From: Loxodes magnus
Taxonomy: Eukaryota > Ciliophora > Karyorelictea > Loxodida > Loxodidae
Direction of reading: 5' to 3'
Assembly (NCBI GenBank): GCA_946699065.1
Contig: CAMPDV010001094.1
Span: 62,001-126,000, forward strand
DNA length: 64,000 nucleotides
Shown here: positions 1 to 64,000 of the stretch, one piece after another
Layout of the letters: the number at the start of each line of letters is the position of its first letter
How positions within the stretch are numbered: the stretch's first letter is position 1
Translations under genes and position numbers: made by a program
The notes under the pieces: generated by a model
The model's input: only the letters and a program-made list of their open reading frames with translations
Database searches by the model: none
Told to the model about the DNA's origin: nothing

Positions 1-518
1 TGAGTGGAGTTCTAAATAGCTCATTGAATAATTCAAAAATAGAGAAGCACGATCGGATAGCTGGGCAAAAAAGAAGCTCTCTAAGAGAAAGCAACGATTT
101 ATCAGCCAATTTTCGAAATTCAAATCCTTTGGAACTGAAAATCCCTCCGTTATCCCTACATTCCCTTCCAAGAGTCAGTACAGTCAACCCAAGTCATACT
201 ATTTAAAGTGGTTATTATCTCTATAAATATTGCTGGAAATTAATGCAAAAACAGAAAGATTAATGCAGATTTTAAGAGGTAAAGTGAACCAAAAAAGGTC
301 GGAAACGATAAGTAAAATAACAGTTTTAACAACCAGTAAAGGCTATTCTACAACTTGAGCGGGAAGATTTTTACAAAAAGCACTGATTTAGAGATGGATA
401 AAAAGATCCGATAATGCACATTAATCTGCAAGATTTATTTTAAGACTGATCTTAAAGCGATATAAAACCTTCAAAAATATCGCACCGAAGGGAAAAAATA
501 CATTATAAATTAGTTTGA
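1..518 (+). CDS. C-terminal part of an unidentified host protein (starts upstream of window)
   Basis: Reading from base 3 with TAA/TAG as Gln and TGA as Trp gives 171 continuous codons of protein-like sequence up to a TGA at 516-518. The stretch is clearly richer in G+C than the DNA behind it. It has a Ser/Asn/Pro-rich start (SANFRNSNPLELKIPPLSLH near residues 33-52), a basic Lys/Arg/Gln stretch, and an acidic/aromatic part (LEREDFYKKHWFRDGQKDP). Three internal TGA codons are read as Trp (in EVKW, KKHW and QDW). The reading could continue past the TGA at 516-518, but composition drops sharply there, so I take it as the stop. No family is recognised. The SINE-like element at 588 lies just behind the gene. 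Confidence 0.6.
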
Positions 519-587
519 AGATAAAATGGTTTTTAAGCAAAAATCTAATTTCGTTTTAAATAAATTTTTTATTATTTTAAAAAAATA

Positions 588-897
588 ATTAATTAATTTC
601 AACTAAAAAAGTTTTTGGACCGAAAACTCCTTTCCGATTGTACGACCCGACACTCTCTTTTTATGGAATAACGGGGATATCCTGTTGTGCTCCAGGCACA
701 GCTGCTAGGGAGCTACATCGCTATGAGCAGCCAGGTTTCAAGCCTCTACCAAGGGCGGAAATTTCAAAGACAGCGTTCTCTTCAGAAAATGACACTGACA
801 AGTAACTTTCTCAGCGACAGGAAGTTGTTCCTAGCCATAAAACTAGAAAGTTTAGTCACGAAGGTCATTCTCAGCTCCACCATCTTTTCAATTATTT
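588..897 (+). mobile_element. SINE-like short retroposon, copy a
   Basis: This is a ~310-bp island, much richer in G+C than its surroundings, matching copies at 26404-26717, 37112-37423 (inverted) and 60695-61008. Shared landmarks are GGACCGAAAACTCC near the start, ATAACGGGGATATCCTGTTG, the block CAGCTGCTAGGGAGCT and the end block CTCAGCTCC-CACCATCTTTT. One end carries an (ATTA)n/(AATT)n tail. It is flanked by ttttaaaaaaata (575-587) and ttttaaaggaata (898-910), a 13-bp target duplication with two mismatches, so this copy is older than the others. The short ORF starting at 687 has no coding signal. A Pol III origin is possible, but no convincing A/B box was seen. Confidence 0.7.
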
Positions 898-910
898 TTT
901 TAAAGGAATA

Positions 911-3051
911 ATAAAGCAAGCAGATAGCTTTAAAAGATTATAGTTTAAAATTTTATTTTAAAAATTTTTCTCTACTAAATAAAATTGAAACTGATAATTA
1001 ATAAGACTTTCTTTTTTAGTTCTCCGTTATCACATAAAGAAAAATTAATTATTTATTTTGCAATGAAAATGAAATTAAAAATAATAAAATATCTATTAAT
1101 AAAAAAGTCATAAAAATGATAGAAAAATATAAACAATTGATTTAATGTATTTTACTTCATTTTTTACTGTTTTTATTATTAAATAAATTATAATTTAATA
1201 ATTTTTTTGATTATTTATTTTTAAAAGATTCTAAAAGCATTTTTATTTACTTAAAATTACTATGATATGATTTAATTTTTAAATTATATAAAAAATTAAT
1301 TTTATTTTTTATCTTACGAAAATAAAGAAGAGAATGTATAAAAATTTAAAGATCTGTATATTCTATAGAAATAATTTATCAATTATAAATATTTTAAAGC
1401 ATTATAATGATTTAATTTTTATATATTTTAAAAAAGAATATAAAAAGAAATAAATAACTAGCTTTAAATTTTTTCTAACTAAGTTTACTAATTACTAAAT
1501 ATAATATAAAAAAATACATTTAATAATTTACAAAAAAAATTTTAAACTCTTAACCTCTGATTTTTAAATTTTATTGCTTTCTATATTCTTAAATAGTTTT
1601 AGAAATCATTATTTATATTTTTTGACAGTACTAAATTTACACTTTATCCAAGTGGTTATTTTATTTTTAGTAATTGGTATATTCTTATTATTCCATACAT
1701 TACATATCTATTTGAGTAGTTAGCATTATTTTACTACATTTACAGCATTAATATTATACTCTTTAATTTTTTAAACATTTATTTGTAAATAATTTATTTA
1801 TTTATTTATTATATATTTATTTATATTTAATATTTGCTTTAGAATAAATATTTTAATACTATAATGCCTTATTATTAATTTTATAATTATTACATTTAAA
1901 AGTAATAAGTCTAGCAAATAGAAAAAATCTTATAAATAAAAACTATATTAATCATAATTCAGCTGTTTTATTTTATAAGAGTTAACTCTATTTCACTAAA
2001 AAGTTTAATTTATATTTCTAAAATTTTTATAATCTAGATAATTAACCTTTATACTTAAATCATTTTATAAATCGATTAATCAATAAAAACTATTTTTAAG
2101 ATAAAATTTTAAAGAAATTAAAAGTTATAATTAAACTATTTTTAAGATAAAATTTTAAAGAAATTAAAAGTTATAATTAAACTATTTTTAAAATAAATAA
2201 ATCTTTTAAATATTTTGGAAAATATTTTTATTAAGCTAAAATAAATAATTAAAATAAAAATAATCGCAAATTATTTAAAAATTTATTTTTATGTACCTGA
2301 TTCTCTTATCAATAATCTAGACAAAATTGAAATAAGCATTGAAATAAAAGAAATTATATAAAATTTATAAAAAATCTAAAGCTAAATTTTACTATTAAAT
2401 TAACTTTGCAATATTTTTTTATTTTAAGTAAATTTTAGTTTATATATTCAAAGTAATTTCAATACCAAATTAAGTATAATTTTTTTAAGAAAAAATAATT
2501 TAATTTAAATAAATTTTAAATTTATTTAGAATTTGAAGAGTTTTCAATACATTTAAAAAATTTTAATGATAATAAAGCTAAGATGTTTTTGTTCTAATAA
2601 TACAAAAATAGAAAAATCAAAGTATTCTAAATATTTCTTAATTTTTTAAAAAGAATATTGAAAGAGAAAGATATTAAATTTTTTTTAATGTGATTTAAAA
2701 TCTTCTTTAATGTAATATAAAATTAAAAAATATAGTTTTTCAATATTTCAAAAAATAATAAAAAATAATAAAAAATTGTATCTTTTAATAATACTAAGAT
2801 TTATTGTATCATATGTATATTATAATAAATTAATTAACAATTATTTAAATTTTTATTATAAATTAATATAAAAAGTTTTTAAAATTAAACAATGTGTTCA
2901 ATCTTTCAAAAAGAATAAGAAATTAATGGCACATATTGTAATCCTATAATTATAAATCTCTTATTTGAGAAAACAAATTGTACAAAATAAAGTATCAAAA
3001 GAAGAGCAATCGTAACGATAATCATAATTTAACTTAATTTAGGAAGCATCA
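911..3051. other. AT-rich region without recognisable gene
   Basis: This is almost pure A+T sequence with many TAA/TAG in all frames. Apart from the 46-bp tandem repeat at 2089-2192, I see no motif, RNA gene or G+C island. Open frames here mean little, because TAA and TAG are sense codons. Confidence 0.5.
2089..2192. repeat. 46-bp tandem repeat, about 2.3 copies
   Basis: The unit beginning actatttttaagataaaat recurs exactly at 2089 and 2135 and starts a third, diverged copy at 2181. It is AT-only sequence and no function is apparent. Confidence 0.85.
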
Positions 3052-3680
3052 ATGAAATTAATCAATCTTAGAAAAATAAAGCGTCAATAACAGAAACGAA
3101 AAAAAATTTAAAGCACAAATAAAATGGTAAATATTTTTTATTATTGTAAATTGTCAAAGCACTTACTCAAATACTTCTATAATATAAAATATGAAGATAC
3201 CTAAAAATTTATATATTTTAAGAAATAAATTTTATAATAGAAATCGGGATAGATGAAACCTTTGTATGGAGGAAGAGAAATAGTTTTCCCCCCGTTAAAA
3301 ATGTGGTTGTGGAATCCAACAAAGTTAAAAAACCGGCTGACAAAATGGTTAAAATACCAAAAAAAGGCAAGTTTTAAGTAAAATTTTAATTGATATTAAT
3401 TGATATTAATATCAATTAATAAATTAAATATAAACTACAATATAGAGAAAATATGGAAACTAAAATTCAAACGATAGTAAAATAATATTTCAATGAGAAG
3501 CATAAAGCAAGATGTAAATAGGATAATAATATAAAAAATAAAGAACATTATATTTTTTTAAATAAAAATTATTAAAATACAGGATATGTTGAAAATAAAA
3601 ATGTATTGTTGGATTAATTATTTATAGCAAGAAGTGATATAAAAATCTGAAAGATATCAACACATATTCAATAACAAATG
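3052..3680 (+). CDS. Coding-like stretch, possible transposase fragment (uncertain)
   Basis: From the ATG at 3052 one frame reads a basic N-terminus followed, around 3240-3370, by EIGIDETFVWRKRNSF and a Lys/Val-rich segment. The DET motif after a hydrophobic strand recalls the first catalytic Asp of IS1595/Merlin-type DDE transposases. That is a resemblance only, because no second or third catalytic block could be placed downstream. The 3240-3370 part is G+C-richer, which suggests a coding past. A second frame over the same bases also looks protein-like (starting MKPLYGGREI), so the frame is not settled. Confidence 0.2.
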
Positions 3681-4152
3681 AATTAAAAAATTTAACTGAA
3701 AAGTTTATTTAATCATTCGAAAATAATTTATAAATAACTTTGTAGGCAAAAAAATTTAATTGGTTTTATAATTAAATATTAATAAATAAAATTTAAAAAG
3801 ATTTCTGTAAGAATTTAATAGTTTTTTAATTCCAAAAAAGGATTAAAAAATGTTTTAAAAATTTTATAAAAAATAAACTGAGTAGCAACACATTAAATTT
3901 AAACTAACTTTATAAAACCGAAAAAATAGACTTAGTAGTATAAATTTTAAATGATCACTAAATTTTTCACAACTTAACGAAAAATCTTAAGAAATATATT
4001 AAAATAATATTAATCTTACAAAAATTTGCCTAGAAACAGAAGAAGAACAAAAAAATAATGGAAAAATTTTGATAATTATAAAGAAATTGATTTATAAATT
4101 GAGCTACGAAATCTAAATTTTTTTTAACTATATAATAATAATAAAATAGTAA

Positions 4153-4770
4153 ATTCCTTCGTTAATAGAATCGTCACGGTTTTAGTTAATTCTAATTGAA
4201 TTATCTTTACTACTTCTAAAAATGTTGATAGCTTTATTCCTGGTATTTTTCTTCAGCTCAGTTCTCTTCTTGTTCTTTTAGGATTATAAATCCAACAGCC
4301 CTTTAAGCATTTTCATAATTATTTTAATATTTTATTCTATTATTGCTTCACGTAATTCCATTCCTTAGTTAATTTTCCTATAAATATTACCTTCTCGCTA
4401 GCAACATAGATAGCTCATTTTGTTCCAAAGTATTTAATATTGTCTTAACAGATATCCTATCTTTTTTCAGTATTAACTCTTAAGATTTTCTCTAATTATA
4501 GGTATAAAACCTTTAATCTTTCTAAATATCTATAGTGCCTCCATTTATTTATTTTTATTTAATTATTGATTGTGAAAAAAAAGTAAACTGACTAATATTC
4601 TCTTTTATTTGATCTTCATATTATCTCTTAAATTTCAAATTGCTAATAATTTCCATTTTTAATTAATAATTTCCTTTTAGAATTTTCCCCTCGTTTAATA
4701 ATTAGATAACAATATTTTCATTTAATTTCGTGATTTAAGATTTTAGGGTCCGATTCTCCAAAAAGACCAT
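4153..4770 (-). CDS. Coding-like stretch, Gln/Lys-rich possible coiled coil
   Basis: The minus-strand frame from the ATG at 4770 reads as a charged, heptad-like protein of about 200 residues (for example NRTLKSQITKLNENIV near the start, and LNTLEQNELSMLLARRQ in the middle) when TAA/TAG are Gln and TGA is Trp. The bias toward pyrimidines on the plus strand across this stretch fits minus-strand coding. There is no recognised domain, and the end is not defined by a clear stop. It could be a relic of a coiled-coil or gag-like protein. Confidence 0.3.
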
Positions 4771-5295
4771 GTTTAGGTTGCTTATTTTTCTTTTAGAAGA
4801 GTTATAATAATTTTTTATATGATAAGATTTTCAATTCCAATTTTATTATTTTCACTTTCTATTACTTAATAATTATTTTGAGTATATATAATTTACATTT
4901 TTTAGCAAATTAAATATTAAAATCTTTGATACCAAATTTTTACAGAATATTGATAAAATAAAGAAACATTAAAAGTATATTTTTATTAGTTAATCTAAAA
5001 TAAAATAGCAAGTATCTTCATCTAAATTAAAAAATAGTAATTATTCGTAAAATATTAATAATAAAATTATTAAATGTAGTAATATACCTATTATCATATT
5101 TAGACCTATTTTAAATATTTAATTTAAGAAAACAACCATAAAATTAAACATTATATTTGATTGTATTTACTTATAATCAGTTTTATTACAAATATTAAAT
5201 AAAATTAAGTTTTTTTAATTTATAGCATAAAAGTAAATAAAAGATATATTAAGTATATAAATATTTATTAAAAAGTTATAAAAATAACTAAGATT

Positions 5296-5610
5296 ATAGA
5301 GAGCGTTGAATCTCAATGGTTTAGCTATTTAATAAAGATTTTTAAAGTTAAAAGCATTTTTTTCTGAAGTCTTCCACAGTGTTAGCATTCCCTTGTGAGT
5401 TTTGTTTTCTATAGAGCCATAATCGGAATGCTACCCTAAGTGATCCTAAAGCCTAAGCACCTTTCAACCTATTTTTACTCGATGTCAAAAGTCCTTAATA
5501 CTCTCTTGGTTCCTACCAAGACTCTCGCTTGGATTTTCACAATGGAATACCTTCTGGTACCAGAGTTTAAGTAAATCTCAGCTAGAGGATTGCTCCTTCC
5601 TATTTAAATT
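5296..5610 (+). repeat. Diverged terminal/subterminal island of the hairpin-end element family (island B, copy 1)
   Basis: The stretch shares long blocks with 19551-19850, 38999-39300 and 53873-54165: CTGAAGTCTTCCACAGTG, TAGCATTCCCTTGTGAGTTT, ATCGGAATGCT, and the ending TGGTACCAGAG-TT-AAGT. At its left edge is a decayed form of the hairpin end (agagcgttgaatctcaatgg). It probably marks the left end of an old element whose right end may be the inverted motif at 9597-9628, with the 1.25-kb element at 5740-6991 inserted inside. Confidence 0.6.
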
Positions 5611-5787
5611 AAATTGCTTATATAATAGGGTTTAAAATAAAAAAATGAGGTGGGAGCAAATATTTACCATTATTTAAAAATGTAACAACAATTTAGATGA
5701 TTTTTAGAAATTTTAATAAATAAAATAAATTTGATTATAGAGCACGTAGCACTCTCGTTGGTGCGCAGCTCTTTAAAAAAATGTTTC

Positions 5788-5935
5788 ATACTGACAAGAA
5801 TGTTTGTTACTGATAAAATTATCAGATACTGATAAACCTTGTTCAATACTGGTATAATTATTCAGTACTGATAAAAATGTTCAATACTGATATAATTTTA
5901 GAATACTCGTAATCTTTAATACTTGCTGGAGTTAT
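5788..5935 (+). repeat. Degenerate subterminal iterations of TACTGATA
   Basis: About eight copies of a 17-27-bp unit centred on tactgataa or tactggtata lie just inside the left inverted end of the 1.25-kb element (for example at 5808, 5827, 5847, 5864 and 5884). Clustered subterminal repeats like this are a known location for transposase-binding sites in DNA transposons. The binding role here is inference. Confidence 0.55.
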
Positions 5936-6215
5936 AAGGACATGGCAGGATTGTGTCTCATTGCATCACCAAAGGAGAGGACGACATGTGTCAATTATGG
6001 GTACTTAAATTCCCCTCCTCTGATGAAGTTCACAATATTATTTCTTTTTCGTTCCAGTATTAAAAATAAACGAAGCCAAGTCAAGCCAACGTCGAAGGTC
6101 TAAGAATCTTATGTCTCGAGGCCAAACCAAAGCAGAGGAAGACATAAAGTCGATTATGGGTACTTAACTTCCCCAACCTCTGATGAAGATGACCTTGTTG
6201 TTCACCTTCGAGCAA
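5930..6215 (+). repeat. Island family C, copy 1
   Basis: This G+C-richer segment contains the block attatgggtacttaa twice (around 5995 and 6155), each followed by a tract with CCCC and CTCTGATGAAG. The block recurs at 12045-12240 and, inverted, at 34395-34680. It lies inside the 1.25-kb hairpin-end element. It is not obviously coding in any frame. Confidence 0.55.
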
Positions 6216-6599
6216 CTATAATAATAAATTACTTTTCATTCTTAAATAATTTACAGTATGAGTGCAATTATCTATGAAGTATACTAAATTTTGTTTAATT
6301 TTTATTTATGTTTATTGACTAATAATTTTAAATTTTATAATCAAAAATTGGTATAAAATATAACTTTTATTCTAATAGTTACCATATAAAGAAATAATCT
6401 AAACAATTTAAAAGCTTTTCATAAATACTAAATCAAAATTAAAACTAAATTTGTATGAAAGGAGTTTCTTAACATAAATAGACATTATTTTGATAGATTT
6501 TAACATTAAACATTTAAAATAAATATTAAAATAAAATGAATGATATACTCCTAAATACATTATATAATAAATAAACTTTTATTTATAATTATATACAAA

Positions 6600-6800
6600 A
6601 TGGGGGCCAGCTGCAGTCGGGAGAACTAGTAGGTAATCTGATGCAGTGTAAGCTACATTTCGAGTAATCTTACAATAGATGCCACCAGAGGGAAGGGTGG
6701 ATAAGCTCAGTTGAGACAAGTCTAACTTACCCCGAGGATTTTCACAAGCAATATGTAAGTTTGATTGATGGGCCTTCTAATTAATGACTTAATAATTAAT
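6600..6800. other. Single-copy G+C-richer island inside the 1.25-kb element
   Basis: The stretch from gggggccagctgcagtcggg to the ttcacaagcaatatgtaag block stands out from AT-only DNA. I see no repeat of it elsewhere in the window and no tRNA-like or protein-like reading. It may be a structural or internal part of the element. Confidence 0.35.
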
Positions 6801-6991
6801 TCTCATTTGGACCTTATTCAAGAAGATTGGAACATTTGATTCAAGTCTTGTGAATAATGTTTAATAAGTAGATTTCCCATTTGGAGAAACTGTCTTGACT
6901 CATTAGATTAGAAGATTTTTAACAAGAAGCATGAAAACACTTTTTTTCTTAATATTAAAAGAGCTGAACGCCAACGAGGTGCTACTCGCTC

Positions 6992-8619
6992 ATTAATCAT
7001 TTTTATTTATTTAATAAGAATAATTTATTTAATAAGAATAATTTATTATGATTATCAAAAAAATTAAATATCAGTACTCTAATTTCCAAAACATAGCGCC
7101 AATAAATTAAAAATTTTAATTAAATTTCAAATTTTTTTTGTGTTATATAATCAATTTTTTACGTTAGTATTTTTTTACTTAAACTAGATTTTCATCGATT
7201 CGCTTATTTTTGAATTTAAATTTAATGATTTTTTCATAATTTTATTGTAAAATTTAAAATTACATTGAAAAATGTAAATTTGAAATTATATTGTAATTAA
7301 TATTTTCTTGTATACAAAATAAATTAAATATGCTAGTAGATTTTATTATATTTATTAAAAATACTAAAATTACTATTTATTTCAAATTTTATTAACACTT
7401 TAATCTTATTTTATATATTTAGATTAAGTAATAATAAATCTATTTTTAAACCATTAGCAATTTACTTTTTATTCATTTTTAAATATATTGCTTTTATTAA
7501 ATTAAAAACAAAACAAAATAAAAATTATAGTTTAGCGAACTAAACAGATAAGTAATATTTTAATTATATTTATTAGCTTTAGTTTTAAACCTAAATTTCT
7601 CTTTATTTTAAGTAATTTGTACAATTAGGATTTTAAATAAACTTTTAAAGTAAAAAATTATATCAATAAAAATATAAAGTTGCTACCATTTTTAAATTAA
7701 GCAATTATTGAAATAAAAAAGTTATCTATCTTTTGCTTTTTAAAATACTTAAATTCTTCGTAATACTTTAAATTGACTATTGATGAATCTTTTAGAAAAT
7801 TACATAATAGAATTAAAAAAATTTAAAACTGTAATAAGAATTAAATTATAAGGTAATTATTAATTATTTATTGCTAAAAGAATTAAAAAGTTAATATTAA
7901 ATTTTAATTAAACATTTCTAAATGTCATTCTAGATTATTAATATATATAAATCAAGGTAACTAAAAAATGAGATCTTAAGGAAAAATAATATTTAATAAT
8001 TTAAATAAATTATTTGTTTATTTTTTTTGACTAAAGATAGTAGTAATAATAATAAAATATAATGATTATCTCCTAATTAAGTTAATAACTGATTTGTTTA
8101 AAGTTCCTGAAAAAAATTTCCCTAAAAGATAATTCCACAGTCTTTCTCTACCTTTTTACTACGTGATGAAGAATCTAGTTTGCTCTTTCAAACTGTCATG
8201 ATTTTGATATTGAATCGAAATTTAAATAATTGCCAAATATTTTTTGATGCTGACATTTTTAGATTGCTTCAAATTTCGTAATAAAATATTTTCTATTAAT
8301 TATTTTAAATATATAGATGCTACCCTAAGAATTAACGATTATCTAACTAATTTTACTAAAGATTATCTAATTTTAAACCTTATACTTGAAATGAAAATTT
8401 TAACAGAATCTTATGAAATGTCCAGGCTTTATACAATACCAGTATTTAGGTCTTTTTTACTTCTTTATTGTCTTTGATAGCTGTAAATCTCGCTCAAATT
8501 CCATAAAATAATTATTGGAAAAGCTTTAAAAATACTTTCTTTGATTTCGGCAAATCGACTTATCTTTTTTTCTGTTTGTTCAATTTTAATAAAAATAGTA
8601 ATACAAAGTATTTTAATTA
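6992..8619. other. AT-rich region without recognisable gene
   Basis: Long AT-only DNA. One 77-codon frame (8244-8477) is open even in the standard code and hydrophobic in translation, but it has no motif or start context and is not called. Confidence 0.4.
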
Positions 8620-9425
8620 TTTAGATAGTTAGCCTCGTTAAAGACCCCTTTTTACGTCCGAGTCTACATTGAATAGCTTTTTTCTCCGGGAAAGTTCGGC
8701 GAGCAGACTTGTCGTTGGTATGCTCGTAATGTAGAAATTCTTGATTTTAAATTTTGTTGGGACCAATTCGTTCTGAAAAAATTACTTTAATTCAAGGTGA
8801 TTCTCTTCCTCTGTTGACTCTTATCATTCTCTGGAATATTTTCTCAATGTGGGAGGGCTGTGGAAAGGGACAAAGTGGCACAAAAAGACTTTTCATAACT
8901 TATGCACTTGGCTGGTCTGAATTTACAGTTTGTGAGTATTATGAGAGTAAATCGCTATGTACCAACAGGAATTCCATTTACTCCATTGTCCTATTGCTAC
9001 CATAGTTCCTTTTCTCTTGATCGAATTCATATTATCTCTGTGAGAACTTTTTTCCATTTCTGACTAATTCGAAGCTTTTTCCGCCTTTTCGGGCTTCCTA
9101 ATTGTAGAAGCTCCGACCTAGAATACAATAGGAATATGCCCTTCACCAGATCCATGGCCAATCCAAAGAGGCCTTCCACGTCTATTTTGTAGTTTGGCCT
9201 CTTAAACAATGGCATGGTTTGACAAAACCCGAGTCTGTGTGAAAATATTATAAAGGAGGAAGGTATAACAACTACATACTTTCTCCTAGATATTCAAACA
9301 CTCTCTAAATATTGATCAAAGAAATCTGCACCCCAAGAGGCATAAAAACCATTTTTCTGAGATATGGTTTGATCTAAATTCCTTCGAATTTCAGTTATGG
9401 ATGCCTTGCAGGTCCCACACAAAAT
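8620..9425 (-). other. G+C-richer island, possibly minus-strand coding
   Basis: This is one of the longest G+C-richer islands in the window and is single-copy here. On the minus strand a frame of about 270 codons runs through it without a forced break under the local code. It includes CKASITEIRRNLDQ near 9410, MPLFKRPNYKIDVEGLF near 9215 and CKFRPAKCISYEKSFC near 8930. I recognise no family, and there is no convincing ATG or stop. The plus strand near 8690 contains clustered short inverted G+C motifs, so a structural RNA or element-derived island remains possible. Confidence 0.3.
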
Positions 9426-9596
9426 CGAACATTTTTAACAGACCTTTTTTATTGATCAAATTGTAAATTAATCCCTTTCATATAAATATAATTACTAAAT
9501 TAAGTTTTTATATTAGTTTTGCTATTTATTAAAGTCATACTTGTTATTAAGCTTAAATGTGCTCTCTAAGCATTTTTAACGACAATGTTATTTTTA

Positions 9597-9628
9597 AGAG
9601 ATGCGCGCCAGTAAAGTGCTACGCGCTC
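9597..9628 (-). repeat. Lone inverted hairpin-end motif (right end of an older element?)
   Basis: The reverse complement reads gagcgcgtagcactttac...gcgcgcatctct, the same terminal motif as at 5740, 19551 and 38999 but in the opposite orientation. It is the natural partner of the decayed left end at 5296, enclosing the younger 1.25-kb element. Confidence 0.5.
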
Positions 9629-9639
9629 TTTAATCCAAG

Positions 9640-12040
9640 TTTTTTTATTAATTTCTTACTTGCTTAAGATTTTTAGGAAACATTTTAATATGACTATCCT
9701 GACTATATTTGTCTTTTGTGTTTGAGATATTTTAAGTTAAAATTCCATTTTCATAAAAAAATTTTTTTTAAAGTTTAGGAAATATAATTTATTCTTTAGC
9801 TGAATTAAGTAATTTAAGTATTAAATAAAATCTTAAAGTCTAAAAATTATTAGTTATTAAATTAAAATTATTAATAAATAATTTGAAAATAGTAATATAT
9901 TTTTTACTAAACTTTAAATGTTTGACTATAATTTTGCTTTAATTAAATAAATATTATAATTATTAAATGTTTTAAATTATCTAAAAGTAAGTATTAAAAA
10001 ATTGTTAAGCTATATTTAAAATCTTATGAATGTATAAAAAATTAAAATTCTAAAAATAAGATTTAAAACAATTTTTGATTAAAATTAAATAAATTTAGTT
10101 CAAAAAATCAGTTATAACTTTATAAATTATTTGAGTTTAAGTAAATTGAAATTATATAAAATTTTAAAGAACAAATTTAAAGACTTCAAGCAATATGTTT
10201 TCTATGTAGGTAAAATCCAAAGATTTAAATAAGAAATTAAAAAATTGATTAAATCAGTATTATGCCATCCGATGAAGAATGCTTTTAGAAATAAAAATGT
10301 ATTTAATCAAAATAAGAAATTGAAGTTAAGTTCAACAAAATTTATATATTTTTTATAAAAAATGATAATTTAAAAAGAAAAAGTTATCTAATAAAAGGGA
10401 GAAACAGACATTATAAATCTTTAACTTATTTCGAACGAAAAATTAAATATATATGATGAATGATAATTAAATATAAAATATTTAATAGTTTAAAGTTACA
10501 TATAATGAACATTTAATACATTAATATATGCAAGAAAATTTTAAAAAATACAATGAAGACTAAAAGACATAAGAAAAATAAAAAATTTCTTCTATTACTA
10601 GTTTTGAGATTAATTATTCTAATCTTGTGAAATATTCAAAAATGTTAAGGTCTCATTCTTTGGTCAAAACTCTCGATTTTATTTGCTCCGCAAATTCAAT
10701 TTTCACAATTAGCTTCTTATTGTTTTTCTTCAACTTTTGACCTCTTCTTGGAAATCCACCACCACTTTAATTAGTTAATCATAGTTTATTTACTTTTATG
10801 TGATGAGATTCGAGATTTCAAAACGCATTATAATTTTAGCTTATTTCCTAGGCTTTTCTTCAGAGGTGGGAGACTCATCCTGATGGGTAAACTTTTTTGA
10901 CACCCTTTCTTGATCATAACCTTACTTGGATGCTTTTAACTTCTGCTTTTTTGAAACCACGAAGAATCCTAACATACTTTTTAATATTTACATAAAAGCA
11001 ACCAAACTATCAAATATTATTCCTTAAATTTCAGCAAATCCTCAAATCTTTTTACTTCATAAAACAGAGTACAGCTCAGAAATTATTTAGGAGCAGATTT
11101 GTAAGTTATAAAAAATAAATAAAAGTAGCAAGATGTCTTTCTAAATAAAACTAAACATTTAACAAATATTATTTCATAGATTTGACTTTATTACCTTTTG
11201 AAACTATATAAAAATGAAACATTTAAATCTTTATTTTAAATTATTTTTAGAAAGCTAACAAATTCTGATTTTAATATTTATTTTTTATTTAGCAATATAA
11301 ATAGTGATAACTTTTTATATTTAAAATCTTGAAGAAATTTACCTAACATTTCTAAATAGATATATAGAACGTTAGAAGACTGTAAAAGATTCTTGAATAC
11401 ATTTAAAAATAATATAAAAGGAAAGTTCTTTTAAGATGCTATAGATAGAATAAGTTAAATGACAATTGCATACTTTTATGTTGAAGATATTGATAATGAA
11501 GCAATTTGCAATTATACTTATAAAATATTGTATAAGCTTACGATAAAGGAATAGTTTCTTTATACAATTTTGAACCTTTTGCTATAATTCTAATATGACT
11601 TATAATATTATTACTATTACTATTATCTCTCAGAGAATTGATATAACAACATTGATTTTTGGATTTTGCAAATATATATAATGGAAGAGTTTTAAATTAA
11701 AGCATTCATATTTTTGCATACATGAAGACTTGAATGCCATTAATTATTTTTAATTATGTGAAACTCTGCAAGATCTTATTTAGGATTCCAGATATAAAAA
11801 TCTATGTTCTAGAAAGAAGTTAACATATAAAAAAATCTATCTTAGTTTTAATCTCTAAATTATAAAACAGTTAAAAGAAATCTATTTTATTAATAATAGC
11901 TTTCCAAAAAATTATCTAGAAGATAAATTTAGTTTCATAAGTGAAATGATGAACGGCAAAAAGGAAATAAATAAATAAATTAGATTAACATGACTTCACC
12001 ATTATATGGTTAACCACAAGTAAATAAGATATATCTTGAA
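9640..12040. other. AT-rich region with a weak coding-like patch near 10600-11080
   Basis: The region is mostly AT-only. Between about 10600 and 11080 the G+C content rises and the minus strand has two competing protein-like frames (one reads SGGGFPRRGQKLKKNNKK, the other KKGCQKSLPIRMSLPPLKK). This suggests a decayed gene, but no family or start is recognised. Confidence 0.3.
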
Positions 12041-12044
12041 AAAT

Positions 12045-12240
12045 TGAGTCATGGCAGGTTTTGTTTCTTACGAATACCAAAGCAGTGCTCAACTATCATC
12101 TCACTTCAGATTAAAAGTTAAATAGTCATCAAAATCAAAGTTCGTTCCGTTCAAGATTTAAGAATAAGCAAAAGCAGTGGAAGATATAGTCGATCATGGG
12201 TACTTAATTCTCCAACAGCTGATTAAGCTATTATTTCCTT
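12045..12240 (+). repeat. Island family C, copy 2
   Basis: It shares catggcagg, gaagatatagtcgatcatgg and gtacttaa-ttc-ccaac with 5930-6215. It is shorter and more diverged, and no terminal hairpin motif was found around it. Confidence 0.5.
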
Positions 12241-12599
12241 CATCCCTAGATTGATGGTTTAAGTACCTTTGGAAATCCACCCCAATAAAGCAAGCTGAAA
12301 CTTGGGGCCACTATCTTAATATTTATTTAATATAACGAAGTTGAAGTGGAAGAAGAAAAAAATACAAGCAATTTATGAAATAAGAATAATGTTTGTAATT
12401 TATATAAAACTGCTTTATAATTATATGAAAATATATAGATATATTCATTTATATTAATTAATTAATTCTATTAAAACTATTATTTTTTTAATTTAAGTGC
12501 ACAAATTATTTACAGCTTCTTCAAGCTTTATATAAACTTTTAATTTTTAAATAAATTTGTAACATTTTAATATTTTAACATATTTTTTATTAAATATAA

Positions 12600-13480
12600 A
12601 TTTGATACTAAACTATTTAGGTTTATTAAACTTTATAATACAAAATTTACTAATTTAAATTTCTAAAGAAATGTATATATTTAAAATAAAAAATTGTTTT
12701 GCTTATATAAATTTATATAAATTTATATAAATTTAACTATCTAAACCAAATTAGCTTACAGCATTTTTTTTTATCTTGCTTTATAAATCATTCAGAAAAA
12801 ATTTTAAACTTTTATTGTCTATAAATAATTTCTTTAAAGCTTTTCTATTTTTTTATTGTAGAAAAGATTTTTTACTGTTTTTTACTTTATAAAAGCATTT
12901 TCGGTTTTCATCTTATTTTCATATAAAGCTAAATTTTAGTTTAATTTTCATTGTAAGATAAAATTTATATTTTTTCTTTTTTCATTATTACTCTTAAACA
13001 ATTAAAAATTCTTCTCTTCCAATTTTTAATAATTTTTTTATCATAGTCTTTATCGTATTTCTTTAATTTTTTTCTTATTACTATCTTTTCGTTTTCTTCT
13101 GTTCTAATTTTTTAAGCTTTTAACATTCCCTTAATTTTCCATCAAATAATATAATTCAAATTTCGTCCTAATCGAGGCGAAATTTAATATTTTTTGTTTT
13201 TCCTTGCTAAAAAATTAGTTTTTATTCTAGAATTTTCACTTTTATCAACTGATAATTTAATCTATTGTTTTTTCTAAATTAATATAGCTTTTTAGAATTT
13301 TTATGAATGACTAATTTCTAAAATTTACTTTGTCGGATTTAGTATTACTAGTTTTAGCTATGCTTTTAACTCTTCGTATAGTTAACCTTTCGATGCTTAT
13401 TACTTGCTTATCTATAAAAAAAACTTAAAAAAGAAGGTAGTGATTCAATATATTCTGATTTTTTTCCTTTTTTAAGGCAT
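12600..13480 (-). CDS. Coding-like stretch downstream of the RING-kelch gene, coiled-coil-rich
   Basis: The plus strand is strongly pyrimidine-rich here, as it is across the adjoining minus-strand RING-kelch gene. Minus-strand frames give Lys/Gln/Glu-rich sequence (for example KLKKLEQKKTKRQQQ near 13070 and FYKVKNSKKSFLQQKNRK near 12890). Two frames are comparably protein-like, so either a frameshift is present or only one is real. No domain is identified. It could be a separate gene or a read-through part of the gene ending at 13505. Confidence 0.35.
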
Positions 13481-13504
13481 AAAATTTGGCAAGTTAATAG
13501 ATCT

Positions 13505-15156
13505 TCATACTTTTTTTTGATGTAATAAATCATAGTTGATTATATAAGAAAATAATTTTTTTAAGCAAATAGATAATTTTTTATATTTTTAAGATTAAAA
13601 AAGTTTATTATTATTTTATCTACTTTCTCTTCTAATTATTTCTGCATGCAAATTATTAGTTTCAACTTTCATAATTTATATATAATCTTCTTAACTATAT
13701 GAATACATAATGGCAAAAACATAATTTTCTTTTTATTTTACTTAAAATAGACAATTACCTTCTATAGGAAGAAGTGCTTCTTACCAATTAAAAGCATTTT
13801 TTTATAAATTATTTTTGATTGCTTATTATTTTTATGATTACCTCCTAATATTATTAAAGGATCTAAACATATAGCTGAAACACTAATAGGACTTGGTAGC
13901 TAAAATTCAATCTATGTTCATTCATCTTTTTAAATATTGTATCTAAGTATATCTTTTAACAATTAATTTTCTGAATTTTTTCCTCCAAAAGAATATATAT
14001 TTTCTTCTTACTTATCCGTTGCAAGTGTTTAACTATGAATTCCATAGGGCATTTAAGAACTTCATTTTCAATTATTTTCACTTTCTAATCTTAAACATTC
14101 TACTGTATTTAATGTATTTTTATCTGCCCCTGCAGCAAAAATCATTCCTTAAGCTGCAGCTAAACCTTAGCAAAATCTTGCTACATTCATATCATTTAAT
14201 TACTTAAAATTTCCTTCGAAATCCACTTATCAGGTAGTTTTTATTACTTAATTATTTGTTTTTCCACCTACTAGATATAGATTATTTTTATAATCTATAC
14301 TTCTTTAATACGTAGGAACTTTTTATTGTATCTTAATTAATTTATATTCTTCCCTTATTATATCAAATAAATGTAAGTTGCAGGTATCTCTACTAAATTA
14401 ATGAAGATAATTTTAAAAGTCTTGATTTTAATAATTTTATTCTTAACTTTAATTTAAAATTCTTATATTTTATTTGCTCTCTTCTTATTACTGTTAACTT
14501 TTCTCTATTACTTCTTATGTTTTTTCTTTTCAATTCTTATAAACAAACTCAAAAGCTTAACCCAATTACTTAAGCAATTATTCTTTATAATCTTCTAATT
14601 TTTATATTCGCTTCTTTCCTTATTTTTATACTTTCTGATAATCCTCTTGAGTTAGTACTTCATTTTTTTCTCTTTAATCATATATATTAATTTGGCCTTA
14701 CTATTTTATAATATATTCAAGTTTCAAGACTTTTTAATTTATGCTTCTAATGCTTTATTATATTTCATTTTTTACTTGATTAGTTTTGTTAAAGATATGG
14801 CTATTTAATAGAACTAAAGTCTATTTACAAATAATAGAATGCTACTAGTTTATCTTTAATAGTTATAATCTCAAGTTTATTCTTTAAGATTTTAACGTTT
14901 CTAAGGTTTATTTTATTTTTTATTATAACTAAGTTGTTAGTTTTTAGTCATTTAAAAGTTGTTCGTTGTTTTTTAAATCATTAGGGTTTTATAAAGAAAC
15001 TAATTAGCAAATAGGACATTTATTCTGTTTATTTTTTCTGAAATCTGCTGCCAAACAGATAATGCAAACTGAATGACTGCAAGGTAAAATTTTAGGAATA
15101 CCAAGTTATGAATCAAATTTTTCACAACAAGATGTACAAATATCTTGATTCTACAT
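13505..15156 (-). CDS. RING finger - coiled coil - kelch protein (TRIM-like E3 ubiquitin ligase), divergent member
   Basis: The gene begins at the ATG complementary to 15154-15156. Residues 7-50 form a C3HC4 RING: C7-x2-C10-x15-C26-x-H28-x2-C31-x2-C34-x12-C47-x2-C50 (CTSCCEKF...LPCSHSVC...CPIC). A Gln/Lys-rich coiled coil follows, then four kelch blades with the motifs LYLVGG, FAAGA, YSFGG and IILGG, each with the expected downstream Trp, most of them encoded by TGA (TTW, NNW-KW, EWTQ). The frame holds for 451 codons. A 1-base deletion in the T7 run at 13797-13803 then shifts it, after which the reading resumes (FNWQEALLP..., YVFAIMYSYSQEDYIQIM) to the TGA at 13505-13507, about 550 residues in all. 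The role inferred from the family is substrate-recruiting ubiquitin ligation. It is homologous throughout to the genes in the long repeats. The homopolymer shift may be an assembly error or a true lesion. Confidence 0.85.
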
Positions 15157-15778
15157 TTTAACTATTTTTAGCTAATAAAAATAAATTTTATTTTATTTTA
15201 ATTTCATCATAATTTTTTATTGCTTATATATAATTTCATCTTCATTTGAATAATCTTAGATAATTTTGTTAATTAAAATAAAAATTCTAGAAATAAAAAT
15301 TTTTTTATTTTTTTATTGTTGATATGAAATTTAACCTATTTTTGATCTTTTTAAAATGAATTACAACTATTTTTAGGAAAATTATTTTTTTTAAAGTTCT
15401 ATTCCTAAATAGCTATTTAGATTCCATTGATTTAAACCAGTTTGCTTGCAGAAAAATTTACTTCTATAAATTGAGTTTCTTCCTTCATAGTTTTCCATCA
15501 CATTTTGAGTTACCGTATTAATATCTTTTCAAATCTACTTACGGATTATCTTTTTTATTTGAAGTTTTTCCAGAGGTACATTTTTTACTAAAGATTTTGC
15601 CTTTTTTCTTGAATGCTTTTAATTTGGTCTATATTTTTTCTATTTCCATTAAAATCGTTTAGTTGAGCAATTAAGTTTGTTGTTACGCCATATATTATAA
15701 ACTAACTCTATTTTCTTTACTCTAGCTCCTTGATATTTATTTATTTTTTGTTTTTTATTATATAGTTATAAAAATAAA

Positions 15779-16516
15779 ATGGCTTCTAAGAAATAACAGA
15801 ACTTTGAACAAAATATTTAAACAGGAAAATTCTCTAAAAAATAAAAAAGCGAAATAATTACAATGAGTGAAAGTGAGAAATATGATTGATATGACGAACA
15901 TTAACCACTTGGAAATCCAGAATTAAAAAAACTTCCGACATAAACTCAAATAGAAATATTATCTAAGTCATTAAAAGAGTTTATGTTTAAAAATAGATAC
16001 CTCACTGATAAAGTAGAAAAATTAGAAAAACTAATAACGTCTTTACTTGAGAAACAATATTAATAATCATAAGAAATAGAAAACAAACTGGAACAAAGAA
16101 TTCTTTAAATTTAATAATAAATTCAGGTTACGCCATTTTCGATTTAACAGAATTAATCAGATCCTATGGAAATAGAAAATGAAGCCTCAAATTAAAATAA
16201 ACAGTAAACGTTTATTTAAAATAAGTAGTAAATTTAAATTAAATAAGTGCTACAGGAATAATAGTTTAAAAGAAGAATAAAATGCTACGTGTGTAATAAA
16301 TAACACCAATGAAAATACTGCTACTAACTAAGCGAAATTTAAAGAAAGAATAAATAAGATAATTTTAGAAAACTATTTAGGATATATCCAACATAAAGCG
16401 GAAAAATTTATAGAAAAAAATTCTTTAATTCAAATCTTAATCCTTGGATAAATAATTAGGAACGCTAAGTGCAAGGTCAAAACTATTCCGAATATTAAAG
16501 GATGGTGCGCTAATGA
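15779..16516 (+). CDS. Gag-like zinc-knuckle protein 1 (ORF1-like)
   Basis: The ATG at 15779 opens 245 codons ending at the TGA at 16514-16516 in one frame under the local code. The order is a basic/Gln-rich start (MASKKQQNFEQN), an acidic patch, a coiled coil around residues 75-120 (LTDKVEKLEKLITSLLEKQ), a conserved DPMEIE motif, then a zinc knuckle CYVCNKQHQWKYC (C-x2-C-x3-H-x4-C, one residue short of the usual spacing, with Trp from TGA). A GKIYR motif follows. The same order (coiled coil, D-P-M-x-I-E, knuckle, GKI) recurs in the next genes, so this is a gene family and not chance. Gag or retroposon ORF1 function (RNA binding and packaging) is inferred from the architecture. No reverse transcriptase is seen nearby. 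Confidence 0.65.
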
Positions 16517-16517
16517 A

Positions 16518-16624
16518 GTGCTACACCGCCTAACTAAGCCTAGTAGGAATTCAAGACAAACTAATGGAGACAAGCTGATAGAATAGGTCAGATGGCTGAC
16601 TACTAAGGCTTTAACAAAGCTTTT
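16518..16624 (-). repeat. ~107-bp segment repeated inverted at 53775-53880
   Basis: The reverse complement matches 53775-53880 almost base for base (aagccttagtagtcagccat, cttgaattcctactaggctt, ggcggtgtagcac). Its outer edge carries the GTAGCAC core of the hairpin-end motif. It lies just upstream of gag-like gene 2 and, at the other site, exactly at the left edge of the third long repeat. Confidence 0.75.
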
Positions 16625-16655
16625 TAACTTTTTTTTTTTATATATAATACAAAAA

Positions 16656-17485
16656 ATGGCTGGCTTCAAGAAAGGTTTTTTACCACCTCCTCAGAGTAGG
16701 AGAGAAAACCTGAAGCATCATCTCTAACCACGTTTTAGCTTTAACTAACCCACTCTTCTTCCTAAGATTTATTAGATCCTCAGAAAATAATTTTTGAAAA
16801 CCTCTAAAAAATGCAAAATGATAATAACGAACTTTCCATACAACTTAATTCACTGAAAGAATAAATCTAATGCCTGATCAATAACGTGAACACGCTAAGA
16901 TAAGAAAATAGTAACTACAAGACTGAACTCAGCAATAATCCTTAGTTATTAGAATTTAACTAGAGAATCAAACAGACAGAAGAAAAATTAAACTAATTCG
17001 CTGAGATTACTGAGAGTCTGTTTCTAAAAAATCTCTCTCACAATGATCCTATGGATATAGAGCCAGCAATTCAACCAGCAAAAAGAAATAGAATGAAGGA
17101 AAAACCTAAATGCTGGTTCTGCAGAAAACCTGGTCATTTTGTAAGACAATGCTGGAAATATTAAAATAAACAAAATGAAGAGAATAAAAGAATTTAAAAA
17201 AAACTGAATAAATTAAGCAGATTGTATGTTACTCAAGAGGGTAAAATTTATAGACTTAAGATAACAAACGTAAAAAATTAGTAAATCGGTCCTGAAGAAA
17301 ATATATGATTTAGACCCTAGTAAATAATTGGAAAAGAACTAGATTTTAACCAAATCCCTATAATAAAACCTGGAGAAAAAAGTAATAGTCGATATGTAAT
17401 AATGAAGCATAAGACAGAAGAAGACTATGAAGAATATATCCAGAATACCTTTTTTTTACATTTATAAACATTATATCAGTGATGA
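16656..17485 (+). CDS. Gag-like zinc-knuckle protein 2, with a -1 frame change
   Basis: The main frame reads a coiled coil (NSLKEQIQCLINNVNTLRQ), HNDPMDIEPA, a classical zinc knuckle CWFCRKPGHFVRQC (C-x2-C-x4-H-x4-C), LYVTQEGKIYRLK and an acidic tail, ending at tandem TGA TGA (17480-17485). The only good start, ATG at 16656 (MAGFKKGFLPPPQ), is in the +1-offset frame, so a -1 shift is needed. A T_TTT_TTA heptamer in the start frame at codons 7-9 is a known type of slippery site and would join the two. A plain frameshift mutation is equally possible. A hairpin and (TTA)n tail follow the stop. The product would be an RNA-binding ORF1 or Gag of a retroposon. Confidence 0.7.
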
Positions 17486-17533
17486 TCCTAATGAAAGGTA
17501 GTATCACTTTAATTAATTATTATTATTATTATT
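17478..17533 (+). other. 3' hairpin plus (TTA)n tail of gag-like element 2
   Basis: AGTGAT (17478-17483) can pair with ATCACT (17503-17508). About 10 bases later a (TTA/ATT)n microsatellite runs from 17518 to 17533. LINE-type retroposons commonly end in a recognised 3' structure followed by a short tandem tail. Gag-like gene 5 has the same arrangement (38234-38334). Confidence 0.5.
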
Positions 17534-18099
17534 GAATTACAAAGAATGAAATAATAATTTCTTATTAAATATAAATATTTAAGCAGTATTATTATGAAAA
17601 CTTTAACCTATAACTTTAGACTAAGTACCCAGATTTTGGTTTATTGCAATGTAAAGTAATGAGTTAGGAAAGAAAGAAAATATTATATAAAATAAAAATG
17701 TTATATAATATTTATTTATTTAGCAACTTAAAAAGTTTGAAATTATAATAATTATAATTTAAGGGAATTATCTTTTAAAAGGTCTACATAGTTTTTATTA
17801 GTTAAATTAATGTCTCTAACATCTTGTATACGATTCCAATTCAATAAATTAAAATTACTTTTAATTAACTCTTCATAATCTTCTTCCATAAGATCTAAAA
17901 TTTACTAAATTACTAAAGTTGAGTCTATTTATCTTAAAATATCCTCTTGAAATATCTGCAAAGTTAATTTATTAATTATTTCTTTGAATCTTCATCCATC
18001 TTTAATTTTCCATTGCTTATGTATCTTCATTAGATTTCTATTATAACTTATATATACTTTGAAAATTGGAAAATTTATTGCAAAAAGTCACTTCTAAAA

Positions 18100-18470
18100 A
18101 AGCTGCAATCAATCAGGTTATGTTCAGTAAAAAATAGTTTAAGAACTCCAAGCTATGTAATTAGAAAATAAATAGTCAGGAAATACCAGAATAGAAGAAC
18201 AAGAAACAAATTCAACCAATTCCCAGAGTTAACAGAAAGCATGTTCCTCTAAAAAATATCGATGAATGATCCAATGGATGTCGAACAGCAAACTACAACA
18301 ACTTCTATTCCCTATCAAAAATTATGACATGCTGATTTTGCAAGGATAGGGACATAAAGTACGGAATTGCTTTCAATTTAGACTTAAAGAAAAAAGAATT
18401 ATAGAAAATAATGGGAAAATATTTTTAGAATCTATTGTACTCAATTCATATTATATATTTAATATCCTTA
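18100..18470 (+). pseudogene. Gag-like zinc-knuckle relic 3
   Basis: The remaining part reads FPELTESMFLQKISMNDPMD, then after a 1-base loss inside the knuckle HKVRNCFQFRLKEKRIIEN and NGKIFLE. The family's DPMD-VE, knuckle and GKI landmarks are all present in order. The first Cys pair is in another frame (tgc tga ttt tgc), so the copy is broken. No intact start was found upstream. Confidence 0.6.
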
Positions 18471-19550
18471 ACTGAATTGATTGTAAAAAATATTTCTGAG
18501 ATCATTTTTCTTTTTCTTATTAAGGTAATTAATCAATTAAATAAGATCTTTATTCTTATTCAAAGGTATTTTATTGAGAGAGATCTGGTATTTCTTAGGG
18601 ACCATTTTAAATTAAATATATATTAATGATAATAATATAAGATTCTAAATAAAAAGTCTATAAGATTAAAAATAATAATATACTAAAAGTATATTTGAAA
18701 TAAAGTATAAGTTATTTAATTAAGTATGATTCAAATATTTATTATATAAAACATGTAAATGAAAGTACTAATTTAATTTATAGATTTCCCTTTTCATTTT
18801 GGATTTAGAAATATATAATATCAATAATATAAAATTTGAATTAAGTATCTAAATTATATTTCTAAAATATTAAAAAGTTATGTTTATATTATATTTATTA
18901 AAAGCTAGAAAATAATAAAATTTATAATAGATAAACAAATTTAAAATTGTAGTATTTATTTATTTTTAATATTTAAATAACTTTTGAAATATCTTAAATA
19001 TGCATATATAAGTTTACATTTTAAATTAATCTATTAGTAAAATTAATTTTATTAATAATTTATAATTTAAACATGTATAATTTTATTTATTTTAATAAAT
19101 AGTCAATCAATATTTACTTAATACTTTAATTTAAAACATTTCTTTTTATTTATTTCATTAGCTTTATTTAAGTTTTTTCAAATTATATATTCAATTAAAA
19201 TAGTTAATATATCTTTAAAATTAATTTTACTTACAGGCATTTTTTATGTATACAATTTAACTAAAAATTACATCTATTAATAGTTTAAAATTAAACTATA
19301 TCATTTTTATGTTATTTTTAGATATTTAAAGTTAATGTTATCTATTTATGTCTTTTATACTCAATATATTATTTGAAGGCTTTAAATTAACTTGCAAAAA
19401 ACTAGCACTACTCTAGTAAATTTTTAGGCAATGTTGTTAAGTTATTTTACATATAGAAGATATCTTAACTCTATAAATAGATTAGTAATATTTGTAAATA
19501 AAGCATTAAATATTTATTAAAAAGTTTATAAATTAATACGATTATTGAGC

Positions 19551-19850
19551 GAGTAGCACCTCAGGCGGGTGCAGCTCTTTGATAAAGATTTTTAAAGTTA
19601 ATAAAATTCCTTGCTGAAGTCTTCCACAGTGCTAACATTCCCTTGTGAGTTTATTATAGGGCCGCTATCGGAATGCTTCTCTAAGACCTTAGTATCTGGT
19701 ATCTTTCATCATTAATACTACTTGATGCCTCTTCGATCTTGTCTTCTCTTCTCTTGGCTCCTAACAAGATTTTTGATTGGTTCTTCACCTATGGATACTT
19801 CCTAGTACCAGAGTTCAAGTAAGTTTGAATTGGATCATTGGTGCGTATTG
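19551..19850 (+). repeat. Hairpin end and island B of long repeat copy 1
   Basis: GAGCGAGTAGCACC-TCAGGC-GGGTGCAGCTC folds as a stem (GCACC/GGTGC and GAGC/GCTC). It is followed by the ~260-bp G+C-rich subterminal island (CTGAAGTCTTCCACAGTG ... GTACCAGAGTTCAAGT). In copy 3 the homology starts exactly at this hairpin, which identifies it as the element's left terminus. Confidence 0.7.
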
Positions 19851-21153
19851 ATTTATACATAATAGTTTGAAAATATAAAACTAATAAGTAGTAAGGATTA
19901 TTATTTGGCTTAATTATAATATATAATTTGATTAATATTTTAGAATTATATTTTTATAAAGCGAAAGATTTAATAAAGAAATATTAAAATTAATTATTTT
20001 TGTATCATTAAATTAAATGATTGTAAAAAATTAAAAATGTTACATTTTAACATAAATTTATTAAATTTTATAAATAATTTACAAAATGGATTGAGTGGTA
20101 AATTTGATTTGAACTGAATAATATCTTAATTTTGGATTATTTATTGTTATCCTTAACTTATTTAGTTTGATATTAGATTTTTAGGATTTTATTGATTAGC
20201 ATAGTTTTAATTTAACATCTTTAATTTATTTTCTGTATCTTATTCTATTTAAATAACAGTTTAAATTTGATAAAAGTTTTTACAATGAAGATACATTTCC
20301 TTTAATTAGATTAAAATATACAATTAATTTATTTAAATTATTAATCTTTCCTATTTTATTATTGTAGATCAACATTCATAGATTATTCTCATAGTTATAA
20401 AGAATATTTACCAAAAAGAGAATATTAAATAAAAAAATATGTAAATAGTTTTAATATATAAAAACTAAATTTTGCTAATTAAATATCTCAAATTATTATT
20501 TAAATTAAATAATATTATCAAAATTAAATCACTATTTACATTACAAAATAACTAGTTCAACTAACACTATTATACACTACATTATCAACATATCAATAAC
20601 ATATCAAATATCCAAATTACTAATTCCAAAAATACTATAAACATTTAATATACTATCTATATATACTTAAACTTATTTTACATCTATTTACTTTATTTTT
20701 AAATATTCTAATATTAATTATCAAATTTAATATATTATATTATAAACATAATTAGTTAATATATTACAATTCTTAAATTATTTACATAATTCATTTACTT
20801 TTATATATTTTAATAATTAAATAAGTTATTTAAGGATTTTAATTTTGTCTTAATATTAGATTATTTATTTGTAATAATTTTTTAATTTATCTTTTTATTA
20901 AGTTATCTAAAGACTCTTTATAATTTCTCTTTTATAATTTCTATTTAATATTAGTTATATATAAAATAGATAAAAAGAGAATATAAGGTAATAGATGATA
21001 ATATTTAAAGTAAGTAATAAATTATAAATAGATTAGTTACATTAGTATTAGAGGTAATATTAATAAGCTAGTTTATCATAGTAATAGTAATAATCTAATC
21101 TAAACTGTTATATTTACACTTTTAGCTTTTACATTTATTAACTTTATAATAAA

Positions 21154-22521
21154 ATGTAAGTCATCTACCTATGCTAATACTGCTCTTATCCTTTTAACCT
21201 AACTAACGCTATTCCTACTGTCTTACCTTGTTCTCATACTTTCTGTAGCTTATGCTTAAAGACTTAGTACTATTTATAGAATCAAATCAGCTGCTGCATT
21301 TGTTATAAGGTATTTCACTTTAGATTTGAAGATTTACCTATAAATGATGAATGGGTAGAGATATTACAATAATAATAGGAGTAGATTAATATTAGAAAGT
21401 AATGCTAATAGAAATTAAATTAAATGAAGAAGTAAATAGATTAGAAGCAAAATAAAATTACTTAGATATAGCAAAGAGTTAGCTACTAATATTTGAATTT
21501 AATACCTTCATAACATATTACATTACTAAAATAATAGAAACTAAAGAATGACTAGAAATATAATGTCCATCTGTAAGCCTTTGTCTCTATCACCTAAAAA
21601 TATTCCTCAAATACAATAAAATAAATATATTAGCAGATAAAACTTAACATGATTGATTAGAGAAATATATAGCAAGAATAAAAATTAATAATTTAAGCTG
21701 AGTAGAATATAAAGGAAAGTAAATATATTCATTTCTTTTAATGGGATACTTATATTCTTCGATTATTTAATATAGAAACAGAATAAATTTAAAAAGTTTA
21801 AATAAATACTTAGGTTCCTAGTTTTAGTAGAAGTATTGAATATAGAAATAAATTATATTTAGTTGGAGGATAAATAAATAAATAAGGAGTAAAAGATACT
21901 TGATAATTTGACTTTTAAGGAAATAGTAGAAAACTATCTAGTCTTAACTAAGGAAGATTTGGGTTTGGATTAGCAGCAGCTTAAGATTATATATATGTAG
22001 TAGGAGGAAATTTTGATTTAAGTAAAACTTTAAGAACAGTAGAAAAATTAAAGATAGGAAATTAAAATAAATGATAATATTGTTCTTAGTTTCCTTTTGG
22101 AATAGCATGTTAGACATTGGTAGCAGATAAGAATGAATAAAATATTTATTCGTTTGGAGGATCAAACTAAAATGCATAAATTTTAAATGACATATGAAAA
22201 TATAATATATAGAACGATATATGAAATAAATATCATTTAAATCTTCCTGAAGCTGTTTCATTTCCTTTAGTATTACTTGAACCTCTAATTATAGTTGGAG
22301 GAGTAAAAAATCCATATAAAAATTAATATTTAAGAAAGATATATAAAAGAAACAATCAATAATGATAATAAATAGAATTTAAGCATAATTCTATTAATTT
22401 ATCAGCATTTAAAACAAGAGATAGATTTGCTTATTCTTTTATTCCTGATAAACCTAACCTTTTATTGTTGAGAGTCGATATAGTGAACTTGAGTTACAAG
22501 ACTATTAGAATAGTGTGATGA
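21154..22521 (+). CDS. RING finger - coiled coil - kelch protein, intact, in long repeat copy 1
   Basis: One frame of 454 codons runs from the ATG at 21154 to tandem TGA TGA (22516-22521). The C3HC4 RING is at residues 7-49: C7-x2-C10-x15-C26-x-H28-x2-C31-x2-C34-x11-C46-x2-C49 (YPFNLTNAIP, LPCSHTFCSLC). Residues 60-200 are Gln/Lys-rich coiled coil. Kelch blades run from about residue 228 to 430 (LYLVGG, YVVGG, YSFGG, IIVGG), with TGA-encoded Trp at the expected places (KDTW, NKW, NDIWKY, NDIWNK). It aligns almost without gaps to the minus-strand gene at 13505-15156. By family it would be a ubiquitin ligase whose kelch part binds the target. The stop choice is supported by the TGA TGA pair conserved in all three repeats. 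Relative to the other repeats, the first ~105 codons are nearly identical and the rest strongly diverged. Confidence 0.9.
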
Positions 22522-25490
22522 ATGAAGTTAAATAAAATATAATAAATTTAAAGTATTTTTAATAATAAATATTATATTATAGTATTTTATAAGTTTGAAT
22601 GATTTAGGTATAATAAGAAGTAATGATTATGTAGTAATATTTTTAGAATGTTATATATTGTAAGTTGATTTAATGTTAGTCTGATAGTTAGACAGTGATG
22701 GTGTTGATTGTAAGGGTTGATATAAATATATTTGATATAATTAAATATTGTGTAATTAGTAGAGACATATTAATATTAAGTAATGATGCACATAATGATG
22801 TGCATAATGAATTTGAAAGTATGTTTTAATTTAGTATAAAATAAAAATATTTGAGTTTTAAAGTTGATGCTATCTACTTATGATTTAGTTATTATATTAT
22901 AGTTTAAAAGAATTATTTAAATAATAAAAATTTATAAAAAAGTGATCTAATAAACAGTTAGCTAAATTATTATCTTAAAAAGTTTATTATCTAAATAATA
23001 CTAAAAATAAGCAAAAAGAATCTAATAATACATATAGATATAAATATTTATAGCTATTATATTACTTTAATAATTAAAGGTAAAAGTAAGTTTTAGTGAT
23101 AAAATAATTCTTTATTGGATTAACAAAGATTAAAGTTAGAAAATATTTTATCTAAAACATATTAAATGTTGCTTTTGTCTAAATAGCTATTTAAATTCAT
23201 TTTACTTATATCTTTTTTACTTAAGAAAAAGTAAAGACGAGTATTTTAAAAAGAGCATGAACAATGAAGTTATATAAATGCTCACAAAAAAGAAAATTTA
23301 TAAGTGAAAATATTATGATTACTACTATATTGAGTGCTCTAAAGTTATATAATATATTATTAAGAAGCTTCTTTTTTAATAGATAGATAAACTTCTTGAT
23401 AGTTTAATGAATTTCTTGGTGGATATTACGATAATTTAATTATAATTTAAATATCATTTATATGAAGTGTTATTAGCAATAATATTTCCTAAGCAGTATA
23501 TAAAATTGTTTATAATTTCCCTAAAATAAAAGTTATTACGTGCACATAAAGATTCTATATTGATTACAATAAAGATTAAAATTAGCTCTGTTTTATAGTT
23601 AGAAAGAAATTAGTTGATAAGAAATTTGAATATGTTGATAAACATAAATGGTAACATTAAGCTATCTATTTATACATTAATATAAAGTAATTTTGTTGAT
23701 GCTAATTGTATTATCTGAATATGATTAGATTTTTTGATAATAATAGGTTTATTTGAATATAAAAGGAATTAAAAAATAAACTAATTTAAATTAGTTAAAA
23801 TATTTAATTTCTTAATTTATATCTAATTAAATAAATTAAACCATTATATACTCTTAAGTTTAAAACTTATATAATTATAAATTTTGGTTACAGATAAGTT
23901 TTATTTAAATTATATAATATTATTTCTATTTATAGAGTATAAATTGAAGTAAGTAAAAAGGAACAATATTATTGATATTTAAATATATTTTAAATTAGAA
24001 TAAATGATTAAACTTTTAATTAAATAAATATAAATATCAGATATTTACAACACTATATCAAATTAATTATTTTAAGTAAATATACTATTTTAACTTATAT
24101 CTACTATTTTTTAATCAATCCAAATAATCATATAATAATAATCAAATTATCAAATTATAATATACTCAAATTATATCCAAATTACATATAATTCATCATT
24201 ATTCAAATATATTATTACACTTAAATCAAACCATTTATTTTATACATTTTTTCCATATCAAATAGTCATCAATTCTAAAAAACATACTAATTTCAAATAT
24301 TATATCAACTCATTTTATTAATACCTCCAAATTATAATCATAGATATAATTATAACCAAATTAATGCTTCATTATTTTAATATTAGAACCTACTTTTAAA
24401 TATCATTCTTATACATATATAAATATAGTTATTATTTTTATTTAAATATGTATATTGCCATTTAATTTTAATAACAATACTAATTTATTTTTTAGTTTAA
24501 ATATTTTTAATTTATATCATCTATTTTATTTATGCTTTTACTAATAGTTTTTTAATTTAATTTTAGTTTATATTTCTTTAAATTAAATTACACTTACAGT
24601 CATTTTATATATCTTAATTAAAATTTATATTTTATAGCAATTTAAAATTAAATAGTATCATTTTTTTATTATTATTTTAGATATTTAAAGTTAATATTAT
24701 CTAATTTTTTAAAGGAAAAAAGCATAGTTTTTGAAGTGTTTTGAAGTGAGAGTACGAAATTTTAATATCAGAGTCATTAAATTGGTAAGTTTAGAGTGTT
24801 GAATTCGATGAAATTTCATTATCTTGTTAAAACTAATACTTTTAGTAAATTAGATTGATATCCTGGTGTGATTCGGTTGAAAAAACGATTTAAGGAAAAA
24901 ATGTTTTAGTTTTTTAGATTGGCTTGCGGAAAATTCTAATGAGAATTATTTTTAAGTGAAAGAAGAATCATATTCTTGCTGTTGTCTAAATTAAAATTTT
25001 CTTAGGAAGTACGTTAAGGCAGATTTAGTGTTTCATTAATAAAGTTTGCCATTTTATTTTATTAATTAGTAAAGAATTTTTAAATTAAAGAAAGCTTTAA
25101 GCCATAGGTAATTAAATGTAAATAGCTTGATAAAATTAAGCGAAAGTAATCATGACCAATTCTTTTCAATTTTCAGGATACCTCTATATTCTACTCTTAT
25201 GTAATAAAGATAAAATCTGACCATTACAATTTTAAGTTATTTATCTGGAAAAGCAATTTATAGATAATTTTATGATATCTTTGAACTTTCGTATTTATAG
25301 ATTAGTTAATTTTTTTATAATCTAAATAAGGATAAATTAAATAATAATATGAATTAGCTTTATAATTTTAATTATTTTTAAAGATATTAGCAAACAATTT
25401 CAATCAGATAGAAGCTTTATATTAAAATAAAACTTCTTTTTAATTATTATATCATAATTTTCTATCAAATAACTATTTATAAATAAAAGT
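22522..25490. other. AT-rich non-coding body of long repeat copy 1
   Basis: No convincing gene is seen, yet the sequence is almost base-identical to copies 2 and 3, far more so than the adjoining kelch coding part. It contains a small G+C-richer patch near 24720-25200 (gaagtgttttgaagtgagag onward) conserved in all copies. Confidence 0.5.
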
Positions 25491-25498
25491 TAGTCTAT

Positions 25499-26290
25499 GA
25501 AGAAATTAATAAAAGCTACTAGTAATAAAACTTAAATTACTAGATCTAAGGAAACTAAATTTAGATATTCTTAAGATTAGATAAAATAAAAATTTTGTTT
25601 ATTAAAATTTAGCTCCTTAAAGAGTATAATAATCTATTGAATGATTTTTAGAAAGTTAAATTTTAAATAGATAGAAATATTAGGAATTAAAAATTAATAA
25701 TAGTAATTATATAATAATAAATTAACCTCTTTTATATACTTCATCGATTAGATAAAAATAATAAAAACCTAAAAGTTTAGAATAACAATTTCTATTTATA
25801 GAAAACATAATATTAAAAGACTCATTTAATAAATTATTTTTCATTTATTTGTTTAATTTAGATTTAATATTAGGGAATAAATTCCTTCTTTTTTCTTTGA
25901 TAGCAATAAGAATTAAATTATGCAACAATAACTATTAATAATTATTAGAAATAAAGTTAATTTAAATTTTTAATTTCATAATCTTTTAAATCAAAAAATA
26001 GGAAAAAATGCCAATCTATAGAAGAACACAATTTAAATATTTAGAAAGATAGATAGGAAATATTTTTTAGACATAAAATAAAAAAAGAATAAAAACCATA
26101 AATGAATCATCAGATAATCCATTTAGTAAAATTTAAACTGATAAAGATATTAAAATTTCTAATTTGAAAAAAAAGTTTTACATTTTCAATAGCTTGGCGT
26201 AGAATCTTATTTAAAATATTCTAAGATATTTATGAATTAAATAGCTAATAGCCTTTGCTAAAGTGTGAAATAAATATAAGAAAAATTAAT
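25499..26290 (+). CDS. Coding-like stretch in long repeat (uncertain)
   Basis: From the ATG at 25499 a basic frame of about 260 codons (MKKLIKATSNKTQITRSKET...) is open under the local code with only a few TGA codons. It is conserved in copy 3, while copy 2 loses the second half by divergence at about 45258. Openness is weak evidence in DNA where TAA/TAG are sense, and no motif is visible. Confidence 0.2.
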
Positions 26291-26403
26291 CTCTTTATAT
26301 AAAAATCATATAAATTTATTTCTTAATTGCAATTCATAGTAATTTTACTATGTTTCTTTATCCTTGAAAACTAGTAATTTCAAATTTTAATTTTTTTGCA
26401 TTA

Positions 26404-26717
26404 ATTAATTAATTTTAAACTAAAAGAGTTTTTGGACTGCAACTTCTTGAATTTAACGACCCCAACACTCCCTTCATGGGATAACGGGGATATCCTGTTG
26501 CTTTCGAAAAGCAGCTGCCAGGGAGCTCCATCGCTATGGGCAGCCAGGCTTCAAGCCCCTACCAGGAGTGGATAATCAAGAGGAAGATGTTCCCTTGCAA
26601 AAGTTGACTTTGACCAGGGACTTTCTCAGCGACAGGAAAGGAACTTGTTCCTAGCCATAAAACCAGAAAGTATGATTCAGAAGGTCAATCTCAGCTCCCA
26701 CCATCTTTTTAATTATC
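26404..26717 (+). mobile_element. SINE-like short retroposon, copy b
   Basis: A 314-bp G+C-rich element matching 588-897 and 37112-37423 (inverted). It is flanked by an exact 14-bp target duplication atttttttgcatta (26390-26403 and 26718-26731). It differs from copy a by blocks such as CTTTCGAAAAGCAGCTGCCA. The same insertion with the same duplication is present in long repeat copy 3 (60695-61008). Confidence 0.85.
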
Positions 26718-27589
26718 ATTTTTTTGCATTATATTCTGTTTTATATATATGATTAAGGCATAACCTTTAGATATTAATGTTATTGTGAATCTAAATTTCT
26801 TTTGACATTATAAATATTTTTATTCTTTATTATTTCAATAAATAAAGTGTTTTAAAGTGAAATTCTTTCATTTTTTACTCTAAGCAATTGAATAAAATTT
26901 GTTTATTTATCTATAATTTATCTTTAAGTTTTCTCAAGCATTAAATATCCCCAAATTTTTATAAAATTTCCAATATTTAGACAAATCAAAATATAGATCT
27001 CAGATTATTCCTTAATTTTCATTGATTAATTTTAAAATTTTTATTCTATCATATGAATAAAATGAATTTTAAGAAAAAAAATTTAATTTTTTCTTTTTAA
27101 AGTTTTGAAACTTCAGACCATAATTATAAAATTTAATCTTAAATGATCAAAATACGTTTTCTAATTAAAGTCCTAAATTTAATATAGTTATCTATTTATT
27201 TTTTATAACAATTTAGAGTTTCTCTTTTATTTTCTTTATGCTATGTCTTTTTTTACCTTATAAAAAACTAAAAATCAAATAATAAACTTGATCAAGCAAT
27301 TTAATAAAAATAATTATTATTTTCTAAAGCTAAGAAAAATTATTTTAGCATTTGATTAACGAAATTAGTTAGTAGTTACTTTTTCTCTTGATAAAGTTAT
27401 ATAATAGAGAAAAAGATTTTAAATATGCTTGTATTTACCATGAATATAACTTAGATAAAATTAAATTATATTTCCATTACAGTAAGTTTTAGCCTTTCTA
27501 CTTTAGAAATCTAAAAAACTAAGATTAATGCTAGCTAAATTTATATAATATATCTATAGTTAATATTTGTTTTAGAACAATAATTTGGA

Positions 27590-29640
27590 CTCTTAAAATT
27601 AAAAAAGATTATGAGCCTTTCTAGTTCTCTAGCGAGCAAAGATTAAATATTCTTAGTTATCTTAGAAAATAAACTAACTCGTCCAGAAAAATAAAAGATG
27701 ATATTTAAATTTTCTGATAGAAAGGATACTAACTAGTTTTTAGTTTCTTCAAAGAAGAAAATAATAAATTCTATTTCATTGATGAGTACAAAACTTATTC
27801 TATTATCTTAAATCTCATTTTAAAATTATCTAATTTTTCTAGTAGTAAGAATCACAAAGAAATTGAATGCTAAAACAAAAATAAAAATAAAGCATAAAAT
27901 ATTTAAAATAGTAACTATTAGATAAAATAACTTATTAGCAAAATAAAGCTGATTGAATACAAGTTTCTTAAAAATAAATAAATCTCTTAGGAAATCTCTA
28001 AATCCAATTTTATAAATTTATGAATTTTGAAATATATAAAAAATTTTATTTTATTAAATCTACTAATGCAATTATAGATTCTTTATTTATTTAAATTTTT
28101 TAACCTAATAAATAAATTTTACGGATAGCTTATAAAAAAATTGAATATAAGAATATTAGATGTCATAAAAGAATAGAATTATTAAATATCTTTAGTTTTT
28201 CTTAAATTTTATTAAATCTTTGGATTATGATTTCTAAAAATTAGCTCAAAATCTATAAAAATAAATTTAGCTGTGCAAGAAAATAAAAATTTGCTCTATA
28301 TTTACTTACTTAAATTGCTAATTAATACTCAAACAAGGTTAAATAGATTTAATATAAGAAACATTTATAAAAAAGCCTTAGGATTTATAATTTGAAAGTA
28401 ATGCTATAAATTTTCACGATTTATCCTAACTCTTAATTTCCTAAAATACAATTTTTATCTAAATATTTAGAAAAAATTTATAAAGATAGAATCAGCTCTA
28501 AAATAATAGTGCTAAATTTATAACTAATAAAAACTAAATTCTTCCAATTATAATAAACATATCATTAACTTTATAAATAATTATTTCCTAAAAAAGGATA
28601 GAATCTTCTACTAAGTAAAGCATATGGAAAATTAAAAAAAAATTATCTAGTAAAAACAAAGAATAGCTAAATAAATATTTATTATGCAATTAATAATAAA
28701 TTAATTAATAAACTAAAACTTAATTATCATAGCTTTCTTTATAGAAAGAAGCAAATTAGTAAAAAAGATAATGAATAGTTAGTTTAATTATATATTCTAA
28801 AGAAAATATAAAACTTAATAACTCTCCGTAATTAGCGAATTTATCTCAGAGTATTTTAAAAATAAGCATTGTTCTCTTGATAAATTACTTAGGATCCTTT
28901 ATCTTAAACAAAAATTAAATTTTAGTTTATTATATCTAAACTTCTTCAAATATTTTTGATTTCAAATTAATTAAATAATTTAAAGTAGTGACATATCTAC
29001 CATTAGCATATTGTAGGCTATTTAGAGGAATAAATTAATAATTCTAAGATAAATGAGGTAATTAAATTTTAAATTAATTCTCAAAATTAAAGTTAGAAAT
29101 ATCTATTTAAGGGAATTATTCTAAAATTATTATAAATATGTCAGGTCGAGGAGAACTAGCTGCTATAAATAAATTTCAATTCATTTTACTTGGACTGCTA
29201 TCTGACTTATTGAGAGAATATCAAGACTTCTGCTTTAAATGGGTTGACTTAGGGAGAAGAGTTTTATAGTCAATTTTTGTGCTTCAATAAAATCTTTCTA
29301 AGTTCATATAGCATTAATGAATTACCTGGATTTCAAACAGCTAGAAATAAAATTTTAGGTAAAGTTTTTTCTTCAAAACGTAAAGCGCTAAGAAAACACA
29401 AAAACTGGATGCTCGCACTATAATTAAATAAGCGGAACTTGATAGAAAATTTACGAAAGCTAAATATCATATTATAAAAGTTAAAATCTTGATTTTATTT
29501 TTAAGATAAATTATATTCAAAGTGAGAAGGAGAGATAAAGCGTAAAAATTAAATTCATATCCCAAAAATGCTACAATATTTCAGTGATTTCATTACTGCA
29601 AAAAGAATATACGAATTATAGATTTAAAATCTATAAAATT
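27590..29640 (+). CDS. Long coding-like frame in the right part of the long repeat
   Basis: A single frame reads protein-like sequence for roughly 680 codons under the local code: KKDYEPFQFSSEQRLNILSY near 27600, FSFFKEENNKFYFIDEYKTY near 27750, then LNGLTQGEEFYSQFLCFNKI and LPGFQTARNKILGKVFSSKR near 29250-29390, ending in KNQIHIPKMLQYF near 29580. Some indels relative to copy 3 preserve frame (a -1/+4 pair near 27875), supporting coding. Others (-8, -1) break it, so at least one copy is decayed. I recognise no family. The start and the exact stop are unknown. A replication or transposition protein of the repeat is a guess that the sequence does not support directly. Confidence 0.4.
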
Positions 29641-29735
29641 TATAATAAATTTTTAACTTAGGAAAATAAATAAAACTAACAATTTTTAATAAATTGACCA
29701 TTTGAGAAATAAGAGAGTGATATGCATCATGTATA

Positions 29736-32300
29736 GATTCATTAAGTAGATTAAATTTTTAATTTTCATTATAATGATAGATTTACCTTTTAAATTTTAA
29801 TGTATAACTCAAATTAATTTATTTTTATTTTATACCTTTAATTATTTATTTTATTAATTAAGCTAGAAATATTTACACTTTAATATAAAACTAAAACTTA
29901 ATAAGGGAAAATATAATTAAAGTTAACTTGGCTATTATGAAAGTGAATTAGAGGGCAAGTTAAAAATGAAGACAATTATAGTTATTTATTAGTCCCGATT
30001 TATCTTTTCATTATTTATAAAATAAAGCTATATATTTATCCTTTTTTTATGAGGATAACACATATTATTATCATTTATATGAACAAACACATCCACATAT
30101 AGTTGTTCTATTAATTGTGATGTATACTTGATATTTTCTAATCTTAGTTATTTTAAATTATTATATTTAGAGAAAAAGAATCTAAAATAGATTGTTATTA
30201 TTAAATTTCATTAAATATAAAACAGTAACTAAATTAAATTAAGCTTTAACTACCCCCTATTATTATGATTATTTATTATTATATTCTGTATTAAAGTAGG
30301 TATCTTTATATATTTATTTAGATTTAAGCTATTACTTACTAACTAAAATAAAAAGCATTTACATTTTATCAATGTTTGATTGATGTCTTTAGTTATATTT
30401 TTATGAAAATAATTTCCTTATAAAAATACTAAATCAAAGTCACTATAAAATATTGGTGATTTATGATTATTATTCTTCTTTTTTTATTATGAATCTATTT
30501 GTTATCTTTCACTCTAACTAGAAAAGATAAGCTAGATAGAATATATACGAATGCACTTAGATTAGATACGGATATATGCATAATTCAAACTATAAAAAGA
30601 ATAATCATATTTTGCTTTTAGCTTCTATCACAAAAAATAAATTTAAATTTAACCTTTCAGCAGTATAAAAATTGTATAACTTATCTATTTAGAGAATGAT
30701 CTAAGTCTATAATAATAAAACAATTAATTTAATAGGTAAATGAAAAAATATTTTAGACTGAAAAACCTACTTTTTACATTAGATAAAAATAGAATTTTAT
30801 TTTATAAGATTTAAATAAATAATTTAGGTATTTTTTCAAAGTAAACGTTAAAGTTCTTATTTATATGCATATGCTTTAGTTTATTTTATAATTTAATAGA
30901 AATGAGTCAAGAGAAAATCATAATCTAATTTAATTGGTTATATTCAGGCTTTAAAGAATATGGACCAGATTACTTCCATACGTATGTTTTTTTGATACAG
31001 GATAGCTAGCTAAGTAATACGGCTTAAAGAAGACAATTAAACTACAATTTTAAATAACTAGGGCTGAAACAAATAAATTGTGGACAAAAGGCAAGATTAA
31101 TTAAAAATAAAATTAATTTTAGTATTAAAACAATTCTTTGGTATGAAAGAAAGCACATTCAATTCTAAATTTTCTATTACCTCTACTATCAAGACTTATT
31201 TAGACTGAAAAAAAGATAACGATGTAATAATCCCACAATTAAGGACAATTAAAGACGCTTATGCTGAATTAGTTTCATAAAACTTTTAAATGATCAGCGA
31301 ATAAAAAACTAAAGAATTCTCTTTAAATATGCAAATAAATTCTCGCCAAAAATAATGAAAGCTAGCAAGATCCGAGAGAAAAATTTGATTTAATTTCCGG
31401 TTTAGAAAATATAATGAGTCTAAATAATAAAGTATCTTTTAAAGGAATCAAATTAACTAATAAAGACTTAAATAGCTAACTTATTATTTAGACAAAACAT
31501 AGATAATCGTAGTGATAAAATTATGGCAAAAAGAATATACGAATTATAGATTTAATCTATGAATATTTTATAGAATTAACTTTGGAAAGAAAAGATGTAA
31601 ATAAAATATAAGTAATGAAAGTATCTAAACAAGAATAGAGACTTTTATTTCTTTGTGCTAGCATTAATTAGATTTTTTGATGAAGAAAGTTTTATATATT
31701 TTTAATTCAAGAAATTTCTTTCCCTTTCAAAAAGTATAAAAGCACTTAATAAATTTTGTTTTGAAAATAAAGAAGTTTTTTAGCCAGAGTATTTGCAGAG
31801 GTTAGCATCAATCAAAAATAAATTCTTCTTGTAAAGATCGAATAAATGAAATTATTTGCTTTATTTTTTGTATTTTTATATTATATTTATTTTTAAGAAT
31901 TTAATAATTTTGATAAAGTTTTTAAGTATTTTATCATTTGAATTATTTTCAAGCTATGTGCTTATAATTTTTTAGCTTCTTTATTTTAGTTGTTAATTCT
32001 TTCAAATATTTTATCATAATTTCTCTAATTAAAAAAATATTAAAAGAAATGCATTTCGATTTTAAAAGTTCTTCTTATTCTTATAACTTCTTTATTCTTT
32101 TACTATTTTCATTTAATTGAAGATATATTTAATTAATTTTTTATAATAAATTAAATTAAAATTCTTATTTTATCTTATTATTTAGAGGTTTCGCTTTTTT
32201 ATAAATTATTTTGTAAGAATTGATTCATTTTAATTTGCCTTTGTAAATCTAAAATTGTTTATATATATATCATTCAAAATATTTTAATATCTTAAAAAGG
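29736..32300. other. AT-rich region, weak coding-like patch at about 31060-31700
   Basis: Mostly AT-only. Around 31330-31620 one plus frame reads protein-like (SLNNKVSFKGIKLTNKDLNS). A block of about 30 bases, caaaaagaatatacgaatta onward, at 31526 is identical to 29596 and 63874 in the long repeats, so part of this region is related to the repeat's right side. Confidence 0.3.
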
Positions 32301-32371
32301 GGCTGCTACGGGAATTGAACCCGTGACCTCTCGCACCCAAAGCGAGAATCATACCACTAGACCAAGCAGCC
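32301..32371 (-). tRNA. tRNA-Pro (TGG anticodon)
   Basis: The reverse complement folds as a full cloverleaf. The acceptor is GGCTGCT/AGCAGCC, the anticodon arm CTCGC-TTTGGGT-GCGAG with anticodon TGG, and the T arm GTCACGGGTTCAATTCCCGT. There is no intron. A T5 Pol III terminator lies directly behind the 3' end (32295-32299 on the plus strand as A5). The gene and its 5' flank (caagagtaatatagag) are repeated inverted at 47309-47379. Confidence 0.95.
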
Positions 32372-33824
32372 TCTATATTACTCTTGTTTACTATCCTTTA
32401 AATATCTTAAAACAACAATAAAATTTATTTAGCAACTATTTTTTATTTTAAGAATAGTCATATTTAAAATACTGTAACTTTATTTTTAATATAGGAAACA
32501 ATTAAAATATTAAAATATTTTTTAAAATAGAGATTTGTTTAATAATTTTATCGAAATAATTATCTGAATTGTAAATATTTTACCTTTTTTGTAGTAACTT
32601 ATTTTTTAGATTAGATTTAAAAATATTTATTCAAAGATACTTTCCAACTTGTTGGATTAATAATTAAAGTTAACTTTTATTTATTTAAACTTAGAAGTAT
32701 TTTTAAACTTTGTTATTCTTTATATTACTTATTAATTTCATATAGGCTACTAGCTATATTTTGATTTATTTTTTAGAAGTTTGATATCTTTTAAATTAAA
32801 TAATTATATACTTTTAAATATGCTTAAGAAGTTAATTTTTCCACTACCTAATAAAATCTTTAAGAAATATCCCTAAATTTAATTTAGTTAAAAAATATTT
32901 TATATAAATTAAGGAAGTCAGAGTTAACTTTTATTTAATGAAAATGTTATATCTAGTTTGGACACGATTGATAAATTAATTTTCAAAACTTAGATTTTTA
33001 TTCATTTTTACTACAATTTTAAGTTAATTATAAATCCTATTTTTAAATTTTAAATAATCTATACATAATATTTGATTTTTTAATTAAAAAATCTAAACTT
33101 ACTATAATTTTTAGTTTTATATATTCCTTTAATTGAGACTAAAACTTCTAATTAAAATTAAAATTTATTAAATAGAAATATTTTATATTTGGATTAAATT
33201 CTCTATTATAATAGATTAACTATTAATTTCTCATTTCAGATATTTATAAAATTTAACATTAAACAATAGTTGTGTTGATGTATGCAGCTTTCTATTATTA
33301 TTTTATATAAATTTAGTTATTTTTGATTTATATTTATAAATTATTAATATTTAAATTACTTATATCCAAAGTTCTCGATAGATATTACTAATTTATTTAT
33401 AGACAGTCTAAAAAACTAAATTATGTATAATGTAGATATTTATTATTATATCTCTTTGACATACTTCTATTGCTGGTAAAATATATTATTTATTTAATTA
33501 ATTAGTTAGATATTCTTACTTATATATTCGAGATGGAGATATTTAAATCATTATAAGATTGATAGATGCCTATTAATCATGATGAAATATTATGTTCTTT
33601 AAAATGCTTTAAATCAGCTTTAATTTAATTTATGGATTGTTATAATCATACATTTAGAATAAAGTTTCTATCAACTAATTTTATTGCTTATTATATTATT
33701 AAGCATTTTCAAATTCAATATAAGTTATATTACTTTAAATTCCTTTATTTAGATTCAAGTGATTTATTTAACGAAAAGTCATTGCTTGTCTTAAATTTTT
33801 TAAATTAATGATAAAGTTAAAAAG
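32372..33824. other. AT-rich spacer between tRNA genes
   Basis: AT-only DNA. No ORF with a motif, repeat or RNA fold was recognised. Confidence 0.5.
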
Positions 33825-33895
33825 TGCACAATCCGGGAATCGAACCCGGGTCTCACGAATGGGAATCTTGAATTCTACCACTGAAATAATTGTGC
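33825..33895 (-). tRNA. tRNA-Gly (CCC anticodon)
   Basis: The reverse complement has acceptor GCACAAT/ATTGTGC with discriminator A, a D arm TTTCAGTGGTAGAAT, the anticodon arm CAAGA-TTCCCAT-TCGTG (one A-G mismatch in the stem, anticodon CCC), and T arm CCCGGGTTCGATTCCCGG. T5 follows the 3' end. It is a typical eukaryotic tRNA-Gly. The mismatch in the anticodon stem is slightly unusual. Confidence 0.85.
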
Positions 33896-34394
33896 TGTTA
33901 ATGAAATTATTTGCATTAAATTAAATAATCTACTATCATTTATTAATTAGATTTAGTAGCATTTATTAATTTATAAATATACCTTTTTGGTAGAACTAAT
34001 CTCTTCCTACTTTTGTTGACTAAATTGGTCAAAATATTTTGACATAAATAATGGAATGGAAGAGGTAATTTTTAAGCTCTTTAAGCTTTTATGTCTCTAC
34101 TTCAGTTGAAATTTATCGCTTGACTTTTTACTCGAGTAAGATGATTTATTTTGACTAAACAAAATCCAAGTAGTATTGAGTATAACTTTGGAAATATCTT
34201 GTAAACTAGCCGGAATGGAAGCTTGGAATTATTTAAAAAATATAAATTAAAACCTGATTAGAAGATTTTAAAGGTAAAAAATGGAATATTAATATTTAGA
34301 AATAGAAGATCAATGCCTAAGCTTATTAAAGCAAAAAATTAAGTGAAAGTAGTTTAATTTTTTATTAATAAAATATTAAAATGGAGATTCTCAA
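33896..34394. other. Spacer upstream of island C copy 3
   Basis: AT-rich with a slightly richer patch near 34000-34240 (gaatggaagaggtaattttt, gccggaatggaagcttgg). No gene recognised. Confidence 0.35.
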
Positions 34395-34680
34395 GCTTTA
34401 GCAAGTGAAACCTCCACAGGAACTTAAGCCATGAATCAAGGGACGAAGAAAAGAATAGTCTCATCAGAGATTTGGGAATTAAATACAATAATCAATTATG
34501 TCTTTCTCTGATTTGGCTGAATCTTGGAATCTGGAACGGAATAACCTTCAGCTGTGGTTATTATTTGTCTAGGAATCTGAATTTTGGTGATATGTGAGCT
34601 CTGCCTTGGTAGTCCTTAGAGATGCAACCTATTATAGCTCCATTTTTCAAGATGTATCCTATTTCTCGAAATTAAACTAA
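34395..34680 (-). repeat. Island family C, copy 3 (inverted)
   Basis: On the minus strand it carries diverged forms of the family C blocks: tctctgatgag, a ttccc-aaat tract, ataattgattattgta and aaatcagagaaagacataatt, matching 5930-6215. It sits directly upstream of the unidentified 237-codon gene. Confidence 0.5.
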
Positions 34681-34788
34681 TAAAGGTGAAGCCAAGTTAA
34701 TTTAATTAATTTACACAAAGAAAAAGCAATTACAAACCTTATAAAAGTGAATCTCTATATTTAATTATTTTTATTTTTAAACTTATTT

Positions 34789-35502
34789 ATGAATAAAATC
34801 GCCCCTAAGAATTAAAAGAACTCTCTCTCAATTAATACATAAAGAAGAAAATAATCCAATTTAGATGAATAATCACCTTATAAAGATAAAATATAATACT
34901 CTAAAGAATTTTTTTGCATAATAAATGAATTAGGGAATATTAAACCTACAATAGAATCAAAAAAACAAAGATGAAAATTAAAAAAATTAGAATATAAACT
35001 AGAAAATATAGGCAAATAATTAAACCTTTAGTTCCCATCTATAGAGGAAGCAAATAAAGCATACAATCATAAATGGGATATAAGTTATTTAAAAAATAAG
35101 TGAATAATAGAAGAGTATACCTTATGTATTGAGATAAATGATCAATAAGAAGGTATAAGAAGAAAAATGGTTTTTATATATTTCAAAAGCAGCATTATTA
35201 TAAAAGATACTGATGAAGATTGTAAATTTATATAGAAAATTAATAAAAGACCTATTTTAAATATGATCAACTTAATCGGGCTTAATATATAGGAAAAAAT
35301 TATAATAGTAAATTTAGCAATTTTAAGCGTCATTTTAATGTAGCATGCTTAGCTATAATGCACGAAGTATAAATAAGGATGGCAAATTAATGAAATCCTA
35401 AACTAATCTTTAAAAGAGACGTTCTCGATGTATGATTGTATTGACTAACTATTGAACTATAAATTTATTTTATTTTTATAACTATTTTTTTTTAAATTTT
35501 GA
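34789..35502 (+). CDS. Unidentified protein, 237 codons, intact frame
   Basis: The ATG at 34789 opens a single frame ending at the TGA at 35500-35502, with TAA/TAG as Gln and two internal TGA as Trp (KQRWKL and KNKWII). The order is a basic Ser/Asn/Gln-rich N-terminus (MNKIAPKNQKNSLS), a charged helical region (KKLEYKLENIGKQLNLQ), IEEANKAYNHKWDISY, a strand-like hydrophobic segment (RRKMVFIYFKSSIIIK), DTDEDCKFIQKINKRP, and a hydrophobic C-terminal segment (EKIIIVNLAILSVILM) that could be one membrane helix. No family is recognised. It lies between island C and a gag-like relic, so it may be element-encoded. Confidence 0.55.
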
Positions 35503-35754
35503 AATAGATAATAGATTAAATAAAGTAGATTTTAATTAAATATTCTTCTTAAATAATAAATTAAAAGTTACAACTAATATAAAAATATTTTAAGTAAAAA
35601 AAGAATTATCAAATACAAAAATCTTAATTATTATACAATCTTTTAAATATACATCTCAATATATCTTAAAATCAAAAAAATATAAGCTTATATTATAAAT
35701 AAAATTACACCTAAAAAATATTAGACCTCTTCAACAAAACCTATAACCCTTAGC

Positions 35755-36440
35755 AGGATGTGGTCAAAAATTTTTCCTTCTTTAAATGGAAAATTGAAAA
35801 TTAAAATGGTTATTAGTGATCTATATTAATAAAACTTAAGCTTTAATAAACTCAATAAAAATTTTAAAATCTGAAAAATCAATTTTAAGATACCAATCAG
35901 CTCTGAATTCATTATTATAACAAATTAAAATATGATTTTATGGACAGAATAGATCTTAAGAGAAATTTAAATCACTAGAAATTATAACCCAGAGCAATCC
36001 CCCCAAAATACTAAATGATCCAAAGGAAATGGAAAAATAGCATATAGAAAAATAAATTCCCTTCTGAAGAGTTACGAAATGTCATATTTCGCGCTTCGGA
36101 GACATAAAGTACGAAATTGCTACCGATTTAAACAAAAAGATAAAAGAATAATAGAAAATTAATGGGTTCATTCTTCGGGATAAGCTACTATTAAGGAGAT
36201 TTTTTTAATAGAAAAAATAATTCAAGAAATAATGAATCACCCTCTATATAATAAGCAATTAATAAATTAAATAGAAAATGGTTGGAATCTGACCAATTGG
36301 AAAAAATCTAGAAAAATAACTTAAGTCAAGACTCTTTACTGTGAAGATGCAAGCAAGTTTAAAGCGACTATTTTCAAACAAAAACTATTACTTTAAGAGC
36401 AAATAAAGGCGATGCTATAATAAACTATGTCATGTTATTT
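35755..36440 (+). pseudogene. Gag-like zinc-knuckle relic 6
   Basis: It retains LNDPKEMEK (the family DPM-IE motif, diverged) near 36015, then a corrupted knuckle (KCHISRF... then, one frame over, HKVRNCYRFKQKDKRIIEN). The same post-knuckle sequence occurs in relic 3. The second Cys of the first pair is lost and a frame change is needed, so the protein is not functional as it stands. Downstream of the knuckle the frame reads on in Lys/Asn-rich sequence to about 36440. Confidence 0.5.
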
Positions 36441-37111
36441 AATTTTTTATTCTTCTTTGAATTTAAAGAAAATTAGAATATTTTAAATAAGACCATGCTA
36501 GTAAATAATTATAAAAAATCAAGATAAATATTTTTATTTATATTATATAATTTTTTGACTATTTCATCAAAATTTATGTAATATAATGATAATTTTATTA
36601 TTTATAGTGATTCTACCTTTAAAATGGTTTATGATTTTATTATAGTTTAATTTTTTTGATAAATCTTAAATTTCTGGTTGTTCATCGAAATATTTTAATG
36701 AATTAAGCTTTCTGTCAACTCTTCTAATTAGTTGAAATTAGTTTCTAATTAATTGAAATTAGTTTCTAATTACTCGATTATCACATCTCCTGGATATTTA
36801 TTGTCAATTTTTTATTCTTAGATATTATAAATCAGGTTTGTAATTTTTTCTTTGAGTTCTTATTTGTATATTAAAAATTTATTATTTTTTCTTTCACTTT
36901 TTTGAGTTCTTTAAGTATAAGATAATTTAGTCTAGCTGAGATGAATTCTTTTTAAAAGATACTTGTTGCAAGAAATGTTTAATTTTTATATTTAATAATT
37001 TGATAATTATAAGAGATATTCATACACCTGCTTTAGCTCTAAAGAAATGCATGAAAAAAGATAGAAGAGTTAAATAACAATATCTGATTTAAGATTAATT
37101 AGAGTTTTAAA

Positions 37112-37423
37112 AATAATTGAAAAGATGGTGGGAGCTGAGAATGACCTTCGTGACTAAAATTTCTGATTTATGGTTAGATACAAGTTCCTTTCCTGTCGCT
37201 GAGAAAGTCCCTGGTCAGAGTCATTTTCTGAAGAGAACGCTGTCTTTGAGATTATCCGCTCTTGGTAGGGGCTTGAAGCCTGGCTGCTCATAGCGATGGA
37301 GCTCCCTAGCAGCTGTGCCTGGAGCACAACAGGATATCCCCGTTTTTCCATAAAAAGAGAGCATCGGGTCGTCAATCGAAAAGAAGTTTCCGGTCCAAAA
37401 ACTCTTTTAGTTGAAATTAATTA
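37112..37423 (-). mobile_element. SINE-like short retroposon, copy c (inverted)
   Basis: A 312-bp element in the opposite orientation to the other copies. It is bounded by an exact 18-bp duplication attaattagagttttaaa at 37094-37111 and 37424-37441. This is the clearest target-site duplication in the window and fixes the element's ends. The inner sequence matches copy a more closely than copies b and d (TGCTCCAGGCACAGCTGCTA in the plus sense of copy a). The 73-codon standard-code frame inside it is not supported as a gene. Confidence 0.9.
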
Positions 37424-37504
37424 ATTAATTAGAGTTTTAAAGAAATTCTAAATCATTAAATCATTAAATCATTAAAATAACTGTTCGCCAAATCTATAAA
37501 AAAA

Positions 37505-38344
37505 ATGGATTAATCTCTTCGACTCTCAAAAAATTAACTTAGAAACCTGAAGAGAAAAGCGGCAAAAGAAATTTAGAAAAAATAATAACAATAGGAGGAG
37601 TCAAGCTCTTTTTCAGAAGGTAAAGTTATGGTAGGATAAATAGAGATAAGTTAACCTAAAAACGAAACTAATCAAAAACTTTAAATTTAATTAGACCAAA
37701 TGTAAAAAGTAATCTCAAATTATGAAGAAACAACTTACAACTTAGGCGAAAAAATACGGGAACTAATGAGTAACATAGAAGATTAGAACAACGAATTACT
37801 AATACTTAGAAGATAACTTATTTGTAGCAAATTAATAACGGAAGAATAACTCTGAACTTAATCATAATAAAATTTTAAATACGACACAAAAATGGAAATA
37901 GAAAAAATACCAATAGAATTAAAAACAGAATTGAATACAGAAAAAGAAATGATTGCTACAAGTTTCATTAAAAGATTAGAAAATATAGAAAATAAATTAT
38001 CATAAAAAAGAACGAAATAAAGACAATAATACAAACTTTGTTGATGTTGCAAATCAAATCAACATATTTTAAAAAACTGTTGATAATGAAAGAAAATAAA
38101 CGAATAAGAGCAGAAAAGAACATGGAGACAACTCAATAAACTATGAATAACTCCAACAGGGATCTACAAATAAAAGCTTTTTGCAAGACCACTTGAACGG
38201 TTACAGTGGTAACCTTCCACTTAATAAAAAGGTCGTGGATCACACCCACGTTAAAAAAATTGTCCGTAGGAACTGGTTGCAATTCCAGAGAATGCAAAAC
38301 TCTACTAACTTTAAGTATATTATTATTATTATTATAAAATTTGA
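37505..38344 (+). CDS. Gag-like zinc-knuckle protein 5, intact
   Basis: The ATG at 37505 opens 279 codons to the TGA at 38342-38344 without a frame change. The order is a basic N-terminus (MDQSLRLSKNQLRNLKRKAA), Gln/Glu/Ser-rich linker, coiled coil (about residues 70-120: EKIRELMSNIEDQNNELLIL), a KMEIEK motif in the position of the family's DPM-IE, then a classical zinc knuckle CWCCKSNQHILKNC (C-x2-C-x4-H-x4-C) near residue 185, followed by basic sequence with GIYKQKLF matching the GKIYR motif of genes 1 and 2. Trp comes from TGG or TGA (WCC and ILKNCW both from TGA). It is probably a retroposon ORF1/Gag RNA-binding protein. A hairpin and (ATT)n tail at its end abut long repeat copy 2 exactly. 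Confidence 0.75.
38234..38334 (+). other. Hairpin plus (ATT)n tail at the 3' end of gag-like element 5
   Basis: cgtgg-atcacac-ccacg (38234-38250) can form a stem-loop. A (TAT/ATT)n run occupies 38317-38334, immediately before the homology with long repeat copy 1 begins. The layout matches that behind gag-like gene 2. Confidence 0.5.
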
Positions 38345-41300
38345 ATTAAGTATCTAAATTATTTTTCTAAAATATTAAAAAATTATGTTTATATTATATT
38401 TATTAAAAGCTAGAAAATAATAAAATTTATAATAAATAAACAAATTTAAAATTGTAGTATTTATTTATTTTTAATATTTAAATAACTTTTGAAATATCTT
38501 AAATATACATATATAAGTTTACATTTTAAATTAATCTATTAGTAAAATTAATTTTATTAATAATTTATAATTTAAACATGTATAATTTTATTTATTTTAA
38601 TAAATAGATTTCATTAGCTTTATTTAAGCTTTTCAAATTATATATTCAATTAAAATAGTTGATATATCTTTCAAATTAATTCTACTTACAGGCATTTTTT
38701 ATGTATATAATTTAACTAAAAATTACATCTATTAATAATTAAAAATTAAACTATATCATTTTTATGTTATTTTTAGATATTTAAAGTTAATGTTACCTAT
38801 TTATGTCTTTTATACTCAATATATTATTTGAAGGTTTTAAATTAGCTTGCAAAAAACTAGCACTACTCTAGTAAATTTTTAGGTAATGTTGTTAAGTTAT
38901 TTTGCATATAGAAGATATCTTAACTTTATAAAAGATTAATAATATTTATAAATAAAGCATTAAATATTTATTAAAAAGTTTATAAATTAATACGATTATT
39001 GAGCGCGTAGCACCTCAGGCGGGTGCAGCTCTTTGATAAAGATTTCTAAAGTTAATAAAATTCCTTGCTGAAGTCTTCCACAGTGCTAGTATTCCCTTGT
39101 GAGTTTATTATAGGGCCGCTATCGGAATGCTTCTCTAAGACCTTAGTATCTGGTATCTTTCATCATTAATACTACTTGATGCCTCTTCGATCTTGTCTTC
39201 TCTTCTCTTGGCTCCTGACAAGATTTTTGATTGGTTCTTCGTCTATGGATACTTGCTGGTACCAGAGTTCAAGTTAGTTTGAGTTGGAGGATTGGTGCGT
39301 ATTGATTTATACATAATAGTTTGAAAATATAAAACTAATAAGTAGTAAGGATTATTATTTGGCTTAATTATAATATATAATTTGATTAATATTTTAGAAT
39401 TATATTTTGATAAAGCGAAAGATTTAATAAAGAAATATTAAAATTAATTATTTTTGTATCATTAAATTAAATGATTGTAAAAAATTAAAAATGTTACATT
39501 TTAACATAAATTTATTAAATTTTATAAATAATTTACAAAATGGATTGAGTGGTAAATTTGATTTGAACTGAATAATATCTTAATTTTGGATTATTTATTG
39601 TTATCCTTAACTTATTTAGTTTGATATTAGATTTTTAGGATTTTATTGATTAGCATAGTTTTAATTTAACATCTTTAATTTATTTTCTGTATCTTATTCT
39701 ATTTAAATAACAGTTTAAATTTGATAAAAGTTTTTACAATGAAGATACATTTCCTTTAATTAGATTAAAATATACAATTAATTTATTTAAATTATTAATC
39801 TTTCCTATTTTATTATTGTAGATCAACATTCATAGATTATTCTCATAGTTATAAAGAATATTTACCAAAAAGAGAATATTAAATAAAAAAATATGTAAAT
39901 AGTTTTAATATATAAAAACTAAATTTTGCTAATTAAATATCTCAAATTATTATTTAAATTAAATAATATTATCAAAATTAAATCACTATTTACATTACAA
40001 AATAACTAGTTCAACTAACACTATTATACACTAGATTATCAACATATCAATAACATATCAAATATCCAAATTACTAATTCCAAAAATACTATAAACATTT
40101 AATATACTATCTATATATACTTAAACTTATTTTACATCTATTTACTTTATTTTTAAATATTCTAATATTAATTATCAAATTTAATATATTATATTATAAA
40201 CATAATTAGTTAATATATTACAATTCTTAAATTATTGATATAATTCATTTACTTTTATATATTTTAATAATTAAATAAGTTATTTAAGGATTTTAATTTT
40301 GTCTTAATATTAGATTATTTATTTGTAATAATTTTTTAATTTATCTTTTTATTAAGTTATCTAAAGACTCTTTATAATTTCTCTTTTATAATTTCTATTT
40401 AATATTAGTTATATATAAAATAGATAAAAAGAGAATATAAGGTAATAGATGATAATATTTAAAGTAAGTAATAAATTATAAATAGATTAGTTACATTAGT
40501 ATTAGAGGTAATATTAATAAGCTAGTTTATCATAGTAATAGTAATAATCTAATCTAAACTGTTATATTTACACTTTTAGCTTTTACATTTATTAACTTTA
40601 TAATAAAATGTAAGTCATCTACCTATGCTAATACTGCTCTTATCCTTTTAACCTAACTAACGCTATTCCTACTGTCTTACCTTGTTCTCATACTTTCTGT
40701 AGCTTATGCTTAAAGACTTAGTACTATTTATAGAATCAAATCAGCTGCTGCATTTGTTATAAGGTATTTCACTTTAGATTTGAAGATTTACCTATAAATG
40801 ATGAATGGGTAGAGATATTACAATAATAATAGGAGTAGATTAATATTAGAAAGTAATGCTAATAGAAATTAAATTAAATGAAGAAGTAAATAGATTAGAA
40901 GCAAAATAAAATTACTTAGATATAGCAAAGATTAGCTACTAATTTTAAATTTAATACCTTCATAACATATTAAATTACTTATCGTAATAGGAACTAAAGA
41001 ATAATTAGCAATATAATGTCCATCTATAATCCTTAATTTCTGTCATTAAATAATACTCCTCAAATAAAATCAAATATATAAATTACCAACTAAAATCTAA
41101 AATGATTGATTAAGGAAGTATTAAGCAAGATATAAAATAAATAATTTAAGCTAAGTAGAATATAAAGGAAAGTAAATATATTCATTGATTTATATGAGGA
41201 TCATCTTAATTCTTATATTATTTAATATAGAAACAGAATAAATTAAAAAAGTTTATTTAAATACTTAAGTTCCTAGTTTTAGTAGAAGTATTGAATATAG

Positions 41301-44300
41301 AAATAAATTATATTTAGTTGGAGGATAAATAAATAAATAAGGAGTAAAAGATACTTGATAATTTGACTTTTAAGGAAATAGTAAAAAACTATCTAGTCTT
41401 AACTAAGGAAGATGTTAATTTGGAATAGCAGCAGCTTAAGATTATATTTATGTAGTAGGAGGAACTTTTGACTATAGTAAATTTTTAAGAACAATAGAAA
41501 AATTAAAGATAGGAAGTTAGAGTAAATGATAATACTGTTCATAGTTTCCTTTAGGAATAGCATATTAGACATTAGTAGTAGAAAAAAATGAATAAAATAT
41601 TTATTCGTTTGGAGGAATGAACTAAAACGGATAAATTTTAAATGACATTTGAAAATATAATATATAGAACGATATATGAAATAAATATCATTTAAATCTT
41701 CCTGAAACTGTTTATGATTCTTTAGTATTACTTGATCCTCTAATTATAGTTGGAGGAGTAATAAATCCATATAAAAAAGAATACTTAAGAAAGATATATA
41801 AAAGAAGCAATCAATAATGATAATAAATAGAATTTGAGCATAACTCTTATAATTTATCAGCATTTAAAACAAGAGATAGATTTGCTTATACTTTTATTCC
41901 TGATAACTCTAATCTTTTATTATTGAGAGTGAATATAGTAAACTTGGGCTACAAGACCATAAGAATAAAGTGATGAATGAAGTTAAATAAAATATAATAA
42001 ATTTAAAGTATTTTTTAATAATAAATATTATATTATAGTATTTTATAAGTTTGAATGATTTAGGTATAATAAGAAGTAATGATTATGTAGTAATATTTTT
42101 AGAATGTTATATATTGTAAGTTGATTTAATGTTAGTCTGATAGTTAGACAGTGATGGTGTTGATTGTAAGGGTTGATATAAATATATTTGATATAATTAA
42201 ATATTGTGTAATTAGTAGAGACATATTAATATTAAGTAATGATGCACATAATGATGTGCATAATGAATTTGAAAGTATGTTTTAATTTAGTATAAAATAA
42301 AAATATTTGAGTTTTAAAGTTGATGCTATCTACTTATGATTTAGTTATTATATTATAGTTTAAAAGAATTATTTAAATAATAAAAATTTATAAAAAAGTG
42401 ATCTAATAAACAGTTAGCTAAATTATTATCTTAAAAAGTTTATTATCTAAATAATACTAAAAATAAGCAAAAAGAATCTAATAATACATATAGATATAAA
42501 TATTTATAGCTATTATATTACTTTAATAATTAAAGGTAAAAGTAAGTTTTAGTGATAAAATAATTCTTTATTGGATTAACAAAGATTAAAGTTAGAAAAT
42601 ATTTTATCTAAAACATATTAAATGTTGCTTTTGTCTAAATAGCTATTTAAATTCATTTTACTTATATCTTTTTTACTTAAGAAAAAGTAAAGACGAGTAT
42701 TTTAAAAAGAGCATGAACAATGAAGTTATATAAATGCTCACAAAAAAGAAAATTTATAAGTGAAAATATTATGATTACTACTATATTGAGTGCTCTAAAG
42801 TTATATAATATATTATTAAGAAGCTTCTTTTTTAATAGATAGATAAACTTCTTGATAGTTTAATGAATTTCTTGGTGGATATTACGATAATTTAATTATA
42901 ATTTAAATATCATTGATATGAAGTGTTATTAGCAATAATATTTCCTAAGCAGTATATAAAATTGTTTATAATTTCCCTAAAATAAAAGTTATTACGTGCA
43001 CATAAAGATTCTATATTGATTACAATAAAGATTAAAATTAGCTCTGTTTTATAGTTAGAAAGAAATTAGTTGATAAGAAATTTGAATATGTTGATAAACA
43101 TAAATGGTAACATTAAGCTATCTATTTATACATTAATATAAAGTAATTTTGTTGATGCTAATTGTATTATCTGAATATGATTAGATTTTTTGATAATAAT
43201 AGGTTTATTTGAATATAAAAGGAATTAAAAAATAAACTAATTTAAATTAGTTAAAATATTTAATTTCTTAATTTATATCTAATTAAATAAATTAAACCAT
43301 TATATACTCTTAAGTTTAAAACTTATATAATTATAAATTTTGGTTACAGATAAGTTTTATTTAAATTATATAATATTATTTCTATTTATAGAGTATAAAT
43401 TGAAGTAAGTAAAAAGGAACAATATTATTGATATTTAAATATATTTTAAATTAGAATAAATGATTAAACTTTTAATTAAATAAATATAAATATCAGATAT
43501 TTACAACACTATATCAAATTAATTATTTTAAGTAAATATACTATTTTAACTTATATCTACTATTTTTTAATCAATCCAAATAATCATATAATAATAATCA
43601 AATTATCAAATTATAATATACTCAAATTATATCCAAATTACATATAATTCATCATTATTCAAATATATTATTACACTTAAATCAAACCATTTATTTTATA
43701 CATTTTTTCCATATCAAATAGTCATCAATTCTAAAAAACATACTAATTTCAAATATTATATCAACTCATTTTATTAATACCTCCAAATTATAATCATAGA
43801 TATAATTATAACCAAATTAATGCTTCATTATTTTAATATTAGAACCTACTTTTAAATATCATTCTTATACATATATAAATATAGTTATTATTTTTATTTA
43901 AATATGTATATTGCCATTTAATTTTAATAACAATACTAATTTATTTTTTAGTTTAAATATTTTTAATTTATATCATCTATTTTATTTATGCTTTTACTAA
44001 TAGTTTTTTAATTTAATTTTAGTTTATATTTCTTTAAATTAAATTACACTTACAGTCATTTTATATATCTTAATTAAAATTTATATTTTATAGCAATTTA
44101 AAATTAAATAGTATCATTTTTTTATTATTATTTTAGATATTTAAAGTTAATATTATCTAATTTTTTAAAGGAAAAAAGCATAGTTTTTGAAGTGTTTTGA
44201 AGTGAGAGTACGAAATTTTAATATCAGAGTCATTAAATTGGTAAGTTTAGAGTGTTGAATTCGATGAAATTTCATTATCTTGTTAAAACTAATACTTTTA

Positions 44301-45258
44301 GTAAATTAGATTGATATCCTGGTGTGATTCGGTTGAAAAAACGATTTAAGGAAAAAATGTTTTAGTTTTTTAGATTGGCTTGCGGAAAATTCTAATGAGA
44401 ATTATTTTTAAGTGAAAGAAGAATCATATTCTTGCTGTTGTCTAAATTAAAATTTTCTTAGGAAGTACGTTAAGGCAGATTTAGTGTTTCATTAATAAAG
44501 TTTGCCATTTTATTTTATTAATTAGTAAAGAATTTTTAAATTAAAGAAAGCTTTAAGCCATAGGTAATTAAATGTAAATAGCTTGATAAAATTAAGCGAA
44601 AGTAATCATGACCAATTCTTTTCAATTTTCAGGATACCTCTATATTCTACTCTTATGTAATAAAGATAAAATCTGACCATTACAATTTTAAGTTATTTAT
44701 CTGGAAAAGCAATTTATAGATAATTTTATGATATCTTTGAACTTTCGTATTTATAGATTAGTTAATTTTTTTATAATCTAAATAAGGATAAATTAAATAA
44801 TAATATGAATTAGCTTTATAATTTTAATTATTTTTAAAGATATTAGCAAACAATTTCAATCAGATAGAAGCTTTATATTAAAATAAAACTTCTTTTTAAT
44901 TATTATATCATAATTTTCTATCAAATAACTATTTATAAATAAAAGTTAGTCTATGAAGAAATTAATAAAAGCTACTAGTAATAAAACTTAAATTACTAGA
45001 TCTAAGGAAACTAAATTTAGATATTCTTAAGATTAGATAAAATAAAAATTTTGTTTATTAAAATTTAGCTCCTTAAAGAGTATAATAATCTATTGAATGA
45101 TTTTTAGAAAGTTAAATTTTAAATAGATAGAAATATTAGGAATTAAAAATTAATAATAGTAATTATATAATAATAAATTAACCTCTTTTATATACTTCAT
45201 CGATTAGATAAAAATAATAAAAACCTAAAAGTTAAGAATAACAATTTCTATTTATAGA
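38330..45258 (+). repeat. Long dispersed repeat, copy 2 (6.9 kb)
   Basis: It matches copy 1 from 18826 to about 25815 at near identity outside the RING-kelch gene, including the hairpin end and island B (38999-39300). On the left it begins exactly at the tail of gag-like element 5. On the right it diverges at 45258, earlier than copies 1 and 3, and has neither the SINE nor the long right-hand frame. Confidence 0.85.
40608..41973 (+). pseudogene. RING-kelch gene of long repeat copy 2, frameshifted
   Basis: The RING (residues 7-49) is identical to copy 1, and the kelch part is clear (YSFGG, NDIWKY), ending at the same TGA TGA. Relative to copy 1 there are net -2 bases near 40930-40945, +1 near 40975 and -1 near 41213 (after tcatcttaa), so no single frame spans start to stop. 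Unless these are sequencing errors, only a RING fragment would be made, which could act as a competitor or donor sequence. Kelch differences from copy 1 include KYNI conserved but flanking blades changed (GGMNQNG for GGSNQNA). Confidence 0.75.
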
Positions 45259-45259
45259 A

Positions 45260-45900
45260 AATATAATATTAAAGATTTTCCTAATTTTAGAGCTTCGTTA
45301 TCCTTAAAAGAAAGTTTAGAAATTATACTGTAAATTTAATTTTGGTTTAGTTATAAATATTTATTCTTACAAGCAAACTAAAGTTAAAAAACTTTAAGTC
45401 TCTTAAGCAAATAAAAGTCATATTTAAAAATTTAAAATTATCAAAAATTTCAGATTTCTTCAAGCTCAGTAAAAGAAAGAATATTTAGCAATAAAAGTTT
45501 CTAATGTTATTAGATAAATACCTGAGTTTACTCAAATTGAAGCTTGATAAAATCAAAATAATAAAGTATTTGAATTTAAATTTGAATAAGCTATTTAAAA
45601 AAGTTCAAAATAATACACTAAAAATAAATTAAGACTTAAGCTTGAGAAAAATTATGAGCTTACAACGAAATATTTAATTCAATTAAATATTCTTTTAAAA
45701 AATAAGAAATTTCAAAGTACAACACCAATATTAAATTTTGAAAATAGAACTTGTAAGAATTAAAGCTATATTAAAATTTAAAATAAGCAGTTTAAAAATA
45801 TTTTAAAACAGAATTTATATTAAATAAATTTTGAGATTGATAACACATTCATCTCCTTTAAAAAGGTTTTAAATGTATTTTAATTTGTGCAAAATAAATA
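45260..45900 (+). CDS. Unidentified Gln/Lys/Asn-rich coding-like frame
   Basis: One plus frame under the local code reads protein-like sequence for about 200 codons: RFLQAQQKKEYLAIKVSNVI, IPEFTQIEAWQNQNNKVFEF, RLKLEKNYELTTKYLIQLNI and TTPILNFENRTCKNQSYIKI. It starts where long repeat copy 2 ends, and no ATG of this frame lies clearly outside the repeat. No family is recognised. It could be the 3' part of an interrupted gene. Confidence 0.4.
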
Positions 45901-46132
45901 AAAGATATGACTTTAATGAAAACTAAAAATAGAAAAATAGAAAAATAGAAAAATCTAAGCAATGAATTAATAATAATCATTATATAGGTATAAAAAATAT
46001 TGCTTTTTTTAAATCTGAAGTTTTTATCTCTTTTCTTTATATTTTAAGGCATAAGTAACAGCGAATACAATTATTCTATATGGTTTTAGATTTAATTATA
46101 AATTTAATAATTATTTAACATTTAATAAAAAG

Positions 46133-46203
46133 GGCTGCTACGGGAATTGAACCCGTGACCTCTCGCACCCGAAGCGAGAATCATACTACTAGACCAAGCA
46201 GCC
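46133..46203 (-). tRNA. tRNA-Pro (CGG anticodon)
   Basis: The reverse complement is identical to the TGG-anticodon tRNA-Pro genes except for the anticodon (CTCGC-TTCGGGT-GCGAG, anticodon CGG) and one D-loop base (tagtagtat for tagtggtat). T5 follows the 3' end. It is likely derived from the TGG gene by duplication and anticodon change. Confidence 0.95.
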
Positions 46204-47308
46204 TTGCTATAATTATTATTAAAAGCTAATAAATACTAATTTAATATATTAACTTTACTTGAAATTTTTCATTCAAAAAGAAAATTTATAAATATAAACT
46301 AAATCTCTTTTATACTTAAAAAAGTTATTTAGATTAAGAGAAAAGATATTAAGCTAGTTCTGCTTTTTAGAAAATTAATTTGTATTAAAAAGCATAAAAA
46401 TAAAGAAAAAAGCATAATTAGATTTTTTATTATGTACAAATAGCTCTGTATTCTAATAATGGGAAAAAGCTCTTAATATTTTTAATAATTATAATGTTTA
46501 GAGAAAAATGTTTTGTATGTTACTATTTATTATAAACATTTTATTTTCATCTTTTGTAAGAAAAAATTATTTTGTAATTATTTCAAAAATGATATGGCTC
46601 TTATACTTCTAAGATAAATGATTAACAAAATCTATTTGAAACAATATTCATAATATTTTTATAAATATAGATTACTTAGAGTTTTTTGTCTTTTCTTTAG
46701 AAATATAAATTTTAAATAAATTTAAAATGATATATCAATAATTATAAAATGCTCAATTTTTCAAATTTATTTAGAAATAATAGGTAATTTTTATATTATT
46801 TTAACGTAAAAAATCATAAACATTTTTATATTATGCTTACCAATTAAAAATTTGATTCTAAAAAAAAATGAAAAAAGCATATTACAAAAGTGAAAGAAAA
46901 TAAATTTGTCTTTTGGAAGGATAAAGGATAATTTAGATTTTTTTGTTATGCTTTATACTCTGAATGAATATTCTTAATATAAGTATTTTTCAAACTCTTA
47001 ATGCAAATAAACAATCTAAAAGATTCAATAAATTATATTGAAATAAGTTAATTTTATTGTAAAAGAGTAGATGGTTATGTTTTATTTATTTGAATTTTTA
47101 AGTATTATTTTCGCAAAATTTTATTAAAAGACTGACATAACTAAATCATTTTTATTATACTTCATATACACTTTGCTTAAACTTAATTAGATCAATTTTT
47201 TCAAATAATACAACTATAAAAATAAATTTTTTAATTTTTGTTTAATTCTAAGAATAAATTATAGAATATTTAAAGTATATAAGATAAGGGAAACAAGAGT
47301 AATATAGA
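46204..47308. other. AT-rich spacer between tRNA-Pro genes
   Basis: AT-only DNA with no recognised gene or repeat. Confidence 0.5.
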
Positions 47309-47379
47309 GGCTGCTTGGTCTAGTGGTATGATTCTCGCTTTGGGTGCGAGAGGTCACGGGTTCAATTCCCGTAGCAGCC
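47309..47379 (+). tRNA. tRNA-Pro (TGG anticodon), second copy
   Basis: Identical in sequence to the gene at 32301-32371 and in the opposite orientation, with T5 directly behind it. The 5' flank caagagtaatatagag is also shared, so the duplicated unit includes about 16 bases of upstream sequence. Confidence 0.95.
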
Positions 47380-48060
47380 CTTTTTATTTTTTAATTTAAT
47401 AGGAATTTATATAATTTTTAACTTTTTATTTAAGTTTTATTTATAAAAAGATAACTCAAGCTTCTTTATTCAAATACGACTCTTCATTTATCAAATTATT
47501 AGATTCATTCTTTACATTTCCTTATAGATCAACCAAGATCTCATTTAAATACGTTTTTCTATTTCTGTACTTATTTTTCATTTCTGCTACAAAATTTCCT
47601 TAATATGAATATGTATCAAACAAGAAATTCTAAAACTTTATTTAGAAAGTTAAATGTCTTGAATCCATTCATTACTTGTATAGATAAATTTTACTAACAC
47701 TCAAGATCTTTTTTCTTAATTTTAGCTTTACTTAAGAATACCTGCTAGTTAAATTGCTAATCTAGTGATATCAGAGAAGTAAATAATAATCTTAAGAAAT
47801 GGAATTCATTTCCTCTTTTAAAATATGATGATCGCTTCTTATAGTTCTAGTGAGATGTTGGAAATCACTTGAGTATAAATTTTTAGAAGTTTGCTTAAGA
47901 TTTGAAATGTTATTTATAGGGAAAATATTGTAGGTAACCAAAATAAAATAATACAGAATGAATTTATTGCTACTAATAATTAAATCTTACACTCATCATC
48001 TAATCAGCTTCATATAAATTCTTCAATACTTATATAGGAAGAATTCAAATAAAAAAATAA
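47380..48060. other. AT-rich region before gag-like gene 4
   Basis: No convincing gene. Slightly richer in G+C than the spacers, so a decayed coding segment is possible. Confidence 0.35.
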
Positions 48061-48950
48061 ATGGAATCTTAAAATCTTGTTCCCGACTTTTTCTTGAGCA
48101 AAGAAGATAAAAAAGCTCTAGAAAAAAAGCAGGCATAAAAAAAGTATCAAAATCTTCAACTCCCCACTTACAAAACTAATAAAGAACCTAATAACTATAA
48201 TAAAAACCTCCTAAAGTAATAAAAAGAAAGGATTCTAATATAATAACAGGAAAAGAACTTCCATCAAAGATAATTAAAAAGGAAATCAATATTTAAAAGT
48301 TAGTATTTGAAATATCCAATCTCTAGGAAGAGATTAAAGTGCTTAAGTAGGAAAATTAAGAAATAAGAAACTTATTATCGCTTGGAAAAGATAACTTAGA
48401 GATTAGAATTATTAACTAAGAAAGGGAACTCAAAGCATATTGGAACATTTAAACTGAACATAGGTAAGAAACAGCAAGGCTTGGAAATATCGTATAAAAA
48501 CAAGAGTTGGAGTTTATTAAGCAAAAGAATATTAGCACAAACATAACTAATTAGACAAATTAGATGGAGATAGAATAAAAAGAGGTTATAAATCGAAAAC
48601 CAATCAGATAAGTAAGGAAGAAATGCTACTACTGTAAGAGTAAGTGACATTTGTACAAAAATTGCTAAAAAATTTAAGAATTTCAAGAAAAAATTTTGGC
48701 GTAAAGAATAAGAAAAATACTAGAGGCTCTATTGGAACTAGTATAGAGATATTTGCAGAAGAAAATGATGTGAAGTACCTTTTGAAATAATAAGAACAAG
48801 AAATCAAAGAAACTGAGAAGACCTTAGTGAAGATAATTTCATTAGATCAAGAATGATGAGAAGTGTTGCTGATAAAACAACTTATTTTAAACGGTGTCCA
48901 GATTGGCATTGTTGGACATTTTAATTTCATTATATAGGAAGAATTCTTAA
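48061..48950 (+). pseudogene. Gag-like zinc-knuckle protein 4, with frame changes
   Basis: The ATG at 48061 starts MESQNLVPDFFLSKEDKKAL. The main frame, offset by -1, reads a basic Pro/Gln-rich stretch, a strong coiled coil (EISNLQEEIKVLKQENQEIR), NQMEIEQ (the family motif) and a classical zinc knuckle CYYCKSKWHLYKNC (C-x2-C-x4-H-x4-C, Trp from TGA) at about 48624-48663. A further frame change is needed for the tail (NFIRSRMMRSVADKTTYFKR). An A_AAA_AAG heptamer sits in the start frame before the first change. Two frame changes favour a decayed copy. Confidence 0.6.
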
Positions 48951-49475
48951 TATTATAAAGGAAACTTAATAAAAGATTTTTATTATTTATTTGAAGTTAT
49001 TTACAGTCTTAAGAAATGTTTTTTAATCACAAGTGTCAATACAGAATACTCAATGATAAAGAAATCTCAAAAAATAAAGATTCTTTTCATCGAGCGACGG
49101 GAAGAACTGAAGGAAGAAAAAAGAATTACAAGTAGGAGAAGAAGAAATTCTTAGAGAAAGGAGAATTTTCAAGATATATAAACTTTTAAAATTTCTAGTC
49201 TAATGGTAAATTATATTTGAATTAAATGTTTTTAATTAATTTTTTGATTATAAAATAAACTAAAAATAAATAATGAATGCTAATATTACTTATATTTATT
49301 TTTAATTATTTATTTTGTCTAAATCTAATTTGTTTTTAATATTTTTAGCATTTAAGTTAATAATAGATTTAATAGTATATAATAACTTCTTTATAAAATT
49401 AAATATTTAAATTTAATAAATGATTAAATCAATCTTTTTATCATTTTATATAGATATAAATAAATAAACTTTATT

Positions 49476-49765
49476 ATAGATTGCGTAGCACTCTCGATGG
49501 TGCGGAGATATTTAAATTAATTTTATTTAAAGTGATTAAATTTCTCTTTGTAAGTTTCCTCAAGTGCTTCACATCTTTAGGAGATCTGACTTCAGGGTAT
49601 GGTCGGCGTGATGCACCAAGAGACCTAATCGTCTGGCATCTTTCAGTAACCGTTATTCAATGCCTCCAGTTCTTTCGTCTTGGCTCCTGCAAGATTCTTG
49701 TTCAGTTGGTTGCTCCTGAAGTACTTCTCTGTGAGTTAAGTTAATCTCAGCTGGAGGATTGTTGC
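49476..49765 (+). repeat. Lone hairpin end plus diverged island B
   Basis: gattgcgtagcactctcgat...gtgcgg is the hairpin-end core. The island behind it shares the cttggctcctgcaagattctt and tctcagctggaggattg blocks with 5296-5610. The middle is more diverged than in the long repeats. No RING-kelch gene follows, so it may be a solo or truncated element end. The 87-codon standard-code frame here is a by-product of the island. Confidence 0.6.
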
Positions 49766-51505
49766 TCCCTATTTAAAATATAGATAATAAATTTTAAATA
49801 ATGCTAAAAATAATTTAAAATTAAAGAAACTAAAAGAGTTAATAGTTATGCTACTATAAAGCTATAAAATTAGATTTATTGATATAGATTAATTTTAATT
49901 TTGCTTATATTTGATTTTAATATTTAGAACTTTCAAAAAATATTAGTTGATAAATATCAAAAATTTTGGTTAATAGTTTTATTATTATAATATTTGATTT
50001 AAAAGATGGTGATTAGTTTTGCTAAAGATAATTATAAATAAGTTGAAAAACTAGAATGATATTGAAATAATGTATTATTAAATATATTTAACTATAGTAT
50101 TCTTATATTTTAGCTTTATTTTTAGAAATATCCATTTCTTTATTGTTATTTCATCACTATTTTAAAAATAATTAAATAGCAATTCTAGTATTTTAAGCTG
50201 AACTAGAAAGCATTTTAATCGTAATATTATAGCTTATTTTAATATGATTTAAATTTATAAGATCTAAAGCTAAAATTAGAAAATTAACTATAAATTTTAA
50301 ATAAATAGAGATAAGATAGTATAGAATTATATACTTAATATAATAATTAAAATCTATATAAAATAAGTAAAAAATAATACTTTACTCATAAATAAAATAA
50401 AAGAGTTTCAATATTTAGAAATATTGGGACATACTTGTAATACTTATAACCTAGGCTATAAATATTGCAAATATGTTAAATATAAAAGTTTTATATTTGT
50501 CTATCAATTTTCTCTCTCTTTCTCTTGCTCTGATTTTATCAAATTTCTATTTTTCCAGCCTTTTTCTTGATTTTTATAAATATGATTAAAGTCGTTGGTT
50601 TCTTTAAGCACATCATCTTGTTCTTAAAACATTTCAACTCGCTTCTTTTACATTTTTTAATGAAATATTTTGATTAACTTGTCAATAATTTACTCATTAA
50701 ATAAAATATAATATTATGAATGTATATTTCAATTAACATTTATTTAAAAGTTTAAATTTACTATTAATTATCTAAAATATTTAGCTGATTAAGAGAAACA
50801 TTTAGTTTGTGTAATTAATTTTTAAATAATTTACAATAAAATAAAAACTAATCTTATGTTACTGAAAATTTAAATAATTAGAACTTATTATTTTGCAAAT
50901 TTTAAATTGCTATTAAAACAAGTTATTTTTGTAATTTATTATAATTTTTAATTTTCTGGATATCATATTATAAACTTTATAATTTGTATAATTATCGTTT
51001 TTACTCCTTTTTATCAAAGTTATAATTATTTACATTTATCTTTATACTTACTATATTTTGATGGTTTAATAAAAATTATTATTCTATTATATTAACACTA
51101 AACTTTTCTAATTATAAAGATTTCTAATAACTTACTTAAAAGAATTATATTAATGTTTTAAGAGTAATTATCTTTATCTTTATTTTTTATTTATTAAGAT
51201 AATTTCATCTTTAAATCGATTTTAAGACATTTTATTTAATTTAATTATCAATAATCACTTATCTCAAAGGTTAATTTTCTACTTATCAGATTTTTTAGTT
51301 ATGGAATTATTATAATTTTCATTTTTTCATATAGATCTAAAACTTTTATGCGTGAAATAGTTAATTTATGCTTTTAAAGATTTTTATCATTTTATCTATA
51401 AAATTTTTTTCTAAAGAAATAACTTAATTTAATTTAATTTTTAAATTAATCCTTTTTATTTAAATTTAATTTTAATAAAAAAACTTTTTACTTAAAAGCC
51501 TAAAA
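49766..51505. other. AT-rich region without recognisable gene
   Basis: AT-only DNA. It contains a CT-rich stretch near 50510-50530 (ctctctctttctcttgctct) but no motif or RNA fold that I can support. Confidence 0.45.
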
Positions 51506-51780
51506 ATAAGGACATGTTCATGCACTAATTGTCATACAGATGGTAATCACAGTTAACTCTGTTGAAGGATTAATCTTCACTGCCCAATCCCATGAACAAC
51601 AAATCCAGTGATACTCTGTAGTTTAATACAGACCGAGTATGGATTAAGCTTCGAGCATCCTTATCAAAGCCTTTACCGACCGAAAAATTAAATACTTCAC
51701 TCCAGGTAAGATTACCATACTATTAGCCAATGAACCTAAATTTCGAAGAACACTTGAATCCTATCAGCTCCATATTTATT
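51506..51780. other. Single-copy G+C-richer island
   Basis: The segment from ggacatgttcatgcactaat to atcctatcagctccat is sharply richer in G+C than both flanks and about the size of the SINE-like elements. It shares no long block with them, and no inverted ends or clear flanking duplication were found. It may be another short retroposon family present once in this window. Confidence 0.4.
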
Positions 51781-52096
51781 AATTAATCATTTTGATAACT
51801 ATAAATTTTTATTCTTTATATTTAATTTATAAAAAAGGTAAAATAAATAAATTAAATTCACTATTTTTCGGTACTTATTTTTAAGATTAAATTATTTATT
51901 TATCTTATTTGATAAATTAGCTCCAAACTTCCTAGAAGATAAATTTAAAATATTTATTTCTTTTATTCTTAATTTTGAAGGATTATTTCAACAACAATTA
52001 GTTTTTTTTGAAATTTTGCTTTTTTCATATCACTTATTAACATAACTATTTCTAAAAATAAAATAATTCTCACTTAATGTCATTTTTTCAATCTTT

Positions 52097-53360
52097 ATGG
52101 CTTAGGAAATTTGCAAGATAGAAGATTCAAAGCAATAAATTTCAGCTAATTTTCAAATATTTCTCATTTAGAAGTAAAATAGGATAAATTTTCTAAATTA
52201 AATAAATTGCATCAAATGAAAGCAAATAAAATCAGATGCTATTTTCGCACTATGATTTCAGATGATTAAAGAAATATTGAAAAATATAAAAAATTACTGA
52301 TTTAATGCAAATTTATCTAATTTGCTAGAAAAAGATTCTATGCTTTTGAAATAAAAATTACATCCCTTTGATCGATTATAAACTAGGATTCTTTAAGGAA
52401 TAAAATATAATGAATACAAGATTTTGAAATGAAACAAATATAGGAAAAAAAGGTTCGATATACTTCAGGGTTTCATGATCGATGATATTATATTGAGAAA
52501 AAATAAACAAAAGATGAAATTAATTTCAAACAAGATGATTTAAGACTCTCACCTATGAGAGAAATTTTTAAAATAGGTTAAAAGTATGAAGCACTAAAAG
52601 ATTTCTGATTGCAACTCATAGCAGTTAATAAGCTATGATTGGCTGAATAAAGAGGTGCTTGGCCTCCAGTAAGATGTTTAAAGCTGAAAAAATATAACAG
52701 TAAATTAATGGAAAAACTTGAAATAGCAGAGGAAATAGAATAGAAACTCATGATCTATGAAAGAAACCTTAGCACCTTCTAAAATATTTCAAAAAATCCA
52801 GAATAGCTATTTACAAAAAAAAACAATAGAAAAGAAAGAAATAAGATGTAGGATAGAAAAAATAGAAGAAAATAATTAAAAAATTCAGCATTAAATGGAA
52901 CAAAGTGAGTAATTAAGTAGTTCACAGATTTTATGAAGAAGAAGAATAAATATTAGATTTAATGCTAAATATAAATGCAAAGATATTACTCTGCAACTTT
53001 CTAACGCCTCTATGAATAAGAGCTAGAAATTTCACAACTTAAATAAAAGTTTTGAAATTACTAGAAGAAATGGAGAATAAAAAGGAGAGAAAACATCAAC
53101 TAAAACTAAAAAGAAAAAAATTTTTATTGCAACTAATTATGGAATATTTAAAAGAAAAAATAAAGTCCTATCTAGGCAAACGAATGAATCAAGAACCAAT
53201 TGATTAGCAAGGAGATAAGTTATAGAGACTTACAAACTTTTTATTTAGTCGCTAGATTAATCTAGAGATTTGCTGGAGGGGATGAAATACCTCAAAAAAT
53301 GTCAGCATTAAAATTATCGTGTCTTGTCAAATAAATTTCGAATAAATTATAAAAATAAAT
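52097..53360 (+). pseudogene. Unidentified coiled-coil-rich coding region, probably frameshifted
   Basis: From the ATG at 52097 one frame reads about 195 codons (MAQEICKIEDSKQQ, then KEILKNIKNYWFNANLSNLL and DRLQTRILQGIKYNEYKILK), with several TGA as Trp. Near 52650 the protein-like reading moves to another frame (KLKKYNSKLMEKLEIAEEIE, RLYEQELEISQLKQKFWN, then LQTFYLVARLIQRFAGGDEI near 53260). The charge pattern is typical of coiled coils. No zinc knuckle, RING or kelch is seen and no family is recognised. The frame change suggests decay. Confidence 0.4.
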
Positions 53361-53774
53361 TATACTTTATGACAATTTTATTTTTGATTTAGTAAAATTA
53401 AAATTTTAATAAAGTAAGACAAATAGTTAAAGAAAGTATAAAATTTATTAAACTAAAAGTTTAAAAAAATCACAGAAACTTAAAAAAAATTTTGAGGAAC
53501 TAATAAAATAATAATTTATATGATATTTCAAAAGAAAAAGACTAAAAGTGAAAATGAAGAAAAAATTGAATTTTTATAAAATTTTTTCTCTAATAAATAA
53601 TAAATAATAATTTTATCTTTAATCATATTTTTAAATATAAAAACAAAAAAAAATTAATTAAAAAAAATTAACGATAAATTGGACTTTATTTCCGAAGCTT
53701 GAAACAATTATTAATAAATACTTTTATAATCAAAGGTTAAAAATTTTATAGTTGTAAAAAAAAGTTAAAGTTTA

Positions 53775-53880
53775 AAAGCTTTGTGAAAGCCTTAGTAGTC
53801 AGCCATCTGACCTATTCTATCAGCTTGTCTCTATTAGTTTGTCTTGAATTCCTACTAGGCTTAGTTAGGCGGTGTAGCAC
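53775..53880 (+). repeat. ~106-bp segment inverted relative to 16518-16624
   Basis: Near-identical inverted copy of the segment upstream of gag-like gene 2. It ends in ggcggtgtagcac, which runs straight into the hairpin end of long repeat copy 3, so it marks the junction at which copy 3 was inserted or recombined. Confidence 0.75.
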
Positions 53881-55459
53881 CTCAGGCGGGCGCAGCTCTT
53901 TGATAAAGATTTTTAAAGTTAATAAAATTCCTTGCTGAAGTCTTCCACAGTGCTAGCATTCCCTTGTGAGTTTATTATAGGTCGCTATCGGAATGCTTCT
54001 CTAAGACCTTAGTATCTGGTATCTTTCATCATTAATACTACTTGATGCCTCTTCGATCTTGTCTTCTCTTCTCTTGGGTCCTAACAAGATTTTTGATTGG
54101 TTCTTCACCTATGGATACCTCCTGGTACCAGAGTTCAAGTTAGTTTGAGTTGGAGGATTGGCGTCTATTGATTTATACATAATAGTTTGAAAATATAAAA
54201 CTAATAAGTAGTAAGGATTATTATTTGGCTTAATTATTATATATAATTTGATTAATATTTTAGAATTATATTTGTATAAAGCGAAAGATTTAATAAAGAA
54301 ATATTAAAATTAATTATTTTTGTATCATTAAATTAAATGATTGTAAAAAATTAAAAATGTTACATTTTAACATAAATTTATTAAATTTTATAAATAATTT
54401 ACAAAATGGATTGAGTGGTAAATTTGATTTGAACTGAATAATATCTTAATTTTGGATTATTTATTGTTATCCTTAACTTATTTAGTTTGATATTAGATTT
54501 TTAGGATTTTATTGATTAGCATAGTTTTAATTTAACATCTTTAATTTATTTTCTGTATCTTATTCTATTTAAATAACAGTTTAAATTTGATAAAAGTTTT
54601 TACAATGAAGATACATTTCCTTTAATTAGATTAAAATATACAATTAATTTATTTAAATTATTAATCTTTCCTATTTTATTATTGTAGATCAACATTCATA
54701 GATTATTCTCATAGTTATAAAGAATATTTACCAAAAAGAGAATATTAAATAAAAAAATATGTAAATAGTTTTAATATATAAAAACTAAATTTTGCTAATT
54801 AAATATCTCAAATTATTATTTAAATTAAATAATATTATCAAAATTAAATCACTATTTACATTACAAAATAACTAGTTCAACTAACACTATTATACACTAG
54901 ATTATCAACATATCAATAACATATCAAATATCCAAATTACTAATTCCAAAAATACTATAAACATTTAATATACTATCTATATATACTTAAACTTATTTTA
55001 CATCTATTTACTTTATTTTTAAATATTATAATATTAATTATCAAATTGAATATATTATATTTAAATTTAATTAGTTAATATATTACAATTCTTAAATTAT
55101 TTACATAATTCATTTACTTTTATATATTTTTAGTGATTAAGTAAGTTATATAAACATATTAATTTAGTCTTAATATTAGATTATTTATTTGTAATAATTT
55201 TTTAATTTATCTTTTTATTAAGTTATCTTAAGACTCTTTATAATTTCTATTTAATATTAGTTATATATAAAATAGATTAAAAGAGAATATAAGGTAATAG
55301 ATGATAATATTTAAAGTAAGTAATAAATTATAAATAGATTAGTTACATTAGTATTAGAGGTAATATTAATAAGCTAGTTTATCATAGTAATAGTAATAAT
55401 CTAATCTAAACTGTTATATTTACACTTTTAGCTTTTACATTTATTAACTTTATAATAAA

Positions 55460-56824
55460 ATGTAAGTCATCTACCTATGCTAATACTGCTCTTATCCTTT
55501 TAACCTAACTAACGCTATTCCTACTGTCTTACCTTGTTCTCATACTTTCTGTAGCTTATGCTTAAAGACTTAGTACTATTTATAGAATCAAATCAGCTGC
55601 TGCATTTGTTATAAGGTATTTCACTTTAGATTTTAAGATTTACCTATAAATGATGAATGGGTAGAGATATTATAATAATAATAGGAGTAGATTAATATTA
55701 GAAAGTAATGCTAATAGAAATTAAATTAAATGAAGAAGTAAATAGATTAGAAGTAAAATAAAATTACTTAGATTCAATAAATAGTTAGCTACTAGTTTAT
55801 AAATTGCATATCTTCATAACATATTACAATGCTATCGTAATAGGAACTAAAGAATAACAATCGATATAATATTCAACTATAATCCTTAATTTCTATCACC
55901 TAAAAATGTTCCTCAAATACAATACAATAAATATATTAATAGATAAAATCTAAAATGACTTATTAGGGAAGTATTAAGCCAGTTATAAAATAAATAAGTT
56001 TAGCTGAGTAGAGAATAAAGGAAAGTAAATATATTCATTGATTTTAATGGGGTACTTAAATTCTTCGATTATTTAATATAGAAACAGAATAAATTTAAAA
56101 AGTTTAATTAAATACTAAAGTACCTAGTATTAGTAGAAGTATTGAATATAGAAATAAATTATATTTAGTTGGAGGAGAAATAAATAAATAAGGATTAAAA
56201 GATACTTGATAATTTGACTTTTAAGGAAATAGTAGAAAACTATCTAGTCTTAACTAAGGAAGATATTGATTTGGATTAGCAGCAGCTTAAGATTATATAT
56301 ATGTAGTAGGAGGAACTTTTGATTAAAGTAAACCTTTAAGAACAGTGGAAAAATAAAAGATAGGAAGTTAAAGTACATGATAATATTGTTCTTAGTTTCC
56401 TTTTGGAATAGTAAATTAGACATTAGCAGCAGATAAAGCAGAATAAAATATTTATTCGTTTGGAGGAGCAAACTAAAACGAATTAATTTTAAATGACATA
56501 TGAAAATATAATATATAGAGCGATATATGAAATAAATGTAATTTAAATCTTCCTGAAGCTGTTTGTGATCCTTTAGTATTATTTGAACCTCTAATTATAG
56601 TTGGAGGAGTAAAAAATCATTATAAAGAATTTTAAAGAAAGATATATAAAAGAAGCAATCAATAATGATAATAAATAGAATTTAAACATAACTCTTACAA
56701 TTTATCAGCATTTAAAACAAGAGATAGATTTGCTTATAATTTTATAGTTGATTTACCTAATCTTTTATTGTTGAGAGTTGACGTAGTAAACTTGGATTAC
56801 AAGACCATAAGAATAGAGTGATGA
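55460..56824 (+). CDS. RING finger - coiled coil - kelch protein, intact, in long repeat copy 3
   Basis: 453 codons run in one frame from the ATG at 55460 to TGA TGA (56819-56824). The RING (C7, C10, C26, H28, C31, C34, C46, C49) is identical to copy 1. The coiled coil and kelch parts differ at many positions (for example VPSISRS for VPSFSRS, GGEINKQG for GGQINKQG, GGTFDQSKP for GGNFDLSKT, GGANQNELI for GGSNQNAQI), yet the frame is preserved despite several indels. Trp is encoded by TGA in KDTW, STW, NDIWKY and SDIWNK. A preserved frame despite high divergence suggests selection on the protein. The function is inferred as for copy 1, with a different target likely. Confidence 0.9.
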
Positions 56825-59800
56825 ATGAAGTTAAAGAGATAAATATAATAAATTTAAAGTATTTTTTAATAATAAATATTATATTATAGTATTTTATAAG
56901 TTTGAATGATTTAGGTATAATAAGAAGTAATGATTATGTAATAATATTTTTAGAATGTTATATATTGTAAGTTGATTTAATGTTAGTCTGATAGTTAGAC
57001 AGTGATGGTGTTGATTGTAAGGGTTGATATAAATATATTTGATATAATTAAATATTGTGTAATTAGTAGAGACATATTAATATTAAGTAATGATGCACAT
57101 AATGATGTGCATAATGAATTTGAAAGTATGTTTTAATTTAGTATAAAATAAAAATATTTGAGTTTTAAAGTTGATGCTATCTACTTATGATTTAGTTATT
57201 ATATTATAGTTTAAAAGAATTATTTAAATAATAAAAATTTATAAAAAAGTGATCTAATAAACAGTTAGCTAAATTATTATCTTAAAAAGTTTATTATCTA
57301 AATAATACTAAAAATAAGCAAAAAGAATCTAATAATACATATAGATATAAATATTTATAGCTATTATATTACTTTAATAATTAAAGGTAAAAGTAAGTTT
57401 TAGTGATAAAATAATTCTTTATTGGATTAACAAAGATTAAAGTTAGAAAATATTTTATCTAAAACATATTAAATGTTGCTTTTGTCTAAATAGCTATTTA
57501 AATTCATTTTACTTATATCTTTTTTACTTAAGAAAAAGTAAAGACGAGTATTTTAAAAAGAGCATGAACAATGAAGTTATATAAATGCTCACAAAAAAGA
57601 AAATTTATAAGTGAAAATATTATGATTACTACTATATTGAGTGCTCTAAAGTTATATAATATATTATTAAGAAGCTTCTTTTTTAATAGATAGATAAACT
57701 TCTTGATAGTTTAATGAATTTCTTGGTGGATATTACGATAATTTAATTATAATTTAAATATCATTGATATGAAGTGTTATTAGCAATAATATTTCCTAAG
57801 CAGTATATAAAATTGTTTATAATTTCCCTAAAATAAAAGTTATTACGTGCACATAAAGATTCTATATTGATTACAATAAAGATTAAAATTAGCTCTGTTT
57901 TATAGTTAGAAAGAAATTAGTTGATAAGAAATTTGAATATGTTGATAAACATAAATGGTAACATTAAGCTATCTATTTATACATTAATATAAAGTAATTT
58001 TGTTGATGCTAATTGTATTATCTGAATATGATTAGATTTTTTGATAATAATAGGTTTATTTGAATATAAAAGGAATTAAAAAATAAACTAATTTAAATTA
58101 GTTAAAATATTTAATTTCTTAATTTATATCTAATTAAATAAATTAAACCATTATATACTCTTAAGTTTAAAACTTATATAATTATAAATTTTGGTTACAG
58201 ATAAGTTTTATTTAAATTATATAATATTATTTAGAGTATAAATTGAAGTAAGTAAAAAGGAACAATATTATTGATATTTAAATATATTTTAAATTAGAAT
58301 AAATGATTAAACTTTTAATTAAATAAATATAAATATCAGATATTTACAACACTATATCAAATTAATTATTTTAAGTAAATATACTATTTTAACTTATATC
58401 TACTATTTTTTAATCAATCCAAATAATCATATAATAATAATCAAATTATCAAATTATAATATACTCAAATTATATCCAAATTACATATAATTCATCATTA
58501 TTCAAATATATTATTACACTTAAATCAAACCATTTATTTTATACATTTTTTCCATATCAAATAGTCATCAATTCTAAAAAACATACTAATTTCAAATATT
58601 ATATCAACTCATTTTATTAATACCTCCAAATTATAATCATAGATCAAATTATAACCAAATTAATGCTTCATTATTTTAATATTAGAACCTACTTTTAAAT
58701 ATCATTCTTATACATATATAAATATAGTTATTATTTTTATTTAAATATGTATAGTTACATTTAATTTTAATAACAATACTAATTTATTTTTTAGTTTAAA
58801 TATTTTTATATCATCTATTTTATTTATGCTTTTTATAATAGTTTTTTAATTTAATTAGTTTATATATCTTTAACTTAAATTACACTTACAGTCATTTATA
58901 TATATCTTAATTAAAATTATTCTTTTAGTAATTTAAAATTAAATAGTATCATTTTTATATTATTATTTTAGATATTTATAGTTAATATTATCTAATTTTT
59001 TAAAGGAAAAAAGCATAGTTTTTGAAGTGTTTTGAAGTGAGAATACGAAACTTTAATATCAGAGTCATTAAATTGGTAAGTTTAGAGTGTTGAATTCGAT
59101 GAAATTTCATTATCTTGTTAAAACTAATGCTTTTAGTAAATTAGATTGCATACTCTGGTGTGCTTCGGTTGAAAAACGATTTAAAGAAAAGATGTTTTAG
59201 TTTTTTAGATTTGCTTGCGGAAAATTCTAATGAGAATTATTTTTAAGTGAAAGAAGAATCATATTCTTGCTGTTGTCTAAATTAAAATTTTCTTAGGAAG
59301 TACGTTAAGGCAGATTTAGTGTTTCATTAATAAAGTTTGCCATTTTATTTTATTAGTTAGTAAAGAATTTTTAAATTAAAGAAAGCTTTAAGCCATAGGT
59401 AATTAAATGTAAATAGCTTGATAAAATTAAGCGAAAGTTATCATAGCGAATTCTTTTAAATTTTCAGGATACCTCTATATTCTACTCTTATGTAATAAAG
59501 ATAAAATCTGACCATTACAATTTTAAGTTAATTATCTGGAAAAGCAATTTATAGATAATTTTATGATATCTTTGAACTTTCGTATTTATAGATTAGTTAA
59601 TTTTTTTATAATCTAAATAAGGATAAATTAAATAATAATATGAATTAGCTTTATAATTTTAATTATTTTTAAAGATATTAGCAAACAATTTCAATCAGAT
59701 AGAAGCTTTATATTAAAATAAAACTTCTTTTTAATTATTATATCATAATTTTCTATCAAATAACTATTTATAAATAAAAGTTAGTCTATGAAGAAATTAA

Positions 59801-60694
59801 TAAAAGCTACTAGTAATAAAACTTAAATTACTAGATCTAAGGAAACTAAATTTAGATATTCTTAAGATTAGATAAAATAAAAATTTTGTTTATTAAAATT
59901 TAGCTCCTTAAAGAGTATAATAATCTATTGAATTATTTTTAGAAAGTTAAATTTTAAATAGATAGAAATATTAGGAATTAAAAATTAATAATAGTAATGA
60001 TATAATAATAAATTAACCTCTTTTATATACTTCATCGATTAGATAAAAATAATAAAAACCTAAAAGTTAAGAATAACAATTTCTATTTATAGAAAACATA
60101 ATATTAAAAGACTCATTTAATAAATTATTTTTCATTTATTTGTTTAATTTAGATTTAATATTAGGGAATAAATTCCTTCTTTTTTCTTTGATAGCAATAA
60201 GAATTAAATTATGCAACAATAACAATTAATAATTATTAGAAATAAAGTTAATTTAAATTTTTAATTTCATAATCTTTTAAATCAAAAAATAGGAAAAAAT
60301 GCCAATCTATAGAAGAACACAATTTAAATATTTAGAAAGATAGATAGGAAATATTTTTTAGACATAAAATAAAAAAAGAATAAAAACCATAAATGAATCA
60401 TCAGATAATCCATTTAGTAAAATTTAAACTGATAAAGATATTAAAATTTCTAATTTGAAAAAAAAGTTTTACATTTTCAATAGCTTTGCGTAGAATCTTA
60501 TTTAAAATATTCTAAGATATTTATGAATTAAATAGCTAATAGCCTTTGCTAAAGTGTGAAATAAATATAAGAAAAATTAATCTCTTTATATAAAAATCAT
60601 ATAAATTTATTTCTTAATTGTAATTCATAGTAATTTTACTATGTTTCTTTATCCTTGAAAACTAGTAATTTCAAATTTTAATTTTTTTGCATTA

Positions 60695-61008
60695 ATTAAT
60701 TAATTTTAAACTAAAAGAGTTTTTGGATTGCAACTTCTTGAATTTAACGACCCCAACACTCCCTTCATGGGATAACGGGGATATCCTGTTGCTTTCGAAA
60801 AGCAGCTGCCAGGGAGCTCCATCGCTATGGGCAGCCAGGCTTCAAGCCCCTACCAGGAGTGGATAATCAAGAGGAAGGTGTTCCCTTGCAAAAGTTGACT
60901 TTGACCAGGGACTTTCTCAGCGACAGGAAAGGAACTTGTTCCTAGCCATAAAACCAGAAAGTATAATTCAGAAGGTCAATCTCAGCTCCCACCATCTTTT
61001 TAATTATC
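60695..61008 (+). mobile_element. SINE-like short retroposon, copy d
   Basis: Same 314-bp element and same 14-bp flanking duplication (60681-60694, 61009-61022) as copy b, at the equivalent place in long repeat copy 3. It was therefore copied with the repeat. Confidence 0.85.
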
Positions 61009-61859
61009 ATTTTTTTGCATTATATTCTGTTTTATATATATGATTAAGGCATAACCTTTAGATATTAATGTTATTGTGAATCTAAATTTATTTTAACATT
61101 ATAAATATTTTTATTCTTTATTATTTCAATAAATAAAGTGTTTTAAAGTGAAATTCTTTCATTTTTTACTCTAAGCAATTGAATAAAATTTGTTTATTTA
61201 TCTATAATTTATCTTTAAGTTTTCTCAAGCATTAAATATCGCCAAATTTTTATAAAATTTCCAATATTTAGACAAATCAAAATATAGATCTCAGATTATT
61301 CCTTATTTTCATTGATAAATTTTAAAATTTTTATTCTATCATACGAATAAAATGAATTTCAAGAAAAAAAATTTAATTTTTTCTTTTTAAAGTTTTGAAG
61401 CTTCAGACCATAATTATAATAATTTAATCTTAAATGATCAAAATACGTTTTCTAATTAAAGTCCTAAATTTAATATAGTTATCTATTTATTTTTTTAACA
61501 ATTTAGAGTTTCTCTTTTATTTTCTTTATTCTATGTCTTTTTTACCTTATAAAAAGCTAAAAATCAAATAATAAACTTGATCAAGCAATTTAATAAAAAT
61601 AATTGTTATTTTCTAAAGCTAAGAAAAATTATTTTAGCATTTGATTAACGAAATTAGTTAGTAGTTACTTTTTCTCTTGATAAAGTTATTTAATAGAGAA
61701 ATAGATTTTAAATATGCTTGTATTTACCATGAATATAACTAGATAAAATTAAATTATATTTCCATTACAGTAAGTTTTAGTCTTTCTACTTTAGAAATCT
61801 AAAAAACTAAGATTAATGCTAGCTAAATTTATAGAATATATCTATAGTTAATATTTGCT

Positions 61860-64000
61860 TTAGAACAATAATTTGGACTCTTAAAATAAAAAAAGATTAT
61901 GAGCATTTCTAGTTTTCTAACAAGCAAAGATTAAATATTTTTAGTTATCTTAGAAAATAAACTAACTCGTCCAGAAAAATAAAAGATGATATTTAAATTT
62001 TCTGATAGAAAGGATACTAACTAGTTTTTAATTTCTTCAAAGAAGAAAATAATAAATTCTATTTCATTGATGAGTACAAAACTTATTCTATTATCTTAAA
62101 TCTCATTTTAAAATTATCTAATTTTTCTAGTAGTAAGAATCACAAAGAAATTGAATGTTAAAACAAAATAAAAATAAAGCAAACATAAAATATTTAAAAT
62201 AGTAACTATTAGATAAAATAACTTATTAGCAAAATAAAGCTGATTGAATACAAGTTTCTTAAAAATAAATAAATCTCTTAGGAAATCTCTAAATCCAATT
62301 TTATAAATTTATAAATTTTGAAATATAAAAAAATATTTAAATCTACAAATGCAATTATAGATTCTTTATTTATTTAAACTTTTTAACCTAATAAATAAAT
62401 TTTACGGATAGTTTATAAAAAAATTGAATATAAGAATAAAAGATGTCATAAAAGAATAAAATTATTAAATATCTTTAGTTTTTCTTAAATTTTATTAAAT
62501 CTTTGGATTATGAGTTCTAAAAATTAGCTCAAAATCTATAGAAATAAATTTAGGTGCGCAAGAAAATAAAAATTTGCTATTTACTTACTTAAATTGATAA
62601 TTAATACTCAAACAAGGTTAAATAGATTTAATATAAGAAACATTTATAAAAAAGTCTTAGGATTTATAATTTGAAAGTAAGGCTATAAATTTTCACGATT
62701 TATCATAACTCTTAATTTCCTAAAATACAATTTTTTTCTAAATATTTAGAAAAAATTTATAAAGATAGAATCAGCTCTAAAATAATAGTGCTAAATTGAT
62801 AACTAATAAAAACTAAATTCTTCCAATTATAATAAACATATCATTAACTTTATAAATAATTATTTCCTAAAAAGGATAGAATCTTCTACTAAGTAAAGCA
62901 TATGGAAAATTAAAAAAAATTTATCTAATAAAAACAAAGAATAGCTAAATAAATATTTATTATGCAATTAATAATAAATTAATTAATAAACTAAAACTTA
63001 ATTATCATAGCTTTCTTTATAGAAAGAAGCAAATTAGTAAAAAAGATAATGAATAGTTAGTTTAATTATATATTCTAAAGAAAATATAAAACTTAATAAC
63101 TCTCCGTAATTAGCGAATTTATCTCAGAGTATTTTAAAAATCAGCATTGCTCTCTTGATAAGTTACTTAGGATCCTTTATCTTAAACAAAAATTAAATTT
63201 TAGTTTATTATATCTAAACTTCTTAAAATATTTTTGATTTCAAATTAATTAAATAATTTAAAGTAGTGGCATATCTACCATTAGGATATTGTAGGCTATT
63301 TAGAGGAATAAATTAATAATTCTAAGATAAATGAGGTAATTAAATTTTAATTTAATTCTCAAAATTAAAGTTAGAAATATCTATTTAAGGGAATTATTCT
63401 AAAATTATTATAAATATGTCAGGTCGAGGAGAACTAGCTGCTATAAATAAATTTCAATTCATTTTACTTGGACTGCTATCTGACTTATTTAGAGAATATC
63501 AAGGCTTCTGCTTTAAATGGGTTGACTTAGGAAGAAGAGTTTTATAGTCAATTTGTGTGCTTCAATAAATCTTTCTAAGTTCATATAGCATTAATGAATT
63601 ATCTGGATTTCAAACAGCTAGAAATAAAATTTTAGGTAAAGTTTTTTCTTCAAAACGTAAAGCGCTATGAAAACACAAAAACTGGATGCTCGCACTATAA
63701 TTAAATAAGCGGAACTTGATAGAAAATTTACGAAAGCTAAATATCATATTATAAAAGTTAAAATCTTGATTTTATTTTTAAGATAAATGATATTCAAAGT
63801 GAGAAGGAGAGATAAAGCGTAAAAATTAAATTCATATCCCAAAAATGCTACAATATTTCAGTGATTTCATTACTGCAAAAAGAATATACGAATTATAGAT
63901 TTAAAATCTATAAAATTTATAATAAATTTTTAACTTAGGAAAATAAATAAAACTAATAATTTTTAATAAATTGACCATTTGAGAGATAACAGAGTGGTAT
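61860..64000 (+). pseudogene. Copy 3 version of the long right-hand frame, with frameshifts (incomplete)
   Basis: It is equivalent to 27590-29640. Early parts keep frame (net +3 near 62165), but there are losses of 8 bases near 62325, 1 near 62870 and 1 near 63567 (aataaatc for aataaaatc). The reading GLT-EEEFYSQFVCFNK is interrupted where copy 1 continues to LPGFQTARNK. The right end lies beyond the window. Confidence 0.4.

Follow-up and report, generated by a model that had tools for sequence, protein, structure and literature searches.

A RING-coiled-coil-kelch gene family with a uniform RING end and a hypervariable predicted propeller face in the ciliate Loxodes magnus

The HET-D and HET-E proteins of Podospora belong to the HNWD family, ten NLR members with WD40 repeats of variable number. 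In HET-D and HET-E every repeat is described as having positively selected pairs at its d-a loop and its b-c turn, all on one propeller face, and repeats as being exchanged between members of the family (PMC1805685). For finTRIM proteins, near-identical RING regions together with a binding domain under selection are reported (PMC2657112), and F-box and MATH-BTB proteins of nematodes and plants are described as large, fast-evolving families with positive selection in the substrate-binding rather than the cullin-binding domain (work cited in PMC4334554).

The Loxodes family analyzed here shares features with each of these systems. Like HET-D and HET-E, it has blades that each carry a variable pair at the d-a loop and another at the b-c turn, on a single predicted face; unlike them, it consists of RING proteins with kelch blades that exchange variants among far more copies, and it differs from NLRs in that no NACHT or NB-ARC match was found in copy 1 or in the six frames of 18801-29802. 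As in finTRIM, the RING part is near-identical and the predicted binding domain appears to be under selection. Compared with finTRIM and TRIM5alpha (RING-B-box-coiled-coil-B30.2), however, the host is a ciliate, the copies are more numerous, DNA divergence in the RING part is near zero, a predicted propeller replaces B30.2, and a B-box is absent among the Pfam matches of copy 1 (E up to 0.001). F-box and MATH-BTB proteins act as cullin adapters and leave the RING to another subunit, whereas the Loxodes proteins carry RING and receptor on one chain. Keap1 and other KLHL proteins are single conserved receptors, in contrast to this hypervariable family, and neither BTB nor BACK appears among the copy 1 Pfam matches at the same threshold. 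Keap1 presumably contacts Nrf2 at positions equivalent to the variable face sites described below.

The window and its RING-coiled-coil-kelch genes

The window, meaning the whole stretch of 64,000 nucleotides that was analyzed, covers positions 62001-126000 of contig C1094, and the genome searched comprises 705,730,643 bases in 7843 contigs. It contains three copies of the gene within long repeats, an older paralogue, and a shared 3' flank:

21154..22521, + strand: RING-coiled-coil-kelch gene, copy 1; 454 codons under table 27, TGA TGA stop, Pfam matches
40608..41976, + strand: copy 2, frameshifted past codon ~107 by four indels, net +1
55460..56824, + strand: copy 3, open frame, shorter by one codon
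13798..15156 (about), - strand: fourth, old paralogue with RING, longer coiled coil and kelch; 3' end approximate
22536..24271, no strand: 3' flank, near-identical among the three window copies; first ~180 bp common to 40 of 69 copies (single-linkage class)

Copy 1 requires table 27, in which TGA encodes Trp inside genes and serves as the stop at their end; its five internal TGA codons fall at kelch Trp positions. Across 55 copies, TGA occurs 354 times and TGG 115 times, and codons 250, 307, 348, 357, and 404 are TGA in 48-55 of the 55. TAA and TAG were read as Gln per table 27, a choice on which the copies do not separate Gln from Glu. Two other codes were rejected: the standard code yielded no open reading frame of 120 amino acids, and table 6 broke the gene at its Trp codons.

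Copy 1 matches Kelch_4 (1e-17) and Kelch_1 (8e-17) in Pfam, as well as zf-RING_UBOX with an E value of 5e-5 and 23.6 bits, slightly below the cut-off of 25.2; all C3HC4 ligands are present (C7-x2-C10-x15-C26-x-H28-x2-C31-x2-C34-x12-C47-x2-C50). Structure modeling predicts a helix from codon 65 and, consistent with the kelch motifs, a closed propeller of six blades from codon ~190; the best of five models reached a mean pLDDT of 68.0, and three lay at 49.6-54.3. Across the six frames of 18801-29802, Pfam returned only kelch, RING, and related propeller families (E up to 0.05). A protein database search gave five kelch matches, all weak, and the exact RING 27-mer had no match in genome_contigs. 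The fourth paralogue is 34% identical to copy 1 overall and 46% over codons 181-399 (kelch), and this low overall identity indicates that an older branch of the superfamily is present at the same locus.

Other features lie among these genes. An interspersed repeat of ~320 bp, 78-89% alike and in both orientations, occurs at 576-901, 26400-26724, 37109-37441, and 60691-61015, two of the four being within the long repeats. Four tRNA genes stand among the repeats (32299-32371, 33824-33895, 46132-46203, and 47309-47380), namely Pro-TGG twice, Pro-CGG, and Gly-CCC; the Pro genes share ~120 bp. In one + strand frame of 16001-18000, zinc-knuckle and PHD-like matches fall below threshold (E 0.007); they may represent a remnant of a retroelement or have arisen by chance.

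Constant and variable parts across the family

We compared the three long repeats in 100-bp windows. An earlier note on this DNA had proposed near-identical flanks and RING codons around a divergent region running from about codon 105 to the TGA TGA stop, and the plot reproduced this layout: codons 1-60 differ at 0-2 sites per 100 bp, whereas from 21479 to ~22530 pairs differ at 4-24 per 100 bp (mean ~11%), with a sharp 5' border near codon 105 and a sharp 3' border at most ~20 bp from TGA TGA. The identity of the flanks holds at 0-1 differences per 100 bp in all three pairs over 19980-20679 and 22572-24271, but a few windows reach 7-10% (19780-19880 in all pairs; 20780-20880 and part of 24570-24670 in copy 3), and the copy 3 flank carries one 8-bp indel. 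Copies 1 and 3 are both open, as the note had stated. Its numerous indels apply to copy 2, with its four frameshifting ones, but not to copy 3, which in alignment with copy 1 has a single in-frame codon deletion and three additional bases past the stop. The limits it gave for the copy 3 repeat need correction at both ends, since homology with copy 1 starts no earlier than position 19553 of that copy and, instead of ending at 60100, reaches the window end (29723 against 64000).

The proposed genome-wide search found the RING 43-mer, with up to two mismatches, at 223 places, many of them in arrays, and its reversed control at none. The kelch-core 33-mer (up to three mismatches) occurs at 283 places and the 3'-flank 42-mer at 118. 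On eight contigs with 97 exact RING places among the matches listed, 42 of 43 3'-flank places lay at the expected distance from an exact RING; so did 50 of 56 exact kelch places (one on a ninth contig), also among the matches listed. Six of these 56 had no exact RING 43-mer nearby. The one of the six that was read, on C105, has a RING-like 5' part, ~90% identical, with apparent frame changes, and a kelch place on C442, outside the 56-place comparison, has the same. Among the matches listed, one orientation is dominant per contig (27 of 28 over 433 kb on C197; 26 of 26 over 460 kb on C208), and both occur on C404, C472, C951, and C1338. The L. magnus genome is described as diploid (PMC11441545), so copy numbers are possibly inflated by haplotypes; the variable domain of one fetched copy (L002) equals that of copy 1.

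Sixty-nine copies were aligned (66 fetched loci and the three window copies, 61 distinct variable domains), leaving out L001, L025, L028, and L045, which are the same places as other rows. The sample is non-random: it was drawn from the 20 best matches to copy 1, the 30 first exact pattern matches, and 20 successive copies on one contig. Diversity was profiled in 38 rows, the 3'-flank class of 40 minus L002 and L050, and divides the gene as follows:

21074..21453, + strand: constant 5' part, comprising 80 bp upstream, RING, and helix start (codons 1-100), by diversity among 38 copies
21454..22515, + strand: variable part, codons 101-454, a helical linker followed by the predicted six-bladed kelch propeller (codon ~190 on)

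Among the 38 copies diversity is 0.0% from -80 to +80, stays below 3% up to nt 280, and reaches 5.4% at nt 280-300. From nt 300 to 1380 it ranges from 1.5 to 30% per 20-bp bin, with at least 10% in 28 of the 54 bins, and it drops at the stop to 0-3.4% past nt 1380. Zero diversity at nt 19-62 reflects ascertainment for the pattern-found copies, while -80 to +18 is free of that bias; in 22 rows, nt 0-150 also show 0.0%. In 134 pairs whose 3' flanks (nt 1380-1562) are at most 1% apart, the variable part differs by a median of 11.1% (range 0-15.2%). Flank identity is not universal, because the flanks of the wider set fall into several unrelated classes, and the flanks retain a few variants common to subsets of copies. 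The copies on C105 (L030-L041) form a subfamily ~6% away from the rest in the RING and ~14.6% in the variable part; internally these parts differ by 1.0% and 8.9%.

Frameshifting indels are absent in 57 of the 69 copies. In six others (L003, L014, L015, L016, L023, and L026) the sole defect is a shared 1-nt deletion at nt 1355, L057 combines that deletion with a 12-bp insertion, and five are frameshifted internally (L020, L022, L032, L054, and copy 2). Two further, partly read copies (L071, L072) show an apparent frame change in the 5' part. The stop region, TGATGAATGA, contains TGA in two frames, and in the six deletion copies another TGA a few codons on gives an alternative C-terminus.

Diversity and probable selection on the predicted propeller face

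The BC and DA loops are predicted to form one face of the propeller, and the diversity signal is confined to the loops of that face, at the following sites (all + strand):

21739..21762: BC region of the first blade, codons 196-203
21820..21825: DA-loop hypervariable pair, codons 223/224
21871..21891: BC loop after the first GG, codons 240-246
21958..21963: DA-loop hypervariable pair, codons 269/270
22018..22029: BC loop, codons 289-292
22105..22110: DA-loop hypervariable pair, codons 318/319
22162..22176: BC loop, codons 337-341
22258..22263: DA-loop hypervariable pair, codons 369/370
22303..22332: BC loop, codons 384-393
22393..22398: DA-loop hypervariable pair, codons 414/415
22444..22455: last-blade BC turn and adjoining strand, codons 431-434

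When copies 1 and 3 are compared, codons 105-455 have a dS of 0.164 and a dN of 0.121 with changes even across codon positions (40/45/39), while codons 0-105 have 0.052 and 0.004; no single class of substitution dominates among the window copies. For selection tests we used 55 copies, that is, the 69 minus the five frameshifted ones, L057, and eight duplicates (L002, L050, L061, L062, and L067-L070); the six copies with the nt 1355 deletion were kept, their last codons being counted in the register of copy 1. The variable-domain average omega is ~0.65-0.74, or 0.60 after correction for the mutation spectrum, so the dN/dS over residues 105-453 that the earlier note had suggested hides the signal, which is limited to the loops of one face. 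Under equal rates, omega is 1.34 for the BC and DA loops vs 0.28 for the AB and CD loops. With a spectrum taken from 136 noncoding substitutions between copies 1 and 3, the values become 0.95 for the top face (BC 1.14, DA 0.80) and 0.25 for the other.

Because an equal-rates count overstates omega in this AT-rich genome, we used a blade-to-blade test, designed so that sites would not be picked for their own diversity: offsets seen in blade A were carried over to blades B, C, and D, which gave 15 equivalent codons. At these codons the local synonymous rate yields an omega of 1.35 (1.14-1.62) and the propeller-wide one 1.99 (1.79-2.21), intervals that are too narrow because the bootstraps take recombining copies as independent; among 20000 randomly drawn sets of 15, none attained the propeller-wide value. 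The DA pair alone gives 2.96 (local) and 2.25 (propeller-wide), and the BC offsets alone 0.97 and 1.81. This test is blind by construction but not in fact, the offsets having been set after the diversity of all blades was seen. Autocorrelation periodicity of diversity is weak (P 0.027). Since the corrected whole-loop omega is only 0.95, and thus about neutral, the excess of diversity over neutrality at the predicted binding face rests on particular sites, and we read this as diversifying selection on particular face residues.

Mosaicism, competing explanations, and meaning

Linkage disequilibrium within the gene is short. Over 221 common sites in the 61 distinct copies, r2 is 0.43 between neighbors, 0.09 at a spacing of 16-32 bp, and 0.05 for sites over 500 bp apart (0.018 when shuffled), and all four combinations occur in 87% of site pairs more than 512 bp apart. 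Identical tracts as long as 321 bp occur between copies 6-11% apart, in some cases between copies on different contigs (L047 on C170 and L056 on C197), and in the window copies shared-variant runs are clustered (89 runs vs 118 expected). Recurrent mutation might inflate the four-gamete counts but would scarcely produce long identical tracts. The cassette conversion envisaged from the three repeats finds support only as short-tract exchange among full genes. Neighbors less than 10 kb apart are under 1% different in the variable part in six of 13 pairs, compared with 10% of 84 pairs at 10-50 kb and almost none between contigs. Highly regular tandem units of ~5.58 and 6.0 kb occupy C197:269494-291804, C197:204887-216902, and C208:163016-192921, one unit of the C208 array (L003) having been read. 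Within each C197 tandem set (L066-L070 and L060-L062) the variable domains are identical, indicating that recent tandem amplification also occurs.

We consider the family, with its observed copy number, constant and variable layout, mostly open frames, face-specific diversity, and mosaicism, to be probably a repertoire of RING-coiled-coil-kelch E3 recognition proteins whose constant parts are homogenized and whose faces are diversified by selection and short-tract conversion. Neutral escape from concerted evolution, in which the kelch part drifted until its divergence blocked conversion while the flanks were homogenized, with no diversifying selection, appears improbable. It would accommodate the divergence of synonymous sites, the domain-average omega below 1, and the end of diversity within tens of base pairs, the scale of the LD; but drift picks no face, as the loops of the two faces did (1.34 vs 0.28), the blade-to-blade sites lie above neutrality, short LD and long shared tracts show conversion not to be blocked inside the domain, and the borders fall where the RING part and the coding sequence end. 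Rewriting by targeted hypermutation, or by programmed switching that draws on silent cassettes, is known from VSG, VlsE, and diversity-generating elements, and constant ends around a variable middle, mosaic variants, and the six of 56 exact kelch-core places without a nearby exact RING 43-mer (among the matches listed) could point the same way. We regard such rewriting of the kelch part as decidedly unlikely: the identical variable domains of recent tandem duplicates speak against it, the RING-like 5' parts at C105 and C442 weaken the cassette reading, substitutions have no dominant class, and the frame kept in most copies and the conserved core fit selection on full genes.

That a mobile element carries the gene, with identical flanks due to recent transposition and variation due to decay, is very unlikely despite the different outer contexts of the copies and a genome described as retroelement-rich (PMC11441545), given that most sampled copies are open with face-specific variation, unit lengths of ~5.6 and 6.0 kb fit tandem duplication, Pfam finds only kelch, RING, and related propeller families in six frames of 18801-29802, and flank break points vary among copies rather than forming fixed ends. 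Just as remote is an assembly artefact in which collapse or polishing equalized the flanks and mixed the kelch parts. The assembly is described as Falcon primary contigs with a 96% collapse threshold followed by Racon (PMC11441545), and haplotypes of the diploid genome may inflate the count, as the match of L002 to copy 1 illustrates; however, the input was CCS long reads (same source), the three copies stand at distinct places of one contig, the flanks keep variants common to copy subsets, and a chimera would ignore propeller faces, codon frame, and stop codon. A different use of the same molecular system, self/non-self discrimination (mating type or allorecognition), overlaps with the probability given to the E3 recognition repertoire and is itself rather unlikely. 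Plant S-locus F-box proteins offer a parallel, and HET-D and HET-E propellers, whose blades vary at the same two loop pairs, are described in this role (PMC1805685), but hundreds of copies per genome suit a repertoire better than a one-allele identity tag.

For the recognition repertoire, duplication and gene conversion would homogenize the RING codons, 80 bp of upstream DNA, and the 3' flank (concerted evolution). Selection for differing faces would keep propeller variants apart over the long term, raising nearby synonymous diversity too, and short conversion tracts would reshuffle those variants among copies. Because LD spans only tens of bases, diversity drops at once past the last selected codons, which would account for the border at the stop without dedicated machinery. 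Judging from the domains, the coiled coil would dimerize, the propeller face would grip a target (a different protein or epitope for each copy), and the shared RING would ubiquitinate it; we infer E3 activity, ligand binding by the variable face, and the nature of the targets, which may be parasite, virus, retroelement, or self/non-self proteins. Loxodes is reportedly without extensive germline DNA elimination. One possible, tentative reading is an anticipatory intracellular repertoire of hundreds of one-chain ubiquitin ligases, their propeller faces diversified and reshuffled in the manner of receptor binding sites, serving innate defense against viruses, bacterial invaders, or the many retroelements of the genome.

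In the literature searched, mostly open-access full text, no title or abstract opening described such a ciliate family. Worms, plants, and fish are known to have repertoires of ubiquitin-ligase receptors whose binding domains evolve fast, and fungi to have variable propellers; here both features occur together in one protein family of a unicellular ciliate, with over 200 RING places when haplotypes are counted. The proposal made from three repeats, that selection diversifies the target-binding domain and the remainder is homogenized, is now supported by 69 copies, and the suggested likeness to recognition gene families stands, with a constant enzyme end and a variable binding face as in immune and self-recognition families. 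The RING end varies so little that the binding face can be picked out at single-base level, providing a natural experiment in which gene conversion and selection pull in opposite ways inside one gene, and making the family a candidate for protist intracellular immunity or self-recognition.
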